DNA of 64,000 nucleotides from NCBI RefSeq assembly GCF_018595675.2, contig NZ_CP092333.1, positions 272,001-336,000 of the forward strand. The letters run 5' to 3'. The position numbers and the translations under genes were made by a program. The DNA comes from Flavihumibacter fluvii (GTDB lineage Bacteria; Bacteroidota; Bacteroidia; Chitinophagales; Chitinophagaceae). Shown here in pieces: positions 1-64,000 of this stretch (positions are counted from its first letter, which is position 1; each line of letters starts with the position of its first letter). The notes under the pieces were generated by a model. It was not told where the DNA came from, did not search any database, and saw nothing but the letters and a program-made list of their open reading frames with translations.

Positions 1-250
1 AGCGGTCGTAAGCAGTGTTGGTACGAAAAACCAGTAACATGGAAATAGCAAATCCCAGCAGGCTGTGCATGAGGGATATATTGCGCAGATGGGTATTCTC
101 AGACAGGTTAAAGATCTCAACTTCGAGATAGGCTATGAGCCAGGAATAAAAGCTGATGGCAAGGATCAGCGGCATCAATTTCCTGATCGTGTCTGCCTTA
201 TTAAACCGGAAGAGGACTGCCAGCCAGTCCTTCGTATTATAACTGATCAT
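1..250 (-). CDS. Bestrophin family anion channel, N-terminal part (runs off window)
   Basis: Reading the minus strand from an ATG at 250 gives an open frame to the window edge, about 83 residues. It starts MISYNTKDWLAVLFRFNKAD, followed by a hydrophobic segment (LMPLILAISFYSWLIAYLE) and then SLLGFAISMLLVFRTNTAYD. The FRTNTAYDR motif near the end of the second hydrophobic stretch is the hallmark of bacterial bestrophins (UPF0187/YneE), pentameric inner-membrane chloride channels. Its ATG overlaps the fmt stop codon as ATGA (247-250), so it is probably translated by coupling to fmt, the upstream gene on this strand. The C-terminal two thirds lie outside the window. Confidence 0.8.
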   Translation of the reverse strand, partial: MISYNTKDWLAVLFRFNKADTIRKLMPLILAISFYSWLIAYLEVEIFNLSENTHLRNISLMHSLLGFAISMLLVFRTNTAYDR

Positions 251-1203
251 AAGGATGCATCATTTTTTACAAAGCGGTAACCGCGAAGGAAATCTTCTAC
301 AGGCATTCTTTTTTTGCCTTGCAATTGAATATCCTTAACATGAATATAGCCATCAGCGGCTGCAAATTTCAATCCTGTTTTATGATCGGTAACGTAAGCA
401 CCCGGCGTTTCGGCAGGTTGGGTGTGTTCTTTTGCGGCGGAAAATATTTTCAGGACTTTCCCATCCAGGAAGGTGTAAGCGGCAGGATAGGGTGATAGTC
501 CACGGATGAGGTTATAAATGGTGTCAATGGATTCATCCCAATTGATCTCACAGGTTTCGGTGAAGATCTTTGGGGCTAGGCGAACCAGTAAGGGATCAAT
601 TTCCAGCATACTTTGGGTGATTTCCTCCAATTGGCCTGCTGCCAGTTGTTGAATGGTCTCCAGTAATAGTCCGGCGCCTAATAGTTTCATGCGGTCATGC
701 AGGGAGCCTGCATTTTCATTTTTGCCGATATCCAGTTTGGCATGCATCAGGATATTGCCGGTATCAATTTCATGGCGCAGTTTGAAAGTGGTTACGCCGG
801 TTTCTTCTTCGCCATTGATGATGGCCCAGTTAATTGGGGCGGCACCCCGGTATTGGGGCAATAATGAACCATGCACATTGATGGTACCCAGGGGTGGCAT
901 ATTCCAGACCACTTCGGGCAACATGCGGAATGCGACTACGACCTGCAGGTCGGCTTTCAGGTTCCGAAGCTGTTGAATGAAGCCAGGATCTTTCAATTTT
1001 GGCGGTTGCAGGATATTCAGTTGGTGGCTCAGGGCATATTGTTTCACTGCACTTTGCTGAAGTTGCATGCCTCTTCCACCGGGCTTATCGGGTGCGGTAA
1101 TAACGCCCACGATTTTACAACCACCCTGCACCAGGGCGTCCAGGGAAGCCACGGCAAATTCGGGTGTACCCATGAAAACGATGCGTAGCTGTCGATAATC
1201 CAT
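247..1203 (-). CDS. fmt: Methionyl-tRNA formyltransferase
   Basis: Cytosolic enzyme that transfers a formyl group from 10-formyl-THF to Met-tRNAfMet for translation initiation. The 318 residues match the usual length (about 310-320). Visible are the N-terminal Rossmann start IVFMGTPEFA, the catalytic signature INVHGSLLPQYRGAAPINWA with N109 and H111, and the catalytic aspartate region HEIDTGNIL (D147). A C-terminal OB-like domain follows from about residue 205. The start MDYRQLRIVF sits just ahead of the first beta strand. It lies 34 nt downstream of the NamZ gene on the same strand, has its own TAATTTTG element (1208-1215), and ends in an ATGA overlap with the bestrophin gene. Confidence 0.96.
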   Translation of the reverse strand: MDYRQLRIVFMGTPEFAVASLDALVQGGCKIVGVITAPDKPGGRGMQLQQSAVKQYALSHQLNILQPPKLKDPGFIQQLRNLKADLQVVVAFRMLPEVVWNMPPLGTINVHGSLLPQYRGAAPINWAIINGEEETGVTTFKLRHEIDTGNILMHAKLDIGKNENAGSLHDRMKLLGAGLLLETIQQLAAGQLEEITQSMLEIDPLLVRLAPKIFTETCEINWDESIDTIYNLIRGLSPYPAAYTFLDGKVLKIFSAAKEHTQPAETPGAYVTDHKTGLKFAAADGYIHVKDIQLQGKKRMPVEDFLRGYRFVKNDASL

Positions 1204-1207
1204 GGCA

Positions 1208-1215
1208 CAAAATTA
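1208..1215 (-). promoter_or_regulatory. Bacteroidota -7 promoter element of fmt
   Basis: On the minus strand this reads TAATTTTG, a perfect match to the Bacteroidota -7 consensus TAnnTTTG. Its last base is only 5 nt upstream of the A of the fmt ATG, so transcription would begin at or next to the start codon. No convincing TTG at -33 with 17-21 nt spacing was seen. The six fixed bases occur by chance about once in 4096 positions in unbiased DNA. Confidence 0.4.
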
Positions 1216-1237
1216 CAATACAGGTAGTGATTCACCT

Positions 1238-2455
1238 CTATTCAAAATCGGGATAACACAAATATTTTTTACGAATGGCTTTGAACTGTTTGAGGGCTGG
1301 TTGCCAGGATTTACGGATATCCGCTTCCGAAAGCCCACTTTTTACCTGGGCCATCAGTGAGGCATTGCCAGCAAGTTTGTTGAAAAAATAGGCGGTTGGC
1401 TGTGCGCCGGGTTTACCCAGGAAAAAACTGTCCTTTTGCGGGAAGAGTTCATAGGCCTTCAACAGGTATTTTAGTTGGATCTGTTGCTGAATGGCCGCTT
1501 CGGCATCTTCTGCAGTTCCTGAAATATTCCAGCCATAACAAAGCTGGTTCTTCAATTTTGGGTCTTTCGCACCTTCGCGAGAAACGGGTGTAAAAGCGAA
1601 TAAATTTTTTGGTAAGGAGGGGTGGCCAAAGATAAGGAAGGGATGTTCGGTACCGCGGCCTTCGCTAAGAGCTGTGCCTTCAAAAAAACAGGTTGATGGA
1701 TACCAGTAGATGGCTGACATGTCGGGCAGGTTAGGGGATGGTTTCACAGGTAATGTATACCTGCTTTTATGGGTATAGTTACCGCAGGGAATCACCGTTA
1801 ATTTAAAGGATGCCATTGCGCCATGCAGGCTGGAATCCAGCCATTTTTCGCCCAGGAGCATTTTGGCATATTCCCCCATGGTCATTCCATACACTACAGG
1901 AACGCTTTGCATGCCGACAAAGGATCGGTAAGGTTTTTCCAGTACTGGTCCATCTACATAGAACCCATTTGGATTGGGGCGGTCAAGGATCACCAGGGGT
2001 AGTTTGGCCTTGATGGCGGATTCCATGAATTCCTCCAAAGAAGAAATAAACGTATAAAAGCGGCAGCCAACATCCTGTACATCAAAAACCAGAATATCCA
2101 CATCGGCCAGGTCTGCTGCAGAAGCTTTTCGGTTTTTGCCATAGAGGGAGATCACCCTAATGCCGGTAGCAGGATCGATGGAATTATCCACTTTTTCGCC
2201 GGCATCGGCGGTACCACGGAAACCGTGCTCTGGTGCAAAGATTTTTATAATATGTATGCCCTGTTTACTCAATGTGTCAATCAGGTGGGTGCGGTCAAAA
2301 ACCACCGTGGTCTGGTTGGCGAAAATGGCCACCCGCTTGCCTTTGAGTAGTGGCAGGTAGGCGCTGAACCGCTCTGCGGCAGGTGTAATGCGTTGTGCGG
2401 CAAGTGGCAGGGAAAAAACCATTGCCAGGGCACAGCAGCAGATTATCTGTTTCAT
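1238..2455 (-). CDS. namZ: DUF1343 protein, NamZ-type exo-beta-N-acetylmuramidase
   Basis: Exported protein of 405 residues with a signal peptide (MKQIICCCALAMVFSLPLAAQ). The rest matches DUF1343: GKRVAIFANQTTV, IFAPEHGFRGTADAGE, LVFDVQDVGCRFYTFI, LVILDRPNPN and PNLPDMSAIYWYPSTCFFEGT are all recognisable family blocks. Characterised members (NamZ) release MurNAc from the non-reducing end of peptidoglycan fragments, so a role in cell-wall turnover or muropeptide recovery in the periplasm is expected. It is followed by fmt on the same strand after 34 nt and is divergent from the SlyD-like gene with only 54 nt between the two starts. A TATATTTG element is at 2460-2467. Confidence 0.9.
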   Translation of the reverse strand: MKQIICCCALAMVFSLPLAAQRITPAAERFSAYLPLLKGKRVAIFANQTTVVFDRTHLIDTLSKQGIHIIKIFAPEHGFRGTADAGEKVDNSIDPATGIRVISLYGKNRKASAADLADVDILVFDVQDVGCRFYTFISSLEEFMESAIKAKLPLVILDRPNPNGFYVDGPVLEKPYRSFVGMQSVPVVYGMTMGEYAKMLLGEKWLDSSLHGAMASFKLTVIPCGNYTHKSRYTLPVKPSPNLPDMSAIYWYPSTCFFEGTALSEGRGTEHPFLIFGHPSLPKNLFAFTPVSREGAKDPKLKNQLCYGWNISGTAEDAEAAIQQQIQLKYLLKAYELFPQKDSFFLGKPGAQPTAYFFNKLAGNASLMAQVKSGLSEADIRKSWQPALKQFKAIRKKYLCYPDFE

Positions 2456-2459
2456 AGGT

Positions 2460-2467
2460 CAAATATA
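2460..2467 (-). promoter_or_regulatory. Bacteroidota -7 promoter element of the NamZ gene
   Basis: Reads TATATTTG on the minus strand, a perfect TAnnTTTG match. Its last base is 5 nt upstream of the A of the NamZ ATG, the same spacing as at fmt, so a leaderless or nearly leaderless message is implied if the element is used. It lies in the 54-nt divergent gap shared with the SlyD-like gene. On the plus strand the near match TACCTTTC (2473-2480) could serve that gene. Confidence 0.4.
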
Positions 2468-2509
2468 ACGCTTACCTTTCCACCCGATTTTTCAATAAAA
2501 AAAATTGAT

Positions 2510-2965
2510 ATGCAACAAGTACAATCCGGCGATACCGTTCGTGTGCATTACCATGGTCGCCTTACAGACGGAACAACATTTGACAGTTCCGAAGGCCGTG
2601 ATCCATTGGAGTTTGAAGTGGGCAGTGGCATGGTGATCGCGGGTTTCGACAACGGGGTGATCGGCATGATCATCGGCGATAAGAGAACCGTTCAAATTGC
2701 CGTTGAAGAAGCCTATGGGCCGAAGAACCCTGAGATGGTGATAGAATTTCCCCGTGAGCAGGTGCCTGAAGGAATGTCTCTCGAAAAAGGAATGCGGCTG
2801 AACCTGAACAATAGTGAAGGACAAGTAGTTCCTGTGGTGATTACAGAAGTGCTGGACGAGACCGTCCTGCTGGATGCGAACCATCCGCTGGCTGGTGAGG
2901 ACCTCGTGTTCGATATCGAGTTGGTAGAGATCGTAGCACCACCTTCCCGTATCATCATGCCGTAA
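2510..2965 (+). CDS. SlyD-like FKBP-type peptidyl-prolyl cis-trans isomerase
   Basis: Soluble FKBP-fold prolyl isomerase and chaperone, 151 residues from the ATG at 2510 (MQQVQSGDTVRVHYHGRLTD). The open frame extends further upstream, but that part runs through the divergent promoter region and into the NamZ signal-peptide codons, so it is not used. Seen: VHYHGRLTDGTTFDSSEGR, then an insert-in-flap arrangement (AYGPKNPEMVIEFPREQVPE ... VVPVVITEVL) and the closing NHPLAGEDLVFDIELVEI, the SlyD order of FK-IF-FK. It lacks the His/Cys-rich nickel-binding tail of E. coli SlyD and ends soon after VEIVAPPSR. No signal peptide, so cytosolic. Confidence 0.92.
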   Translation: MQQVQSGDTVRVHYHGRLTDGTTFDSSEGRDPLEFEVGSGMVIAGFDNGVIGMIIGDKRTVQIAVEEAYGPKNPEMVIEFPREQVPEGMSLEKGMRLNLNNSEGQVVPVVITEVLDETVLLDANHPLAGEDLVFDIELVEIVAPPSRIIMP

Positions 2966-2994
2966 TTACGGATTTTCTTTTAGAACGTTTTTTA

Positions 2995-3840
2995 TTAAAC
3001 CTCGCTGCCACTTTCCCTGGAGAGTGGCAGTTTTATTTGGTATTGTTTCCAATATACGACTGCCAGGATACCGATGGCCAGCAGGCACAGGATCGTGTTC
3101 ACCAGGGATCCTTCAAAACCAAATGACCCGCCCGTGAGCAGCACATTTTTTCCAATGCTTTGGGTAAGGATGGAAGGGATATCAAGGCCACTCACTTCAT
3201 ACCCCAATACGGGACCCTGGAAGAAGTTCCAGGCGAAATGCAGCGCGATGCCGAACCACAGATTTTTGGTAAAACTATAATTGATGCCCAGCAAAATGCC
3301 TGCGATAAAAACATTTACCAGCGCCAGCCAGTTAGATCCCGGATTAGCGCCATGGAAAATTGCGAATAAAGCAGCTGAAACCAGTAGTGCAGCGATGGGG
3401 GAAGTGCTTTCCCGCAGGTTTCGGAGGACATATCCCCTGAAGACCATTTCTTCAGCGAAAGCCACCATAAGCATGAGCCCGAATGAAAGGGCGAAGGATT
3501 GTCCGTTAAACTGAACCTCCATCCAATTCAGCTGTCCAACCGCTACCAGGAAACAGGTGCCGGCGCCAAGAATGGCGATGGCCAGGGAAAAACCTGCCGC
3601 AGCATGCTTTTCAAAGCCAGTCCATGTAAATCCGGTATCAACCAAATTTACCCTGTCGATGTATCGTGTGAAAACCAGAAAGAGCAACACAGTGGCTATG
3701 CAAATGAGACTATATAAAGAATAAAAATCCAGTTGCAGAAAGCCAAGCAACAGGATGGCGCCCAGATAGACCAGCAGGAAAAGAATGGTGCGCAACCATC
3801 CAAATGGAATGAGGGGTTTGAGAAGGGTTTCCTTTGCCAT
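2995..3840 (-). CDS. CPBP family intramembrane metalloprotease
   Basis: Multi-pass membrane protein of the CAAX-protease/bacteriocin-processing (CPBP, ABI) family. Counting from the ATG at 3840 (MAKETLLKPLIPFGWLR), the three active-site motifs are visible: E130-E131-x3-R135 in AEEMVFRG, H163 in FAIFHG, and H201-x3-N205 in HFAWNFFQG. About eight hydrophobic segments surround them. A longer start at 3891 would run past the divergent pepT start at 3874, so 3840 is preferred. With these starts the divergent gap is 33 nt. The substrate is unknown. Its stop faces the SlyD-like gene. Confidence 0.88.
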   Translation of the reverse strand: MAKETLLKPLIPFGWLRTILFLLVYLGAILLLGFLQLDFYSLYSLICIATVLLFLVFTRYIDRVNLVDTGFTWTGFEKHAAAGFSLAIAILGAGTCFLVAVGQLNWMEVQFNGQSFALSFGLMLMVAFAEEMVFRGYVLRNLRESTSPIAALLVSAALFAIFHGANPGSNWLALVNVFIAGILLGINYSFTKNLWFGIALHFAWNFFQGPVLGYEVSGLDIPSILTQSIGKNVLLTGGSFGFEGSLVNTILCLLAIGILAVVYWKQYQIKLPLSRESGSEV

Positions 3841-3873
3841 CAAAGCTGTAATTTGCCCGAAATTATTGTATTC

Positions 3874-5121
3874 ATGTCCAATTTGTACCAATATAGTGTG
3901 GAAGAGCGGTTTTTGCGGTATGTGCAGATCGATACACAGAGTGATCCTTTTTCTGAAAGCTTTCCTTCAACAGAAAAACAAAAAGACCTGGGCCGATTGC
4001 TGGTGGAAGAATTGCTTGACCTCGGATTGGCAGATGCCCACATGGATGACAACGGCTATGTTTATGCAACAATCTCTTCCAATACAGAACGGGAGGTGCC
4101 GGTGATCTGTTTTTGTGCGCATATGGATACATCGCCTGATGTAAGTGGAACCGGCGTTAAGCCATTGGTTCACCGTAATTATGATGGTGGGGATATTGTA
4201 TTGCCAGACGACCATCAACAGGTGATCCGTTTAAATGAGCATCCTTACCTGCAACAAAAAATTGGTGACGATATCATCACGGCTTCCGGATTGACCTTAT
4301 TGGGTGCAGATGATAAAGCTGGCGTAGCCGTGATCATGGACTTTGCGAAAATTTTGCAGGCACATCCGGAAATAAAACACGGCGCGATCAGGATTTTGTT
4401 TACGCCGGACGAGGAGGTAGGCCGTGGAGTGGATAAGCTGGATATGCAACAACTTGGCGCCAGTATTGGCTATACGCTGGATGCCGGTGAAGCGGGCAGC
4501 CTGGAAGATGAGAATTTTTCTGCAGATTCTATGACGGTTAGTTTTAACGGGGTTCCTGCGCATCCGGGCTCGGCGAAGGGAAAGTTGGTGAATGCCCTTA
4601 AAGTTGCGGCAGCCTTCGTGCATGCCCTGCCAGGTGAAAGCCTCGCCCCTGAATTTACAGAAGGCCGGGAAGGATTCGTGCATCCAGTTCATATGACCGG
4701 AACTGCAGAGAAAGCATCAGTACAATTTATCCTGCGTGATTTTGATACGGCCAAACTGGGCGAATATGCCTATATGCTGCAGCACCTGGCCGATGAAGTG
4801 GTAAAGTCTTTTCCAGGAGCAACCTGCAGTTATACCGTGAAGGAGCAATACCGCAACATGAAGGAAGTACTGGTGAACCACCCCGGGATTGTCCGGTATG
4901 CAGAAGAGGCCATTCTTCGCGCAGGCGGAACCGTTAGGCGCCATCCGATCCGCGGTGGTACCGACGGAGCCAGGTTGTCATTTATGGGATTACCATGCCC
5001 GAACCTTTTTACCGGGGAAATGGCCCTGCATAGTAAGCACGAATATGTGAGTGTCCAGGATATGCAGCTAAGTGTGCATACCCTGCTGGAGCTGGTGCAG
5101 CTATGGGAAAAGGGGGAATAG
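3874..5121 (+). CDS. pepT: Peptidase T (tripeptide aminopeptidase)
   Basis: Cytosolic di-zinc M20B aminopeptidase that removes N-terminal residues from tripeptides. It has 415 residues from the ATG at 3874 (MSNLYQYSVEERFLRYVQID), close to the usual 410. Metal and catalytic motifs: AHMDTSPD (H83, D85), LLGADDKAG (D146/D147), TPDEEVGRG (E180/E181) and the late SKHEYVS histidine. The dimerisation domain with NGVPAHPGSAKGKLVNA is present. Upstream in-frame codons from 3733 overlap the divergent CPBP gene and do not belong. Confidence 0.95.
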   Translation: MSNLYQYSVEERFLRYVQIDTQSDPFSESFPSTEKQKDLGRLLVEELLDLGLADAHMDDNGYVYATISSNTEREVPVICFCAHMDTSPDVSGTGVKPLVHRNYDGGDIVLPDDHQQVIRLNEHPYLQQKIGDDIITASGLTLLGADDKAGVAVIMDFAKILQAHPEIKHGAIRILFTPDEEVGRGVDKLDMQQLGASIGYTLDAGEAGSLEDENFSADSMTVSFNGVPAHPGSAKGKLVNALKVAAAFVHALPGESLAPEFTEGREGFVHPVHMTGTAEKASVQFILRDFDTAKLGEYAYMLQHLADEVVKSFPGATCSYTVKEQYRNMKEVLVNHPGIVRYAEEAILRAGGTVRRHPIRGGTDGARLSFMGLPCPNLFTGEMALHSKHEYVSVQDMQLSVHTLLELVQLWEKGE

Positions 5122-5153
5122 GAATTACTTGATTATATTGTAGCCTTAAATTG

Positions 5154-6095
5154 ATGAAAATGCTGGATCTATTATTGTCTAACTGGTGGATATTACTGCT
5201 GTTGCTGGTGGTATTGATGGGACTAAAAACCATCAACCAGGGTACTGTAGGTGTGGTGACCATGTTTGGAAAGTACAGGCGGGTTTTGCCACCCGGATTA
5301 AACCTCATCATTCCTTTCATTGAGCAGATCTCCAAGCGGGTGTCTGTCCAGAACCGAAGTATTGAACTCGAGTTCCAGGCGGTAACTGCAGACCAGGCCA
5401 ATGTATATTTTAAGAATATGTTGTTGTATGCGGTGCAGAATTCCGAGGAAGAGACCATCAAAAAAGTAGCCTTTAAGTTTATCAGTGAACGCGACCTGAT
5501 GCAGGCCCTGAGCCGGACCATAGAAGGCACCATCCGTTCTTTCGTGGCTACCAAGCGGCAGGCGGAGATCCTGGCTTTGCGTAAAGAAATTGTTGAATAT
5601 GTGAAAGAGCAGATCGACCAGTTGCTGGAGGAATGGGGTTACCATTTGCTTGACCTTCAGATCAATGATATTACGTTTGACCAGGTGATCATGGATTCCA
5701 TGAGCAGGGTGGTAGCTTCACATAACCTGAAAGCGGCAGCGGAAAATGAAGGGCAGGCCTTGCTGATCACAAAAACCAAGGGAGCAGAAGCGGAAGGGAA
5801 TGCCATCAAGATAGCCGCAGAAGCAGAACGGGAAGCGGCCAGGCTGAGGGGCCAGGGTGTGGCATTGTTCCGGGAAGAAGTGGCCAAGGGTATGACTGAG
5901 GCTGCTGACAGGATGCGGCAGGCTAACCTGGATACCAATGTGATCTTATTCAGTATGTGGACGGAAGCGGTGAAGAATTTTGCAGAGTATGGCAAAGGCA
6001 ATGTAATCTTCCTTGATGGTAGTCCGGATGGAATGGAGAAGACCATGAAGCAGATACAGGCAATGATGATCCGCCAGAGTGGGACGCACACCTGA
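5154..6095 (+). CDS. SPFH/band 7 (stomatin-prohibitin) membrane protein
   Basis: 313 residues with an N-terminal membrane segment (NWWILLLLLVVLMGLKTI, about 10-27) followed by an SPFH domain (GTVGVVTMFGKYRRVLPPGLN ... VQNRSIELEFQAVTADQANV). A long alanine/glutamate-rich helix follows, typical of flotillin- and HflK-like scaffolds (AEGNAIKIAAEAEREAARLR, about 215-240). Such proteins oligomerise in the inner membrane and organise partner proteases or transporters. The in-frame TTG at 5151 is directly followed by ATG at 5154, which is preferred. It lies 32 nt after pepT, possibly in the same transcript. The partner is unknown. Confidence 0.87.
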   Translation: MKMLDLLLSNWWILLLLLVVLMGLKTINQGTVGVVTMFGKYRRVLPPGLNLIIPFIEQISKRVSVQNRSIELEFQAVTADQANVYFKNMLLYAVQNSEEETIKKVAFKFISERDLMQALSRTIEGTIRSFVATKRQAEILALRKEIVEYVKEQIDQLLEEWGYHLLDLQINDITFDQVIMDSMSRVVASHNLKAAAENEGQALLITKTKGAEAEGNAIKIAAEAEREAARLRGQGVALFREEVAKGMTEAADRMRQANLDTNVILFSMWTEAVKNFAEYGKGNVIFLDGSPDGMEKTMKQIQAMMIRQSGTHT

Positions 6096-6198
6096 GGAGT
6101 ATTCTATAGAAATTGTTAATACAAGCGCATAAAACATTGAACAGGGAATAAACCCATTATTTTCACGTTGCACAAGCATTAGATATAAACTAGCCTAC

Positions 6199-6903
6199 AT
6201 GAATTTGTTTTTGTTACAGGTAGCTGATACAGCCAAACGCATCATTGATAGTACTTCGGCCGCAAATCAGGGCGGTGCGGCAGCCCAGTTGAATTTACTG
6301 GACCTGTTATTTAAAGGCGGGGTACTGATGATACCGCTTTTACTGCTGCTGGTAGTGGCTGTATATTTTTTCTTTGAACGCTGGATCGCGATTAAAAAAG
6401 CCAGCAGGGTGGATGATAATTTCATGAGTATCATCAAAGACCATATCATTAATGGAAATGTGTCTGCGGCCCGCTCACTGGCGAAGAATACCAATAACCC
6501 GGTTGCCCGTATGATCGATAAAGGCATCCAGCGGATCGGCAAGCCAATTGATGCTATTGAAAAAAGCATGGAGAATGTAGGTAAGCTGGAAATGTATAAG
6601 ATGGAAAGAAACCTTTCGGTGTTATCCCTGGTATCCGGGATTGCACCTATGTTTGGCTTCCTGGGTACTATTGTAGGTATGGTGCAATTATTCTATGGGA
6701 TTTCATCTTCAGGGGAATATACTTTAAGCACTATTGCTGATGGTATCTATGTTAAAATGATCACTTCGGCCACCGGATTGATCATTGGCCTGCTGGCTTA
6801 TGTTGGCCATAGCTTCCTCGTTGCCCAGGTGGACAAGACCGTTAACAAGATGGAGATCGCCAGTGCTGATTTTATAGATACTTTACAGGAACCCACCCGG
6901 TAA
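6199..6903 (+). CDS. exbB: MotA/TolQ/ExbB family proton channel subunit
   Basis: 234 residues with three membrane spans: GVLMIPLLLLLVVAVYFFFE (about 41-60), a central one after SLVSGIAPMFGFLGTIVGMV (about 145-165) and one around MITSATGLIIGLLAYVGHSF (about 190-210). The APMFGFLGTIVGM block and the ADGIYVKMITSATGL block are the ExbB/TolQ signatures. With the ExbD-like protein 24 nt downstream it should form the proton-driven motor that energises TonB- or Tol-dependent outer-membrane processes. No TonB gene is nearby, so whether it is a TonB or Tol system is open. A 103-nt gap separates it from the SPFH gene. Confidence 0.9.
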   Translation: MNLFLLQVADTAKRIIDSTSAANQGGAAAQLNLLDLLFKGGVLMIPLLLLLVVAVYFFFERWIAIKKASRVDDNFMSIIKDHIINGNVSAARSLAKNTNNPVARMIDKGIQRIGKPIDAIEKSMENVGKLEMYKMERNLSVLSLVSGIAPMFGFLGTIVGMVQLFYGISSSGEYTLSTIADGIYVKMITSATGLIIGLLAYVGHSFLVAQVDKTVNKMEIASADFIDTLQEPTR

Positions 6904-6927
6904 CCTGCATTTGTCAAAAAGCAAAAC

Positions 6928-7329
6928 ATGAATTTAAGAAGGAGACTAAGAGGACATGCTGAGGTGCATACGGGGCCATTAAATGACATCCTGTTCATCT
7001 TGTTATTGTTTTTCCTGATTGTATCTACGCTGGCCAATCCCAATGTGATCAAATTATCGCAGCCAAAGGCAAAGAGTGATACTAAGGCCAAGCAGACAGT
7101 GGTCGTTTCGATAGATGTCAACAAAAAATTTTATGTGGGTACATCCCCCACGACACTGGCCGACCTGAAAGCCAAACTGCAGCCTATTTTAGCGAAAGAA
7201 ACAGATCAGCCATCAGTGGTGATCAATGCCGATAAATCTGTGCCGGTAGAAGACGTGGTCGCAGTTATGCGTGTAGCCAGGGAATTAGGTGCGCGCTCTG
7301 TTTTGGCAGTAGATAAAAGCGGCCAATAA
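6928..7329 (+). CDS. exbD: ExbD/TolR family biopolymer transport protein
   Basis: 133 residues: a short cytoplasmic arginine-rich head (MNLRRRLRGHAEVHTG), one membrane helix LNDILFILLLFFLIVSTLA carrying the conserved channel aspartate (D20), and a periplasmic domain with VVVSIDVNKKFYVG and SVPVEDVVAVMRVARELGA. Partner of the ExbB-like protein immediately upstream, 24 nt away and co-oriented. The single aspartate in the helix is the proton-carrying residue in characterised homologues. Transcription ends against the convergent prmC gene. Confidence 0.9.
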   Translation: MNLRRRLRGHAEVHTGPLNDILFILLLFFLIVSTLANPNVIKLSQPKAKSDTKAKQTVVVSIDVNKKFYVGTSPTTLADLKAKLQPILAKETDQPSVVINADKSVPVEDVVAVMRVARELGARSVLAVDKSGQ

Positions 7330-7352
7330 ATTTTCAACTGACGTATATGTTT

Positions 7353-7377
7353 AAAAAAACAGTCTAAGGCCTGACTG
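7353..7377 (-). terminator. Intrinsic terminator of prmC
   Basis: On the minus strand a 5-bp stem CAGTC/GACTG (7373-7377 and 7360-7364) with an 8-nt loop containing GGCC is followed by seven T (7353-7359). The prmC stop codon lies inside the hairpin. In the plus direction there is no T tract after the stem, so it would act only on the prmC transcript. Confidence 0.5.
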
Positions 7378-8209
7378 CTTTGACCATTCTGTCTTTATCC
7401 TGCATGTCCTGGCGGACCTCTGTTTTAATTAACCCGCCTTTTATAAAACACCCTTTTACAGCATCTGCGAGTTCTTCATGGATCTCCACATAAATTCTCG
7501 TACCAGGCAGGCAATTTTTCATGGCGAATTTAGCAATGGCTATATAAAAAACCAGGGCGTTCTCATTTGGTACAAAAAGTGCTATTGCAGGCTCGTAATC
7601 CACCACATGCGGATCCATTTGCATACTGCCGATTTGGGGAATATAAGGCGGGTTGCTCACGATAATATCGGGAACAGGCAAGGTATTCCAACTACTCTCC
7701 TGTAAAAAATCAATATTGTGCCAGGTTACCGAAGCGGCCAGGTTGTTTGCGTTCTTTTTGGCCACCAGCAAAGCTTCTGCGCTGATGTCACAGCTGTGGA
7801 TTACTGCCTGGGGCAATTTTTTTGACAAACTGATTGGGATACAACCACTGCCACTGCCAATATCAAGCACGGTTAAGGTCGGATTGTTTTTTTCCTCTTT
7901 TACGATCCATTCGACCAGCTCTTCTGTTTCAGGTCTTGGGATCAGCACATTTTCATCCACATAAAATTTCATTTCCTGGAACCAGGCCTCATTCAATACA
8001 TATTGGACCGGCCGGTGGTTCAGGAGTTGCGCGAGATAGTGGTTGATCGTGATTTCCTCATCCGGCAAGAGGTTGGTGGTCAGTTTTTCATTGCTACGGC
8101 TGTGGCTGATTTTTTCCAGCACCATATTGGCGATGATAAAACCTTCCCTTTCACCATAATCGGGAATGAGCCGCTTATGCAGGAGATGGAATTTTTCAGC
8201 GATGGTCAT
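7364..8209 (-). CDS. prmC: Release factor glutamine N5-methyltransferase
   Basis: SAM-dependent methyltransferase that modifies the GGQ glutamine of peptide release factors. The 281 residues match the family length. Seen: an N-terminal helical substrate-recognition domain ending in NHRPVQYVLNEAWFQ, the conserved VLIPRPETEELVEW (about 88-101), SAM motif VLDIGSGSGCIPISLS (114-129) and the catalytic SNPPYIP (NPPY, 186-189). The start at 8209 is 3 nt downstream of the stop of the nitrilase-fold gene, so the two appear to form one transcript ending in a terminator at the prmC stop. Confidence 0.95.
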   Translation of the reverse strand: MTIAEKFHLLHKRLIPDYGEREGFIIANMVLEKISHSRSNEKLTTNLLPDEEITINHYLAQLLNHRPVQYVLNEAWFQEMKFYVDENVLIPRPETEELVEWIVKEEKNNPTLTVLDIGSGSGCIPISLSKKLPQAVIHSCDISAEALLVAKKNANNLAASVTWHNIDFLQESSWNTLPVPDIIVSNPPYIPQIGSMQMDPHVVDYEPAIALFVPNENALVFYIAIAKFAMKNCLPGTRIYVEIHEELADAVKGCFIKGGLIKTEVRQDMQDKDRMVKAVRP

Positions 8210-8212
8210 GTT

Positions 8213-9598
8213 TTACTCTTTAGCTGAAAGGTGTGAAGTCTGGTAATTGCCGAGCGGGCCAAAAAGGTCTGACCGGCGATCTTTTCGCCAAACACCTTTC
8301 CAGTCGCCACGGCCTGCATTGCCAATCCAGTTCCATGGCGGATTGAAATTTAAATCAATATTAGCAGTCAGCAGGCTGCCTTGTTTATTGCTTTCCTGGA
8401 GAATGTTTCCAGCAGGATCTATGATCATGCTATATCCGTCAAATATGGCGCTGATAAAATAAACACCATTATCTACGGCGCGGCTGCGGGCCAGGATTCG
8501 GGTAATATCACCATTATTGCCGCGAATATCGCCCCAAATGGGACAGAACAAGATTTCAGCACCTTGTAATGCCATTGCCCTGGACACTTCAGGGAACGCG
8601 TAATCCCAGCAGATCAGCATTCCGATTTTGCCGAAGACAGTATTGAATACCGGTAATGAATTCCCAGGAACAGCACCTTGTTCTGCCTCACTATCGGGTA
8701 ATTGCACTTTTTTATAAACTTCCTGGATTTTTCCATCCGGGTTATAAAGAACAGCCACATTATTTAAGGTATCACCGATCCAGCTGTACAGGCCCGAAAT
8801 GATATACATACCATACTGCTTGGCTTTTTGGGCCATCATCACAGATGCGGGTCCATCCAAAGTATTTGCCGCAATTTTAGTCATACCGAGTCCGGTATTG
8901 CAGGTGACCCAACCTTCGGGCAGGCAGATAAACTGGCAATTGGATGTTCCTGCCCGGTCAATTAAATCAGCCATGATGGCCATATTTTTTTCTACGGTGG
9001 GGCCGGTTGGCCGGCAATACACGGTGGCCACCTTTACCTTTCGGGCCACAACTTCAGGGCAGGGTTCCAGAGAAATGTCATCCCACCAGATTGCGCCGGA
9101 ACTCCACCTGAATTCAAGCGATATTTCTGCAGTAGTTGCACCGGCAATGGCTTTGATTTTGCCTGCCGCCAATTTCCATCCATTAGACTCATCAGCTATA
9201 TTGTAGATATAGTTATATCCAAGGTTTTCAGTACCATTCAACCAGGTAATCTTGATCATGACGGATTTGTCAATGGAGTTCACCTGCTTCGCCATAAACC
9301 TGGCATTGAATTGGTAGGTTTGGTCACCCATAACAGTCACTGCCTGTACAGCGCGACCATGGCAATTTGGGTTGTTGCTTTCCATTTTAAGGCCATACTG
9401 TCCGGTATACCTGACTTTGTTATCAATACTTGTCCTGGGTTCCATGGTGAGCACCGGACCAGTAATGGTCCAGTTTTTTGGGGAGGTGGCAGATGCTTCA
9501 AAACCGGGATTTACAATAATATTACTGGCAATGGCAGATCCGCAGCAGAATAAGAAAGCACCCAAAAAAATCTGCAGGTTAAGAGATGATCTTTTCAT
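8213..9598 (-). CDS. Secreted nitrilase-superfamily amidohydrolase with N-terminal carbohydrate-binding-like domain
   Basis: 461 residues from the ATG at 9598 (MKRSSLNLQIFLGAFLFCCG...AIAS), a clear signal peptide; the longer 9643 start gives a non-secretory head. Residues 26-180 look like a CBM4/9- or CenC-type beta-sandwich: it begins NIIVNPGFEASATSPKNWTI and ends IWWDDISLEPC. Residues 186-455 are a carbon-nitrogen hydrolase with the catalytic triad E228 (CLPEGWV), K297 (VYKKVQLPD) and C330 (MLICWDYAFPE). This fold hydrolyses amides, N-carbamoyl groups or nitriles; the substrate cannot be read from sequence. Export plus a possible glycan- or surface-binding domain suggests action outside the inner membrane. 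It lies 3 nt ahead of prmC. Confidence 0.85.
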   Translation of the reverse strand: MKRSSLNLQIFLGAFLFCCGSAIASNIIVNPGFEASATSPKNWTITGPVLTMEPRTSIDNKVRYTGQYGLKMESNNPNCHGRAVQAVTVMGDQTYQFNARFMAKQVNSIDKSVMIKITWLNGTENLGYNYIYNIADESNGWKLAAGKIKAIAGATTAEISLEFRWSSGAIWWDDISLEPCPEVVARKVKVATVYCRPTGPTVEKNMAIMADLIDRAGTSNCQFICLPEGWVTCNTGLGMTKIAANTLDGPASVMMAQKAKQYGMYIISGLYSWIGDTLNNVAVLYNPDGKIQEVYKKVQLPDSEAEQGAVPGNSLPVFNTVFGKIGMLICWDYAFPEVSRAMALQGAEILFCPIWGDIRGNNGDITRILARSRAVDNGVYFISAIFDGYSMIIDPAGNILQESNKQGSLLTANIDLNFNPPWNWIGNAGRGDWKGVWRKDRRSDLFGPLGNYQTSHLSAKE

Positions 9599-9667
9599 TT
9601 TATTGGGCTTTAAGTAAAATATTGAATGGTATCTTTCAACCATACAATGATAGCGAAAAAACCACTG

Positions 9668-10510
9668 ATGACTGAATACCGGCCAATGACCCAGGTAGAC
9701 ATAGAAGCAGGCTTGGCATTATGTCGCGCTGCGAAATGGAATCAACTTGAGCGGGACTGGCAGTTTTTTTTAGAACATAGTCTATCGGGTTGTCTTGTTG
9801 CAGAGGAGGAAAATAAAGTAGTTGGGACTGTAGCGACCATCAGTTACCAGGATAATTTCGGTTGGATCGGTATGGTATTGGTGGATCCGGCAAACCGGCG
9901 TCAGGGTATTGGCATCCGTTTACTTAATGAAGCACTGAATATTCTGCAGGATAAGGAAACGATTAAACTGGATGCTACACCGTCAGGAAGGGAAGTGTAT
10001 CTAAAGCTGGGGTTCAAAGATGAATACAGGCTGGGGCGTATGCTTAGCAGCAGGGTATCAGGAACCGGGGAAAAAACAACGGCGAAGGCAATACAAAAAG
10101 AAGATCTTGCAGAATTGATAAAATTTGACAAAAAAATATTTGGGGCCGAAAGGAAATTATTATTGGAATGGATGTTTACCGGAGCGCCGGAATTTGCATT
10201 TATAGTTAAGGAGTATGGAGAGGTGGCAGGCTATTGCCTGGGCAGGCATGGATTTAATTTCAACCATATTGGTCCGGTTGTAGCAAAGAGATCAGATATT
10301 GCCAGGAACCTGGTTGTTGCCGCGCTGCAGAATAGTTTGGGGCAGGCAGTTATTCTTGATGTATTTCAACATGACAGAGATTGGGTATTATGGCTGGAAT
10401 CTTTAGGATTCACGGAACAACGGGATTTTATGAGGATGTTTCGCGGACCAAATCGTTTTCCCGGGATACCTAAAAAACAGTTTGCCATCCTCGGGCCTGA
10501 GTTCGGCTAA
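9668..10510 (+). CDS. GNAT family N-acetyltransferase with C-terminal acetyltransferase-like domain
   Basis: About 280 residues from the ATG at 9668 (MTEYRPMTQVDIEAGLALCR). Alternative ATGs are at 9626 and 9647. A near-consensus -7 element TATCTTTC at 9630-9637 would put the transcript start close to 9645, favouring 9668. The N-terminal half is a GNAT domain with the acetyl-CoA loop VDPANRRQGIGIRLL. The C-terminal half resembles the Acetyltransf_18/DUF1248 type, ending in MFRGPNRFPGIPKKQFAILG. The acceptor substrate is unknown. The gene is divergent from the nitrilase-fold gene. Confidence 0.85.
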   Translation: MTEYRPMTQVDIEAGLALCRAAKWNQLERDWQFFLEHSLSGCLVAEEENKVVGTVATISYQDNFGWIGMVLVDPANRRQGIGIRLLNEALNILQDKETIKLDATPSGREVYLKLGFKDEYRLGRMLSSRVSGTGEKTTAKAIQKEDLAELIKFDKKIFGAERKLLLEWMFTGAPEFAFIVKEYGEVAGYCLGRHGFNFNHIGPVVAKRSDIARNLVVAALQNSLGQAVILDVFQHDRDWVLWLESLGFTEQRDFMRMFRGPNRFPGIPKKQFAILGPEFG

Positions 10511-10540
10511 TGCAGTAAAATGAATGCATAAGGGATTGTT

Positions 10541-10548
10541 TATATTTG
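10541..10548 (+). promoter_or_regulatory. Bacteroidota -7 promoter element of the PPOX-family gene
   Basis: TATATTTG is a perfect TAnnTTTG match, with its last base 17 nt upstream of the ATG at 10565. This gives a short leader of about 10 nt. No TTG at a good -33 distance is seen. Confidence 0.45.
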
Positions 10549-10564
10549 GTCTAATAAAGAAAAT

Positions 10565-11128
10565 ATGGGAAAGTTTTTTGAGGCCATCCAACCTGCACAC
10601 AAAACATTCATCGAAAGACAGCATATCTTTTTTGTTGCCACAGCGCCATTAAGTGCAGGTGGAAGAGTGAATCTTTCGCCAAAAGGGTTGGACTGTTTCC
10701 GCGTATTGTCGGAAAGCCAGGTGGCTTATATGGACCTGATCAGCAGCGGCAATGAAACATCAGCGCATACTTTGGAAAATGGCCGGATAACATTTATGTT
10801 TTGTTCCTTTGAAGGGAAGCCGAATATTTTACGATTGTACGGAAAGGCAGAAACAGTATTGCCCGGCTCAGATGCATGGGCAATTTACGCACCGCAATTC
10901 AACATCTATCCCAGTACCCGCCAGATCATTTTGGCTAATATTGACCTGGTACAATCTTCCTGTGGTTTTGGGGTTCCTTTATTTGATTATGCAGGCGAGC
11001 GGGATATCCATTTTGAATGGGCAGAAAGGAAAGGAGCAGATGGGTTGGATCAATATATACGGGAAAAAAACCTGGTGAGCCTCGATGGCTTGCCAACCGT
11101 ATTGGGGAAACAGGGAAAGTACCAATAG
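10565..11128 (+). CDS. Pyridoxamine 5'-phosphate oxidase-family (split-barrel flavin) protein
   Basis: 187 residues starting MGKFFEAIQPAHKTFIERQH. Blocks such as HIFFVATAPLSAGGRVNLSPKG, FRVLSESQVAYMDLISSGNE and RITFMFCSFEGKPNILRLYG are typical of the Pput-type PNPOx/PPOX putative-oxidase group. These split-barrel proteins bind FMN, F420 or haem; the cofactor and substrate are not evident. It is probably not the vitamin B6 enzyme PdxH, because the C-terminal PdxH arginine-rich block is absent. It has its own promoter 54 nt after the GNAT gene. Confidence 0.85.
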   Translation: MGKFFEAIQPAHKTFIERQHIFFVATAPLSAGGRVNLSPKGLDCFRVLSESQVAYMDLISSGNETSAHTLENGRITFMFCSFEGKPNILRLYGKAETVLPGSDAWAIYAPQFNIYPSTRQIILANIDLVQSSCGFGVPLFDYAGERDIHFEWAERKGADGLDQYIREKNLVSLDGLPTVLGKQGKYQ

Positions 11129-11389
11129 CTTAAATGGGAAACCCATGAAAAAAATGGGGCTCCACCCTTCCCGGCAGCTTGAATTTATTACCCAACTATT
11201 CAGTAAATTCAGGAAACAACCTTTCTTATGGCTATCCAACCAAATACGCCAGCGATCCATCGATTGGTACTTTTCAGACCTGAAATGGAGCTGGTAAAGG
11301 CCTTTTATGGCGATACTATCGTTATTTCATTAATTCCTGGTTGCCGAGACCTGATCCAATCGGGATTGTACATGCAATAGTCAAGATAT
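11129..11389 (+). other. Intergenic stretch with no convincing gene
   Basis: These 261 nt separate the PPOX gene from the first histidine kinase. Two weak open frames occur: a 50-codon frame at 11228-11380 (begins MAIQPNTPAI, ends QSGLYMQ) stopping 9 nt before the kinase ATG, and another from an ATG at 11145 (begins MKKMGLHPSR). Neither resembles a family I know and neither has an obvious ribosome-binding site. The stretch may be a leader or contain gene debris. No hairpin plus T tract was seen. Confidence 0.3.
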
Positions 11390-13378
11390 ATGACATACAA
11401 TGACCTGCAGTACCAAATTGAATTACTGAATCAGGAGGCCTGGGATATCCGGGTGAATGATTCGGTAAAAGCTTTGCTTCTGTCGGAAGAGGCTATCAAT
11501 AAGTCACGCCCTATCAACTACGAAAAAGGGCTGGCAGAGGGGTTGAGGACATATGGTTTCTGCCTGATCAGGCAATCGCAACATGACAAGGCGATCAATT
11601 GCCTGAATGAAGCGCATTATTTATTTGAGCAGGCGGGTGATAAAAAAGGGCAATCCCATGTTTACGAATATTTTGGGATCATTGCCCGTAGCAGGGGTGA
11701 TTATAAATCGTCACTGGAACAGTTATATGCTACTTATCAATTGAGGCAATCCATCAGGGATGATGAAGGTGAGGCGCTGGCCCTTTACCACCTTGGGGTA
11801 ACTTACCGGTATATGGGCAACCTTGAAAAGGCGCTCGATTTTTTCCTGCAATGCCTGGATGTTGCGAAAAGAAGCAATAACTGGATACCGGAATCTTATT
11901 CCATCAATAATATTGGAACTATTTACCTGGAGTTGGGGAATCTAAGTGAAGCGTTGGCATTTATTCAGCAGAGTTTGGCCATTCGTGAATCGCAGGGAGA
12001 TGAGTGGGGCACGGCAGGTTGCCTTGACAACCTTGGCCGCATTTATTTTTTGATGGGAGATCACCATAAAGCCGGGGATTATTTTGCAAGTGCAAGTGCC
12101 ATTTCAGCCAGGGTCTCTGATAAGAAGGGCGAAGCTAATGCCTTGCTGCACCAGGCAGACCTGGAATTGGCCCTGGGAGATATTGAACAGGCTACTGTGA
12201 AGGCCAATAAATGCCTGGGTATAAGGAAGTGTATTGGTGATTTAAAAGGACAAGGAGAAGCACTTTTATTAGTGATAGACCTTAGCGATGACAACCAAAA
12301 ATTGCCCTTGCTGGAACAGGTAATGGATCTGGCCCTCGCAACTGGATCCCTTGACCTTCAGTATAAGGTCCATGGAAGGTATTACCAGTATTATAAAAAG
12401 CAATTACAGTTTGAAAAAGCCCTGACGCATTTTGAGATGTTTAACGAGGCTGAAAAGGAATTTCATTCACATTCACTGGGGCAGAAGATATTGAATTTAC
12501 AGATATCGCACCAGGTTGAGCAAAGCCAGAAAGAAGCAGAGATCTACCGGCTGAAGAATATTGAGTTGGCGAATGCGCTGGATGAATTGAAGGCCACACA
12601 GAAACAATTGATCCAATCAGAGAAGTTGGCTTCATTAGGTGAATTAACTGCAGGTATTGCGCACGAGATCCAGAATCCACTGAATTTTGTGAATAATTTT
12701 GCTGAAGTAAATCGTGAACTGACCGATGAGTTGATGCAGGAAGTGGAACAGCGTAATACTGCGGGAGTATATCAATTGGCAACTTTAATCAGGGAAAACC
12801 AGGCAAAGATTTTACATCACGGGCAACGCGCAGATGCTATTGTGAAATCAATGTTGCAGCATTCCCGGTTTAATACAGGTACCTGCGAACAGGTTGATAT
12901 TAATCAGTTATGTGATGAATATTTGCGGTTGGCTTTTCATGCCATCCGGTCAAAGTATACATCCTTTCACGCTTTACAGCAAGCTGACTATGACCTAAAC
13001 CTGGGAGCCATACCATTGGTTCGCCAGGAAATTGGGCGGGTATTGGTGAATCTTTTTAATAATGCATTTTATGCAATGATGGAAAAGGCCTCCTGCGCTA
13101 ATGACAGCACTGTTACATATACGCCCCTTTTATCCGTGAGCACAAAAAGAAAGGATTCCTCTATTGAAATACGGATCAAAGACAATGGCATAGGCATTCC
13201 TGAAAAATTCAGGGAAAAGATCTTTCAGCCATTTTTTACCACAAAACCGACAGGTCAGGGGGCTGGCCTTGGCCTGAGCTTAAGTTATGATATTGTGAAA
13301 GCACATGGTGGGGAACTAAAAGTTGAAGGGGAAGAAACGGCGGGAGCAACATTTATTATTGAATTGCCGGTACCGTAA
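11390..13378 (+). CDS. Cytoplasmic TPR-sensor histidine kinase
   Basis: 662 residues with no signal peptide and no membrane segment. Residues 40-360 are tetratricopeptide repeats (for example EGEALALYHLGVTYRYMGNL and ESYSINNIGTIYLELGNLSE). A coiled coil at about 370-410 leads into the phosphoacceptor helix SLGELTAGIAHEIQNPLNF with H425. The HATPase domain has the N box around NLFNNAFYAM (555-563), G1 DNGIGIP (598-604), F box FQPFFTTKP and G2 GQGAGLGLSLSYD. First of three adjacent kinases with nearly the same core, followed by a lone receiver at 17611. The TPR half should sense a protein or peptide in the cytoplasm; the ligand is unknown. Confidence 0.93.
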   Translation: MTYNDLQYQIELLNQEAWDIRVNDSVKALLLSEEAINKSRPINYEKGLAEGLRTYGFCLIRQSQHDKAINCLNEAHYLFEQAGDKKGQSHVYEYFGIIARSRGDYKSSLEQLYATYQLRQSIRDDEGEALALYHLGVTYRYMGNLEKALDFFLQCLDVAKRSNNWIPESYSINNIGTIYLELGNLSEALAFIQQSLAIRESQGDEWGTAGCLDNLGRIYFLMGDHHKAGDYFASASAISARVSDKKGEANALLHQADLELALGDIEQATVKANKCLGIRKCIGDLKGQGEALLLVIDLSDDNQKLPLLEQVMDLALATGSLDLQYKVHGRYYQYYKKQLQFEKALTHFEMFNEAEKEFHSHSLGQKILNLQISHQVEQSQKEAEIYRLKNIELANALDELKATQKQLIQSEKLASLGELTAGIAHEIQNPLNFVNNFAEVNRELTDELMQEVEQRNTAGVYQLATLIRENQAKILHHGQRADAIVKSMLQHSRFNTGTCEQVDINQLCDEYLRLAFHAIRSKYTSFHALQQADYDLNLGAIPLVRQEIGRVLVNLFNNAFYAMMEKASCANDSTVTYTPLLSVSTKRKDSSIEIRIKDNGIGIPEKFREKIFQPFFTTKPTGQGAGLGLSLSYDIVKAHGGELKVEGEETAGATFIIELPVP

Positions 13379-13412
13379 GAATTATTATTTCCAGGATGCC
13401 GGGGGTTTGATC

Positions 13413-15392
13413 ATGAAAAAATCACCAGGAAAAATGAAAAGGCTGAAACTTCTTTTGATTGCAATGTCTGTGTTTTGTGCTGCACAGGGACAGTATACTG
13501 AAACTGATAGTTTGAAAAAATTATTACCCAATGCAAAAGAAGATATTGGAAAGGTTGGGATCCTTGAAGGATTAAGCTATGCATATCTTGCAGCAAGTCC
13601 GGATACAGCCTTGCAATATGCCATGGATGGATTGGCGCTGGCCAGGAAAATAGGGGATAAGAATGGTGAAGCCATCTGCATTAACGCCTTGGGAAACGTT
13701 AATTTCCATGTAGGTGATTATGCAAAAGCCCTGGAGCAGTATCTGCAGGCCCTGCAAATGAAAGAACAGTTGAAATCCAAGCAGAACCTGGCTGTTTATT
13801 ACTATAATATTTCAAATGTTTACAATATGCTGGGTGACAGCACGCAGGCATTATATTATATATTCAAGACAATGAAAGCCGATGAAAAGGCCAGGGACAG
13901 CTCGGGAATTATGTTTGATCTGTATAGTTTATGCAATGCTTACCTGGGAATGGGGAAGGCCGATTCGGCATTGCATTATTTAGACCAGGCATTCGAGATT
14001 TGTAAGCGGTTGGATGATAGAAACATGATCGCTGCAATTATGATAAAATATGGGGATGTTTATGTGGTCCGGGATAACCCTGTGCAGGCTGCAAATTATT
14101 ATCACAGCAGTATCTCCTATGCCCGGGAGATTAATGATAACCAGGTGCTGTCCGAAAATTATTTGGCTTTGGCGCGAATATCTAGTCAACGTAAAAACGC
14201 AGATTCTTCCATTTATTATGCACGGAAGGCCCTGCATTTGGCCAGGGAGGCACCATTTCTGAATACCGTATTAGATGCGAGCAAATTCCTCGCAGGTGTA
14301 TTTAAGGAGCAAAAGAAATATGACAGTGCTTTTAAATACCTGGAATTGAGTATTGCAACAAAGGATAGTTTATTTAATGTTGAAAATGTAAGGAAGGTGC
14401 AGAACCTGAAATTGCAGGAACAGCAACGACAGCAGTCCATTGAAGCGGCAAAGGTTGAATACAGGAGTAAAGTGAAATTATACCTTGTCATTTTTGTATC
14501 ATTCATTTTTTTGCTGATCGCATTATTACTCTGGCGCAATAACAAGCAGAAACAGAAAGCATTTACCTTACTACAAGATCAAAAGACCAAGACTGACGAG
14601 GCTTTGCATGAACTTAAGTCCACACAGTCGCAATTGGTTTTGCGGGAAAAAATGGCCTCTCTTGGAGAGCTGACTGCAGGTATCGCACACGAAATCCAGA
14701 ATCCGTTGAACTTTATCAATAATTTTTCTGAAGTGAATAAGGAGTTGCTGGTGGAATTGAAAGTTGAGGTTGAAAAAGGTAACATGGCGGATGTAAAAGC
14801 TATTGCGCAGGACGTAAGTGATAATGAAGAAAAAATTAATCACCATGGAAAAAGGGCGGATGCCATTGTAAAAGGGATGCTTTTGCACAGTCGGGCCAGC
14901 ACTGGAACAAAGGAGTCAACAAATATTAATGGTTTGGCTGATGAATATTTCCGGCTTGCCTACCACGGACTAAGGGCAAAGGATAAATCGTTTAATGCAA
15001 AGCTTGAGACAGATTTTGACAGTTCTGTTGGAATGGTTGAAGTTATACCACAAGAAATCGGCAGGGTATTATTGAACCTGTACAATAATGCTTTTTATGC
15101 CGTGATGGAGAGAAAGAATGCCAGTGAAGGTGGGTTTGAGCCGGTGGTAAAGGTTTCAACAAAAAAGCGGAACCATGCCATTGAAATTAAGGTAAAGGAT
15201 AATGGTCCGGGGATTCCTGATCAATTCAGGGAAAAGATCTTCCAGCCATTTTTTACCACCAAACCTGCCGGCCAGGGAACTGGTCTGGGCCTGAGCCTGA
15301 GTTATGATATTGTGAAGGCCCATGGCGGTGAATTAACTGTAGAAAGCGCTCCTGGAATCGAAACGGTTTTCACCATACTATTACCCTGTTAG
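13413..15392 (+). CDS. Membrane-anchored periplasmic TPR-sensor histidine kinase
   Basis: 659 residues from the ATG at 13413; a second ATG at 13434 (MKRLKLLLIAMSVFCAAQGQ) would also give a signal peptide. Codons from 13323 overlap the previous kinase and are excluded. Residues 27-320 are TPR-like repeats placed in the periplasm, followed by a coiled coil, one membrane span (VKLYLVIFVSFIFLLIALLL, about 354-373) and the kinase: H426 in TAGIAHEIQNP, N box NLYNNAFYAV, G1 DNGPGIP, F box FQPFFTTKP and G2 GQGTGLGLSLSYD. The kinase core closely resembles the cores of both neighbouring genes while the sensor topology differs. Starts 34 nt after the first kinase stop and is followed by the third kinase after 2 nt. 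Confidence 0.93.
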   Translation: MKKSPGKMKRLKLLLIAMSVFCAAQGQYTETDSLKKLLPNAKEDIGKVGILEGLSYAYLAASPDTALQYAMDGLALARKIGDKNGEAICINALGNVNFHVGDYAKALEQYLQALQMKEQLKSKQNLAVYYYNISNVYNMLGDSTQALYYIFKTMKADEKARDSSGIMFDLYSLCNAYLGMGKADSALHYLDQAFEICKRLDDRNMIAAIMIKYGDVYVVRDNPVQAANYYHSSISYAREINDNQVLSENYLALARISSQRKNADSSIYYARKALHLAREAPFLNTVLDASKFLAGVFKEQKKYDSAFKYLELSIATKDSLFNVENVRKVQNLKLQEQQRQQSIEAAKVEYRSKVKLYLVIFVSFIFLLIALLLWRNNKQKQKAFTLLQDQKTKTDEALHELKSTQSQLVLREKMASLGELTAGIAHEIQNPLNFINNFSEVNKELLVELKVEVEKGNMADVKAIAQDVSDNEEKINHHGKRADAIVKGMLLHSRASTGTKESTNINGLADEYFRLAYHGLRAKDKSFNAKLETDFDSSVGMVEVIPQEIGRVLLNLYNNAFYAVMERKNASEGGFEPVVKVSTKKRNHAIEIKVKDNGPGIPDQFREKIFQPFFTTKPAGQGTGLGLSLSYDIVKAHGGELTVESAPGIETVFTILLPC

Positions 15393-15394
15393 CG

Positions 15395-17599
15395 ATGCAA
15401 CAAAAAAAACACCTCCTCCGGAAAATTCTTCTGGTCCTTGGTTGGCTGATACTGTCGTTAAGTAGTAGGGCCCAGGATGTCTTCCGGTTTACTGACCCAG
15501 TAAAAGAAAAAGGCCTCCTGCTGAATGAAAATTGGACGTACCATGCCGGTGACAAACCGGAATGGGCTGCACCGGAATATGACGATCAATCCTGGTCGCG
15601 TATAGATCCCACAAAAGATATCCATCAACTGCAAGAACTGGTGCCAGGCACAATCGGTTGGTTTCGTTTACGCTTCCAGGCTTCGGCTATAACTGGCAAC
15701 GAATTGGCGCTCGTGATGCAACAATCTGGCGCTTCCGAAATCTTCCTTGATGGAAAGTTGATTCACCAATTTGGCACGATCAGCACGGATGTTTCAAAAA
15801 TACGGGCATATGATCCATTGTTTAAACCGGTGTCATTCATCCTGCCGGACCGACAAACGCATGTATTGGCAATCCGTTACGTACTGCAACCATCCATCCA
15901 GTATACCACCATATTCGAGAGCCGGAATCCCGCTATTCAGATCAGGGTGTTTTACTTAAAAGATGCGGTGGACCTTTTCCAATACCATACCAGTTCCCTT
16001 GTAGGTTTCCTGTTGTATATTTCAGGCAGCTGTTTTTTGCTGGCAATATTACACTTTGCCTTTTTTCTCTATTACCCAAGTCAAAAGGGCAACCTGGCAT
16101 TCGCAGTGTATGCGATCGGTTTCCTGCTGTTTAATGTGATCCAGTTCAAATGGTATATGCATACCAACATTGTATCCCAAAAGATATGGATCGGCAACCT
16201 GGCAATGGATCTAAGGTTGGCTTTTAATATTTTTTTGTTAGCCGCCTTATACAATTTATTAGGCAGGCAACGGGACAGGCCGTTTTGGATACTTGTTGGA
16301 CTTTCAATATTATGTCTGTTCCTCAATGTTTGGCCATATGATATTGGCTGGAAGTTGGGTGGTGCGTCGATGGAAATAATTACAGGAGCCAGGATAACCC
16401 GGATTGCCTACCTGGCTGTACGCGAAAAGAAAAGGGGGGCGAGGATTATTTTCAGTGGAGCTATTTTGTTTTTTATCTTTTTCACCGTGTTTTTCTCCCT
16501 GATGTTCCTGGTCTCAAAGGAAGAATTCCTGATGAACTTACCCTTGCCAAGAATTATTTTATATGTGCTGTCTTTTTTGTGTATCCCGGTGGCCACCTCA
16601 ATTTTCCTGGGCTTGGATTTTGCGTTCGCAAACCGTACACTGAACCAGAAACTTCAGGAAGTGGAAGAGCTTTCAGCAAAGAGCATCCGGCAGGAAAAGG
16701 AAAAACAGGATATCCTGGCTGCGCAAAATGAAACCCTTGAAAAGCTGGTTACAGAACGTACAACTGCCTTATCCAAATCTTTACAGGATCTAAAGAACAC
16801 CCAGGTGCAATTGATCCAATCTGAAAAAATGGCCTCATTAGGCGAACTGACGGCAGGGATTGCCCACGAGATCCAGAACCCCCTGAATTTCGTGAATAAT
16901 TTCTCTGAAGTCAATAGTGAATTAATCTCAGAGATGAAACTGGAAATTGACCAGGAGAATTTAAGCGAAGCCAGAAGCCTTGCCGATATGATTTATAACA
17001 ATGAACAAAAAATTTGTTTTCATGGAAAACGGGCTGATGCAATTGTAAAAGGAATGTTGGAACACAGCCGGAAAAGCAACGGCCAGAAAGAGCCAGCCAG
17101 CATTAATGGCATCGTGGATGAATATATGCGGCTTGCCTATCACGGACTCAGGGCAAAGGATAAATCATTTAATGCCTCCTTGAAAACCGACCTCGACCCA
17201 AACCTTGGGCTGGTCAGCGTTGTACCGCAGGATATTGGCCGGGTAATCCTGAATCTACTGAACAATGCATTTCATGCAGTTAGCCAAAAGCAACGACAGT
17301 CAGGCATTGATTGTATTGATTTTGAACCGGTAGTGTCAGTAAGCACAAGGTTGGTCAAGGCCGGTGATCTTCAGGAAGCTGCTGAAATAGTCATTTCGGA
17401 TAACGGGATCGGCATACCTGAAAAAATAGTGGATAAAATCTTCCAGCCATTTTTTACTACAAAACCTGCCGGGGAGGGAACCGGATTAGGATTATCTTTA
17501 AGCTATGATATCATTACCAAAATCCATGGCGGCACATTGGTAGTTGAATCAGTCGAAGGCCATGGTTCCAGGTTTATCATTCAATTACCCATTGCATAA
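15395..17599 (+). CDS. 7TMR-DISM type sensor histidine kinase
   Basis: 734 residues with a signal peptide (KILLVLGWLILSLSSRAQ). The periplasmic jelly-roll domain at about 28-195 has the sugar-binding-like start WTYHAGDKPEWAAPEYDDQSW. Seven hydrophobic segments at about 200-415 (for example SLVGFLLYISGSCFLLAILHF) match the 7TMR-DISM module. A coiled coil leads to the kinase with H491 (TAGIAHEIQNP), N box NLLNNAFHAV, G1 DNGIGIP, F box FQPFFTTKP and G2 GEGTGLGLSLSYD. The ligand is probably a carbohydrate or other small molecule, by analogy only. It begins 2 nt after the second kinase and ends 11 nt before the receiver gene, so the four genes look co-transcribed. Confidence 0.93.
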   Translation: MQQKKHLLRKILLVLGWLILSLSSRAQDVFRFTDPVKEKGLLLNENWTYHAGDKPEWAAPEYDDQSWSRIDPTKDIHQLQELVPGTIGWFRLRFQASAITGNELALVMQQSGASEIFLDGKLIHQFGTISTDVSKIRAYDPLFKPVSFILPDRQTHVLAIRYVLQPSIQYTTIFESRNPAIQIRVFYLKDAVDLFQYHTSSLVGFLLYISGSCFLLAILHFAFFLYYPSQKGNLAFAVYAIGFLLFNVIQFKWYMHTNIVSQKIWIGNLAMDLRLAFNIFLLAALYNLLGRQRDRPFWILVGLSILCLFLNVWPYDIGWKLGGASMEIITGARITRIAYLAVREKKRGARIIFSGAILFFIFFTVFFSLMFLVSKEEFLMNLPLPRIILYVLSFLCIPVATSIFLGLDFAFANRTLNQKLQEVEELSAKSIRQEKEKQDILAAQNETLEKLVTERTTALSKSLQDLKNTQVQLIQSEKMASLGELTAGIAHEIQNPLNFVNNFSEVNSELISEMKLEIDQENLSEARSLADMIYNNEQKICFHGKRADAIVKGMLEHSRKSNGQKEPASINGIVDEYMRLAYHGLRAKDKSFNASLKTDLDPNLGLVSVVPQDIGRVILNLLNNAFHAVSQKQRQSGIDCIDFEPVVSVSTRLVKAGDLQEAAEIVISDNGIGIPEKIVDKIFQPFFTTKPAGEGTGLGLSLSYDIITKIHGGTLVVESVEGHGSRFIIQLPIA

Positions 17600-17610
17600 A
17601 TCATCAAAGT

Positions 17611-17982
17611 ATGAAAATATTGATTGTAGATGATGAGCGGGATGTTCAGGCACTTTTTGAACAGCGGTTCAGGAAAGAAACGCGTGACAAAAAAGTGGAA
17701 CTGGTATTTGCATTTTCAGGAAAGGATGCATTGGAATACCTGGACCAGTTTGCCCATGATACACCATTGGTGCTTTCGGATATCAATATGCCGGGAATGA
17801 GTGGCCTGGAATTATTAAAACAGATCAAACAACAGTATAGGCAGCCGGGGCCTTCAGTAATGATGATCACAGCCTATGGTGATGCCGATAATTTCAATGC
17901 TGCAAAGAACCTTGGTGCAGATGATTTCTTAACCAAACCAGTTGATTTTGGTGTCTTGAAAGAAAAGCTAAATATCCAGTAG
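17611..17982 (+). CDS. Single-domain response regulator receiver
   Basis: 123 residues, a CheY-type receiver without an output domain. Acidic pair D7/D8 (ILIVDDERDV), phosphoacceptor D57 in LVLSDINMPGMSG, switch T87 (MMITAYG) and K109 (FLTKPVDF) are all present. It ends right after the receiver fold, so it must act by protein contact or as a phosphate shuttle. It is the only receiver next to three kinases and is the natural common target. It is 11 nt from the third kinase. Confidence 0.93.
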   Translation: MKILIVDDERDVQALFEQRFRKETRDKKVELVFAFSGKDALEYLDQFAHDTPLVLSDINMPGMSGLELLKQIKQQYRQPGPSVMMITAYGDADNFNAAKNLGADDFLTKPVDFGVLKEKLNIQ

Positions 17983-18059
17983 GTTGTTGGCTTGCATCGT
18001 ATTCCAGCCGTTGGCAGTAAATTAAGTACCTTGTGGGAGAGCCAACCAAAGATGTTTTT

Positions 18060-18842
18060 ATGCTTAAAGTGTTTGCGTTCCAGATTTCTGACAGTATTGA
18101 TATCAAATCTTTCAAAACGGCGTTTACCGCCGAAATCTATTTCTCCGACAACGACGAATTGTTTTATGTGGTGGATGCTGATAAATTCACTTATGTATTC
18201 AAATATGGTGTTGTTTGTTTCCTCAACCATACCGAAGTTGAAATGACCAGTTTTTTGCAGCTCATTTCCCCTTTTTGCCGCAATATGCTTAAAGAAAGGC
18301 TGAGTGATGAGTTTGAGATCGAGACTGATGCCCCAAAAATGTACCTTGGTTTCAATAAAGTGAGCATACCGGAACATGACACCGAGATGCTGCGGCTTAT
18401 CATGATGCACGTTTCACAATCAGTTGCATTGGACCATTTTGAGATCCTTACGAATAAATTACTCGAAGAAACCAATTCGCATACCCAGGTGCTGGAAGTG
18501 AAGGGGAAACTCGACCTGTCCGGGTCAAACCTGAAACGTTATATTGGTAAAACCCTGAACCTCAAAAACAGGATCGCCGAGAACCTCTACATATTCGACT
18601 CCCCGGAAGAAACCTGGGAGGATGAAAAACTAAGCAAGCTGGACCTTGGCCTGAAAAAGACCTTCGACCTGCAGTCGAGGTTCCGGACCATCGAAGAGGG
18701 GCTTGCGATTGTTAAGGAAAACCTGGAACTCTTCAAGGACCTGCTCCAGTACCGCCAAAGTATGGCTTTGGAATGGATCATCATTATCCTTATTGCCGTT
18801 GAGGTGCTAAACCTTTTCTTTGAAAAGTTAATGGCTAAATAA
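18060..18842 (+). CDS. RMD1/RMND1 (DUF155) family membrane-anchored protein
   Basis: 260 residues from the ATG at 18060 (MLKVFAFQISDSIDIKSFKT); an ATG at 18033 is less likely. It matches the DUF155/RMD1-YagE family in FYVVDADKFTYVFKYGVVCF and the later block SVALDHFEILTNKLLEETN, HTQVLEVKGKLDLSG, KRYIGKTLNLKNRIAENLYI and a C-terminal membrane helix LEWIIIILIAVEVLNLFFEK. Eukaryotic relatives are mitochondrial proteins needed for mitochondrial translation (RMND1). The bacterial role is not established. The gene is 77 nt after the receiver gene and co-oriented, but with no shared function evident. Confidence 0.85.
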   Translation: MLKVFAFQISDSIDIKSFKTAFTAEIYFSDNDELFYVVDADKFTYVFKYGVVCFLNHTEVEMTSFLQLISPFCRNMLKERLSDEFEIETDAPKMYLGFNKVSIPEHDTEMLRLIMMHVSQSVALDHFEILTNKLLEETNSHTQVLEVKGKLDLSGSNLKRYIGKTLNLKNRIAENLYIFDSPEETWEDEKLSKLDLGLKKTFDLQSRFRTIEEGLAIVKENLELFKDLLQYRQSMALEWIIIILIAVEVLNLFFEKLMAK

Positions 18843-18869
18843 AATACCCGGTCATTTTAGTGCATGGGT

Positions 18870-18898
18870 TTGTAGTATTGGCTAATTCAGTTAATTTG
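18870..18898 (+). promoter_or_regulatory. Likely promoter of the BI-1 gene
   Basis: TTG at 18870-18872 is followed after 18 nt by TTAATTTG (18891-18898), a one-mismatch TAnnTTTG element. The implied transcript would start about 15 nt before the ATG at 18920. A second TTTG lies 6 nt upstream of the ATG, preceded by TAAATA, and could give a leaderless start instead. Confidence 0.35.
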
Positions 18899-18919
18899 GC
18901 AGCATAAATATTTGATACT

Positions 18920-19672
18920 ATGGCCTTATTCGAATCTGGAAATCCAACACTCAGCGAGTCAAAGTTTCAAAAGACGCTTACGGGTGATCGAGTTGAAGTA
19001 ATGACCGCCAGGGGGACAATGAATAAATTCTTTTTCCTTTTTTTCATGGTAATGGCTTCGTCCGTATTCACCTGGAATGCGTTTAACCAGGGTGTAAATG
19101 TTTTTCCCTGGATGATCGGTGCCGCAATTGGCGGATTTATCCTTGCCATCATTCTTGCATTCAAACCCCACCTGGGTGCTTACCTGGCCCCGCCTTACGG
19201 CTTGCTTGAAGGAGTTTTTGTAGGTGGGATAAGTGCCATTTATAGTGAAGCATTCGCCAAATCAGCTCCAGGTATTGTGATGCAGGCAGTAGTTCTCACT
19301 TTTGGAACGGTCATTGCCATGTTTATTTTATACCGCACCGGTATCATAAAAGCAACGGAGCGGTTCAAATCAATTGTTTTTACCGCCACAGCAGGTATTG
19401 CTATATTTTACCTGATTGCAATGGTCTTGCGCATGTTTAACATTAATATTGCTTTCCTGCACGAAGGCAGTATGATCGGTATTTTATTTTCTGTATTTGT
19501 GGTAGCCATTGCCGCGCTGAACCTTATCCTTGATTTCGACCGGATTGAGCAAGGTGTTGCCATGGGGGCTCCCAAGTTTATGGAATGGTATGGCGCTTTT
19601 GGCCTGCTGGTTACTATTGTATGGTTATATATTGAAATACTCCGGCTTCTTTCCAAATTGAATAAAAAATAG
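18920..19672 (+). CDS. Bax inhibitor-1/YccA family membrane protein
   Basis: 250 residues, seven hydrophobic helices after a soluble head of about 35 residues (MALFESGNPTLSESKFQ ... TARGTMNKFFFLFFMVMAS). The blocks YGLLEGVFVGGISAIY, VLTFGTVIAMFILYRTG and the C-terminal ALNLILDFDRIEQGVAMGAP followed by MEWYGAFGLLVTIVWLYIEI identify the bacterial BaxI-1 subgroup. Family members form pH-dependent calcium-leak channels (BsYetJ); the role in this organism is unknown. It is convergent with the hydrolase gene with a 6-nt gap. Confidence 0.92.
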   Translation: MALFESGNPTLSESKFQKTLTGDRVEVMTARGTMNKFFFLFFMVMASSVFTWNAFNQGVNVFPWMIGAAIGGFILAIILAFKPHLGAYLAPPYGLLEGVFVGGISAIYSEAFAKSAPGIVMQAVVLTFGTVIAMFILYRTGIIKATERFKSIVFTATAGIAIFYLIAMVLRMFNINIAFLHEGSMIGILFSVFVVAIAALNLILDFDRIEQGVAMGAPKFMEWYGAFGLLVTIVWLYIEILRLLSKLNKK

Positions 19673-19678
19673 CAACTA

Positions 19679-20614
19679 CTAAGGAAGCGTTTTTTCCAGC
19701 CAATCAAACATCTTTTCAAAAGCATTATCCCGCACTGGTTTGGGGGAGAGGAAGAGGTCGTGCATGCCATTTTCAATTATGGCACTGTCTATATATTTAC
19801 CCAGATTTCTTCCCCGGCTGGCAATATCTGCAACATTAAGAACAATATCAGCCTTGTGCGCCTGTTCTGTAAAGGTGGCTGGTTTATCAGATAGGCTTGA
19901 ATACATTAATAAAACCGGGACTACAATATCGGAATGTGCCCGCAGATAATGCTGTGCTTTGGTAATGGCATTAACCCAGGCAAAATAAGCGGGGAAACCC
20001 TTGATGGGCTTCCAGTCCATGTTGAAATTCCATTCCCCATGAAAGTCTTTATGTACCGATTGCGCATAAACAGGTGAAATGGCACCATCTTTTTTTGCAT
20101 AAGGAGATATAGCCGCAATCAGACCTGCAAGAAAAGGTGCCAGCTTTTTGATGAGTAAGGGTTCATTTAATTCCAGGAAAGGTGAATTCAGCACCATGGC
20201 TGTAACCTTATCTTTCCTGTTGCCATTGTTCATATAATAGCTGGATAATAACCCGCCGGTGCTGTGTCCAAGCAGCACAAGGGGGCTGCCATTGGACTGT
20301 GTATTGATCATTTCGATGGCGAGATCGAGCTCTTCAAAATATTCATCCATCGAACGGCAATAATTGGGATGCTGGTGAGGCAACAATGAATGCCCATATT
20401 TCCTGAGTTCCAGCGCGTAAAAATCATAACCTTTTTCCAGGAAGGCTTCAGTCATATGCGGATGGAAAAAATAATCTATAAAGCCATGCAGGTATAATAC
20501 TGCTCTTCGTGATCCCTTGTTGGCTTTTGCCGGGATCATGGTGGCAGTTACCGCACCTTCATAGTCTGGTTTCAGCTGAAGGGTATTGAATGAAAAACCG
20601 TTATCGAGGGTCAT
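19679..20614 (-). CDS. Alpha/beta hydrolase, monoacylglycerol lipase/serine aminopeptidase S33-like
   Basis: 311 residues of the Hydrolase_4 type without signal peptide. The oxyanion motif AVLYLHGFIDYFFHP, nucleophile elbow LLGHSTGGLLSS with the serine in GHSTG, and a terminal histidine in ENGMHDLFLS are visible; the acid is probably in the DIVLNVADI region. Members hydrolyse lysophospholipids or monoacylglycerols. It is 12 nt downstream of the radical SAM gene and is the last gene of that minus-strand operon. Confidence 0.88.
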   Translation of the reverse strand: MTLDNGFSFNTLQLKPDYEGAVTATMIPAKANKGSRRAVLYLHGFIDYFFHPHMTEAFLEKGYDFYALELRKYGHSLLPHQHPNYCRSMDEYFEELDLAIEMINTQSNGSPLVLLGHSTGGLLSSYYMNNGNRKDKVTAMVLNSPFLELNEPLLIKKLAPFLAGLIAAISPYAKKDGAISPVYAQSVHKDFHGEWNFNMDWKPIKGFPAYFAWVNAITKAQHYLRAHSDIVVPVLLMYSSLSDKPATFTEQAHKADIVLNVADIASRGRNLGKYIDSAIIENGMHDLFLSPKPVRDNAFEKMFDWLEKTLP

Positions 20615-20626
20615 TTTTTGGCATAT

Positions 20627-22846
20627 TTATAATTGCAGCAGGCCTGCTTTATATAAAGTGTTCATTGGTTTGTTGTCCCAGAACAATTCGAAATCCGGCA
20701 AACCTGCTGCTTCATAATCTGCTTTCAATTCCTGCAAGGTATAAGTTTTAATTCCGTTCACTGAAAGCCTGGGCAGCCAGTCCATTAACCATCTGCCTTC
20801 ATCAGCGCTTACGCGAATTACCAGGTTGGTTTTTTTGGTTGGGAAATTCAGTTCTGCCAATTCCCATTGCTGCCCTTTTTTTGATTTTGTCAATATCTCC
20901 AGCGTAGCAGTATGCCCTATATAAACTATTTTGGTAGTTGGTTTACTTAAAGAAGAATCATCATCTTCCAATGCTTTTTTAATAAAATCAGGATCAATAC
21001 TTGTCTTAGGTGTTTTGAAATCAAACCAGCGGTGCAATGGATAATCGAGGCAGGCCCCATGCATAAAGTTCAACAATGATTTTTTCAGGCCAAAGCTGAA
21101 GCTGGCGTGGTCTGTTCCTGTGGGGTCCTCGTGTTCAATATCATTATTGGCAAAACTGCCCACCAATTCCGCCTGTTTTTTTACCTTGAATTTTTCAGGT
21201 TCCAGGCCAACGGGACTATGTGCCGTCATGGTGAACTGGTGCCAGAAAGCGGATTGTAAAATGCCTGCTTCAAATAACTGGCGTACCATCTCCAATGAAT
21301 CGATGGTCTCCTGTGCGGTCTGCGTAGGGAATCCATACATCAGGTAGGCATGTACCATAATTCCCGCTTCAGTAAAATGTTTGTTGACACGCGCAACCTG
21401 GGCCACAGTGATTCCTTTCCGGATCAGCTCGAGCAACCGGTCAGATGCGACTTCAAGTCCACCGGAGACCCCTATACATCCCGATGCTTTCAGCAACATA
21501 CAAAGATCACGGGTGAAGCTTTTTTCAAAGCGGATATTGGTCCACCAGCTCACCACTAATTTCCTTCGGATGATCTCCAACGCCAGCGCCCGCATTAAAG
21601 CAGGAGGGGCGGCTTCATCTACAAAATGAAAACCATTCTCCCCGGTTTGCGCGATCATTTCTTCCATGCGATCGCATAACAGGGAAGCCGTGACAGGTTC
21701 GTACAACCGGATATAGTCCAGCGAAATATCACAGAAAGTACATTTGCCCCAATAGCATCCATGAGCCATCGTTAGTTTGTTCCAACGGCCATCGCTCCAG
21801 AGGCTGTGCATAGGGTTAATGATTTCTATGGCAGAAATATATTTATCCAGCGGGAAGTCACTGTAATCGGGCGTACCCACCTGGCCTTGTTTATAATCGG
21901 TGCAGGAAATATTATTGATAAATTTTACTTGACCATCCTGCAGTAAAAAGGTCCGTTTTAATGCTGTAACAGGAATATGCCCGGCAATATGCGTGACCAA
22001 TTGTTCAACTGGTGCTTCGCCATCATCAAGGGTGATGAAATCATAGAATTCAAAGACCCGCGGATCGCTGAGGGACCTTAGCTCTGTATTGGGAAACCCG
22101 CCACCCATCGCCACTTTTACCGAAGGGTAATTTTTTTTGATCCATTGTGCACAACGGAAAGAAGTATACAGGTTTCCCGGAAAGGGCACGGAAAGGCAGA
22201 CGAGTGCGGGTTGCAGTCCGGCCATTCTTTGTTCCAGGATGCCGATCATGATCCGGTCGATAAACGTGTATTCCTTTTGCAGGAGATCGTAGAGTTCATC
22301 AAAGCTATTGGCAGAGCGGCCCAGTTTTTCTGCGTACCTGCTGAACCCAAAGTGTTCATCCACGGTTTCCTTGATCAGGTCGGAAAGGTCTTCGAGGTAC
22401 ATGGTGGCCAGGTGTTTGGCCTTGTCTTGCGTGCCCATGCTGCCAAAGGCCCAGACAAGGTCATCGAGTTGCTCAAACCGGCTGGCTTCCGGCAAAAAAT
22501 CCCTTTTAGCAATCAGGTGGGCGAGGGTTGGGTTATGGCCCTGCAGGAAATTCATCACGGCATCGATCGATTGCAGGTAGTCGTCTTTCAGTGCGATGAT
22601 CCTTTGTGCATTTGCGCTTAATGATGTCGTATCGGAAGGGATAGCTTCAAATAATTCTGAAAGTCCGGCTTTTGAAAATAAGGCGATCGTCACTTCAATG
22701 CCCAGATCACTCTGGTAAGCGCTGATGCCGCGGGTGTTCAGGAAACCTTTGAGGTAGGCTGTTGCCGGATAAGGGGTGTTCAGTTGTGTGAACGGAGGAG
22801 TGATGAGGTAAACGGAAACAGGCAAATGATTGTTTTTACCCGTCAA
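20627..22846 (-). CDS. Large radical SAM protein with cobalamin-binding-like N-terminal domain
   Basis: 739 residues. The N-terminal part (about 8-300) starts VSVYLITPPFTQLNTPYPA and contains VKVAMGGGFPNTELR and YDFITLDDGEAPVEQLV, as in B12-binding radical SAM proteins, but I see no DxHxxG cobalamin-ligand motif. The radical SAM core begins at about 355 with HGCYWGKCTFCDIS: C364, C369 and C372 give CX4CX2C instead of the usual CX3CX2C. Later blocks (SGGLEVASDRLLELIRKG, HAYLMYGFPTQTAQETIDSL) are standard TIM-barrel parts. About 100 C-terminal residues form an unassigned domain. The start overlaps the upstream double-thioredoxin stop by 4 nt. The reaction is unknown; methylthiolation or C-methylation of a peptide or lipid is only a guess. 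Confidence 0.85.
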   Translation of the reverse strand: MTGKNNHLPVSVYLITPPFTQLNTPYPATAYLKGFLNTRGISAYQSDLGIEVTIALFSKAGLSELFEAIPSDTTSLSANAQRIIALKDDYLQSIDAVMNFLQGHNPTLAHLIAKRDFLPEASRFEQLDDLVWAFGSMGTQDKAKHLATMYLEDLSDLIKETVDEHFGFSRYAEKLGRSANSFDELYDLLQKEYTFIDRIMIGILEQRMAGLQPALVCLSVPFPGNLYTSFRCAQWIKKNYPSVKVAMGGGFPNTELRSLSDPRVFEFYDFITLDDGEAPVEQLVTHIAGHIPVTALKRTFLLQDGQVKFINNISCTDYKQGQVGTPDYSDFPLDKYISAIEIINPMHSLWSDGRWNKLTMAHGCYWGKCTFCDISLDYIRLYEPVTASLLCDRMEEMIAQTGENGFHFVDEAAPPALMRALALEIIRRKLVVSWWTNIRFEKSFTRDLCMLLKASGCIGVSGGLEVASDRLLELIRKGITVAQVARVNKHFTEAGIMVHAYLMYGFPTQTAQETIDSLEMVRQLFEAGILQSAFWHQFTMTAHSPVGLEPEKFKVKKQAELVGSFANNDIEHEDPTGTDHASFSFGLKKSLLNFMHGACLDYPLHRWFDFKTPKTSIDPDFIKKALEDDDSSLSKPTTKIVYIGHTATLEILTKSKKGQQWELAELNFPTKKTNLVIRVSADEGRWLMDWLPRLSVNGIKTYTLQELKADYEAAGLPDFELFWDNKPMNTLYKAGLLQL

Positions 22847-23961
22847 AAATACCGACCAATCAGCGGATGGTCAATTATTATTGTTTTCATAGCAGCAGGA
22901 TCGATGGTGCCCTGTTTTGCATATACAATTTTGCCGCCGGGTTCAATCAGGATGGTATAAGGAAGTGCCCCCTGCCAGTTGGGGTCAATGGCTTCGATCA
23001 TTTGGTATTTGTCGTCGGTATCGATCAGGTAATTGCTGCCGGAAGCCTGGAGCTGTTGCAGTGTTTTCAGGACCTTGTCTTTTTTGGCGGGATCATCGGC
23101 ACTGATGGTAATGAATTCAAAATCGCGCTTGCGGTACATCCGGTTGATGGTGACGAATTCTGGTAATTCACTCACACAGGGTCCGCACCAGGTGGCCCAT
23201 ACATTGATGAGCCGTAATTTTTGTCCGTCGTTTTTCAACAGTCGTTTGATCCCGTCATTCGAGATCATTTTCAGGTCAACAGGCTCCTTCGCCCAATCGG
23301 CTTTGGCTTTTTCGAGCCAGTCCTCTTTTTCTGCCCATTTGATAGAGCAGCCGAATACTTTGGTGGTGGGTGTTTCAACAGGTTTGTTCATCAACAGGGC
23401 TTCCAGCGCATTCCGGGTATCCTGGATGGTAGGCGTTTTTGAAGGCTTTTCCACATTGTCTATGCGGCCGCTAAAACGAAGTTTACGATCCTTGTCGAAG
23501 ATGAATACATGTGGTGTGGCGATGGGACCATAAGCCCTGGAAGTAACCTGCGTGGCGCCATCATACAAGTAAGGGAAATTAAAATTTTTCCTTGCTGCCC
23601 GGACCTGCATATCAGCGTAAGTGTCGCTAAGGTCTGTATAGTCTAATTCGTTGGTCCGGATAGCTTTGGGGTCATTGGGGGAGATGGCAACCAGCGCTAC
23701 ACCCCTTGATGCATAGTCTTTAGTAAGCTGGATGATCCGGTCTTCATAAGCCTGGGCAGTTGGACAATGGTTGCAGGTAAACACCACCACCAGGATGGGT
23801 TTGGTTTTGAATGATGCCAGGGAATAAGTTTTCCCATCTACACCCTTCAGGCTGAAGTCGGGGGCGAGGGCACCAATGGGCAGTGTTGGATGTTCATCAG
23901 CTGCTTCAACAGAAATGGTTAAACAACAGCAAGCCAGCAAAACGGCAAACAGGCGGAGCAT
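22843..23961 (-). CDS. Secreted protein with two thioredoxin-like domains (AhpC/TSA-like plus TlpA-like)
   Basis: 372 residues with a signal peptide (MLRLFAVLLACCCLTISVEA). Domain 1 (about 25-190) is a peroxiredoxin/redoxin fold with C63-N-H-C66 (VFTCNHCPTAQAYEDR), the subtype annotated as thioredoxin family protein with the redoxin start LAPDFSLKGVDGKTY. Domain 2 (about 205-372) is TlpA/ResA-like with C259-G-P-C262 (VWATWCGPCVSELPEF). Both redox centres should act in the periplasm. The first gene of a minus-strand operon with the radical SAM gene (4-nt overlap) and an alpha/beta hydrolase. The fusion of two redox domains suggests sequential disulfide or peroxide chemistry, but the partner is unknown. 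Confidence 0.9.
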   Translation of the reverse strand: MLRLFAVLLACCCLTISVEAADEHPTLPIGALAPDFSLKGVDGKTYSLASFKTKPILVVVFTCNHCPTAQAYEDRIIQLTKDYASRGVALVAISPNDPKAIRTNELDYTDLSDTYADMQVRAARKNFNFPYLYDGATQVTSRAYGPIATPHVFIFDKDRKLRFSGRIDNVEKPSKTPTIQDTRNALEALLMNKPVETPTTKVFGCSIKWAEKEDWLEKAKADWAKEPVDLKMISNDGIKRLLKNDGQKLRLINVWATWCGPCVSELPEFVTINRMYRKRDFEFITISADDPAKKDKVLKTLQQLQASGSNYLIDTDDKYQMIEAIDPNWQGALPYTILIEPGGKIVYAKQGTIDPAAMKTIIIDHPLIGRYF

Positions 23962-24136
23962 CGTAAAACTTTGACTTAAGTTATTGAAAATTTAAGGAAA
24001 AAGAACATCCCGCCAGCATCCATCACCCGCATTTATGGTATTAACAACAAAGGCCACAGATTATGCGGTGAAGCAATTGGAAAAAGTCGGTAAAATCGGT
24101 TGACGTTAAGCCGGCATGTCGATCCTGACCTCCAAC

Positions 24137-24970
24137 TTATATCGATTTTAAAAAATTCAGGTCATATTGGATGCTCTCGAAAGCATTGACACTGTATTCT
24201 TCCTGTTCGATGAAGAAGTACCGCAATCCACTTTGTGTTGCATTGGCAAACATGGATTTAATATTAAGGCCGCCTTTGCCGAATTCCGTACTGATTTTCT
24301 TTTTCAGGTCCATGTCTTTCAAATGCCAGAGTGGGAATCGGCCAGGGTATTTTTTAAAGTAGGCCAGCGGGTCATTCCCTGTTGCCACTACCCAGCCGAG
24401 GTCAAGTTCCATACAGACAAAAGTTGGTTCAGTTTCTTCGAGCAGGATGTCGTAGAGCACGGTATCATTTTCCTTTTCAAACTCAAAATCGTGGTTATGG
24501 TAGCCAAAGCGGAGGCCTAGTTTTTTTGCTTCAACGCCGGCGTCATTGAATTGCTCCGCTACTTTTTTGTAATTATCGATGGTCTGGCCCTCTGACGGCA
24601 GGCTTGAAACAATAATGTATTCCTGTCCGGCTGCAGCCGCTTCCTCTAAAGTCTTCGCCCAGTTTTTATCCAGCTGAACGTGACCGCTCCTAACGGTCAT
24701 GCCCAGGTCTTTAGCTATATTCCTGATCTCCTGTGGTGTTAATCCATAATAATGCCCCTTATTGCTGCTGGCTGATTCCAGCTGTTTGATCCCCATGGCA
24801 GAAAGTTTCTGTAATGTTGGAATTGGGGCTTCCAGCATTTCCTTGCGGACAGAATATAATTGTAAGCCGGGGTTTTTAATATAGTCGTTACCGAAATCCA
24901 TGGTTGGAAGCAGGAATGCGCCTAATGCAATAGTGCTGTTGTTTTGCAGGAATTTTCTTCTGGAGATCAT
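24137..24970 (-). CDS. Sugar phosphate isomerase/epimerase family TIM-barrel protein with twin-arginine leader
   Basis: 277 residues from the ATG at 24970, where the twin-arginine leader MISRRKFLQNNSTIALGAFL begins; an ATG at 25006 would add 12 residues ahead of the RR motif. The AP_endonuc_2/xylose-isomerase-like TIM barrel shows NPGLQLYSVRKEMLEAP, GYHNHDFEFE and FVCMELDLGWVVATGNDP, where H, E and D are likely metal ligands. Tat export suggests that a metal cofactor is loaded before transport. The substrate is unknown. It follows the AGE epimerase gene by 37 nt, so the two probably act on the same imported sugar. A 175-nt gap without visible features separates it from the thioredoxin gene. 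Confidence 0.87.
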   Translation of the reverse strand: MISRRKFLQNNSTIALGAFLLPTMDFGNDYIKNPGLQLYSVRKEMLEAPIPTLQKLSAMGIKQLESASSNKGHYYGLTPQEIRNIAKDLGMTVRSGHVQLDKNWAKTLEEAAAAGQEYIIVSSLPSEGQTIDNYKKVAEQFNDAGVEAKKLGLRFGYHNHDFEFEKENDTVLYDILLEETEPTFVCMELDLGWVVATGNDPLAYFKKYPGRFPLWHLKDMDLKKKISTEFGKGGLNIKSMFANATQSGLRYFFIEQEEYSVNAFESIQYDLNFLKSI

Positions 24971-25007
24971 TGTCGGGATATTATTTATCCCTAAAAGATA
25001 GGGCAAA

Positions 25008-26360
25008 TTAATGTGATCCGCGTAATCGTTCCACGCAATTGTGCATTGCGCGGTATTGGTGGTAAGTGGCTTTCCAGATATGGCCTTTCAATGCCGTTTT
25101 CCTGTCGGGACTTTTATCTAATCCGGCATCGTACATATCACCAAATTGGTGATCTGTGAGGTAGGTATTGATATAATTCCACTGGGTGGTGAATTTCTGT
25201 TGGTAATGGTGAGGGTCTTTTGGATAGGCTAGCGCCATGAGTAACAGGGTATTCATGCCTTCAGCCTGGGCCCACCAATTTTTTGATTCCTTTAAAATAG
25301 TGATCCTGTTGTCGCCTTTAAAATAATAGCCTTCATCGTAAAATCCACCGACTGTAGGGTCCCAGCCATTTTCAAGCGCATGGTCAACCATCGCTTTGGC
25401 GACTCTTTGTGTGATGGTATCTTGCTTCCATCCCAAAACATGTGAAGCCTCCAGCATCAGGTAGGCTGTTTCAATATCATGGCCAAAAGAAACATGGTCG
25501 ATATTGTGGTGTTCAAGTATAGTAGCACGTGATGAGTCGCGATAGTTTATGGGTGTCCAATCGGGCTGGAAGAATAAGGCCAGGTAGCCTTTTTGATTGG
25601 TGATCCTGTCGCGGATGAGCAGGAGCATTTCAATAAGCCTTTCCCTGAGCAATGGGTTAGGCCATACACTGTAGAGTTCAGTAAATGCTTCCAGCAGGTG
25701 GATAGAACTATTCTGGTCTTTGTAGCCGAGTTCACTCAGGGAAGAAGTGCCGCTGCTCCTGACCAGTGGTTTTCCTTCACGGGATAAATGCTGGAAATAT
25801 CCTTTCAACACCGGATCATGGCTATTCGCTTCGAGCCAGGCAAATGTTTTTTTCGCCAGGTTAAGGGCCGTTGTGTCATTGGATGCTTTAAAATAGGCTG
25901 CCAGTGCATAGATGGCGAAAGCATTTCCATAGGCTTCCTTGGCTGCAACACCACTGTTGATGACCTGCCCTTTGCGGTCGGTCATCTGGTAAAAGCCACC
26001 ATAGATTTTGTCCCACATTACGTCGCGTAAATATTTGTAACCATGTTCTGCGCAGGCGAGGTACATTTTTTTGTGGCCGGGATATTGCAGGGCTGCATTA
26101 GCAGTGGTCCAGGTATGCCTGGCCTGTGTTACAATGAATTTATCCTGGGGGCCTGTTTGTTTAAAATCGTAGGTATAGGTCGTTAAATAGCCGCCATAAA
26201 TGCTATCCATGCATTGCGGATACCATTTATTCAATAGTTCACTGGTGATAGATTTATCCATTTCATCAGCAATATTTTTTTGTGCACCAACAAATAAATA
26301 TTGTTGCAATAAAAAGCAGCAGAAGATGAGCCTGATGTATGCGCTTGCCGGTAAGATCAT
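25008..26360 (-). CDS. AGE family epimerase/isomerase (cellobiose 2-epimerase-like), secreted
   Basis: 450 residues with a signal peptide (YIRLIFCCFLLQQYLFVGAQ). It is an (alpha/alpha)6-barrel of the N-acylglucosamine 2-epimerase superfamily, with blocks HTWTTANAALQYPGHKKMYL, GGFYQMTDRKG, AYGNAFAIYALAAYFK, DHVSFGHDIETAYLMLEASH and KNWWAQAEGMNTLLLMA. The SFGHDIE histidine and the two WAQAEG/RHTW regions correspond to the cellobiose/mannobiose 2-epimerase active site. Export is unusual for cellobiose epimerases but is seen in Bacteroidota; the true sugar cannot be told. First gene of a pair with the Tat TIM-barrel protein and divergent from ribD. Confidence 0.87.
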   Translation of the reverse strand: MILPASAYIRLIFCCFLLQQYLFVGAQKNIADEMDKSITSELLNKWYPQCMDSIYGGYLTTYTYDFKQTGPQDKFIVTQARHTWTTANAALQYPGHKKMYLACAEHGYKYLRDVMWDKIYGGFYQMTDRKGQVINSGVAAKEAYGNAFAIYALAAYFKASNDTTALNLAKKTFAWLEANSHDPVLKGYFQHLSREGKPLVRSSGTSSLSELGYKDQNSSIHLLEAFTELYSVWPNPLLRERLIEMLLLIRDRITNQKGYLALFFQPDWTPINYRDSSRATILEHHNIDHVSFGHDIETAYLMLEASHVLGWKQDTITQRVAKAMVDHALENGWDPTVGGFYDEGYYFKGDNRITILKESKNWWAQAEGMNTLLLMALAYPKDPHHYQQKFTTQWNYINTYLTDHQFGDMYDAGLDKSPDRKTALKGHIWKATYHQYRAMHNCVERLRGSH

Positions 26361-26404
26361 TGGAAACAGAAAAGTTATACTAACTTAATTAATTATTGAA
26401 CAAT

Positions 26405-27445
26405 ATGACTGACCATTATCCGTATATGGCCAGGTGCCTGCAGCTGGCGGCACTGGGAGCCGGGACTGTAGCACCCAACCCCATGGTGGGTGCAGTGCTG
26501 GTGCATGAAGGACGGATCATTGGTGAAGGGTTTCACCAGCAATATGGCCAGGCGCATGCTGAAGTCAATTGCCTGCATAGTGTACCGGAAAAGGATTCTA
26601 TATTGATTCCCGATAGCACATTATATGTTTCGTTAGAGCCTTGTGCCCATTTTGGGAAGACGCCGCCTTGTACAGAACTCATCATACGGCACCAAATCAA
26701 AACAGTGGTCGTAGGTTGCCGGGATCCGTTTGCTGAAGTGAATGGAAAAGGTATTGAGAAATTGCGGGGAGCTGGCATTCAGGTGGTCATGGGAATTTTG
26801 GAAGAAGAGTGTATGCAATTGAATAAACGGTTCTTTGGTTTCCATACCAATAAGCGGCCATATACCATCCTGAAATGGGCACAGTCTGCCAACCATTGTA
26901 TTGCCGGAAAAGACAGGCAAAGGGTGAATATATCTGGTGAGCTGACCAACAGGCTGGTGCACCGCTGGCGTGTTGAAGAAGCATCCATTGCAGTAGGTAC
27001 GCAAACAGCCCTGATCGACCAGCCGGCATTAACAGCCCGCTTATGGCCCGGACCGCAACCAACAAGGATATTGCTTGATAAACAATTGGTTGTCCCGAAG
27101 AGCCAGGCGATATTTTCAGCAGCCGCCCCAACCATCGTGTTTAACCTCTTGAGATCCGGGGTAGAAGGCCATGTAAAATATATGCAGTTGCTGGAAGCGG
27201 GAAGTGTTGTAAAACAGCTCTTAGAAAACCTGTATGCCTTACAAATTCAATCACTGATCGTGGAAGGCGGTGCCAGGTTCCTGCAATCTTTTTTAGATGA
27301 AAATGCCTGGGATGAAGCCAGGATCATAACTAATACTGAAATGATCATTAGCGATGGATATGCAGCGCCTGCGCTGAATCATGGCCGGCTATTGTATGGT
27401 GAGCAAATTGACGCTGACCTGGTCCAATATTTCACCAATTCATAG
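26405..27445 (+). CDS. ribD: Bifunctional pyrimidine deaminase/reductase of riboflavin synthesis
   Basis: 346 residues from the ATG at 26405 (MTDHYPYMARCLQLA); the TTG at 26396 is less likely. The N-terminal deaminase has H-A-E in GQAHAEVNCL and the zinc cysteines in SLEPCAHFGKTPPCTE. The C-terminal reductase has KWAQSANHCIAG, RVEEASIAVGTQTALIDQPA and SLIVEGGARFLQSFL. It deaminates and then reduces the pyrimidine intermediate of riboflavin synthesis in the cytosol. It heads a run with the DMT transporter (6 nt) and YigZ (1 nt); other rib genes are not here. Confidence 0.95.
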   Translation: MTDHYPYMARCLQLAALGAGTVAPNPMVGAVLVHEGRIIGEGFHQQYGQAHAEVNCLHSVPEKDSILIPDSTLYVSLEPCAHFGKTPPCTELIIRHQIKTVVVGCRDPFAEVNGKGIEKLRGAGIQVVMGILEEECMQLNKRFFGFHTNKRPYTILKWAQSANHCIAGKDRQRVNISGELTNRLVHRWRVEEASIAVGTQTALIDQPALTARLWPGPQPTRILLDKQLVVPKSQAIFSAAAPTIVFNLLRSGVEGHVKYMQLLEAGSVVKQLLENLYALQIQSLIVEGGARFLQSFLDENAWDEARIITNTEMIISDGYAAPALNHGRLLYGEQIDADLVQYFTNS

Positions 27446-27451
27446 AATACC

Positions 27452-28327
27452 ATGCTATTCCTGCTGGGCAGTATTTTATTATCCTCCTACCTGACACTTT
27501 CCTTTAAAGTGGTAGAGCGTTTAGGGATCAATACTTTCCAGGCCATTGTGTATAATTATTTTACCTGTGTGATAGCCGGAATCCTGTTGAATGGTTCCAG
27601 TCCATTTCAACCGGGATTACTAGCATTAAGCTGGTTTCCCTGGGCTTTACTGATGGGATTTTTATTTATTTCCCTGTTTAATATCATTGGGTACACAGCG
27701 CAAAAAAATGGCGTGTCAGTGGCATCAGTCGCCAATAAGCTTTCCCTGGTAATCCCCTTTATTTTTTCTGTGTTCCTGTATAATGAAAAAGCCGGTGCCT
27801 TAAAGATTTTGGGGCTGGTCCTTGCTTTATTGGCGGTAGTATGGGTGAGCCAGCCCGACAATACCGTTAAAGCACCGAAAAAATGGGTCATTAGCTTACC
27901 TTTGCTGCCCCTGGTGCTTTTTGTGGGCAGTGGATTGCTGGATACGCTGATCAAGTATGTTGAAAACCGGTTCCTTGATGGTTCCAATAATAATGATTTC
28001 CTGGTCACGGCTTTTGCGGCTGCAGCATGTATGGGGTTGGTAATACTGGTGGTGCAATTGTTCAGCGGGAAGGCCGGATTGTCCTGGCAGGCCTTTGCAG
28101 CAGGAGTTGCCATCGGTGTCCCCAATTACTTTTCGATCTGGTGCCTGGTGAATGTGTTGAAGGAATATGCCGGCAATAGTTCGGCCATTATACCCGTGAA
28201 TAATATGGGCATTGTGGCACTCAGCACCCTGGTTGCAGCAGTTTTATTCCAGGAGAAATTGAGCCGGAAGAACTGGTTAGGAATTATTTTATCACTGGCG
28301 GCGATTGCATTGATTGCATTTGGTTAA
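27452..28327 (+). CDS. EamA/DMT family transporter
   Basis: 291 residues with about ten hydrophobic helices in two repeats. The second EamA-type block is clear: ANKLSLVIPFIFSVFLYNEK in repeat one and NSSAIIPVNNMGIVALSTLV plus LFQEKLSRKNWLGIILSLAA in repeat two. DMT transporters move small metabolites across the inner membrane; the substrate is not readable. Being 6 nt after ribD and 1 nt before yigZ suggests co-transcription. A flavin-precursor role is possible but only from position. Confidence 0.85.
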   Translation: MLFLLGSILLSSYLTLSFKVVERLGINTFQAIVYNYFTCVIAGILLNGSSPFQPGLLALSWFPWALLMGFLFISLFNIIGYTAQKNGVSVASVANKLSLVIPFIFSVFLYNEKAGALKILGLVLALLAVVWVSQPDNTVKAPKKWVISLPLLPLVLFVGSGLLDTLIKYVENRFLDGSNNNDFLVTAFAAAACMGLVILVVQLFSGKAGLSWQAFAAGVAIGVPNYFSIWCLVNVLKEYAGNSSAIIPVNNMGIVALSTLVAAVLFQEKLSRKNWLGIILSLAAIALIAFG

Positions 28328-28328
28328 T

Positions 28329-28934
28329 ATGGAAACGAAAACTTATTATACAACCCTTGAAAAAGCGGGTACTGCTGAATTCCGTGAACGTGGCAGCAAG
28401 TTTGTGGGATATGCATTCCCTGTCCAGACCGCTGAACAATTCAAAGCCGAATTACAGCAGATCAGAAAAGAACATCCCAAGGCCAGCCACCATTGTTTTG
28501 CTTACCGTTTGGGCCTTGATGGTAATAATTTCCGGGTGAATGATGACGGTGAGCCATCCGGCACAGCCGGTAAACCAATACTTGGACAAATAGACAGTAA
28601 GGAACTGACAAATGTGGGTATCGTTGTGGTACGATATTTTGGCGGAACATTATTGGGCGTACCCGGACTGATCAATGCCTATAAAACGACAGCCACAGTA
28701 GTACTGCAGACATTGCCGTTCATCCAGAAGCCCATTGAAATAAACTATCGCCTCCAGTTTGATTATACGCAGATGAATAATGTAATGATGATTATTAAGC
28801 AATTTAACTGCAGTGTCCTGAGCCAGGATGTGCAATTGTTTTGCCTGCTCACCATTGGCATACCGATCAACAGGAAGGAAGAAGTTTTGTACCGGTTGAA
28901 AGAATTACTTACAGTGGAATACACGCCAGTTTAG
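28329..28934 (+). CDS. yigZ: YigZ/IMPACT family protein
   Basis: 201 residues from the ATG at 28329 (METKTYYTTLEKAGTAEFRE). UPF0029/Impact N-terminal domain with SKFVGYAFPVQT, HPKASHHCFAYRLG, NDDGEPSGTAGKPILG and VGIVVVRYFGGTLLGVPGLI, followed by a DUF1949 domain. Relatives influence translation start or act in proteolysis; the bacterial function is not settled. The gene is 1 nt after the transporter and its last 4 nt overlap the convergent ydcF gene. Confidence 0.93.
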   Translation: METKTYYTTLEKAGTAEFRERGSKFVGYAFPVQTAEQFKAELQQIRKEHPKASHHCFAYRLGLDGNNFRVNDDGEPSGTAGKPILGQIDSKELTNVGIVVVRYFGGTLLGVPGLINAYKTTATVVLQTLPFIQKPIEINYRLQFDYTQMNNVMMIIKQFNCSVLSQDVQLFCLLTIGIPINRKEEVLYRLKELLTVEYTPV

Positions 28935-29674
28935 CGCATTTTCACCAATACATATCCGATCCATTCTTTCAGTAATGGTGTCCATTTTTGCGTTAGCGAA
29001 AGGTCGGGCCAGACCTGTGATAAAAAGTGGTTTTTTTCCTGCAACACATCATAATCGCATGGCATTGCAATAGTAGGAAGGCCGGCTTTGGTAAATTCAA
29101 GCTGGCACCTGGGCATATGAATGGCAGAAGTCACCAGGATGGCTTTTTGGGAAAAATGCATACTATCATAAATAGCCTTTGAAAACAAGGCATTTTCATG
29201 GGTGTTCCGGCTTTTGGCGTCAACTAAAATATGATCCGCAGGGATGCCATTGGCGACTAATTCCTGCAGGAGAAAATTTGCTTCCGGTGGAAAATCGCGC
29301 AACAGGTGGCCATTTCCACCCGTAATAATAATATACTTTATGACGCCTTTATGGTACAATCGGGCAGTCTGGATAAAACGGTCAGCCGCCCCGCTAAAAT
29401 AGCCGTTTCCGGAACTGTCATAACCACTGAGTCCGCCTGGTAAGATCCCCACTTCAAATTCCCCGGAAACTTTTACTGGAGAAGGCTGCCAGGCCAGTGT
29501 GGCGGTGCGGTACAGGAAGGGATTGGAAAAAACCAACACGACAAAAATAACCAGGATGGCCATCCTTTTTTTCCAGGTTTTTGACCTGATGACAAAGAAT
29601 AGAGCTGATAAAAAAAAGATCCAATTTGATGGTGAAAGGAATATGGCAAAGATTTTTGACAGAATAAATTGCAT
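28931..29674 (-). CDS. YdcF/DUF218 family membrane protein
   Basis: 247 residues from the ATG at 29674 (MQFILSKIFAIFLSPSNWIF); the longer start at 29749 reaches the divergent sigma gene and is not needed. Two N-terminal membrane segments (FLSALFFVI and MAILVIFVVLVFSNPFLYR), then a DUF218 domain with VGILPGGLSGYDSSG, IIITGGNGHLLRDFPPEA, DAKSRNTHENALFS and VTSAIHMPRCQLEFTKAG. ElyC/SanA-type relatives act in envelope integrity and undecaprenyl-linked steps. It is convergent with yigZ, overlapping 4 nt. Confidence 0.88.
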   Translation of the reverse strand: MQFILSKIFAIFLSPSNWIFFLSALFFVIRSKTWKKRMAILVIFVVLVFSNPFLYRTATLAWQPSPVKVSGEFEVGILPGGLSGYDSSGNGYFSGAADRFIQTARLYHKGVIKYIIITGGNGHLLRDFPPEANFLLQELVANGIPADHILVDAKSRNTHENALFSKAIYDSMHFSQKAILVTSAIHMPRCQLEFTKAGLPTIAMPCDYDVLQEKNHFLSQVWPDLSLTQKWTPLLKEWIGYVLVKMR

Positions 29675-29739
29675 ATGCCTAAAGATAAGGAACCCTGCAA
29701 ATTGGTATATTCGGGCTTTGAAACCATTATCCTGGGTTG

Positions 29740-30450
29740 ATGGATCCAATAAATATACAAATGATCATAGATGGCTGCCTGGTCAATAACCAGCAGGCCA
29801 GGGCCTTGCTGTTTCACCAGGTCTATTCCATAGGCTTACCCGTAGCCTGGAGTTATTCCGAAAATGAAGCGGCTGCTGATGATATTATCGAAAAGGCCTT
29901 CCTTTATATTCTCGACAACCTATCTTTTTATGATGGCACCAAACTTGGATTCAAATCCTGGGTTAAACAGGTGGTCATTGATAAAGGGGTAGAGCAACAG
30001 CCTTTAATAGGTCGGACTGTCTATGTACTCCATGCCGTAGAAGGCTTTAACCAACATGATATCAGTAAGCGATTGAAGATACCGGAGGCCGAGGTGGGGC
30101 GACTGTTTGCGGAAGTTTCGGGATCAAAGCAGGAAGCCGTTGAGGATCATGGGATGAGGGCTGCAGATCCGGATAGGCAGGCTGCGGCCTGGTCTAGGCT
30201 TTCACCTGTCATCCTGGAAAGATTTTCTTCAGACGAATCAGAGGCGATGCCGGTCCGGGCTATGGCAAAACAAAGGGTTGCCAATGGGGGATGGATCGGC
30301 TGGGCAGTATTGATCTGTTTAAGTGCCCTGGCCATGCTGGTTTTGCATCAGACGGGTGTGGTAAAAGGAGGTAAGATCCAGGCAAATGAACCACCGGTAA
30401 GGCATGTATCCATTGGATTAGGCTATGCCTTACCCTGTCCCAACCATTGA
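29740..30450 (+). CDS. Degenerate ECF sigma-factor-like protein with C-terminal membrane anchor
   Basis: 236 residues from the ATG at 29740. Residues 15-80 resemble ECF sigma region 2 (NQQARALLFHQVYSIGLPVA ... GFKSWVKQVVID). Residues 92-128 resemble region 4 (VYVLHAVEGFNQHDISKRLK, with the HTH around HDISKRLKIPEAEVGRLF). The usual stretch of several tens of residues between regions 2 and 4 is almost gone: the two halves join across residues 81-92. A linker and one membrane helix (GGWIGWAVLICLSALAMLVL, about 183-202) follow, as in Bacteroidota proteins that fuse a sigma-like head to an anti-sigma-like tail. DNA binding is doubtful. It lies just upstream of the decayed M43 peptidase. Confidence 0.6.
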   Translation: MDPINIQMIIDGCLVNNQQARALLFHQVYSIGLPVAWSYSENEAAADDIIEKAFLYILDNLSFYDGTKLGFKSWVKQVVIDKGVEQQPLIGRTVYVLHAVEGFNQHDISKRLKIPEAEVGRLFAEVSGSKQEAVEDHGMRAADPDRQAAAWSRLSPVILERFSSDESEAMPVRAMAKQRVANGGWIGWAVLICLSALAMLVLHQTGVVKGGKIQANEPPVRHVSIGLGYALPCPNH

Positions 30451-30510
30451 GTATACCCGATAAGTTTATTTACCTGTTTCGCTAAACAATACCGCTGGAA
30501 TTTCTGTCTA

Positions 30511-31075
30511 ATGGTTATATTTTCTTTCCCCGGTTTTACAATTATGCAATTCTCCTGTGGTACCGACCACCAGCATAATTACCTCTTACGACAATCCGCG
30601 TCAAATAAAGCACTGGTGCAGGCTCGCAAGCCCCTGCAAAACGGCATTCGGCTGGAACCATCTTTTCCCCGACAGCCAGATACCATCCCCGTTGTGTTGC
30701 ATGTGGTTAACATTAGTGGTGAAATCGGAGCGGTTGATCATCCGACGGTTAGCATGATCCAAAAAATGATCAATCATGTAAACCTGTATGTCAATCGACA
30801 TTATCCTGGGGAATTCAGTATACCATACTTTCTATGGGAGTGCAAATACCGGATGCTTAGTAAACAGTAACTGCGAACAGTATGGTGACCAGATTTGTGA
30901 TACTGATCCCGTATTACAAAATACGAATGGTTGTTACAGCAGTGGTATAAATACTTGAACCCAACGGCCATTTGCCAACCTGGTGTACAACCATATGAGT
31001 TATATATACTGGTTATCAACGATTCAGTTAAGCTGCGTTTTATCAAGGATTGAAACAAAGCCAGCATCAACCTAT
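30511..31075 (+). pseudogene. Decayed M43 (cytophagalysin/pappalysin-type) metallopeptidase
   Basis: Fragments of one family are scattered over three frames. Frame 1 (30511-30870) has the propeptide start CGTDHQHNYLLRQSASNKAL and the pro-catalytic block DTIPVVLHVVNISGEIG. Frame 2 (about 30800-30955) has VYHTFYG, GCLVNSNCEQYGDQICDTDP and NGCYSSGINT, the post-HExxH zinc/calcium region of M43, then a TGA at 30956-30958, then QRPFANLVYNHMSY. Frame 3 (from about 31008) has TGYQRFS, a TAA at 31029-31031 and AFYQGLKQSQHQPIQRS. The HExxHxxG zinc site and roughly the first half of the catalytic domain are missing. Frameshifts, nonsense codons and a deletion together mean a dead gene. Its tail reaches the LytTR gene. 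Confidence 0.75.
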
Positions 31076-31810
31076 TCAGCGATCAAGCCATTTCCTGAAT
31101 GCCGGTGATTTTTCCTTGCTGATATCGATGTCTGTTTTTGGCATTGCCGACAGGGTTACCGTTAATTTCTGGTTTTCGTGTGGTGTTACCCGTTGTATGG
31201 CATTGATGTTGATGATATACTGGCGGTTTGCACGGAAGAATAACCGGGGATCCAGGAGTGCTTCTATTTCATCTAAACTGCCATAGTCGATGGGGTATTT
31301 TTCTGCTTCCCGGGTTATTAGGTAGTTCAGGCTATCCCGCAGGAAACAGGCTACCTGGCTGGTGTTTACCGGAATCCAGCTATTCCTGAAACTCACGATA
31401 AATTTCTCTTTATAGATACCGGTTCCCGCTTCATTTTTTGATGAATTCGGGGAAGCGTATTGCCGCCGGAATTTTGAAATGGCCTGCGCAAGTTCTTCGT
31501 CATCGATAGGTTTTTGCAAATAGTCAATACCGTTTGCCTTAAAGGCCTGGATGGCAAATTCATCATAGGCCGTTGTGAAAATAACGGGTGCATTCAGGTT
31601 GAATTCCCGGAAGAGTTCAAAACTTACGCCATCACCCAATTGGATGTCCATGAAAAAAAGGTCTGGTTCAGCATGCTGCATTAACCATTTTCTCGCTGTT
31701 TTCAGGCTGGGCAGGATATCCAGAATTTCAATGCCGGCATCAATTTTTCCGATCTTGTATTTGAGCTCCCTGCCAAGCAATGATTCATCTTCAATGATTA
31801 CTGCAGTCAT
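31076..31810 (-). CDS. LytTR family response regulator
   Basis: 244 residues: receiver (1-125) with E7/D8 (AVIIEDESLL), phosphoacceptor D55 (LFFMDIQLGDG), switch T in FTTAYDEFA and K in LQKPIDDEEL; LytTR DNA-binding domain (about 135-244) with FIVSFRNSWIPVNTSQVACF and LFFRANRQYIININAIQRVT. It binds direct repeats in target promoters in known relatives. Its ATG overlaps the stop of the upstream sensor kinase by 4 nt (31807-31810), so the kinase is its partner. Confidence 0.95.
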   Translation of the reverse strand: MTAVIIEDESLLGRELKYKIGKIDAGIEILDILPSLKTARKWLMQHAEPDLFFMDIQLGDGVSFELFREFNLNAPVIFTTAYDEFAIQAFKANGIDYLQKPIDDEELAQAISKFRRQYASPNSSKNEAGTGIYKEKFIVSFRNSWIPVNTSQVACFLRDSLNYLITREAEKYPIDYGSLDEIEALLDPRLFFRANRQYIININAIQRVTPHENQKLTVTLSAMPKTDIDISKEKSPAFRKWLDR

Positions 31811-34800
31811 AACAGTGGGATTTTAATGGTAAAAAATGCACCTGTTTCCTCAATGACCAGGGGTGTGTCTGTAAGGTATTTGTACAGGGAGATTAAGTTT
31901 CTTAGTCCTTGTTTGTTGCTGGTTTCAACCATCCCTTTTTTTTGAATATTGTTCCTGATGACCAGGTACCCGGGTTCGTCAAAAATATCGATGTAAAGCG
32001 GCCGATCTTCATCAATCATATTATGTTTAATGGCATTGTCTATCATGTTTTGCAAGGTCACCGGAACAATCTTTTGTGAGAGCCGGGAAGGTTCAATATT
32101 TATGTTGATTTGTAAACCTTTCTGGAAGCGGGTTTCCAGCAGCCTGATATAAGAAGTGACAAATTGGATTTCTTTGTCCAGGGTGGTGAGGTCGTTTTCA
32201 TGGTTTTGCAGGATATAACGATAGATCTTGCTGAGGCTGTCCAGAAATGAAGCGGCCAGGGCCTGGTCTGTCCTTATCAGGCTACCGAGCGAGGAAAGTG
32301 AATTGAATAAAAAATGCGGGTTGAGTTGTTGTTTTAATCCTTCGAACATTACCAGTGCTTTTTCTTTCTCCAGGTTTTGCGCACGGCTTTGCAAAACATA
32401 CATTTTTTCCTGGCTGCGAAGTCTTGCCCTGTACCATTCATATAAAACAAAGCCAGCCACCACTATTATCGTTAACCAAAACCAGAAACTCTTATAAAAA
32501 AAGGTATCAATTTTTAACAATAATTGCTTCTCCTTAAAAGTGTCCGGGTTGTTTGTGAGCCCTGCTTTGTACCTGAATACGTAATGGCCACCCGGTACAT
32601 TGGTGTAGTTGGCTACACCAGATTGTGAAATTATCCAGTCTTTATCAAAGCCCTCCAGTTTATATGCATACCAGGTTTGGCGCGGATTATTATAATTGAG
32701 TGCCACCAGGTTAAAAGAGAAAAAGTTTTGTGTGGGTTTTAAATGCAGCCTTGTCATTTCTTCCGCATTTACTGTTTCGCTGAAAGGCTTATCGAATACG
32801 TTGATGGCAGAAAGGTATACATCCAGCGTATCGACGGCCGGTTTTACTTTTAGGGGATTAAAGCGGACATACCCTTTCATTGTCGGGAAAAGAAAATCGC
32901 CGTTCCTGAAACGGCTGGCCGGCATGTCGGCAAATTCAATGGTTGGCAATCCATCCTCTTCTGTAAATGGCGTGAAGTTTTTTCGTTCCTGGTCTAGCAA
33001 GGCCAGTCCGGATGTAGTGGCTATCCACAACCTGTTCATCTCATCCACCAGGATGCCGGAGCACTTTATTGAGGGCAGGCCACTGGACGCCGTATATTGT
33101 GTAAACCGGTCGTTATTGCGGTCATATGAAACCAGTCCATTAAAGGAGCTGATCCAGATGAGTCCCTTTTTGTCTTCGGTGATTCCAGTGATTGAATTTC
33201 CTAATAAAGTGCTATCATTCTCACGGGTTCTTTCCCACTTTTTAACCTGTTGGCGGATCGGGTCATACATGGTAAGCCCGCTACCATCCATGCCAAGCCA
33301 GAGCAAACCTGATCTGTCCTGGAAAATCACGCGCACACCAGTATCTATTGCTGTTGCAAGCACAGGATGATACTTGTAACTATGGATTTTTCCGCCAATT
33401 GCTTCTTTGTAATACAAGCCGCTTCCACTGCCGAACCAGATGTTTTTTTGCTTGTCTTCATATATCGACCAATAAAAGGATGGCGGTAAAGAATCTTTTG
33501 CTGTTAAAAAGCTAATGGAAAAGGTGGAAGGGGAATAAAGATTTACTCCAGTTGATGTGCCGATCCAGATATTGTTATTATGGTCACACAATAAAGCACG
33601 TACGGAATTATTGTGGAGCTGTTGTTTTTGACCAATTGTGTTTGTCCAATTTTTGGAATTTTGTTGGTCTGCCGTAAACTTTGTTATTCCTGAAGACCAG
33701 CCCAACCAAATATTCCCTGAAGAATCTTCTATGGCCGACCTTGCCCATGATGAATGCATCGATAAGTTGCGGTTATCCAGGGGTGAAATAATTTCAAATG
33801 GATTATTGTCAGGGTGAAAGTAATCTACCCCAAAACCTTCGGTCGCAGCCCAGAGAAACCCGTTCTTGCTTTGGAAGTTCAGCGACTGGATGTAAAGGGA
33901 AATTGCATTGGATCTTCCTTTTTTGGATTCAAACCAGTTTAGTTTTTTTGATGCTGGTGCATAACAATACAGCCATTTTGAAAAGGTGGTTAACCAGAGC
34001 CTGTTTTGGTGATCAATAAATATTTCCCGAATAGAATTGTTGTTGGTTTCACCCGGAATATTGTGGTATATATTTACTATCCTGGTTGTTTTCCGGTCTG
34101 CAGAAATGCTGAACACCTGGGAATTGGAGATGGCGGACGATAGCCAGATGGTACCATCATGATCTACTGCAACATTGCTTAATGCTTCTTTGGATAGTTG
34201 ATTGCCGGGAAAATGCCAGACAGATTTATTGCGCAGGTCAACGGACCACAGGCTTTCCTTACTGATGACATACAATTGCATGCCTTTGATATCCATATCC
34301 TGTAAAAGGTTTCCATTAAATTCAGGCGGGCAATTTTTTAGCATTGCTGCTATATGGATGCATTGTCCGGAAGCTGGTGAATAAGCAATGAGTCCTTCAT
34401 TAGTTAGCAGGTAGAGGATATGGGAAGTGCTGTCTTCCTTTATTTTAGCGACCTGTATGTTTTCGGTTCCATTGACCAGCAGGAATTTTTCGGTGGCATA
34501 ATCGAACCGGTATAATCCAAGGTTAAAGCCAATCCATAAATTTCCCTTTGAATCACCGTAAATATCGCGTGGCACACTAAATGGTGGGGAACCTGGCTGT
34601 TTTGGTTCGCTTTGGTATTTTTTTACCTTATAGCCATCAAAACGATTAATGCCGCTTACTGTCCCGATCCAGATATAACCATACCGGTCCTGCCCAATAG
34701 CCCGAACAACGCCATCACTAAGGCCTTCGTTGGTAGAGAGGTGATGTACATTCAGGTCTGCATTTTGAGCATGGGCTGCCCAATACATGTTCAGGCAAAT

Positions 34801-34833
34801 ACCTAGCAATAAAAAGTTCCGGTACCGTCTCAT
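31807..34833 (-). CDS. Two-component propeller sensor kinase of the LytS type
   Basis: 1008 residues from the ATG at 34833 (MRRYRNFLLLGICLNMYWAAHAQ, a signal peptide); codons up to 34935 add a non-secretory head. The periplasmic part has repeats of the two-component propeller type (for example GVVRAIGQDRYGYIWIGTVS, IYGDSKGNLWIGFNLGL, IFQDRSGLLWLGMDGSG, ITEDKKGLIWISSFNGL), probably two seven-bladed propellers. A Y_Y_Y domain (AYKLEGFDKDW ... NVPGGHYVFRYKAG) and one membrane helix (FWFWLTIIVVAGFVLYEWY) follow. The cytoplasmic His_kinase/LytS domain has H840 in LNPHFLFNSLSSL and N box DNAIKHNM. It lacks the AraC/receiver domains of hybrid relatives and signals to the LytTR protein (4-nt overlap). 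The globin gene is 28 nt upstream. Confidence 0.93.
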   Translation of the reverse strand: MRRYRNFLLLGICLNMYWAAHAQNADLNVHHLSTNEGLSDGVVRAIGQDRYGYIWIGTVSGINRFDGYKVKKYQSEPKQPGSPPFSVPRDIYGDSKGNLWIGFNLGLYRFDYATEKFLLVNGTENIQVAKIKEDSTSHILYLLTNEGLIAYSPASGQCIHIAAMLKNCPPEFNGNLLQDMDIKGMQLYVISKESLWSVDLRNKSVWHFPGNQLSKEALSNVAVDHDGTIWLSSAISNSQVFSISADRKTTRIVNIYHNIPGETNNNSIREIFIDHQNRLWLTTFSKWLYCYAPASKKLNWFESKKGRSNAISLYIQSLNFQSKNGFLWAATEGFGVDYFHPDNNPFEIISPLDNRNLSMHSSWARSAIEDSSGNIWLGWSSGITKFTADQQNSKNWTNTIGQKQQLHNNSVRALLCDHNNNIWIGTSTGVNLYSPSTFSISFLTAKDSLPPSFYWSIYEDKQKNIWFGSGSGLYYKEAIGGKIHSYKYHPVLATAIDTGVRVIFQDRSGLLWLGMDGSGLTMYDPIRQQVKKWERTRENDSTLLGNSITGITEDKKGLIWISSFNGLVSYDRNNDRFTQYTASSGLPSIKCSGILVDEMNRLWIATTSGLALLDQERKNFTPFTEEDGLPTIEFADMPASRFRNGDFLFPTMKGYVRFNPLKVKPAVDTLDVYLSAINVFDKPFSETVNAEEMTRLHLKPTQNFFSFNLVALNYNNPRQTWYAYKLEGFDKDWIISQSGVANYTNVPGGHYVFRYKAGLTNNPDTFKEKQLLLKIDTFFYKSFWFWLTIIVVAGFVLYEWYRARLRSQEKMYVLQSRAQNLEKEKALVMFEGLKQQLNPHFLFNSLSSLGSLIRTDQALAASFLDSLSKIYRYILQNHENDLTTLDKEIQFVTSYIRLLETRFQKGLQININIEPSRLSQKIVPVTLQNMIDNAIKHNMIDEDRPLYIDIFDEPGYLVIRNNIQKKGMVETSNKQGLRNLISLYKYLTDTPLVIEETGAFFTIKIPLL

Positions 34834-34861
34834 GACAGGCAAAATACGAATGAAGGAGTAT

Positions 34862-35284
34862 TCATTCAACAATAGTGGCGCTTTTCCTGATCTTAGCGGC
34901 AAGTATATTACAATACAATTTCCAGGCCTTTTCAATGTCTGCAGACCATTCCGGTCCCATGCCTTTTGCCAGGGTCCAAATCAATGCATTTTCTATCTCA
35001 TCATAATAACGGTCACAGAAAAACTCCGTTTGCTGGTGGCTGGCTATTTCCAGCAGTGCTGGTTCAATGGTTTCGCTGCGTTCAATCCGTGCAATGGCCA
35101 GGTTCAGGAAGTCGTGCAATTTTTTGTAGTAAACAAACATATCCCCCCTGAATTCAGATTTCAGTAGGGGGTTGTTGTTGAAAAGTTTGGTATAGAAGGC
35201 GTCGCCAAGAATACTGGTATCAATATGCTTAAAGTATTTCCAGGTATTCCGGATACTTCGAATGTGTTCAGCAGAAAGCTGCAT
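34862..35284 (-). CDS. Globin family protein (single-domain, flavohaemoglobin-like globin)
   Basis: 140 residues of globin fold with the bacterial pattern: start LSAEHIRSIRNTWKYFKHID, B-helix FYTKLF with Y31 at the B10 position, then LLKSEFRGDM (CD1-region F45), then EPALLEIASHQQTEFF where H83 fits the proximal F8 haem ligand, then YDEIENALIWTLAKGMGPEW and the C-terminal helix EKAWKLYCNIL. No reductase domain follows. It could bind oxygen or nitric oxide. It is 28 nt upstream of the propeller kinase and co-oriented, so it may be the first gene of a globin-kinase-regulator operon. No clear promoter was found in the 147-nt gap upstream. Confidence 0.85.
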   Translation of the reverse strand: MQLSAEHIRSIRNTWKYFKHIDTSILGDAFYTKLFNNNPLLKSEFRGDMFVYYKKLHDFLNLAIARIERSETIEPALLEIASHQQTEFFCDRYYDEIENALIWTLAKGMGPEWSADIEKAWKLYCNILAAKIRKSATIVE

Positions 35285-35431
35285 GAAATGGATAAGTGTT
35301 AATGGTTATTGGTATTCGTCTGCATCCAAAACAAAATTGCCCTGAAGCAAAACCATTTCCAATAATAACTGATCCAGTCGCCTAATTTCCTGTTTGAACC
35401 GCCTGAACTAAAGCTTGAGGAAAAGGGGGTA

Positions 35432-36328
35432 TTATAAGAAGCGATCACTCACCAAGAGGTCTTTTGAGCCAGTTGGATAGGTGTAAAAACCTTCACCAGT
35501 TTTTACGCCCAGTTTTCCGGCAGCCACCATATTGCCCAATAATGGACAGGGGGCATATTTGGGATTGCCGAAACCCTGGTGCAATACGCTGAGGATACTA
35601 TGGCAAACATCCAGTCCGATAAAATCTGCCAATTGCAATGGCCCCATCGGATGTGCCATGCCCAGTTTCATAATCGTATCAATGGCTTCCACACCAGCTA
35701 CCCCTTCATACACGCTGCAGATGGCCTCGTTGATCATGGGCATTAGAATGCGGTTGGCGATAAAGCCCGGGTAATCATTCACGACGCAGGGCACCTTGTT
35801 TATCTTTTTAGTGAGGGCAACAATTGCATCGGAGGTTGCCGCATCGGTGGCATACCCGTTGATGATTTCAACCAGCCGCATCACCGGCACCGGATTCATA
35901 AAATGCATGCCGATCACCTGTTGCGGCCTTTTGGTAACGCTGGCGATACGGGTAATGGAAATGGAGGAGGTATTTGAAGCCAGTATGGCATCAGCAGGTG
36001 CCAGCCTGTCGAGTTCCTGGAAGATCTTTAATTTGACGGGTTCATTTTCAGTAGCTGCTTCAACTACCAGTTGCACACCATGCACACCTTCCTCAATGGT
36101 ACTGAAAGTGCCGATGCGTTCATATGCGGCGAGTTTTTCATCCGCAGTTAAACTGCCTTTGCTGACCTGACGGTCCATGTTTTTCTGGATAGTCTGCAGG
36201 GCCTTCACCAACTGGTCTGCATTTACATCGATCAGGTGGACGGGATAACCATTTTGTGCAAAAACATGGGCGATACCGTTACCCATTGTACCGGCTCCGA
36301 TGACAGCAATCTTTTGGAACATAGCCAT
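35432..36328 (-). CDS. 3-hydroxybutyryl/3-hydroxyacyl-CoA dehydrogenase
   Basis: 298 residues (MAMFQKIAVIGAGTMGNGIA; a start two codons later is possible). NAD-binding GAGTMG, LIDVNADQL, catalytic SNTSSI and the HFMNPVPVMRLVEIINGYAT block with the catalytic histidine are visible, followed by the C-terminal helical domain (GFIANRILMPMINEAICSVY ... DFIGLDVCHSIL). This length and pattern match single-domain Hbd/PaaH enzymes, oxidising or reducing 3-hydroxybutyryl-CoA or longer chains in the cytosol. A TATTTTTG element is at 36340-36347. It faces away from the Mrp operon. Confidence 0.93.
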   Translation of the reverse strand: MAMFQKIAVIGAGTMGNGIAHVFAQNGYPVHLIDVNADQLVKALQTIQKNMDRQVSKGSLTADEKLAAYERIGTFSTIEEGVHGVQLVVEAATENEPVKLKIFQELDRLAPADAILASNTSSISITRIASVTKRPQQVIGMHFMNPVPVMRLVEIINGYATDAATSDAIVALTKKINKVPCVVNDYPGFIANRILMPMINEAICSVYEGVAGVEAIDTIMKLGMAHPMGPLQLADFIGLDVCHSILSVLHQGFGNPKYAPCPLLGNMVAAGKLGVKTGEGFYTYPTGSKDLLVSDRFL

Positions 36329-36339
36329 TGTTTAGAGGG

Positions 36340-36347
36340 CAAAAATA
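36340..36347 (-). promoter_or_regulatory. Bacteroidota -7 promoter element of the 3-hydroxyacyl-CoA dehydrogenase gene
   Basis: Minus-strand TATTTTTG, a perfect TAnnTTTG match, 12 nt upstream of the ATG at 36328, in the 23-nt gap after the CarboxypepD-like gene. It suggests that the dehydrogenase has its own promoter despite the close co-oriented upstream gene. Confidence 0.4.
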
Positions 36348-36351
36348 CGGG

Positions 36352-36993
36352 CTACTTCTTGCTTTTAAAGTCCCCTCTTTTCCAGGCCTTGATAAAATCG
36401 GCCCATGCGACGGGGTTCATGATGTTCATGGGTGGTAATTGTCCGGCGTAAGTGTATTTATAGGCCTGTTTACGCAGGGAATAGTTGGCGGCCTCAGCAC
36501 CATCTGCAGGCAGGATCGTCATCAACGCCCGCCGGGTTTGTTCATCGGTATTCTTTCGGGCGATTTCGAGGTTGTCATCAGGGACCTGCATATTCGCAAA
36601 GTCGCGGTCGAATTGTTGCCGGGTTGGCCTTGGGCGGATGATGGTCGCCGGAAGGTATTGCGTGTCTACCACCAATAACTGCACAATACTGAACTGGTTG
36701 CCTTCCAGAGTCCTTGGGATCTCAACGAGTTTAGGTTTGTAGCCAACGCTGGAGAATTCAATCAAATCCCCTTTAAACACCACTATAGAAAAAACACCCT
36801 CCTCATTTGTAATGGTACCTCTTCTTCCACCTTTGATGGAAACACTCACGGAGGGGATAGCTTCAAGACTGTCGGCTGTCATAACCACACCATACAACTG
36901 AACGACAGAATCTTTGATCGACTCGAATTGGGCGTTGGCTCGTTGACAGATGATAAAAAAACCTATTATGAATAAAGGTAGAATTCGCTTCAT
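36352..36993 (-). CDS. Secreted CarboxypepD-reg-like domain protein
   Basis: 213 residues with a signal peptide (MKRILPLFIIGFFIICQRANA). Residues 30-105 are a carboxypeptidase regulatory-like beta sandwich of the SusC-plug type: VQLYGVVMTADSLEAIPSVS, GRRGTITNEEGVFSIVV, DLIEFSSVGYKPKLVEIP. The rest (about 110-213) is an uncharacterised tail rich in charged residues. Such stand-alone proteins are common in Bacteroidota; their role in the periplasm or outer membrane is not known. A TATATTTG element is 6 nt upstream of its ATG, and the start is divergent from the Mrp gene with 95 nt between starts. Confidence 0.85.
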   Translation of the reverse strand: MKRILPLFIIGFFIICQRANAQFESIKDSVVQLYGVVMTADSLEAIPSVSVSIKGGRRGTITNEEGVFSIVVFKGDLIEFSSVGYKPKLVEIPRTLEGNQFSIVQLLVVDTQYLPATIIRPRPTRQQFDRDFANMQVPDDNLEIARKNTDEQTRRALMTILPADGAEAANYSLRKQAYKYTYAGQLPPMNIMNPVAWADFIKAWKRGDFKSKK

Positions 36994-36998
36994 TGGGT

Positions 36999-37006
36999 CA
37001 AATATA
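36999..37006 (-). promoter_or_regulatory. Bacteroidota -7 promoter element of the CarboxypepD-like gene
   Basis: Minus-strand TATATTTG, perfect TAnnTTTG match, ending 6 nt before the A of the ATG at 36993. A TTG lies 21 nt further upstream (minus-strand reading of 37028-37030), close to the expected -33 position. This is the third gene in the window with this near-leaderless spacing. Confidence 0.45.
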
Positions 37007-37051
37007 TATACTTCATGAAAATAGCCTCAACATTTTACCATCGGCATTGGT

Positions 37052-37059
37052 TAATTTTG
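37052..37059 (+). promoter_or_regulatory. Bacteroidota -7 promoter element of the mrp operon
   Basis: TAATTTTG, perfect TAnnTTTG match, 30 nt upstream of the mrp ATG at 37089. A leader of about 23 nt is expected. It would drive the plus-strand run mrp to pyrF. Confidence 0.45.
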
Positions 37060-37088
37060 CACTAAAATTCTCATACAACACCCTAATA

Positions 37089-38183
37089 ATGACGCAAGAA
37101 CAAATATTACAGGCGCTGAGCAATGTCCAGGAACCCGACCTGGGCAGTGATATCGTTACCCTGAATATGGTGAAAGACCTGGCGATTGATGGTAATGCCG
37201 TTAGTTTCACCATTGTACTAACCACTCCCGCCTGCCCGATGAAAGACCTCATGAAAAATGCATCGGTCAATGCCATTCAATTGCTGGTGAACAAGGAGGC
37301 CAGGGTGACAGTGAACTTTACTGCCAATACCAGTTCGGTGCGGAAAGACAATGGCCAGGTTTTGCCTAAAGTAAAAAATATTATTGCAGTAGTGAGTGGC
37401 AAAGGCGGGGTAGGAAAAAGTACCGTTGCCGCTAACCTGGCGCTGGCACTGTCTGTTGGCGGGGCAAAGGTAGGATTGATGGATGCCGATATCTATGGAC
37501 CCAGCGTACCCATTATGTTCGGGGTTCGTGGCGAAAGGCCCAAAATGATGCAGGGTGGTGAAAAGGGACTGATCGTTCCGCTGGAAAAATATGGTATTAA
37601 ACTAATGAGCATCGGGTTGCTGGTGGATGAAAAGAGTGCCGTGGTCTGGCGCGGGCCAATGGCCAGCAGTGCGATCCGGCAATTTATTACCGATGTATTC
37701 TGGGATGAACTGGATTACCTGGTGATCGATATGCCGCCCGGAACCGGCGATATCCACCTGACCATCATGCAAACCGTACCGGTTACCGGTGTGGTAGTGG
37801 TTACCACCCCGCAGGATGTGGCTCTTGCAGATGCCAAAAAAGGCATTGCCATGTTTGGACAGGCCCAGATCAAAGTGCCTATTATTGGCATCGTTGAAAA
37901 CATGAGTTATTTCACGCCGGCCGAATTGCCGGAAAACAAATATTACATCTTTGGAAAAGATGGTGGCAAGCGGCTGGCAGAAGAGTATGATATTCCCTTC
38001 CTTGGGCAAATTCCCCTGGTGCAATCGATCCGTGAAGGCGGTGACAGGGGCAGGCCCATTATGGTGAGTGATGATCCGGTTACGAGGGCAGCATTTGAAA
38101 CATTCGCCGGATTAACCGCCAGGAGTATTGCAATGCGTAACGCCAATATTGCCCCAACTCAAGTAGTTGAGGTAGTGAGCTAA
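37089..38183 (+). CDS. mrp: Mrp/NBP35 family P-loop ATPase, Fe-S cluster carrier
   Basis: 364 residues from the ATG at 37089 (MTQEQILQALSNVQEPDLGS). The N-terminal DUF59 domain (1-85) contains TTPACPMKDLM. The ParA/MinD-like ATPase has the deviant Walker A SGKGGVGKST (103-112), DADIYGPSVP and LVIDMPPGTGDIHL. The CxxC that holds the bridging cluster in ApbC is not present after ENMSYF; instead TPAELPENKYYIFGKDGG follows, as in other Bacteroidota Mrp proteins. Function in Fe-S delivery is by family. It heads a run with the PaiB-like gene (8 nt). Confidence 0.93.
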   Translation: MTQEQILQALSNVQEPDLGSDIVTLNMVKDLAIDGNAVSFTIVLTTPACPMKDLMKNASVNAIQLLVNKEARVTVNFTANTSSVRKDNGQVLPKVKNIIAVVSGKGGVGKSTVAANLALALSVGGAKVGLMDADIYGPSVPIMFGVRGERPKMMQGGEKGLIVPLEKYGIKLMSIGLLVDEKSAVVWRGPMASSAIRQFITDVFWDELDYLVIDMPPGTGDIHLTIMQTVPVTGVVVVTTPQDVALADAKKGIAMFGQAQIKVPIIGIVENMSYFTPAELPENKYYIFGKDGGKRLAEEYDIPFLGQIPLVQSIREGGDRGRPIMVSDDPVTRAAFETFAGLTARSIAMRNANIAPTQVVEVVS

Positions 38184-38191
38184 ATCTGACC

Positions 38192-38827
38192 ATGTACGAT
38201 ACAAAATATTTTAAAGCAGCAGATGATGCAGAAGTGGTGGCGTTCATGCAGGCCCATCCCTTTGTAGTAATCTGTGGTGCTGGCAAGGATGGTATTCCTG
38301 TGGCCACGCATGTTCCGGTGTTACTGGAAGAAAGGGATGGAAGGGTATTCCTGCTTGGCCATTTTATGCGCAAGCAGGAACATACACTTGTATTCCAGGA
38401 GAACCCGAATGCGTTGGTGATCTTTTCCGGTGCACATGCCTATATCAGTGCAAGCTGGTATGCTGATCCGAAAAAAGTAAGCACCTGGAATTACCAGGCT
38501 GTGCATGCAACCGGTACCCTGAAATTTGCCGATGAACAGGGCCTGTTTGATATGCTGGTGAAACTCACCCGGCATTTTGAAGGCAGGGATGATTCGCCTT
38601 CACTGGTATCTAAGATGGATGAAGATTACCTGCGGCAGAATATGAAGGCCATCATTGGTTTTGAGGTAGAAGTCACCCGCTTGTCGCACGTGTTCAAGTT
38701 AAGCCAGAACCGGCAGCAAACTGATTTCCAGCGCGTAATTGATCACCTTAAACTAGGCGATGCGGAAAGCCAGGCAGTAGCCGGTAAAATGGAAGAGAAA
38801 GGGGGGCAACTATTTGGACGGGAGTAA
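38192..38827 (+). CDS. PaiB-type FMN-binding protein (negative transcriptional regulator family)
   Basis: 211 residues of PF04299: MYDTKYFKAADDAEVVAFMQ, ATHVPVLLEERDGRVFLLGH, FSGAHAYISASWYADPKKVS, TWNYQAVHATGTL and MKAIIGFEVEVTRLSHVFKL are the family blocks. It is a split-barrel flavin fold; the B. subtilis namesake represses sporulation and protease genes, but most members are not shown to bind DNA. It lies 8 nt after mrp and 15 nt before the phosphodiesterase gene. Confidence 0.92.
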   Translation: MYDTKYFKAADDAEVVAFMQAHPFVVICGAGKDGIPVATHVPVLLEERDGRVFLLGHFMRKQEHTLVFQENPNALVIFSGAHAYISASWYADPKKVSTWNYQAVHATGTLKFADEQGLFDMLVKLTRHFEGRDDSPSLVSKMDEDYLRQNMKAIIGFEVEVTRLSHVFKLSQNRQQTDFQRVIDHLKLGDAESQAVAGKMEEKGGQLFGRE

Positions 38828-38842
38828 CCGAAATAAAGAAAA

Positions 38843-39754
38843 ATGCGAACCAAATACTGGTGTTTTAGTTTATCCATGATCATGGCCTGTGCAACTTCAT
38901 CAAATATCAACAGTACACCGAAGCCATTGCCGGTGTTTGATATGGAAGGTCACAGGGGCAGCCGCGGATTAATGCCCGAGAATACCATTCCCGCCATGCT
39001 GAAAGCGCTGGAGCTGGGTGTGACCACGCTTGAAATGGATGTAGCAATCACCACAGACGGCCGGGTGATCCTCTCTCATGAACCATTCTTTAACCATGAG
39101 ATCAGTACAGCGCCCGATGGCCAGCCGGTTTCAGCAGACCAGGAGAAAGGCTTCAATATTTTCCAGATGACCTATGCGCAAACCCAGCAGTTTGATGTAG
39201 GAAAAAGAAAGCCGGCCCGTTTTCCTCAACAGGCCAGCCTGCCAGCCACCAAGCCATTACTGGCAGACGTGATCGATAATGCCGAAGCCTATGCAAAACT
39301 GAAAGGCCGGGAACTGCCCTTCTATAATATTGAAACAAAAACTGATCCGGCGACCGATGGCCTGTTTCATCCGATACCAGAAACATTTGTAGAAGTGCTG
39401 ATGGCCGTTATTGAAAAGAAAAAAGTCAAGGGTCGCGTTATCATTCAATCCTTTGATTTCCGGACATTGAAAATCATCCACGAAAAATATCCGGGCGTTC
39501 GGACTGCTGCCCTTGTGGAAGGCGAAGACCGCCGCGGTGTGCAGGCGCAGTTAGATGAATTAGGTTTTGTGCCGGATATTTACAGCCCGTTTTTCGGTAT
39601 GGTGAATGAAACATTGGTGGCCGAATGCCATGCGAAAAATATGCGCGTGCTCCCTTGGACAGTTAATGATCCTGTCATCATCGACCGGTTAAAGAAAATG
39701 GGAGTGGATGGTATCATTTCCGATTACCCGAACCTTTTCAGTAAGAATCCTTAA
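38843..39754 (+). CDS. Glycerophosphodiester phosphodiesterase, probable lipoprotein
   Basis: 303 residues. The N-terminus MRTKYWCFSLSMIMACATSS looks like a lipoprotein leader with the modified cysteine at IMAC. GDPD motifs: EGHRGSRGLMPENTIPAMLK, TTLEMDVAITTDGRVILSHE, IETKTDP and a closing ARV-like PWTVNDPVIIDRLKKMGVDG plus IISDYPN. It hydrolyses glycerophosphodiesters to glycerol-3-phosphate and alcohol in the envelope. Co-oriented in the mrp run; 9 nt to the SDR gene. Confidence 0.92.
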   Translation: MRTKYWCFSLSMIMACATSSNINSTPKPLPVFDMEGHRGSRGLMPENTIPAMLKALELGVTTLEMDVAITTDGRVILSHEPFFNHEISTAPDGQPVSADQEKGFNIFQMTYAQTQQFDVGKRKPARFPQQASLPATKPLLADVIDNAEAYAKLKGRELPFYNIETKTDPATDGLFHPIPETFVEVLMAVIEKKKVKGRVIIQSFDFRTLKIIHEKYPGVRTAALVEGEDRRGVQAQLDELGFVPDIYSPFFGMVNETLVAECHAKNMRVLPWTVNDPVIIDRLKKMGVDGIISDYPNLFSKNP

Positions 39755-39763
39755 CTGTACAAA

Positions 39764-40549
39764 ATGGAATTATCCCTGAACCGAAAATTTGCATTGGTCT
39801 GTGGCAGTACACAAGGCATTGGCAGGGCCATTGCCCTAGAGCTTGCCTTGCTGGGAGCTAATTGTATTTTACTTGCGCGTGATGAAGTGAAACTAAAGGA
39901 AGTGGTTGCCGCCCTGCCTGCAGATATTGGCCAGGAACACAGTTATGCTGTGGCTGACTTTGCCGTACCGAAACAGGTGGAAACCGCCTTGCAGGAACTG
40001 GTCACCCGATATCGCATAACCATCCTTGTGAACAACACCGGCGGGCCGGCAGCCGGACCAATCATTGAGGCTGGCACCATTGATTTTGAAGCCGCTTTCC
40101 GCCAGCACCTGGTAGTAAATCATTTGCTGGTCCAGGCCCTGTTGCCCGGCATGAAGGAAGTGGGCTTTGGAAGAATTATCAATATAATTTCCACTTCTGT
40201 AAAAATACCCCTGAACAACCTGGGTGTATCGAATACCATCCGGGGCGCAGTAGCTGCCTGGGCAAAAAGCCTGGCCAACGAATTAGGCGCATTTGGGATC
40301 ACCGTCAATAATGTATTACCAGGCTTTACCAGTACCGCACGGCTGGATAGCCTTGCAGCAACGCTGGCAAAGAGCAAGGGAATTACCGTTGCTGAGCAAA
40401 CTGCATTGATGGCCGCCGAGGTGCCGGCCAAAAGATTTGGCACTGCAGCAGAGATTGCAGCAATAGCTGCATTTTTAGCCACTCCGGCAGCCGCATATGT
40501 AAATGGGGCCAGTATTCCGGTAGATGGAGGAAGAACAGGATCAATCTGA
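39764..40549 (+). CDS. SDR family oxidoreductase lacking the catalytic YxxxK
   Basis: 261 residues with the classical Rossmann start ALVCGSTQGIGRAIALELAL, NNTGGPAAGP and serine in INIISTSVK (S143/S145). Where classical SDRs have YxxxK the sequence reads S156-N-T-I-R160, so the tyrosine and lysine are replaced. This SNxxR variant belongs to a divergent 3-oxoacyl-reductase-like clade found in several Bacteroidota. The end TPAAAYVNGASIPVDGGRTG is standard. Whether it still catalyses reduction is unknown. The gene is 4 nt ahead of kynU. Confidence 0.9.
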   Translation: MELSLNRKFALVCGSTQGIGRAIALELALLGANCILLARDEVKLKEVVAALPADIGQEHSYAVADFAVPKQVETALQELVTRYRITILVNNTGGPAAGPIIEAGTIDFEAAFRQHLVVNHLLVQALLPGMKEVGFGRIINIISTSVKIPLNNLGVSNTIRGAVAAWAKSLANELGAFGITVNNVLPGFTSTARLDSLAATLAKSKGITVAEQTALMAAEVPAKRFGTAAEIAAIAAFLATPAAAYVNGASIPVDGGRTGSI

Positions 40550-40553
40550 TTGT

Positions 40554-41828
40554 ATGGATAATAGTTTAGCCTATGCGCAACAGCTTGACCGGGATGACCA
40601 GTTAAGGGAATTCCGGCAGCAGTTTATCATCCCCGAAGAGAACGGGGTGGAGCAGATCTATTTCCTGGGCAATTCACTTGGACTGCAACCCAGGCGTACG
40701 GCGGGTTATATTGACCAGGTGTTGAAGCAATGGGCACGCTACGGCGTGGAAAGTTTTTTCCTTGGTGATGATCCCTGGATGCATTACCATGACCACCTGG
40801 TGGCGCCATTGGCCAATATCGTCGGTGCTAAACCAGCAGAGATCGTGGTGATGAACCAGCTGACTGTGAACCTGCACCTGATGATGGTGAGTTTTTATCA
40901 CCCGGCGGGTAAGCGGCGTAAGATCATTTGTGAGGCCAAAGCCTTTCCGAGCGACCAGTATATGTTTGAAACGCACCTCAAACATTTGGGATTAGACCCT
41001 GCAGTGGTACTGATAGAAATAGCCCCGCGCGAGGGTGAGCATACTATCAGGCTGGATGATATCCTGCATACCATTGCTGCAACCGGCGAGGAACTGGCCC
41101 TGGTCTTATGGGGTGGATTGAATTACTATACCGGCCAGGTATTTGATATGGCGGCGATCACCCATGCCGCACATAAGGCGGGTGCGAAATGCGGGTTCGA
41201 CCTGGCCCATGCCGCCGGAAATGTAGCCTTGCATTTACACAACTGGAATGTGGATTTTGCCTGCTGGTGCAGTTATAAATATTTGAATGCCGGTCCGGGT
41301 GCCATCGGCGCAGCCTATATCCATGAACGTTACCATACAGATCCAGGCATACAACGACTGGCCGGCTGGTGGGGTTATGAAAAAGAGACCCGCTTTGCCA
41401 TGCAGAAAGGGTTCAGACCCATTGCATCAGCAGAAGGCTGGCAGTTAAGCACACCATCACCCATTTTATATGCTGCACACCGGGCGTCGCTCGAAATATT
41501 TGCAGCAGCAGGCTTTGACCGCCTTCGTGAAAAAGGCCGGCTGCTAAGTGCTTATATGTTGTATTTATTGGATGAGATCAACGCCCGGGCATCATCACCC
41601 ATCCTGGAGATCATAACACCCCGCATTGACCATGAACGGGGTTGCCAGGTGTCTATGCTGATGCACCAGAAAGGCCGGGAAGTTTTCGATGCGCTGGGCA
41701 AGGCCGGCATCTTTGCGGACTGGCGTGAACCGAATGTGATCAGGGTCGCCGCCGTACCCCTTTATAACCGTTTTGAGGAAGTGTGGCGTTTTGCTGACAG
41801 TGTCCGACGGATTATCTTCGCCGTATGA
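40554..41828 (+). CDS. kynU: Kynureninase
   Basis: 424 residues from the ATG at 40554 (MDNSLAYAQQLDRDDQLREF); an in-frame start at 40524 overlaps the SDR gene. PLP-dependent aminotransferase-fold enzyme that cleaves kynurenine to anthranilate and alanine. Blocks: IYFLGNSLGLQPRRT, NQLTVNLHLMMVSFY, AFPSDQYMFETH, FDLAHAAGN and the PLP lysine K242 in CSYKYLNAGPG, then GWWGYEKETRF. It overlaps pyrF by 4 nt. Other kynurenine-pathway genes are not in the window, but glutaryl-CoA dehydrogenase follows two genes on. Confidence 0.95.
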   Translation: MDNSLAYAQQLDRDDQLREFRQQFIIPEENGVEQIYFLGNSLGLQPRRTAGYIDQVLKQWARYGVESFFLGDDPWMHYHDHLVAPLANIVGAKPAEIVVMNQLTVNLHLMMVSFYHPAGKRRKIICEAKAFPSDQYMFETHLKHLGLDPAVVLIEIAPREGEHTIRLDDILHTIAATGEELALVLWGGLNYYTGQVFDMAAITHAAHKAGAKCGFDLAHAAGNVALHLHNWNVDFACWCSYKYLNAGPGAIGAAYIHERYHTDPGIQRLAGWWGYEKETRFAMQKGFRPIASAEGWQLSTPSPILYAAHRASLEIFAAAGFDRLREKGRLLSAYMLYLLDEINARASSPILEIITPRIDHERGCQVSMLMHQKGREVFDALGKAGIFADWREPNVIRVAAVPLYNRFEEVWRFADSVRRIIFAV

Positions 41829-42637
41829 ATCGCCAACAGCTTGTAGCCGAGATCCGACGGAAGCAATCCTACCTCTGTGTAGGGTTAGATACGGATCTCA
41901 CGAAAATCCCCGTCCATTTGCAGCAAAGACCCGATGCCATTGTCGCTTTTAATAAAGCCATCATTGATGCCACGCTGGACCATTGCGTGAGTTATAAAAT
42001 CAATACCGCATTTTATGAGGCTATGGGGCGCAAGGGCTGGGAAGCGATGGAAGAGACCGTGCAGTATATTCCGGCAACTCATTTACGGATCGCAGACGCC
42101 AAAAGAGGCGATATCGGTAATACCAGCAGCCAGTATGCCAGGGCATTTTTTGAAGCCCTGCCATTTGATGCCATCACTGTTGCGCCATATATGGGGGCAG
42201 ACAGTGTGCAGCCGTTCCTGGAATACACTGATAAATGGACCATTGTCCTGGGACTCACCTCAAATAAGGGAGCGGAAGATTTTGAGCGGCAGAAAATGGG
42301 CGATGAGTACCTCTATGAAAAAGTATTGCGGACGGTGGCCAAATGGGGCAATCCGGGCAACCTGATGTTTGTGATCGGAGCCACGCAGGCCGATGCCTTT
42401 GTGAATATCCGGCAGATCTTGCCGGAGCATTTTTTCCTGGTGCCCGGTGTCGGCGCACAGGGTGGCAGCCTGGAGGAGATCTCCCAAAAGGCGATGAATG
42501 GTGATGTGGGCTTGCTGGTGAATGCCAGCCGGGCCATCATCTATGCCTCCGAAAAAGAAGATTACGCCACAGAAGCCGGTGCAATTGCAGCACAGTACCA
42601 TTATGAGATGGCACAATATATGCCCCAACTACTCTAG
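41825..42637 (+). CDS. pyrF: Orotidine 5'-phosphate decarboxylase (type 2)
   Basis: 270 residues, the longer type-2 PyrF. Start SYLCVGLDTDLTKIP, catalytic DAKRGDIGNTSSQYA with the K-D pair, APYMGADSVQPFL and FVIGATQADAF with a phosphate-binding VPGVGAQGG. Final step of UMP synthesis. ATG overlaps the kynU stop as ATGA; its stop codon overlaps the next -7 element. Confidence 0.95.
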   Translation: MNRQQLVAEIRRKQSYLCVGLDTDLTKIPVHLQQRPDAIVAFNKAIIDATLDHCVSYKINTAFYEAMGRKGWEAMEETVQYIPATHLRIADAKRGDIGNTSSQYARAFFEALPFDAITVAPYMGADSVQPFLEYTDKWTIVLGLTSNKGAEDFERQKMGDEYLYEKVLRTVAKWGNPGNLMFVIGATQADAFVNIRQILPEHFFLVPGVGAQGGSLEEISQKAMNGDVGLLVNASRAIIYASEKEDYATEAGAIAAQYHYEMAQYMPQLL

Positions 42638-42642
42638 CTTTG
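42635..42642 (+). promoter_or_regulatory. Bacteroidota -7 promoter element of the glutaryl-CoA dehydrogenase gene
   Basis: TAGCTTTG, a perfect TAnnTTTG match that begins on the pyrF stop codon TAG. It is 27 nt upstream of the ATG at 42669, giving a leader of about 20 nt. Confidence 0.4.
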
Positions 42643-42668
42643 TGATAACCTATTAAATACAGATTGCT

Positions 42669-43847
42669 ATGGCAAAGGATCAGTTTCAATCGCCCGATTA
42701 TGTGAACCTCGATGAGTTGTTATCCGAAGAACACCTGATGGTGCGCGATGCGGTACGTAATTATGTAAAGCAGGAGATCTCACCCATCATTGAAGACTAT
42801 GCACAGAAAGCCGAGTTCCCCCAACAGATCGTAAAGCAGTTGGGCGACCTGGGTTGTTTTGGTCCGACCGTGCCGGTGGAGTATGGCGGCGGCGGGCTGG
42901 ATTATATTTCCTATGGACTGATGATGCAGGAGCTCGAAAGAGGGGATAGCGGTGTGCGATCCACAGCATCGGTGCAAGGTTCCCTGGTTATGTTCCCGAT
43001 CTATGAATTTGGGAGTGAAGCACAACGGCGCAAGTATTTACCTAAACTGGCCAGCGGAGAATGGCTGGGTTGTTTCGGGTTGACCGAACCTAACCATGGC
43101 AGTGATCCATCGAGTATGCTGACGAATATAAAAGATGCAGGTGACCATGTGATTTTGAATGGTGCAAAAATGTGGATCAGCAATGCGCCTTTTGCACAGG
43201 TAGCGGTGGTATGGGCGAAAGACGAAGCCGGAGATATCAGGGGCCTTATTGTGGAGCGCGGTATGGAAGGCTTTTCAACGCCTACTACCCATAGTAAATG
43301 GAGCTTAAGGGCATCAGCCACAGGTGAACTGGTATTCGATCATGTAAAAGTCCCCAAAGAAAATATTTTCCCCACGATCAAGGGATTAAAAGGGCCATTG
43401 AGTTGTTTGACCAAGGCGCGATTCGGTATTGCCTGGGGAACAATCGGTGCGGCGATGGATTGTTATGATGTAGCCTTACGCTATTCAAAAGAAAGGGTGC
43501 AGTTTGGGCGGCCGATTGGTGGTTTCCAGCTACAGCAGAAAAAACTGGCGGAGATGGTGACGGAAATTACCAAGGCGCAGTTGCTGAACTGGCGGGTGGC
43601 GGTATTGATGAACGAGGGCCGGGCAACACCGGCACAGGTGAGTATGGCGAAAAGAAATGGCTGTGAAGTAGCGCAGAACATATGTCGCGACGCGCGCCAG
43701 ATGCTGGGCGGTATGGGCATTACAGGTGAATACCCCGTAATGCGGCACATGATGAATATTGAAAGTGTGATCACCTATGAAGGCACACATGATATCCACT
43801 TATTGATCACAGGAATGGATGTAACCGGCTTTAATGCTTTTAAATAA
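42669..43847 (+). CDS. gcdH: Glutaryl-CoA dehydrogenase-like acyl-CoA dehydrogenase
   Basis: 392 residues of the FAD acyl-CoA dehydrogenase fold. SGVRSTASVQGSLVMFPIYE, CFGLTEPNHGSDPSSM, WISNAPFAQVAVVWAKDEAG, and the C-terminal catalytic glutamate in VITYEGTHDIHLLI are the glutaryl-CoA dehydrogenase versions of the family motifs, including the arginine in RSTASVQ. It oxidatively decarboxylates glutaryl-CoA to crotonyl-CoA, a product of lysine and tryptophan breakdown, which fits the kynU neighbour. It has its own -7 element and is 2 nt ahead of aroK. Confidence 0.92.
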   Translation: MAKDQFQSPDYVNLDELLSEEHLMVRDAVRNYVKQEISPIIEDYAQKAEFPQQIVKQLGDLGCFGPTVPVEYGGGGLDYISYGLMMQELERGDSGVRSTASVQGSLVMFPIYEFGSEAQRRKYLPKLASGEWLGCFGLTEPNHGSDPSSMLTNIKDAGDHVILNGAKMWISNAPFAQVAVVWAKDEAGDIRGLIVERGMEGFSTPTTHSKWSLRASATGELVFDHVKVPKENIFPTIKGLKGPLSCLTKARFGIAWGTIGAAMDCYDVALRYSKERVQFGRPIGGFQLQQKKLAEMVTEITKAQLLNWRVAVLMNEGRATPAQVSMAKRNGCEVAQNICRDARQMLGGMGITGEYPVMRHMMNIESVITYEGTHDIHLLITGMDVTGFNAFK

Positions 43848-43849
43848 TT

Positions 43850-44356
43850 ATGCGCGTTTACCTCATTGGATTTATGGGCAGTGGGAAATCACACTGGGGC
43901 CGGCTGTTATCGGAGCGGATGAATTTTCCCTTCTATGACCTGGATGATGTGATCGTTCAAAAATCAGGCAGGACCATTACTGAAATATTTGAATCGTTGG
44001 GGGAAGAACAATTCCGTATACTGGAAAAGGAATTGCTGGAAAAGCTCACCGATGAGCACCCGGACCTTGTATTATCCTGTGGCGGCGGCACACCTTGTTT
44101 TTTCGGGAATATCGATTACATGAAAGAACATGGCAAGGTGATTTGGTTGAATACCTCCTTAGATACCCTGGTAGCACGACTGGTTAAAGAAAAAAGCCAC
44201 CGCCCATTGATCAGGGATATTCCCGATGCGGAATTAAAATCGGTGATCACTAAAAAACTGCATGACCGGAAATTATATTACGAGCAGGCGCATCTTTCCT
44301 TGCCGGAAGAAAGCCTGAGTCTTGAACAAATACAAGCCGCGATACTACATGACTAA
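43850..44356 (+). CDS. aroK: Shikimate kinase
   Basis: 168 residues, NMP-kinase fold. Walker A GFMGSGKSHWG, shikimate-binding DLDDVIVQKSG and the LSCGGGTPCF loop are seen, with the lid arginine in SHRPLIRD. ATP-dependent phosphorylation of shikimate in aromatic amino acid synthesis. It is 2 nt after the acyl-CoA dehydrogenase and overlaps the DUF423 gene by 8 nt. Confidence 0.95.
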   Translation: MRVYLIGFMGSGKSHWGRLLSERMNFPFYDLDDVIVQKSGRTITEIFESLGEEQFRILEKELLEKLTDEHPDLVLSCGGGTPCFFGNIDYMKEHGKVIWLNTSLDTLVARLVKEKSHRPLIRDIPDAELKSVITKKLHDRKLYYEQAHLSLPEESLSLEQIQAAILHD

Positions 44357-44747
44357 GTCAATACTTTCTTCAGCTGCCATCCTTGGCGCGCTGGCAGTGG
44401 CCCTGGGAGCATTTGGTGCACATGGGTTAAAACAAATTGTACCGACGGAAACTGTAGCCACCTTTGAAACAGGTGTACGGTATCATTTCTTTCATGTGTT
44501 TGCCTTACTGGCGACGGGCCTGGTCTCGATGCATTATCCCGTACCGCAAATGAGGCGGGCCGCGCAATGTTTTTTAGTAGGGATCCTGTTGTTCAGTGGT
44601 TCATTGTATCTGCTGACATTTTTGAAAGCCACGGCTTCAGTGGGTTTGGGCGGTATCGGATTGGTGACACCCGTTGGTGGCTTGTTTTTAATAGCCGGCT
44701 GGTTGTTTTTGTTCTGGGGGGTGCGGGTTGGAAAGCAACCTGCATAA
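44349..44747 (+). CDS. DUF423 (YgdD/TMEM256-like) membrane protein
   Basis: 132 residues from the ATG at 44349, within the end of aroK (8-nt overlap). Family blocks ILGALAVALGAFGAHGLK, FETGVRYHFFHVFALLATGL, LLFSGSLYLLTFLK and GLVTPVGGLFLIAGWLFLFW. Four membrane helices, small inner-membrane protein of unknown function. Last gene of the plus-strand run; an inverted repeat and a weak hairpin with T tract follow. Confidence 0.92.
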   Translation: MTKSILSSAAILGALAVALGAFGAHGLKQIVPTETVATFETGVRYHFFHVFALLATGLVSMHYPVPQMRRAAQCFLVGILLFSGSLYLLTFLKATASVGLGGIGLVTPVGGLFLIAGWLFLFWGVRVGKQPA

Positions 44748-44789
44748 AATCACTATTTTTTCACTGATTTTAATGAAGCCGCATGGCCA

Positions 44790-44818
44790 AATTTGTATTC
44801 CCGGCCGGAATACAAATT
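44790..44818. repeat. Perfect 12-bp inverted repeat between convergent genes
   Basis: AATTTGTATTCC (44790-44801) and its exact reverse complement (44807-44818) flank CGGCC. It lies between the DUF423 stop and the convergent serine hydrolase stop. No T tract follows directly, so it may be a bidirectional stop structure, a processing site or a protein-binding site. Confidence 0.7.
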
Positions 44819-44825
44819 GTTGCGC

Positions 44826-44850
44826 TCACTTTAATCAAAGTGATTTTTTT
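44826..44850 (+). terminator. Possible terminator of the gcdH-aroK-DUF423 transcript
   Basis: A 7-bp stem TCACTTT/AAAGTGA with loop AATC (44826-44843) is followed by seven T (44844-44850). The stem is AT-rich and the T tract lies in the last codons of the convergent serine hydrolase gene, so strength is uncertain. Confidence 0.4.
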
Positions 44851-46229
44851 CGAAACGCCAGGTTCCGCACTCTTCCATCGGAATATAAAAAACCAGTGAT
44901 CTTCTTTTTCTTCCGGTCAAATTTAAACAGGGAACTAAAAAAGGAGAACCCATCTGCGCCAGTGGGTGTTAATAAATTCTCTTCATCCCTGCTATTCACA
45001 AAAAAGAGCTGGCCTTCTTTATTTACAAAACTTAGCGTGGCATCGGCCTCTTCGGAATAATAAGTGCCTGCATATTCCAGCAGCGCTGCACTGCCTGGTA
45101 GCGGAACGGATGTTTTAGGGAGATCCTGTTTGGCTGACGGTATTTGTACGGCATCCTTGTTTTTGACCATTACTGTTCTCACCTGGCTGATGATGGATGG
45201 CCCCGGGTAAATGCTCCCGGCATTGCTGAGCCAGGCAATAGCCAGGTTCATATCGGGATAGAATTCCAGGAAGGCGCGGTAACCGGCTGTGGCGCCGCTG
45301 TGCGAGATATTTGGCCAGCCCATGACGGTGTCTACATTTAAACCGGCAGCATATTTATTGCTTTGGCCATTGTTGAAGGGTGCGGTGCGTAATTGGTTCG
45401 GTAGTATGGAAGGGTTGCCTAACTGGTTGGAGGTGTAAAACCTGGTCCAGCGAAGCAGGTCTTCAGTGGTCGTTAATAAGCCCCCGTTACCATAGGCATC
45501 TTCATTGGGCATATCGATCACATAGCCGGCGCCTTTTTTTTCATAAGCTGTAGCCCTGTTCTTAACGATCCGCGTATAATCATTCCGCCATTGGGTGCAA
45601 GACATGCCGGCGGGTTCAAAAATGTACTTCCTGGTAAAATCAGCCAGGCTTTGGCCACTTAGCCGTTCAACGATAATGGCAAAAAGATTGTAGTTCGAAT
45701 TGCTGTAAATATATTCGGCACCGGGAATATGGTTCAGGTGTTTCTGCCTGCAAATGATCTTCAGGACGTCGGCATTGGTAAAGGCTTTTGAACCCCTGGG
45801 CCAGCCGGTGAGGGCGGTGATATTCCCCCAATCGCGCAGGCCGCTGGTATGGTGCATCATCTGGTCGAGGGTGATGGTAACACCATAGTCGGGCAGTTCG
45901 GGAATATATTTCCTGATATCATCCTGCACGAGGAGTTTGCCTTGTTGCTGTAACAGTAAGATAGCAGCAGCTGTGAATTGTTTGGACACCGAACCGGCTT
46001 CAATGATGGAGTTGGTGGTGAGTGGCGTGGCTGTTTCCAGGTTGGCGTAGCCGGCTGCTTTGGAATAGATGACTTGTCCATTCCTGCTGATGGACAATTG
46101 TGCGCCAGGGTGTTCGGGCAGGTAGCGGGCCATGATTTTATCGAGCAGGGCAGTAGTGTCCTGGAAACCTTGTGCAGTGGAACAATCGTTCAAAAAAAGA
46201 AAAGCGAGGATAGACAGTAAATTTCTCAT
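44835..46229 (-). CDS. Serine beta-lactamase-like (class C/S12) hydrolase, secreted
   Basis: 464 residues with an N-terminal leader (LLSILAFLFLNDCSTAQ). Penicillin-binding-protein fold: S80-V-S-K83 (EAGSVSKQFTAAA), Y175-S-N (YIYSNSNYNL) and HSGATAGY in place of KTG. A C-terminal lipocalin-like tail (LLEYAGTYYSEEADATLSF) is typical of S12 esterase/peptidase relatives. This is not evidence for beta-lactam resistance; D-amino acid peptidase or esterase activity is equally likely. Co-oriented with the suf operon, 87 nt after the Rrf2 gene. Confidence 0.88.
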   Translation of the reverse strand: MRNLLSILAFLFLNDCSTAQGFQDTTALLDKIMARYLPEHPGAQLSISRNGQVIYSKAAGYANLETATPLTTNSIIEAGSVSKQFTAAAILLLQQQGKLLVQDDIRKYIPELPDYGVTITLDQMMHHTSGLRDWGNITALTGWPRGSKAFTNADVLKIICRQKHLNHIPGAEYIYSNSNYNLFAIIVERLSGQSLADFTRKYIFEPAGMSCTQWRNDYTRIVKNRATAYEKKGAGYVIDMPNEDAYGNGGLLTTTEDLLRWTRFYTSNQLGNPSILPNQLRTAPFNNGQSNKYAAGLNVDTVMGWPNISHSGATAGYRAFLEFYPDMNLAIAWLSNAGSIYPGPSIISQVRTVMVKNKDAVQIPSAKQDLPKTSVPLPGSAALLEYAGTYYSEEADATLSFVNKEGQLFFVNSRDEENLLTPTGADGFSFFSSLFKFDRKKKKITGFLYSDGRVRNLAFRKKSL

Positions 46230-46316
46230 GGTGGTAACAAGCTAATAAAAATCTTACTAACCTGTAAAATTGAAAAATGAACCCTGTATAGCTATTTTAG
46301 GACGATACATCCACGT

Positions 46317-46805
46317 TTAATCTTGGGGCTGAATAGCTATTCCCGGATCGACCTGGCGAATAAGCTGTTGTAAAATTTCACCGGTTTTATTTTCTGCATG
46401 CATCAAATCAGACAGGTTCACCTGGTCCAGCAACTGGTCTATCCTGGATTGAATCATTTGCCAGAGGGAGCGTGTAGAGCAATCCACCGAATTGACGCAA
46501 AGCTTTAACGTACCGGGGTGATCGCCACAGAATGCAGCTGAAAACAAGGCGCCACCCAGGGCCTTGAGTACTTTATTGATATTTATTTCCCGGGCAGGGT
46601 TTGCTAAAACATAACCGCCCTTATAACCGGCTGTACTGTTTATGAATCCTTCCATACGGAGCAGGCGCGTTAACTTGGCTACATAATGACTGCTCAATCC
46701 TTCCGCTTCGCTAATTTGCGGGATGCTCATGCCTTCTGCATCCTGGCAATTGGCAATTCGCAGCAGGATCCGTAATCCATATTCTTCCTGGGCTGTTATT
46801 TTCAT
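46317..46805 (-). CDS. Rrf2 family transcriptional regulator, likely suf-operon regulator
   Basis: 162 residues. Winged helix with MKITAQEEYGLRILLRIANC, SIPQISEAEGLSSHYVAKLT and the wing GYKGGYVLANPAREI, followed by a cysteine triad C93-x9-C103-x5-C109 (AFCGDHPGTLKLCVNSVDC) fit for a [2Fe-2S] cluster as in IscR-type regulators. It is the last gene of the suf run, 13 nt after the DUF59 gene. It probably binds the inverted repeat at 52464-52481 in response to cluster status. Confidence 0.9.
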   Translation of the reverse strand: MKITAQEEYGLRILLRIANCQDAEGMSIPQISEAEGLSSHYVAKLTRLLRMEGFINSTAGYKGGYVLANPAREININKVLKALGGALFSAAFCGDHPGTLKLCVNSVDCSTRSLWQMIQSRIDQLLDQVNLSDLMHAENKTGEILQQLIRQVDPGIAIQPQD

Positions 46806-46818
46806 AAATGAACCTGGT

Positions 46819-47130
46819 TTAAAGCATTCCTAATTCCAATTGTGCAGTTTCAGACATCATCGACCTGTTCCATGGGGGATTCCAGGTTACGGCGACATGC
46901 ACATCATTTACCCCTTCAATTTCCCGGAGTTTTTTATCTACCTCAAGCGGCAGGGATTGGGCTGCCGGGCAACCCGGTGCAGTTAATGTCATCACGACCT
47001 GGATATTGTTGACCGGTAAGATGTCTATTTCATAAATCAAACCCAGTTCAAAAATATTTACGGGAATCTCCGGATCGTAGATCGTACATAGAACATCTAT
47101 AATAGTTTGTTTTTGTATGGCTTTTTCCAT
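46819..47130 (-). CDS. DUF59/MIP18-family Fe-S assembly factor (SufT-like)
   Basis: 103 residues of a single DUF59 domain: IYDPEIPVNIFELGLIYEID, VMTLTAPGCPAAQSLPLEVD with the conserved cysteine, and VTWNPPWNRSMMSETAQLEL. SufT and related proteins help deliver clusters to target proteins. The gene sits 4 nt after sufE and 13 nt before the Rrf2 gene, matching the normal Bacteroidota suf arrangement. Confidence 0.9.
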   Translation of the reverse strand: MEKAIQKQTIIDVLCTIYDPEIPVNIFELGLIYEIDILPVNNIQVVMTLTAPGCPAAQSLPLEVDKKLREIEGVNDVHVAVTWNPPWNRSMMSETAQLELGML

Positions 47131-47134
47131 GATC

Positions 47135-47578
47135 TTATGTTGTTGCTGCGTTTTTTAATTTATAGGCCAATGCAAAGCTTTTCATTTGCCTGACCATAGC
47201 CAGGAGCCCATTCGAGCGGGTTTGGGCCAGGTGCGTGGTCATCCCGATCTCGCGAATGAAATCCAGGTTGGCCTGGATAATATCATCGGCGCTTTGTCCG
47301 GATAATACCCGGATCAGCATGCTGATCAAACCTTTTACAATGACCGAATCACTATCTGCCTTATAAAAAATATGACCATCGCGGTATTCAGCCACCAACC
47401 AAACGGCGGACTGGCAGCCTTTAACCCTGTTTTCATCAATTTTATGCTGAAGCTCCAGGGGTGGCAGTCTTTTACCCAGGTCAATGATATATTCATATTT
47501 ATCATCCCAGGAATCGAACAAGGAAAATTCTGCTACAATTTCCTTTTCAATTGCTGCTATGGTGTTTTGGTGATTCAT
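47135..47578 (-). CDS. sufE: SufE cysteine desulfurase activator
   Basis: 147 residues: FSLFDSWDDKYEYIIDLGKR, then the sulfur-accepting C55 in RVKGCQSAVWLVAE and the later LSGQSADDIIQANLDFI and RSNGLLAMVRQM. It accepts persulfide from SufS and passes it to SufBCD. Three nt after sufS on the minus strand. Confidence 0.95.
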   Translation of the reverse strand: MNHQNTIAAIEKEIVAEFSLFDSWDDKYEYIIDLGKRLPPLELQHKIDENRVKGCQSAVWLVAEYRDGHIFYKADSDSVIVKGLISMLIRVLSGQSADDIIQANLDFIREIGMTTHLAQTRSNGLLAMVRQMKSFALAYKLKNAATT

Positions 47579-47581
47579 CCT

Positions 47582-48829
47582 TCAGGATAACATTTTTATT
47601 GTCTTATGTAAGCCGGCAATCAATCCGTCAATTTCTTCTATGGTGTTATATACTGCAAAGGAGGCCCTTACTGTTCCGGGGATGCCAAAACGATACATCA
47701 GGGGCTGGGCACAATGATGGCCCGTTCTTACGGCTATGCCGCTATTATCCAATAAAATCCCGATGTCCTGCGGATGCATCTTGCTGATCACAAATGAAAC
47801 CACACTTACTTTATCTTTTGCCGTACCGATGATTTTTAAGCCCGGTACCTGCTGTAATTGATTTGTAGCATAGTGCAGCAGTTCTTCTTCATGCCTTCGA
47901 ATATTGTCTTTTCCGGTTTCATTGATGAAATCCAGGGCGGCCTTGAAGGCGATGGTATCTGCAATATTTGGAGTACCGGCTTCAAACTTATAGGGTAAGT
48001 CATTATAAGTGGTTTTTTCAAAAGTCACTTCTTTGATCATTTCCCCACCGCCATGAAAAACGGGCATGGCTTCCAGTATATTTTTTTTGCCATATAAGAT
48101 ACCAACGCCGGTTGGTCCGTATACTTTATGGGAAGAGAATACGAAAAAATCAACATCCATTTGCCGGACATCAATATACAGGTGTGCAGCGGATTGCGCG
48201 CCATCTATCAATACCATTGCGCCAGATTTGTGCGCGGCATCAATGATTTGTTTCACCGGATTAATCGTCCCCAGCGCATTCGATGCATGCATCACAGCAA
48301 CCAGCTTTGTTTTCGGGCTAAGTAATTTCAGATAATCCTCGAAGATCATTTCCCCGGCATCATTAACCGGGATTACTTTTAAGGTTGCGCTTTTTTCTTC
48401 ACACAGGATTTGCCAGGGAACAATATTGGAATGGTGTTCCATGTGAGAAATGATGATCTCATCTCCTGCCTGGATATTTTTCCGGCCCCAGGTATAAGCC
48501 ACCAGGTTGATACTTTCGGTGGATCCCCTGGTAAAGATAATTTCCTCCCTTGAAGCAGCGTGGATGAATTGCTGGACAGCATCGCGGGTGGCTTCAAAGG
48601 CCTGGGTAGCTTCCTCTGCAAGGGTATGAATTCCCCGGTGGACATTCGCATTGTAATTACCGTAATAATTTACCAGCGCATCAATGACCACCTGCGGTTT
48701 TTGTGTAGTAGCTGCATTGTCCAGATAAACCAATGGCTTACCCTTCACTTTCCGGTTCAGGATTGGAAACTGTTGCCTGATGCTGTACACATCGAGGCCT
48801 TTTTGCAGGGAAGCTTTGGCGGTGATCAT
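47582..48829 (-). CDS. sufS: SufS cysteine desulfurase
   Basis: 415 residues, fold-type I PLP enzyme. LVYLDNAATTQKP, SHMEHHSN (H132), DGAQSAAH, PLP lysine K235 in SSHKVYGPTG, and the persulfide C373 in RTGHHCAQP. It releases sulfur from cysteine for cluster assembly. Its start overlaps the sufD stop by 4 nt. Confidence 0.96.
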   Translation of the reverse strand: MITAKASLQKGLDVYSIRQQFPILNRKVKGKPLVYLDNAATTQKPQVVIDALVNYYGNYNANVHRGIHTLAEEATQAFEATRDAVQQFIHAASREEIIFTRGSTESINLVAYTWGRKNIQAGDEIIISHMEHHSNIVPWQILCEEKSATLKVIPVNDAGEMIFEDYLKLLSPKTKLVAVMHASNALGTINPVKQIIDAAHKSGAMVLIDGAQSAAHLYIDVRQMDVDFFVFSSHKVYGPTGVGILYGKKNILEAMPVFHGGGEMIKEVTFEKTTYNDLPYKFEAGTPNIADTIAFKAALDFINETGKDNIRRHEEELLHYATNQLQQVPGLKIIGTAKDKVSVVSFVISKMHPQDIGILLDNSGIAVRTGHHCAQPLMYRFGIPGTVRASFAVYNTIEEIDGLIAGLHKTIKMLS

Positions 48830-50136
48830 AGTAAATTCAATTGTAAGCGTTCTGATATAAGGGCATCAACATAAGCGCGAACAGGTTCCGGTTTTACCTG
48901 CGCGATGATGTCTTTGCCAAAGGCCTGCAGCAATAATGACCGGGCAATTTTTTCACTGATACCCCTGGATTGCAGGTAGAACAGGCCTTCGTCATCCAGC
49001 CGGCCTACCGTACAACCGTGCGAGCATTTTACATCATCTGCGAATATTTCCAGTTGTGGTTTTGAATTGATACTGGCTGTGCCGGAGAGGAGGATGTTTT
49101 TGTTGGATTGAAAAGCGTTTGTTTTCTGAGCCTGCGGGCGCACAAATATTTTCCCGTTGAATACACCGGTTGAATGGCCATCCAGGATCCCTTTATAGAA
49201 TTCATTGCTGAAGCAATTGGGTTTTATATGGTCAACGACGGTATGGTTGTCTAAATGTCCATGGCCATTTTGCAAATACAAGCCATATGCGTGGGCTTCC
49301 GCATGTTCTGCATCCATTACTGCATGCAGGTTGTTTCTGACTATGCCCCCGTTCAGGGAAATCGTTACCGTGTGTACATAGCTCTTGCCGACCTGGTGAA
49401 TATGTGTGGTACTCACCTGGCTGTTTGCACTGGAATCGTTCTGGATCTTGTAATACTCCAGCATAGCATCCTTTTCCACGATTATTTCCATAACCTGGTT
49501 GGTGAAGCTTTCGTTTAAGCCAAGGGTAGTATAGTTTTCCACTACCTGCACCTGCGCCTGTTCACTGATGTAAAGGAGGCTGCGTGGCTGGGACAAAATA
49601 TTACCCGGCCGGGTATCTGAAATATTATAGATGTAGACCGGATGGTCGGAGGACTGGCTTTTTTTGACATGGATAAAAACAGCACCCTGTATAAATGCAG
49701 TGTTCAGGGCATGGATACCATCTTTTTGGTAATTGCTGCTGCCACCGAAATATTTTGAAACGATGCTACTGTATGCATGTTGCCCGGCTTCTTCCAATGG
49801 TAAGATTTCTAATGAAGCAGACCGGATAGCGGAATGCGGAGCGGAGAACAAACCATTAATAAAAAACAATTCACTGGCATTTTCATGACCGGGCAAACGA
49901 ATAGCCGCCAGCTCTGCTATGGAAAGCGGTGTTGTGGCCTTGTGTTGCGGGAATTGGTATTCTTTATTAAATAGTCCGCCAATATGTGTGTACTTCCATT
50001 CTTCGTTGCGTGCATTGGGAATGCCCAGCCTGTTAAAAGTATCAAATGCTTTTTCACGGACAAGGCTGAGGGTATTGTCCTTTTGCATTGGCCGCAGCAG
50101 GTCAAACTGTTCCTTAAAATATGCTGAGGTATTCAT
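48826..50136 (-). CDS. sufD: SufD Fe-S cluster assembly scaffold subunit
   Basis: 436 residues: NEEWKYTHIGGLFNKEYQF, ARVV-like TLGLNESFTNQVMEIIVEKD, NTHIHQVGKS and the conserved CSHGCTVGRLDDEGLFYLQS near the C-terminus. Forms the SufBC2D complex with its neighbours. Overlaps sufS by 4 nt; 12 nt from sufC. Confidence 0.95.
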   Translation of the reverse strand: MNTSAYFKEQFDLLRPMQKDNTLSLVREKAFDTFNRLGIPNARNEEWKYTHIGGLFNKEYQFPQHKATTPLSIAELAAIRLPGHENASELFFINGLFSAPHSAIRSASLEILPLEEAGQHAYSSIVSKYFGGSSNYQKDGIHALNTAFIQGAVFIHVKKSQSSDHPVYIYNISDTRPGNILSQPRSLLYISEQAQVQVVENYTTLGLNESFTNQVMEIIVEKDAMLEYYKIQNDSSANSQVSTTHIHQVGKSYVHTVTISLNGGIVRNNLHAVMDAEHAEAHAYGLYLQNGHGHLDNHTVVDHIKPNCFSNEFYKGILDGHSTGVFNGKIFVRPQAQKTNAFQSNKNILLSGTASINSKPQLEIFADDVKCSHGCTVGRLDDEGLFYLQSRGISEKIARSLLLQAFGKDIIAQVKPEPVRAYVDALISERLQLNLL

Positions 50137-50148
50137 TCTTTTCGGGTA

Positions 50149-50916
50149 TTAATTAGTTTCTACGGCAACATGCTGTGCATGTTTGATAAAATCATATCCT
50201 TTCTCTTCAAGTTCCAGTGCCAGTTCTTTAGGGCCGGTCCTGACAATACGGCCATCTAATAATACGTGGACAAAGTCTGGTATGATATAATCAAGCAAAC
50301 GTTGGTAGTGGGTAACCACGAGCACTGCATTGTCTTTGTTCCTTAATTTGTTTACACCATTTGCCACAATGCGGATAGCATCAATATCCAAACCCGAATC
50401 GGTTTCATCCAGGATGGCCAGCTTAGGTTTGAGCATCGCCATCTGGAAAATTTCATTCCGTTTTTTCTCACCGCCGGAAAACCCTTCATTCAGTGAGCGG
50501 CTCAGGAGGGACTGGTCCATTTCCATCATGGCCATTTGTTCCTTTACCAGCTTAAGAAATGTAAGGGCATCGAGGGGTTCTTCGCCGTGGTATTTCCGGA
50601 TCTCATTAACCGCTGTTTTCATAAAGTTGGTGGTGGTGAGTCCCGGTATCTCCACCGGGTATTGAAAAGCAAGAAATAGTCCTTCGGCAGCCCTTGCTTC
50701 AGGCGACAAAGCCAGGAGGTCCTTTCCTGAAAAATCCACGGAGCCGGCAGTAACTTCAAAATTTTGCCGGCCTGCCAAAACAGATGCCAGGGTGCTTTTA
50801 CCGGAACCATTGGGTCCCATGATCGCATGTACCTCGCCTGGCTGGATGTTAAGATTTATTCCTTTTAAAATATCCTTTCCTTCAATGCCTGCATGTAAGT
50901 TGCGGATCGACAGCAT
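50149..50916 (-). CDS. sufC: SufC ABC-type ATPase
   Basis: 255 residues. Walker A IMGPNGSGKST (32-42), signature SGGEKKRNEI and Walker B AILDETDSGLDID. Drives conformational change of SufB/SufD. 36 nt after sufB. Confidence 0.97.
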   Translation of the reverse strand: MLSIRNLHAGIEGKDILKGINLNIQPGEVHAIMGPNGSGKSTLASVLAGRQNFEVTAGSVDFSGKDLLALSPEARAAEGLFLAFQYPVEIPGLTTTNFMKTAVNEIRKYHGEEPLDALTFLKLVKEQMAMMEMDQSLLSRSLNEGFSGGEKKRNEIFQMAMLKPKLAILDETDSGLDIDAIRIVANGVNKLRNKDNAVLVVTHYQRLLDYIIPDFVHVLLDGRIVRTGPKELALELEEKGYDFIKHAQHVAVETN

Positions 50917-50952
50917 GATAAAATTATTTATACTGGTTATTGATACTATTTT

Positions 50953-52404
50953 CTAACCGACACTACCTTCCAAACTTATCGCCAATAATTTTTGTGCTTC
51001 CACAGCAAATTCCATGGGCAGCTGGTTCATCACTTCCCGGGCAAATCCATTAACGATAAGGGCAACAGCTGTTTCTGTTTTAATGCCCCGTTGGTTGCAG
51101 TAGAAGATCTGGTCTTCCCCAATTTTCGAGGTAGTGGCTTCATGTTCCACCTGGGCAGTATTATTCTTCACCTCGATGTAAGGGAAAGTATGCGCGCCAC
51201 ATTTGTCGCCCAGCAGCAGGGAATCACATTGGGAATAGTTACGGGCATTATGGGCATTTTTGCTGATGTGCACCAGTCCCCGGTAGCTGTTATTACTGAC
51301 ACCGGCAGAAATACCTTTTGAAACAATACGGCTTTTGGTATTCTTCCCCAGGTGAATCATTTTAGTGCCGGTATCAGCCTGCTGGTGATGATTGGTAACT
51401 GCTATAGAATAAAATTCTCCAACTGAATTATCACCTTTGAGAATAACGCTGGGGTATTTCCAGGTAATAGCAGAGCCGGTTTCAACCTGTGTCCAGGAAA
51501 TCTTTGCATTGATTCCCTTGCATATGCCACGCTTGGTTACAAAATTGTAAATGCCACCCTTACCCTCTTTATCACCGGGATACCAGTTTTGGACTGTGGA
51601 GTATTTAATTTCTGCATTATCCAGTGCCACCAGTTCCACTACCGCGGCATGCAACTGGTTTTCATCCCGCATAGGTGCGGTACAGCCTTCGAGGTAACTC
51701 ACATAACTAGCTTCTTCGGCCACGATCAGGGTTCTTTCAAACTGGCCGGTATTTTCAGCATTGATGCGGAAGTAGGTGGATAATTCCATCGGGCACCGGA
51801 CGCCTTTAGGGATATAACAAAAAGAGCCATCGCTGAATACGGCGGAGTTGAGCGATGCAAAATAATTATCCGTAATGGGAACCACAGAACCCAGGTATTT
51901 TTTTACAAGGTCGGGGTGTTCCCGGATTGCTTCGCTCATGGAACAGAAGATAATGCCGAGCTCAGCAAGTTGTTCTTTAAAGGAGGTGCCGATAGAGACG
52001 CTATCAATTACGGCATCAACGGCAACGCCGGTAAGCCGTTTTTGTTCATCCAGTGAAATGCCCAGTTTCTCAAAAGTCTCCCTTAGCACAGGGTCAATTT
52101 CATCTAGGCTATTAAGATTGGTTTTTTGTTTCGGCGCAGAATAATAAATGATCTCCTGGAAATTGATGGGATCGTAAGTAATATTGGCCCAGGTGGGTTC
52201 TTCCCCCGCAAGGCTGGACCAGTGGCGGAAAGCTTTTAAACGCCAATCCAGCATCCATTGGGGCTCTTTCTTTTTTGCGGAGATAAAGCGGACAATATCT
52301 TCATTCAATCCTTTTGGGGCTTCATCTGCTTCTATATTGGTAACAAACCCATATTTATAATCACTAAGTACAGTGTTTTCGATGGTTTGAAGGTCGTCAT
52401 TCAT
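50953..52404 (-). CDS. sufB: SufB Fe-S cluster scaffold
   Basis: 483 residues: [55 protein letters not shown] (conserved cysteine), [16 protein letters not shown] and the C-terminal [20 protein letters not shown]. The scaffold on which clusters are built. First gene of the operon, 43 nt downstream of a perfect TACCTTTG -7 element next to an inverted repeat. Confidence 0.97.
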
Positions 52405-52446
52405 AAAGTGCTTTTTTGGCTTTAATTGCTAATAATTCCTTCAATA

Positions 52447-52454
52447 CAAAGGTA
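52447..52454 (-). promoter_or_regulatory. Bacteroidota -7 promoter element of the suf operon
   Basis: Minus-strand TACCTTTG, perfect TAnnTTTG match, 43 nt upstream of the sufB ATG. A TTG lies 14 nt further upstream (52469-52471), a short spacing, inside the inverted repeat at 52464-52481. Confidence 0.5.
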
Positions 52455-52463
52455 GTACTTTAA

Positions 52464-52481
52464 TTATACAAAAAAGTATAA
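52464..52481. promoter_or_regulatory. Candidate Rrf2-family operator at the suf promoter
   Basis: TTATAC (52464-52469), six A, then GTATAA (52476-52481) is a perfect 6-bp inverted repeat with a 6-nt spacer. It overlaps the expected -33 region of the sufB promoter, so a bound repressor would block transcription. The suf operon itself encodes an Rrf2 regulator that could bind here. Confidence 0.4.
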
Positions 52482-52566
52482 ATAAAGTTCGGTCATTACG
52501 CTAATGCGGTGGGAATCAGCGCAGTTTGCCACTATTTTCCTTAATATTGACCCATATTCTGCTTGT

Positions 52567-53826
52567 ATGCATATATTGAAAAAGAATCTTCCTGCCATAA
52601 TATTGGCCGGTATGGCATTGGGAACCCCCTGGGCAATCCGGGGTTCATTCGGACATGAACAGGGTGCCGCCTGGGCGGGAGGTATTGGTGCATTGGGCGT
52701 ACTCCTGTTGGCAAAACGGGGGGATTGGTACAACCGGTTTTTAACAGCCACCATGGCCTCAGCGGCAGGCTGGGGAATAGGAGGTATCATCAGCTATGGT
52801 ATGGTGGTGGGCTATGGCCGGGGCATTGATTTTGGGAATGTGTATTACGGGTTGTCCATGTTATTGGTGATCGGCGGGCTTTTTGGCTGGATCGGTGGTG
52901 GGCTATTCGGACTGGCATTGTCCGACCGGCCTGGCAACAAAGTACAATGGCCTGCTTTGATCGTGGAGATGACCTGCGGTGGCTTGATTTTTTACTTTTT
53001 CATCATCCGTGAATTCGAATGGCTGATGACACCGCCAAGGGGGGAGGAGTGGGCCGCTTGCCTGGGTATGTCTTTCGCGCTAACCTGGTACCTCTTTCGA
53101 AACAAACACCATGCAGCCATTCGCGTGGCGGTCTTTTCTGCCCTTGGTGCCGGATTTGGTTTTGCATTCGGCAATTTCCTGCAGGTGATGGGTAACTCAG
53201 CAGGACTACATTTTATCAATCTCTGGAATGTGATGGAATATTCTATCGGTTTTTTTGGCGGCTGCGGCATGGCCTATGGCACTTTCTCCGCAGCGTGGGA
53301 ACAACCAGCAACAGGTATAACAAAACAGCAGGGATCCTTGCCCTTTGTTTTCCTGACCCTCATCATACCATTTATTGTGTGGGACCAGGCTTTCAATGTA
53401 CCACCAGATGATACAGGTACCGTAGTAGCCGGGTATATTAAATGGGGAACGCTTGGATTGGTGTTGTTGTTTTCCGGGTTTTATACCTGGAAATACTTTG
53501 AAGAAAAAAAATCATTGCAGGACTATGGCTTCAATGATGTGTTTAGGTTCTTCATGGCCAGCCTGGTGACCTATACCATCTTTCACCTGTTGAATTCGGA
53601 TGTATTGGCGAATGGGTTCAGCCTGGAACAAGGGTTATACCTGCTTAACCTGGCGATATTGTTGTTTCTCCTGCCGAAGGTACAAGGGGCATTTTTTGCC
53701 AATGGGCTTAATCCCGGCAAGTGGGTGGGATTGTTGTTGCTCCTGCTAATTTTGCTGGCGGTTTTGGCATTCATCGCGATTCATTCACACGGCAGTGTAC
53801 CGAATATGAAAATTCGCTTCCCCTGA
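52567..53826 (+). CDS. Multi-pass membrane protein of unknown function
   Basis: 419 residues from the ATG at 52567 (MHILKKNLPAIILAGMALGT); upstream codons from 52504 are not membrane-like. About eleven to twelve hydrophobic segments, with glycine-rich blocks such as TPWAIRGSFGHEQGAAWAGG, AGWGIGGIISYGMVVGYGRG and GGLFGWIGGGLFGLAL. I do not recognise a family. The conserved-looking RGSFGHEQGA and histidine/acidic residues in membrane regions hint at a transporter or enzyme. Its 3' end overlaps the convergent HTH-like gene by 42 nt. Divergent from the suf operon. Confidence 0.75.
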   Translation: MHILKKNLPAIILAGMALGTPWAIRGSFGHEQGAAWAGGIGALGVLLLAKRGDWYNRFLTATMASAAGWGIGGIISYGMVVGYGRGIDFGNVYYGLSMLLVIGGLFGWIGGGLFGLALSDRPGNKVQWPALIVEMTCGGLIFYFFIIREFEWLMTPPRGEEWAACLGMSFALTWYLFRNKHHAAIRVAVFSALGAGFGFAFGNFLQVMGNSAGLHFINLWNVMEYSIGFFGGCGMAYGTFSAAWEQPATGITKQQGSLPFVFLTLIIPFIVWDQAFNVPPDDTGTVVAGYIKWGTLGLVLLFSGFYTWKYFEEKKSLQDYGFNDVFRFFMASLVTYTIFHLLNSDVLANGFSLEQGLYLLNLAILLFLLPKVQGAFFANGLNPGKWVGLLLLLLILLAVLAFIAIHSHGSVPNMKIRFP

Positions 53827-54813
53827 TTTGAATTCCAGCGTGTTTTTATCAATACCTGAAAATAACTCATCTTCCCCGTCAACATTGGGATCATACCAGT
53901 CCGCTTTTTCTTCTGCCCATTCAATTTTTTCAACCATTTCCGGCGTCATTTCATCGATCGCCATTGCCTGGGTTTTCCAATGGGTAATATATGCTTTCAG
54001 GGTTTGCGCTTTTTGCCAGCGTTCGGCAAGTTGCAGTAGTTGCTTAAAATGTTCCAGTTCTTTTTCAGCCAGGCTTCTTTTCAGCCGGGTATTCATTTCA
54101 ATTTTCCTTGCAGTAACTTTTTCAGTCTCCCTGCCCAAGGCCTTTTCATTTTGTGCTTTTGCTTTGTTTTCAAGTTCCTCAATGATAGCAATGAATTGTG
54201 CTTCAAGTGTAGCGTTGCCATCGCACCATTCCTTGCCTCCAAAGCCGTCTATTTTAAATGCCAGCAGTCCGGTTGGGACCAGCGGCGTATTGATCAATTT
54301 CGTCCTGGGTCCGGTTGATTTGGTTAATTCCCGTAAATAAATTTTGATCGGCTGACCATACATCACAACATAGGTATGGCCATTTTCGTGAATAATGTCG
54401 TGATTCCTTGTTTTCATCGTTTCGATGAAGTAATTCATCCAGCGTATGGCCCTGTCCATCATGGCTTCGGAGACGCGTATGTCCAATTCATTTTGTGCGC
54501 TTGAAAAAAGCCCGTTATACTTGTTGACGGAAGTTCTGGCTGCAGTCGTCCTTATTTTCTTTATGCTGGACAGGTCAACAAAAGGCATTGCCGAAGGATC
54601 ATTGGTCAATGTGCAGCGGTTAATTTTTTTTCCTAACCTGACATTCTCCCAATAGCCCGCTTTCGGGGTGGGGATGTTCATGGTTTTGCACGCTTTTCTT
54701 ATTAAGTATTCACTCAGTTCATTTTTCCTGGTGATTACTGCAATTGGTTCGCTCCAAACCAATTCGTACAATTCTTCCCGCGTGATTCTGTCTTTACTGC
54801 TAAGGTTAATCAT
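53785..54813 (-). CDS. HTH-like hypothetical protein with an REELYELVWSEP start
   Basis: 342 residues. The head RITREELYELVWSEPIAVIT ... YLIRKACKTMNIPTPKAGYW resembles an HTH-containing group of uncharacterised proteins with the pattern REELYELVW-SEPM...KHNIP.P..GYWA. A charged middle (about 215-290) forms a long coiled coil (EELENKAKAQNEKALGRETE ... AEKELEHFKQLLQLAERW). The terminal part is acidic. Function unknown; it could be a DNA-binding regulator or accessory factor. The last 42 nt overlap the membrane-protein gene. Confidence 0.7.
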   Translation of the reverse strand: MINLSSKDRITREELYELVWSEPIAVITRKNELSEYLIRKACKTMNIPTPKAGYWENVRLGKKINRCTLTNDPSAMPFVDLSSIKKIRTTAARTSVNKYNGLFSSAQNELDIRVSEAMMDRAIRWMNYFIETMKTRNHDIIHENGHTYVVMYGQPIKIYLRELTKSTGPRTKLINTPLVPTGLLAFKIDGFGGKEWCDGNATLEAQFIAIIEELENKAKAQNEKALGRETEKVTARKIEMNTRLKRSLAEKELEHFKQLLQLAERWQKAQTLKAYITHWKTQAMAIDEMTPEMVEKIEWAEEKADWYDPNVDGEDELFSGIDKNTLEFKSGEANFHIRYTAV

Positions 54814-55188
54814 TGTTCTTCCGTAATTGAATGCCTGGTGTATTGTAAATGCCGGTGTTCATAGAAATTGGCAGTAAAACTTTTTTAGTAAGGCAAGCAT
54901 CAATATGGCCGATGAATCATTTGAAATTAGCTGAATACATTCAGCCCCCAAATAATTACCTGTTAAAATTAGTATATATAATTTCATCCCGAATAGTTGG
55001 TAATATTAAGGTGGTAATTGGTAAAATACATTTGCTTTTTTACATGGAATGTGTATGTATTACATAGTTGTGATGGCTGTAAACCAGCGGCTGTAGTGTG
55101 TTTCAGCAATCGATTGCGTAAGCGGTGAATGGAGATTGATTATTGGAAGCACTATCGTTATCACTATTATTTACTTATATTAACAGGG
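54814..55188 (+). other. Intergenic region with a promoter and no convincing gene
   Basis: These 375 nt lie between the starts of the HTH-like gene (minus) and the acyltransferase (plus). They are AT-rich. A 72-codon frame (54849-55067) has no family resemblance or recognised start. A perfect TACATTTG element is at 55027-55034. Nothing else was seen: no tRNA cloverleaf, no hairpin with T tract. Confidence 0.45.
55027..55034 (+). promoter_or_regulatory. Bacteroidota -7 promoter element upstream of the acyltransferase operon
   Basis: TACATTTG, perfect TAnnTTTG match, about 155 nt upstream of the acyltransferase ATG at 55189. It would give a leader of about 148 nt, long for this genome, so regulation in the leader is possible. 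Confidence 0.35.
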
Positions 55189-56319
55189 ATGATTAACCAG
55201 GAAAAAACTACATTACCTGCTGCACCAAAACGACTTGTTTCCATCGATGCACTTCGTGGTTTCGATATGCTGATGATCTGCGGACTTGGCGCATTTATAG
55301 AATCCCTGGAAGGGAAAACTTCCCTGGCCTGGGTAGATGCGATCGCTGCACAGTTCCACCATACTGACTGGAATGGATTTACTTTCTATGATTTTATTTT
55401 CCCGCTATTCCTGTTTATTGCGGGTGTGTCCATTCCGTTTTCAATGCAGGCCGGGCTTGCAAAAGGGATTCCCAAATCAAATTTGTATAAGAAGGCATTG
55501 AAACGAATGCTGATCCTGGTAGCATTGGGGATACTGGAAAAGAATACGCCCTTTCCTTTTTTTGATTGGACACATGTACGGCTGGGCGGCGTGTTGCAAC
55601 GTATTGCCATTGCCGGATTTGTGACCACCCTATTGTACCTGAATTTTGCGACGAAGGCGCGAATGTTATGGGCGGCGGGCATCTTATTGTTTTATTATGC
55701 CGCGATGTTTTTGATACCTGTGCCTGGATTTGGTGCCGGGGACCTTTCATTTGAAGGCAACCTGCATGGTTATATCGATCGCAGCATTTTGCCTGGCCGG
55801 CTATTGCAGGGTACGTTCGATGAGAATGGATTGTTCACCCAATTGCCTGCATTGTGCCTGACGATCATGGGTAGTATTGCCGGCGACTTTTTAAGGAATG
55901 CTGCTATTACACCATATGGCAAACTAAAAAAGATACTCCTGTATGGCCTGGTATGTATTGGCATTGGCCTGGTCTGGAACCTGCATTTTCCAATTAACAA
56001 AAGACTCTGGAGCAGTTCATTCATCATGCTGACGGGCGGAATGTCTTTCCTTTTCCTGGCCTTTTTTTATTGGGTGATCGATGTTTTGCAACTTAAGAAG
56101 TGGGCTTTCTTTTTTGTAGTGATCGGTATGAACAGCATCACTATATACCTGGCCTATCATTTTATTGATTTCGGATTTACATCAAAGTTGTTGTTTGAGG
56201 GACTGTATGTAAATAGTCAGGAAGCCTGGCATTCCGTGTTTCAAAGCCTGGGGGCATTAGTGTTGGTTTGGGTGTTCCTGTATATTTTGTACAGGAAGAA
56301 GATATTTGTCAAGATCTGA
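55189..56319 (+). CDS. HGSNAT/DUF5009-type membrane acyltransferase
   Basis: 376 residues from the ATG at 55189, preceded by an AGGG; the 55129 start adds 20 residues ahead of the family start KRLVSIDALRGFDMLMI. About ten membrane helices. HTDWNGFTFYDFIFPLFLFI carries the family histidine and acidic residues, and GGVLQRIAIAGFVTTLLYLN is the second conserved block. Human heparan-alpha-glucosaminide N-acetyltransferase moves acetyl groups across a membrane onto glucosamine. Here it may acetylate an amino sugar. The 2-hydroxyacid dehydrogenase gene follows after 43 nt. Confidence 0.87.
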   Translation: MINQEKTTLPAAPKRLVSIDALRGFDMLMICGLGAFIESLEGKTSLAWVDAIAAQFHHTDWNGFTFYDFIFPLFLFIAGVSIPFSMQAGLAKGIPKSNLYKKALKRMLILVALGILEKNTPFPFFDWTHVRLGGVLQRIAIAGFVTTLLYLNFATKARMLWAAGILLFYYAAMFLIPVPGFGAGDLSFEGNLHGYIDRSILPGRLLQGTFDENGLFTQLPALCLTIMGSIAGDFLRNAAITPYGKLKKILLYGLVCIGIGLVWNLHFPINKRLWSSSFIMLTGGMSFLFLAFFYWVIDVLQLKKWAFFFVVIGMNSITIYLAYHFIDFGFTSKLLFEGLYVNSQEAWHSVFQSLGALVLVWVFLYILYRKKIFVKI

Positions 56320-56362
56320 CCAGAAATAAAATTGATCACAATACTGAATAGCAGTAAGCCAG

Positions 56363-57316
56363 ATGAAAATAGTATTCCTTGATGCCCATACGATACATGC
56401 AGTTAATGATCTGTCCTTTGATCAACTGGAAGCACTTGGCAGTTTGCAATTGTATCCCTTTACAACAGTGGAGGAAGAGCCTGCACGGGTTGCCGATGCA
56501 GAAATCCTGATAGTGAATAAGCACAAGGTTACGGTAAGCCTGCTCAGTTATGCGCCTGCATTGAAATATATCGTTGTAGCAGCAACCGGGTATAACAATA
56601 TTGACCTGGTGGCCACTGCTGCCCGTGGCATCCCGGTGAGTAATGTGCGGGCGTATTCAACAGAAGGTGTTGCCCAATATGTGGTAGCTGCCATGCTGGC
56701 CCATTACCATAAACTGGCATATTATTTCCAGGAAACAGCCAAAGGGAGATGGCAGCAACAACCGGATTTTTGTTTTTATGACCATTCGATACAAAACCTC
56801 TCAGCAAAGACGCTGGGCATCATTGGTTTCGGAACTATTGGCAAGAAAGTGGCCAGTCTTGCACATGCTTTTGGCATGCGCATCCTGGCATACACTGCCT
56901 ATCCAATTCCAGCTGAGTATAATTATGTACATGCAGTAACGCTGGAAGACGTTTTCCGCCAGGCAGATGTCTTAACCTTGCATGCGCCACTCAATGACCA
57001 GACCAAAGACATCATCAATACTTTGCATCTTGAATGGATGAAGCCAGACGCTCTTTTGATCAATACTGGCAGGGGTGGACTAGTGCATGAGCCTTCGTTG
57101 GTAGCACACTTGCCAGCCCATCCTGATTTTACGGCCATACTGGATGTGTTGTCTGCCGAACCACCGGCTGATGACCGGTTGACCAGGTTGGTCAATTGCC
57201 ATGTAACGCCGCACCTGGCCTGGGCATCCCAGCAGTCGCGTATGCAATTGCTGGCCGGTATAACGGAATTGATCAGGTGTTTTCAGCTTGGTGACGTGAA
57301 AAACAGGATAGCATGA
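56363..57316 (+). CDS. D-isomer-specific 2-hydroxyacid dehydrogenase
   Basis: 317 residues. N-terminal catalytic part, then NAD-binding LGIIGFGTIGKKVASLAHAF, arginine in LLINTGRGGLVHEPSL, glutamate in LDVLSAEPPADD and histidine in TPHLAWASQQSR: the standard R-E-H set. Substrate may be glycerate, lactate or a sugar acid. ATG is 43 nt after the acyltransferase and its stop overlaps the GH101-like ATG by 4 nt, so these three genes form one transcript. Confidence 0.92.
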   Translation: MKIVFLDAHTIHAVNDLSFDQLEALGSLQLYPFTTVEEEPARVADAEILIVNKHKVTVSLLSYAPALKYIVVAATGYNNIDLVATAARGIPVSNVRAYSTEGVAQYVVAAMLAHYHKLAYYFQETAKGRWQQQPDFCFYDHSIQNLSAKTLGIIGFGTIGKKVASLAHAFGMRILAYTAYPIPAEYNYVHAVTLEDVFRQADVLTLHAPLNDQTKDIINTLHLEWMKPDALLINTGRGGLVHEPSLVAHLPAHPDFTAILDVLSAEPPADDRLTRLVNCHVTPHLAWASQQSRMQLLAGITELIRCFQLGDVKNRIA

Positions 57317-60099
57317 AACGTGTATTATTATTGACTGTACTTATAGGTTCGCATTTTTTCATTTTCGCGCAGCATACACCGCAATGGAGGCAGCCATACC
57401 ACCAATCCCTGGTGATGAAATTGTTTTTATCTATTCCTGATGGAAAGGGCGGATCCATTGTGGCCCATGATTTTTCAAGTGCGCTGGCCATTGTTAAAAC
57501 AGTTGACCAGTTGACCCTTGGTGTGCCGAAGATCATTTACCTGGTGGGCTGGCAGTATAATGGACATGATGACAAGTACCCTGCATTTTTTGCCGTCAAT
57601 GCTGCTTTGAAAAGAAAGGAAGACGCCACTGCCAGGGAGAGCCTGCTTTGGTTGATGGAGGCCGCGAAAGAATTCCATACAACAATCAGCCTGCATATCA
57701 ATATGACCGATGCGTATGAAGATAGTCCGTTATGGTCAGAGTATGTTGATAAGGACATGCTTTCAAAGCAAGCAGATGGCAGTTTACTGGTCATTGGGAA
57801 TTACAACAATAAAAAAGCCTATCAAATTAATTACAGGCAGGAATGGAAAAATGGTTATGCGCAAAAAAGGATCGACCAGTTGCTGGAGCTGGTGCCTGCC
57901 TTGAAAGATGCGGGAACAATTCATCTGGATGCCTGGATCGCGCGGGATAGCAAGGGGCATGCAGAAACGATGGTTACGGAAGCTGCCTATCAACAAAAAG
58001 TGGCCGGCTATTGGCGCGATAAAGGAATCGATGTGACCACTGAATGGGTGATGGATTATATGACCGGCATCGTTCCCTATTACTGGCATTTTAACGGCCA
58101 ATCACAGGCTGCTTACCTGGAACAACCCGCTTCACTATGTACAGGCAGTAAAATGAATCCGGACCTGAAGCAAAGTGATTTTGGATTGGAGTTCCTGTTT
58201 GGTACGAGCATGTACGGTGAAAATCATTTTCCGGACATCCGGAAAAAAGAAGACCAGTCCGGCTGGACAACAGCCTTCACGAAGGAATTTTTCCTGAATT
58301 ATTTGCAATATCATTTTTTAAACAGGTTGGAGCGTTTACGGGTGGAAGGAGTAGGACAAAACAGGAAAGCATTTTTTGCTGGCAAAGTTATTAGTTCACT
58401 TGCTGATAGTACTGTGGAACAGGACAATAGGGTATTACGCCGGGGTAATACCGTTTGCTTCCCGGTAGGATGGCGCGAAGACAAAAGCCTGGCTGCCTTT
58501 AGTACAAAACAGCAAAGCCTGCAGTATAGTATTCCGGGTAATTGGAATGGTGTGAAGCGTGCCACTGTATTCAATGTTACAAAGGAAGGATTGGTAAAAA
58601 AGGGAACAGTGACCATATCAGCCGGGAAAATAGATATAGCCCTTGAAGCGGGCCAACCCATACTAATGGTCCCAGATCTTCCTATGGCCGTCATTGGCGA
58701 TACAACAAGGTTACAGTATCCAACTGTTCAGAAGAATGCCGCACACCCGGCCTACCACCAGGCATTGGTGATGAAATTATTTATGAGCCAGGCTTTATTT
58801 GATGGGAAATTTAAGCGGCGGGACAATGGCCAGACGCAGGTATATCTTACTGCCGGGCAGGCGCTTGATGTGATCCGGCGGATGGACCAGTTGACACTGG
58901 GCATTCCAAAAATAGTTTACCTGGTCGGTTGGCAGTATAACGGCCACGATTCAGGATATCCAGCCTGGTTCCAGGGTAATGAAGCCCTCAAAAGGAAAGA
59001 AGATAAAGATGCCCTTGAAAGTTTGCGCTGGCTGATGCGCGAAGCAAAACAATACCATACTAGGGTTAGCCTGCATATCAATATGTTTGATGCGTATGAA
59101 GACAGCCCGTTGTGGGAAACGTATATTAAGGAGAATATTATTGCACGGAAAAAAGACGGCTCCCTGCTGGGCGGCGAGTGGGGCTATCCGATCAGTTATG
59201 CGCAGGAATGGGCAACCGGTTATGCGCAGAAACGGATCGATTCCCTGTGTAAACTACTACCAATCCAGGAAGCCGGTACCATACATATAGACGCCTTTCA
59301 TACCTGGCCACCAATACCAGTTCAACGGGCAGATGGAACCTGGGGTGTTGACCTGGAGAAAAAACCAACAAGTACATATTTGCCTTTTTCAGTTGCCGAT
59401 GAAACTGCAGCCCAAAAAAAAATCTATGCATATTGGGAAGAGAAAGGCATCGACGTAACCAGTGAAGGTGTTGATTTCCTGCGCGAGGAAAGTTTTGTGC
59501 AGTACCAATCGATGGCCTGGTGGTTCACCGGACTGGACAAATACCTGCAATGGCCGGCATCGGTATATACTGGCGGAAGAGACCGGAGTGAATGGGGGCG
59601 GTTGTTTGGAACGAGTATGCATGGCGAGGAGATTATCAGGCAGGATCCGCAGCAACTCACCGGATTCAAAACTGAGTTTTGTTTAAATACATTGGTCATG
59701 TATTATCTCAACCGGTTGGAGCGAATGTATATCGTTCAACAACCGGGTAATAAGGAAGTGCATTTTACCGGTAATGTATCCACGCAATTGAAGGGTGGCC
59801 GGTTCAGGTTGAAGGAAGGCAACAATGTGATGGTCGACAACCAGGACCTTTGCATGCCGGCACCGTGGATCGGCCCGGATGCGATGGTCGCTTATAGTAA
59901 GAATGGGTATACCAGCCGGGTATGGACGCTTCCTAAAGCCATGCAATCATATAAGACCGTTCACCTGTTCAGGGTAACGCAAGCGGGACAAGAAAAAATC
60001 GGTGAACAGAAAATCCGGTCCGGGAAAATATCTTTGTCGATGGCTAAGGATGAGATGGTCTTACTTCAATTTCATTCCCACCGGATCCCAGTGCATTAA
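57313..60099 (+). CDS. GH101-like (endo-alpha-N-acetylgalactosaminidase family) enzyme, two tandem copies in one chain
   Basis: 928 residues with a signal peptide (MKRVLLLTVLIGSHFFIFAQ). Residues about 29-455 and 480-920 are two versions of the same module: YHQSLVMKLFLS/YHQALVMKLFMS, LVGWQYNGHD (77-86 and 537-546), SLHINMTDAYEDSPLW/SLHINMFDAYEDSPLW (126-141 and 586-601), GTIHLDAW/GTIHIDAF (D206, D660), GIDVTTE/GIDVTSE (E244, E718) and an NRLER near the end of each barrel. Each half ends in a beta-rich tail. The D and E fit the nucleophile and acid/base of GH101, a family call by resemblance. Both halves keep these residues, so both may be active. Third gene of the acyltransferase operon; its end overlaps the convergent Gfo/Idh gene by 39 nt. 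Confidence 0.85.
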   Translation: MKRVLLLTVLIGSHFFIFAQHTPQWRQPYHQSLVMKLFLSIPDGKGGSIVAHDFSSALAIVKTVDQLTLGVPKIIYLVGWQYNGHDDKYPAFFAVNAALKRKEDATARESLLWLMEAAKEFHTTISLHINMTDAYEDSPLWSEYVDKDMLSKQADGSLLVIGNYNNKKAYQINYRQEWKNGYAQKRIDQLLELVPALKDAGTIHLDAWIARDSKGHAETMVTEAAYQQKVAGYWRDKGIDVTTEWVMDYMTGIVPYYWHFNGQSQAAYLEQPASLCTGSKMNPDLKQSDFGLEFLFGTSMYGENHFPDIRKKEDQSGWTTAFTKEFFLNYLQYHFLNRLERLRVEGVGQNRKAFFAGKVISSLADSTVEQDNRVLRRGNTVCFPVGWREDKSLAAFSTKQQSLQYSIPGNWNGVKRATVFNVTKEGLVKKGTVTISAGKIDIALEAGQPILMVPDLPMAVIGDTTRLQYPTVQKNAAHPAYHQALVMKLFMSQALFDGKFKRRDNGQTQVYLTAGQALDVIRRMDQLTLGIPKIVYLVGWQYNGHDSGYPAWFQGNEALKRKEDKDALESLRWLMREAKQYHTRVSLHINMFDAYEDSPLWETYIKENIIARKKDGSLLGGEWGYPISYAQEWATGYAQKRIDSLCKLLPIQEAGTIHIDAFHTWPPIPVQRADGTWGVDLEKKPTSTYLPFSVADETAAQKKIYAYWEEKGIDVTSEGVDFLREESFVQYQSMAWWFTGLDKYLQWPASVYTGGRDRSEWGRLFGTSMHGEEIIRQDPQQLTGFKTEFCLNTLVMYYLNRLERMYIVQQPGNKEVHFTGNVSTQLKGGRFRLKEGNNVMVDNQDLCMPAPWIGPDAMVAYSKNGYTSRVWTLPKAMQSYKTVHLFRVTQAGQEKIGEQKIRSGKISLSMAKDEMVLLQFHSHRIPVH

Positions 60100-61449
60100 T
60101 TTTTTCTGGAAATAACTTTCATTACAAGCCAGGCAGGGGGCAGCAGCGCGGAAACCAAAGACCGCATCTTCCACTACTTTTCCACCGGTACGAACGGCTT
60201 CAAAGAAATTTTTGAAATGTTCTACATGGTCGTCATGGCCTTCTGGTGCTTTGTAACGGATGGGGTCTTTTTTAGGGGTGATTCTATCTGCAGCAGTATA
60301 TTTCTGGTCATAGGCTTTTACAAGGGCATCCTGCATGGCCTGGGGATAGGTGGACAGTGCATCATAATTGCCGATACCAGGTGCTTTGGGTATCAGGTCG
60401 TGTGTAATGGTAAGGCCGTCGCCAATTTCCATGGCGCCTTCGTCGCCAATGAAACGCAGCCGGTAACCATCACCCACGCCACTTGCAAAGTTCAGCCGAA
60501 GGTTTACCTGGAATGGGCCATGCTCCGGGCTTTCGGGATATTCCATCAAAGCATTCATTACATCGGGTACATTTCGGCCATCTTTCCACATGCTTAACTG
60601 GCCGCTGCAAAATATCCGCGATGGCCCTTTAGAACCGGTGATGAAATGGATTTCCGTGAGCAGGTGCACAAACATATCCCCAGCAGCGCCGGTACCGAAT
60701 TCACGGTAATTGCGCCAGCGGAAAAACTTCAATGCATCGAAAGGTTGTTTGGGCATTCCTGCGATATAGCGGTCCCAGTCCACCGTTTGTGGTGAAGCAT
60801 CATTTGGCAGTGTATATTGCCAGGCACCCATAGCGCTATGGCGGTCGATGCTGGCTTCGATACTATTCAGTTTGCCGATCTCACCGGCATGGTAAAGCTC
60901 TTTTGCTTTCTGGTGCACCAATCCACTGATGCCCTGGCTGCCGATCTGGATCACCCGGTTCGTTTTCATTGCTGTTTCAATTACCGGCAGGCCCTGGGCG
61001 ATTTCTTTCACCATGGGCTTTTCGCAATACACATGTTTGCCGGCATTCATGGCATCGATAGAGATACGCGAATGCCAGAGATCGGCTGTCCCGATGATAA
61101 CGGCATCAATATCTTTTTTGGCAAGGATTTCCCGGTAATCGCGGGTGGTGAAAATACCGGCCCCGTATTTTTCATTGATCCGGGTAAGCCGGCCCTGGTA
61201 TAGATCACAGGCAGCAACAAATTCGATACCCTGGGTTTTCAATGCGGTCTCCAGGTCGTTATTTCCCATGATACCCGCACCTATAAGCGCAACCCGGATG
61301 CGATCATTGGCGCTGATCCGGTCAGGCCTGGTCAGGATTTCTTCCTTAATGCCATTGTTCGCATGCAGGATATTAAAAGACCCGGCCGTTAATGCGAGTC
61401 CGGTCGTGCCTAATTGCTGGATAAATTTCCGCCTTGATGAAGAAGACAT
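60061..61449 (-). CDS. Gfo/Idh/MocA family oxidoreductase with twin-arginine leader
   Basis: 462 residues. Tat leader SSSSRRKFIQQLGTTGLALTAG. NAD-binding start IRVALIGAGIMGNNDLETAL, catalytic-lysine motif HVYCEKPMVKEI, later block FGTGAAGDMFVHLLTEIHFI. Periplasmic sugar oxidoreductase with tightly bound NAD is a common type in Bacteroidota. The substrate is unknown. GH109 glycosidases belong to the same superfamily, but no GH109-specific block could be confirmed. The last 39 nt overlap the GH101-like gene on the other strand. Divergent from the M28 peptidase with 29 nt between starts. Confidence 0.9.
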   Translation of the reverse strand: MSSSSRRKFIQQLGTTGLALTAGSFNILHANNGIKEEILTRPDRISANDRIRVALIGAGIMGNNDLETALKTQGIEFVAACDLYQGRLTRINEKYGAGIFTTRDYREILAKKDIDAVIIGTADLWHSRISIDAMNAGKHVYCEKPMVKEIAQGLPVIETAMKTNRVIQIGSQGISGLVHQKAKELYHAGEIGKLNSIEASIDRHSAMGAWQYTLPNDASPQTVDWDRYIAGMPKQPFDALKFFRWRNYREFGTGAAGDMFVHLLTEIHFITGSKGPSRIFCSGQLSMWKDGRNVPDVMNALMEYPESPEHGPFQVNLRLNFASGVGDGYRLRFIGDEGAMEIGDGLTITHDLIPKAPGIGNYDALSTYPQAMQDALVKAYDQKYTAADRITPKKDPIRYKAPEGHDDHVEHFKNFFEAVRTGGKVVEDAVFGFRAAAPCLACNESYFQKKLMHWDPVGMKLK

Positions 61450-61478
61450 GGGTATATTTAATGATTAGATTCTAAGTT

Positions 61479-62852
61479 ATGCGAAAAATTGTCCTTTTCA
61501 GTTGTATTTATTTCGGGTTTTTGCATGTAGCCAGTGCCCAGGTGAACGACTCCATTATTTTTAAAACCATTGCCGATAATATCCTTCTGCATGGAACGGC
61601 ATATAGTAATCTTGAATATATCTGCAAGAAAATCGGCCCGCGTCTGAGCGGGTCGTCGCAGATGGTAAAAGCAGAACAGGAAACAGCACGTATGCTGCGT
61701 GAGATGGGTGCAGATACTGTTTACCTGCAGGAAATGAAAGTGCCGCATTGGGTGCGGGGTGAAAAGGAGACTGCTTATTTAAACATGCCTGATGGGAAAA
61801 AGCGATCATTGAATATCTGTGCACTGGGCAATAGTGTGGGTACGGGCAAGAAAGGCATCACCGCCATGGTAGTGGAAGTACATTCTTATGAAGAGCTGGA
61901 TGCGCTTGGGGAAAAAGCCATTAAGGGGAAGATTGTTTACCTGGATGTTCGGTTGAATCCAACCTATTTGCTAACCGACCGTGCATATAGCGAGATCTCC
62001 CATTTCAGGTGGAATGGGGCATCCAGGGCTGCAAAGTATGGTGCTGTTGCATTTGTGATCCGATCCCTGGCGAGCAATACAGATGATTTTCCACATACCG
62101 GTGGCATGGGATATAACGATTCTTTTCCGAAGATCCCGGCATTGGCAGTGAGTACAAGGGATGGGGATTTTATTTCTGCAACAATTAAAAATAATAAGGA
62201 TGTAGCGCTATTTGTGCGGAATACGTCCACGAGCTTACCATTGGCAACGGGGCATAATGTGATTGCCGAGATTCGTGGTTCAGGTATGCCCGATGAGATC
62301 ATAACTATTGGTGGCCACCTCGATTCCTGGGACCTGGCCGAAGGTGCTCAGGATGATGGTGCAGGTTGTGTACAGAGTATGGAATTGGTCAGGGTGTTTA
62401 AAAAATCAGGTATCAGGCCGAAGCGGACCATCAGGGTGGTGCTGTTCACGGATGAAGAAAACAGTGGCGCCGGTGGTATAAAATATGCGGAGTTTGCCAA
62501 AGCAGAAAATAAACGGCACCTGTTTGCTATTGAATCAGATGCAGGCGGGTTTGTACCCAGGGGCTTTGATTTTGTAATAACTAAAGAAAGGCTGGAAAAA
62601 CTACGGAGCTGGTTGCTTTTATTTGAGCCCTATGGTATACACCGGATGGGCCAGGGGGAACCAGGTGCAGATGTGGATTACCTGCGCCCGATGGGTTTTA
62701 CCTTGTCACAGTTGGCACCCGATTCACAGCGCTATTTTGATTACCATCATACTGCCCAGGATAGTTTTGCTGCCGTGAGTAAGCGCGAACTCGAATTTGG
62801 TGCTATTGTGATGGCGCAGCTGGTGTATATGATCGACAAATATGGATTATAA
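61479..62852 (+). CDS. M28 family zinc peptidase (carboxypeptidase Q-like)
   Basis: 457 residues with a signal peptide (MRKIVLFSCIYFGFLHVASAQ). PA insert region at about 130-250, then the M28 metal set: H in TIGGHLDSWDLAEG, D in GAQDDGAGC, E-E in FTDEENSGAGG, D in AIESDAGGF and the last H in YFDYHHTAQD. Same architecture as PGCP/carboxypeptidase Q, which cleaves dipeptides. Likely periplasmic or outer-membrane peptide degradation. The 29-nt gap to the divergent Gfo/Idh gene contains TTAGA-T-TCTAA. Confidence 0.93.
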   Translation: MRKIVLFSCIYFGFLHVASAQVNDSIIFKTIADNILLHGTAYSNLEYICKKIGPRLSGSSQMVKAEQETARMLREMGADTVYLQEMKVPHWVRGEKETAYLNMPDGKKRSLNICALGNSVGTGKKGITAMVVEVHSYEELDALGEKAIKGKIVYLDVRLNPTYLLTDRAYSEISHFRWNGASRAAKYGAVAFVIRSLASNTDDFPHTGGMGYNDSFPKIPALAVSTRDGDFISATIKNNKDVALFVRNTSTSLPLATGHNVIAEIRGSGMPDEIITIGGHLDSWDLAEGAQDDGAGCVQSMELVRVFKKSGIRPKRTIRVVLFTDEENSGAGGIKYAEFAKAENKRHLFAIESDAGGFVPRGFDFVITKERLEKLRSWLLLFEPYGIHRMGQGEPGADVDYLRPMGFTLSQLAPDSQRYFDYHHTAQDSFAAVSKRELEFGAIVMAQLVYMIDKYGL

Positions 62853-62919
62853 ACTTTGGTCGTGGAAAGGTAATACTGCATGCTATACGATGTGTTATTG
62901 CAAGGTTTCAATATATATG

Positions 62920-63993
62920 CTAGTGTTTCTCACTTAAGTAGTGTTTTTTCAAAACGTCTTCGCCATATTCATTTCCTTTCTCCCGCCAGATGGCGTGGAT
63001 ATGGTTGGCATTGCCCATAAAGCCCTGGTTATCTAATTCTATTAGAAAAGTGGGGCCGTTCAGCACATAATAATGTGGTTCTTTTTCTTGAACCGGACCG
63101 ATCCAGCCAAAATAGATTTTATCAATACCAGCCTTGATGATCTTGTCATATTCTACCAGGGCCTTGTCATACTCCATATTGAACACAAATTCGCGGATGA
63201 TATAAAGTGCTATTGCTTTTTGTTCTTTGCTCATTTCTGCGCCCTTGATCCCCTGGAAATCGAGCAGCCTTTTCCCGCTTTCAGCACTGGTGAAAATATC
63301 GCCGGGCACTTCCTTGCTGATCGTTGCTTTTTGTTGCAGCGCAGGTGATAGCGATGACATCAGCTTGATGCCCAGGTCTTCTTCCTGGCCCAGCACCCGC
63401 CAACCGGCATATTCTGAATTCGGGTATTCAGCAGGATCCGTTCCAATGAAAAATGGCGTCACTGATAATTTATCGTTTACAAAACTGAAGTTGATGGACA
63501 GGTGATGGCCTTCTATTTTGAAGCCCCAGATTTGACCGGTCGGGTTACCGAAGAAGGCGAGGTAGAAATTGCGGTGGCTCCATTGCAGGTCCTGCAGGAA
63601 CTTATGCATGGTGTCGTCGATGGCCTTTTTATAATAAAGGCTGTCGTAGTAGAGGTTCAATAAATTATCGAGGTGCAGAATGCTGGTGGCTTTCAGGTAG
63701 CCCTGGGAACTCAGTGTAACAGAAAGTATCCGATGAAAAAGTTTGCGCTGGTCTTCGGTCATCTTGCCGATATTGATGCCGGCTCGGGGCCGAAGGCCAA
63801 CCGGAAGGTTATTCCATTTGGTGCGCGCGGAATCTTCAAAGGAAAGCAGGGCGAGTTTCTTCTGGGAAGGGTCAAGCGTATTGACGAATTGTATGGCGGA
63901 TTGTTTGATCTCTTCATTATAGCCCATTTGGGCATTGGACTGTTCAATTGCGAGGCAAAGAATAATGGCAAAAATTGCAGGTATAAATTTCAT
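62920..63993 (-). CDS. DUF3500 family secreted protein
   Basis: 357 residues with a signal peptide (MKFIPAIFAIILCLAIEQSNA). The DUF3500 pattern is clear: WNNLPVGLRPRAGINIGKMT, MHKFLQDLQWSHRNFYLAFF, IWGFKIEGHHLSINFSFVND and WIGPVQEKEPHYYVLNGPTF. Function is unknown; conserved histidines and acidic residues suggest an enzyme. It faces the M28 peptidase. The start at 63993 lies 7 nt from the window edge. Confidence 0.88.
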   Translation of the reverse strand: MKFIPAIFAIILCLAIEQSNAQMGYNEEIKQSAIQFVNTLDPSQKKLALLSFEDSARTKWNNLPVGLRPRAGINIGKMTEDQRKLFHRILSVTLSSQGYLKATSILHLDNLLNLYYDSLYYKKAIDDTMHKFLQDLQWSHRNFYLAFFGNPTGQIWGFKIEGHHLSINFSFVNDKLSVTPFFIGTDPAEYPNSEYAGWRVLGQEEDLGIKLMSSLSPALQQKATISKEVPGDIFTSAESGKRLLDFQGIKGAEMSKEQKAIALYIIREFVFNMEYDKALVEYDKIIKAGIDKIYFGWIGPVQEKEPHYYVLNGPTFLIELDNQGFMGNANHIHAIWREKGNEYGEDVLKKHYLSEKH

Positions 63994-64000
63994 GGTGGTT

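Follow-up and report, generated by a model that had tools for sequence, protein, structure and literature searches.

The closest described counterparts of the protein considered here are the endo-alpha-N-acetylgalactosaminidases of glycoside hydrolase family 101 (GH101), exemplified by EngBF (2ZXQ) and SpGH101 (5A55-5A59), in which a catalytic barrel bearing a nucleophilic Asp and an acid/base Glu is followed by a beta-sandwich and GHD and H[IV]N motifs are found. The available part of PMC11861894 names a DDE catalytic triad as well as VDWQD, RFLxN and Motif-2 (WSAEKDY type) as further GH101 motifs; that same text places the family in Firmicutes and Actinomycetota and contains no word starting with "bacteroid". 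According to the accessible portion of PMC10949244, GH101 enzymes exceed 1350 residues. The next point of comparison is GH129, represented by the alpha-N-acetylgalactosaminidase NagBb (5WZN, 5WZP-R), which has one module in a chain of about 600-630 residues; GH129 structures cover both alpha-N-acetylgalactosaminidase and 3,6-anhydro-D-galactosidase.

In the window, by which we mean the whole 64,000-nucleotide stretch of Flavihumibacter fluvii DNA that was analyzed, one gene (Table 1) encodes a protein that shares with EngBF and SpGH101 the barrel and beta-sandwich, the catalytic residues and the GHD and H[IV]N motifs. It differs from them in having two catalytic modules per chain, each of ~450 residues, in reading NGHD rather than EGHD, in lacking the tryptophan-lid motif and in coming from the Bacteroidota. 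On the strength of sequence and predicted structure, we consider it reasonably probable that this is a secreted retaining glycosidase with two heads whose pockets differ, and that it was formed by the fusion of two neighboring, anciently diverged GH101-like genes.

Table 1. Features of the two-module gene and its flanks, with positions given in the window and residues numbered in the protein.
Feature	Position	Strand	Basis
NagX-like membrane acyltransferase gene, upstream	55129..56319	+	NF046061, 298.2 bits, under the cut-off of 480
D-2-hydroxyacid dehydrogenase gene, stop codon overlapping the start of the fusion gene (ATGA)	56363..57316	+	
Two-module GH101-like protein gene, 928 aa	57313..60099	+	ORF with ATG start and no internal stop; Pfam; BLASTP
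Signal-peptide-like N-terminus, residues 1-20	57313..57372	+	Sequence by eye, no predictor; low pLDDT in model
Module 1, residues 29-455, clade A: GH101-like barrel and C-terminal beta-sandwich	57397..58677	+	PF12905, tree, model, Foldseek
D206, predicted nucleophile of module 1 (HLDAW)	57928..57930	+	phmmer alignment to EngBF YLDVW
E244, predicted acid/base of module 1 (TTEW)	58042..58044	+	phmmer alignment to EngBF TTEW
Linker joining the modules, residues 456-480, fast evolving	58678..58752	+	Identity among four fused proteins; low pLDDT from 458 on
Module 2, residues 481-920, clade B: GH101-like barrel and beta-sandwich	58753..60072	+	PF12905, tree, model, Foldseek
D660, predicted nucleophile of module 2 (HIDAF)	59290..59292	+	Same alignment column as D206
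Clade-B loop insertion 3' of the nucleophile, about residues 665-686, WPPIPVQRADGTWG region	59305..59370	+	Half-versus-half alignment; module alignment
E718, predicted acid/base of module 2 (TSEG)	59464..59466	+	Same alignment column as E244
Convergent Gfo/Idh/MocA oxidoreductase gene, Tat-like start	60061..61449	-	Tat-like start by eye

Two GH101-like modules without the tryptophan lid

The original prediction described two copies of one module (about residues 29-455 and 480-920). Indeed, the halves are 40% identical (186/460 columns; BLASTP E 2e-98), and the four motifs it quoted can be read in each half of the protein sequence. Taken separately, both halves exceed the curated 25-bit cut-off of Pfam PF12905 (module 1, 55 bits, E 1.1e-14; module 2, 45.5 bits, E 8.2e-12), with best stretches of partial length that span profile positions 33-206 and 42-177 of 272, and both match EngBF by sequence (phmmer). 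Because MAFFT aligned single modules onto the second half of the full-length protein, structures were predicted for each half separately; each half was modeled with high confidence as a GH101-like domain, with a pLDDT of 88.0 for module 1 and 94.2 for module 2. When these models were compared with the PDB by Foldseek, ranks 1-15 were in both cases occupied entirely by GH101 enzymes or EngBF-based constructs, the best being 5a55 for module 1 (E 2.7e-22, TMq 0.67) and 5a58 for module 2 (E 2.4e-19, TMq 0.65). GH129 was the next fold match for both halves, and a weaker one (best E 3.2e-13 and 2.9e-9). By profile and model, then, the ORF holds two complete GH101-type domains, and both of the checks that the original prediction had named as able to refute it, profile and predicted fold, came out in its favor.

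Pfam includes a GH129 family, and no family so named was listed for either half at E up to 1; DUF5696 was listed for the first half at E 0.01, under its cut-off. The NCBIfam model endo_SpGH101 (1962 positions) gave 56.5 bits for the whole protein against a cut-off of 2900.

Conservation of the catalytic residues was assessed in an alignment of 87 modules, from which 8 short fragments and 9 duplicate loci had been left out and which includes two pieces of one locus (L078) and a distant module (L010). The nucleophile column is D in 86/86 lettered rows and the acid/base column is E in 85/85, and the catalytic pairs D206/E244 and D660/E718 lie where they had been predicted. The DDE residues can be traced as D86/D206/E244 in module 1 and D546/D660/E718 in module 2, invariant among lettered modules; judging from spacing, the first D of the triad would be the Asp of GHD, found at residues 84-86 and 544-546 with N replacing the preceding E. 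The V/IHV/IN motif appears as HIN at 128-130 and 588-590, each after L. A double-headed enzyme is thus supported as a structure by PF12905, the models and both catalytic pairs, from which we infer catalysis itself.

The tryptophan-lid motif (Motif-1, GWxWLDx type), searched as the pattern [AG]W.W[LM], occurs in 0/87 modules. It is present in two long GH101 proteins used as controls (L110, WSWLD; L120, WNWLD) and in EngBF (GWNWLDQ); at the corresponding region module 1 reads GNYNNKKAYQ and module 2 reads GGEWGYP. Since the lid of characterized GH101 enzymes is missing, "GH101-like" is the apt description, and endo-alpha-N-acetylgalactosaminidase activity should not be assumed. This bears directly on the proposal that the protein is a doubled classical enzyme, both heads of which do the same job of releasing Gal-beta-1,3-GalNAc (core 1) from O-glycoproteins. 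Such a reading draws on the PF12905 scores, on SpGH101 and EngBF as best fold matches and on the retention of GHD, HIN and the catalytic Asp and Glu. It is weakened by the missing lid and by the absence of the other domains of the >1350-residue GH101 enzymes (PMC10949244, in the part available), the ~450-residue modules here being directly consecutive, and the two heads are unlike each other beside the catalytic motifs. Accordingly, we regard it as improbable, and as the weakest but one of the alternatives considered.

Separate ancestry of the halves and their fusion

Phylogenetic analysis placed module 1 in clade A (28 rows, support 100/99), of which 24 further rows come from stand-alone genes, and module 2 in clade B (25 rows, support 100/98). 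A first tree was built from the 84/87 rows of 340 aa or more; a second, which also dropped L010 and added 8 rows, was rooted on two long GH101 proteins, with a tool warning that long branches meet at the root. A sister grouping of the window's two halves was rejected by the AU test (p-AU 2e-57); the rejection of a single clade uniting A and B was weaker (p 0.016). For every module pair, NG86 dS was either undefined or 2.2 or higher. That one chain contains two homologous halves similar in length might suggest a recent internal duplication of a single GH101-like gene inside the genus, but the halves sit in separate clades common to other Bacteroidota, and A and B occur elsewhere as separate neighboring genes. 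Together with the AU result, the tree rules out such a duplication under the model used, and we give it next to no credence; the sequences indicate instead that the halves are two old paralogues joined through gene fusion.

The clades are distinguished by positions that are each at least 86% uniform per clade (D87/S547, T132/F592, W208/F662, I209/H663, R211/W665 and H259/W737), and these positions, together with clade-specific loops, sit beside the catalytic motifs. The earlier suggestion of different subsites in each half gains support from this, since the halves belong to distinct clades that differ precisely there. The extra insertion noted in the second copy is likewise real: it is a loop that directly follows the nucleophile and is characteristic of clade B, whereas clade A lacks it.

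Among related genomes, A and B are separate genes in six Bacteroidota loci, being adjacent in three (L017 Echinicola, L033, L049 Tannerella) and one gene apart in three (L022, L028 Niabella, L030 Snuella); these loci have identical module types on two polypeptides, whereas the window has one. A search for other two-module homologues, as the original prediction had advised, yielded three further fused loci (L015, L016 and L019), so that one-chain fusions were found in 4/15 genomes of the window's genus and, among the genomes searched, nowhere outside it. Module matches of any kind were present in 5/15 sampled genomes of the genus. In a family-level sample, 6/294 genomes had any match and the window's genome alone had a two-module ORF; at the phylum level the only match in 395 sampled genomes was the window's own, and in a Pfam-based sample of 296 genomes 8 others matched weakly, 1 of them above the cut-off. 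Pairwise identity among the four fused proteins is 59-69% in module 1, 60-71% in module 2 and 28-40% in the linker. In the free tree the four fused module 1 rows do not form one clade, that of F. petaseus (L016) grouping with two Sphingobacteriaceae; holding them as one clade was not rejected and gave a higher likelihood (p-AU 0.75). The sequences are thus compatible with either one or two fusion events. Fusion to a glycosidase-type partner is also seen in Tannerella (L047), where a single ORF combines a clade-B module with GH110-type domains, the partner in the window being clade A.

One member of the genus has since lost most of a head. In F. profundi (L018, one assembly), an in-frame deletion has removed nearly all of module 1 while retaining module 2 and the N-terminal start, indicating that module 1 is dispensable there. 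One could argue that module 2 alone is a working enzyme and that module 1 has a binding or structural role and is in the process of being lost, a view to which the weaker module 1 model around residues 281-320 (block pLDDT down to 72) could also be enlisted. Yet D and E of module 1 are kept in all four fused proteins, its identity among them is on par with that of module 2, and the stand-alone clade A genes exist in their own right. We therefore think it unlikely, if marginally less so than the doubled core-1 enzyme, that only one head works.

Genomic neighborhoods and the proposed substrate

The ATGA overlap suggests that the dehydrogenase gene and the fusion gene are probably co-transcribed. 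For the convergent Gfo/Idh/MocA neighbor, GH109 was considered and rejected, PDB GH109 chains matching at 7e-7 (6t2b) and 3.1e-6 (2ixa) vs. 2.7e-27 for a chain named "Dehydrogenase"; the nearest NCBIfam model, the glycoside 3-dehydrogenase BT_2158, reached 137.8 bits against a cut-off of 750. These weak matches leave the neighbor without a clear assignment, and the available parts of PMC11300592 and PMC11992087 offered nothing decisive as context. Genes from the same cluster do occur near clade-B genes in two other loci (L021, L025). A Pfam scan of 7 neighbors (52504 to 63993) found no SusC or SusD, and the GH110 and GH123 genes of this genome lie megabases from the fusion gene, which stands outside any polysaccharide locus.

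For the 42 related loci that hold a module of clade A or B, the flanking sequence that was retrieved contains SusC or SusD in 17 cases, often with GH110, GH123 or GH35 as well (SusD 17, GH110 13, GH123 12, GH35 9), and the fused relatives L016 and L019 carry a SusC/SusD pair, accompanied in L016 by GH123; GH97 and GH95 are also among the partner enzymes. Neighbor labels derive from Pfam scans of one or a few members per cluster, the remainder being assigned via BLAST or clustering. The GH110 count excludes a second beta-helix family near the modules, four scanned proteins of which had no GLAA-B barrels, and on this strict count L016 and L049 have no GH110; in L049 the contig ends within the downstream ORF. 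Several counts over the same flanks weigh against our favored reading: 25/42 loci have neither SusC nor SusD, 25/42 have neither GH110 nor GH123, and singletons are frequent (A only 18, B only 15, both 9).

These neighborhoods also bear on the strongest of the alternatives, in which the heads are exo-acting and not GalNAc-specific and would act on a polysaccharide of algal, plant or bacterial origin containing modified galactose. Flavihumibacter are environmental bacteria, the modules have no lid motif, NagBb is the second-best fold, the module 2 matches include the 3,6-anhydro-D-galactosidase ZgGH129, and GH35, GH97 and GH95 accompany the modules in related loci. The activities of GH123 and GH110 point to GalNAc and alpha-Gal, however, so that their presence near the relatives suggests these sugars over anhydro-galactose, and it is the GH101 profile that the halves match. 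We consider this alternative doubtful, although less so than the others.

Under the favored reading of a two-headed glycosidase with two pockets, each head would cleave an alpha-linked, galactose-configured amino sugar (GalNAc-type), a specificity carried over by analogy from distant enzymes, the GH101 fold matches sharing 12-16% identity with the halves. Cleavage would proceed by double displacement, in which the Asp attacks the anomeric carbon and the Glu first donates a proton to the leaving group and later activates a water molecule. Different linkages or neighbors within the same glycan may be accepted by the two heads, whose activities the tether would keep in one place. The substrate is probably a glycan other than mucin core 1, and in related loci it would be attacked jointly with GH110, GH123 and GH35 enzymes. 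A broader and more tentative proposal, which we rate below even chances, is that the lidless modules (clades A and B and relatives in Bacteroidota, Bacillota, Verrucomicrobiota and Planctomycetota) constitute a separate glycosidase family alongside GH101 and GH129, with a distinct specificity, and that A and B work as a pair in two steps on a single glycan not yet described, the pair having been welded into a two-headed enzyme in the window's genus.

Implications for GH101-like enzymes

There is demand for O-glycan-releasing enzymes as analytical tools (PMC12550630), and known GH101 enzymes are described as very large (PMC10949244); here, compact modules of two natural pocket types are already tethered in one genus. 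The A/B pairing also offers a clean natural case in which neighboring genes fuse and one head is lost again, making it testable why both activities stay together. If the lidless modules do have another specificity, then proteins now above the GH101 profile cut-off would be misnamed.

Two GH101-type modules in one chain

The prediction that a single chain carries two tandem modules is borne out, with 186 identities over 460 aligned columns between the halves of the fusion protein (40%, E 2e-98), and the motifs and catalytic residue numbers quoted in the original prediction all proved right when the sequence was re-read. Scanned singly, the halves score 55 and 45.5 bits against the Pfam GH101 profile, both above its cut-off of 25. 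Among PDB sequence matches, the best eight chains for either half are EngBF or EngBF-derived constructs (half 1, top E 4.6e-7 and 2zxq 5e-7; half 2, top E 2.4e-5 and 2zxq 2.8e-5). Structure models were built per module, from 38 aligned sequences for module 1 (mean pLDDT 88.0, pTM 0.87) and from 31 for module 2 (94.2 and 0.92, respectively). In Foldseek searches of the PDB, ranks 1-15 for both modules are taken by GH101 enzymes or constructs based on EngBF; GH129 NagBb comes next, and most of the hits after it are other glycosidases, GH13 amylases among them. Because the models are confident and the top Foldseek ranks are GH101, each module is predicted to be a complete GH101-type domain, in line with what had been proposed for both. 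The Asp/Glu pair is likewise kept in the two halves (D206/E244 and D660/E718); across an alignment of 87 modules, the column of the predicted nucleophile is D in 86/86 rows with a letter, and that of the acid/base is E in 85/85. The two-module observation is genuine and sound, and its history is richer than the sequence alone could reveal.

Coordinates of the fusion gene and of associated features
Feature	Position	Strand	Remarks
Two-module GH101-like ORF	window 57313-60099	+	928 residues; signal-peptide-like N-terminus; no internal stops
Gfo/Idh/MocA oxidoreductase gene	window 60061-61449	-	convergent with fusion gene; Tat-like start
Three genes resembling sufD, sufC, sufB	window 48826-52404	-	iron-sulfur cluster assembly; by translation alone
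Clade-A paralogue	window genome 849856-851169		
Gene for 760-residue protein	L083:10705-12984 (window genome C1 ~851205-853484)		
In-frame TGA-ATG	L019:10722-10727		all that splits A+B ORF from next ORF (GH110-type)
In-frame TAA-ATG	L015:2814-2819		all that splits A+B ORF from next ORF (GH110-type)

Membership of GH101 is evident at the level of the broad profile, but those features of the core-1 endo-enzymes that were examined are absent. The tryptophan lid, discussed for GH101 enzymes in PMC10949244 and PMC8106489 and searched here as [AG]W.W[LM], occurs in none of the 87 modules, while its W.WLD core is found in both long GH101 controls: L110, from a Niabella genome that also bears genes of clades A and B (the groups to which modules 1 and 2, respectively, belong), and L120, whose genome was sampled from the same class as genome G684. 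The position of the EGHD motif reads NGHD, and the large flanking domains of GH101 are missing. L110, itself a lid-bearing long GH101 protein, has an open frame of 1145 residues, and its genome (G688), which carries both clades, belongs to Bacteroidota; section 14 of PMC11861894 gives Firmicutes and Actinomycetota as GH101 phyla.

Origin of the fusion

A maximum-likelihood tree of 84 modules assigns module 1 to clade A (28 rows, 100/100) and module 2 to clade B (25 rows, 100/98). Both recur in a 91-row tree rooted on two long GH101 proteins (100/99 and 100/98), where the smallest clade containing A and B has 87 rows, 34 of them outside either. Grouping the window's halves as sister modules was rejected (p-AU 2e-57), and forcing A and B into one clade was rejected more weakly (p-AU 0.016). 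Since the clades are separate and the sister grouping fails, the fusion protein must have come from two old paralogues that were joined, in the simplest case when their genes were neighbours. In the free tree, module 1 of the four fused proteins does not come out as a single clade, but a tree constrained to make it one is not rejected (p-AU 0.75); by these trees, fusion may have occurred either once or twice.

A scan of genome contigs yielded 68 loci in relatives, whose ORFs were then scanned with the module profile. Two complete modules share one ORF in three of these loci, all from Flavihumibacter (L015, L016, L019), and in the window. Matches occur in 5 of the 15 genomes of the genus, comprising four two-module ORFs (the window's own included) and one shortened form. 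The F. profundi ORF (L018) has a whole module 2, preceded by the N-terminal start, the first residues of module 1, its end and the linker; an in-frame deletion, seen in this one assembly, has taken out most of module 1. Separate A and B genes are found at six loci, side by side in L017, L033 and L049 and split by a single intervening gene in L022, L028 and L030; as read from the junction sequences, the first in-frame ATG of B follows the A stop codon by 18 bases in L017 and by 5 in L049. Apart from the nine A+B loci, the fetched flanks hold A alone in 18 loci and B alone in 15. Identity among the four fused proteins is 59-69% in module 1, 60-71% in module 2 and 28-40% in the linker, so that both modules are conserved and the linker is drifting; no dN/dS-type ratio is given because synonymous sites are saturated. 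Two short GH101-like genes (L122 and L138; open frames of 465 and 466 residues) also lie near each other on contig C90 of genome G771, from the class of G684, and pairing of such genes therefore extends beyond the Bacteroidota clades.

Gene surroundings

Genes for a NagX-like membrane protein and a D-2-hydroxyacid dehydrogenase lie 5' of the fusion gene, the latter overlapping via ATGA. The nearest model for the convergent Gfo/Idh/MocA protein is the glycoside 3-dehydrogenase BT_2158, at a score far under the cut-off. Members of its cluster also occur near clade-B genes (L021 and L025), which hints at sugar oxidation alongside hydrolysis; L025 has a NagX-like cluster member as well.

A/B-type genes of relatives often lie within polysaccharide loci. 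Neighbours were tallied for 42 loci that carry a module of either clade, leaving out the window and including the window genome's paralogue (L002). As raw counts for which unrelated loci give no control baseline, and as lower bounds because several contigs are short, the fetched flanks contain SusC in at least 16 loci, SusD in 17, GH110 in 13, GH123 in 12, GH35 in 9, GH95 in 6, GH97 in 4, and GH110 or GH123 in 17. In L016 and L019 the fused gene sits inside a polysaccharide locus, and in L015 it has GH110 and GH123 immediately downstream; judged by the neighbours examined, neither the window's gene nor that of F. profundi is so placed. Elsewhere in the window genome, a GH110-type gene adjoins a sulfatase gene at ~2.98 Mb with a GH95 gene close by, and GH123 is represented by a full gene at ~3.63 Mb and a short, weak GH123_N match at ~1.60 Mb. 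In Tannerella (L047), a clade-B module and GH110-type domains share a single 1080-residue ORF. The gene for the 760-residue protein (homologues at L002, L020, L026 and L054) lies immediately 3' of GH101-like genes, and does so in both clades. The protein has no Pfam match and nothing convincing in a PDB search (best E 0.1); in F. profundi and in the window genome, genes for a GMC oxidoreductase and a Gluconate_2-dh3 type protein come after it.

Probable pocket differences and proposed function

Clades A and B are identical at 66 columns that are at least 95% uniform. Among clade-specific positions, defined as at least 86% uniform inside their own clade, A and B differ after GHD (D87 versus S547), after HIN (T132 versus F592), after the nucleophile (W208/I209/R211 versus F662/H663/W665) and at H259 versus W737; clade B also has a loop inserted after the nucleophile and a shorter loop at the site of the GH101 lid. 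As these residues flank the catalytic motifs, the two heads very likely differ in their pockets, which lends support to the suggestion of different subsites in each half. Both heads are predicted to be complete domains of GH101 type, in which the catalytic residues are intact and their surroundings differ by clade.

Open-licence papers yielded nothing on double, tandem or duplicated GH101 domains, and their abstract openings no description of these Bacteroidota clades under GH101 in Bacteroidetes, or of their company with GH110 and GH123 in polysaccharide loci. A single review, on pneumococcal glycosidases, came up where GH101 is mentioned together with two catalytic domains. Going by the family, each head would work by a retaining double-displacement mechanism on a galactose-configured sugar in alpha linkage, GalNAc being the most likely one. 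The enzyme families neighbouring these genes in relatives have activities that concern alpha-galactose and beta-GalNAc, and the target glycan may accordingly bear both of these sugars as well.
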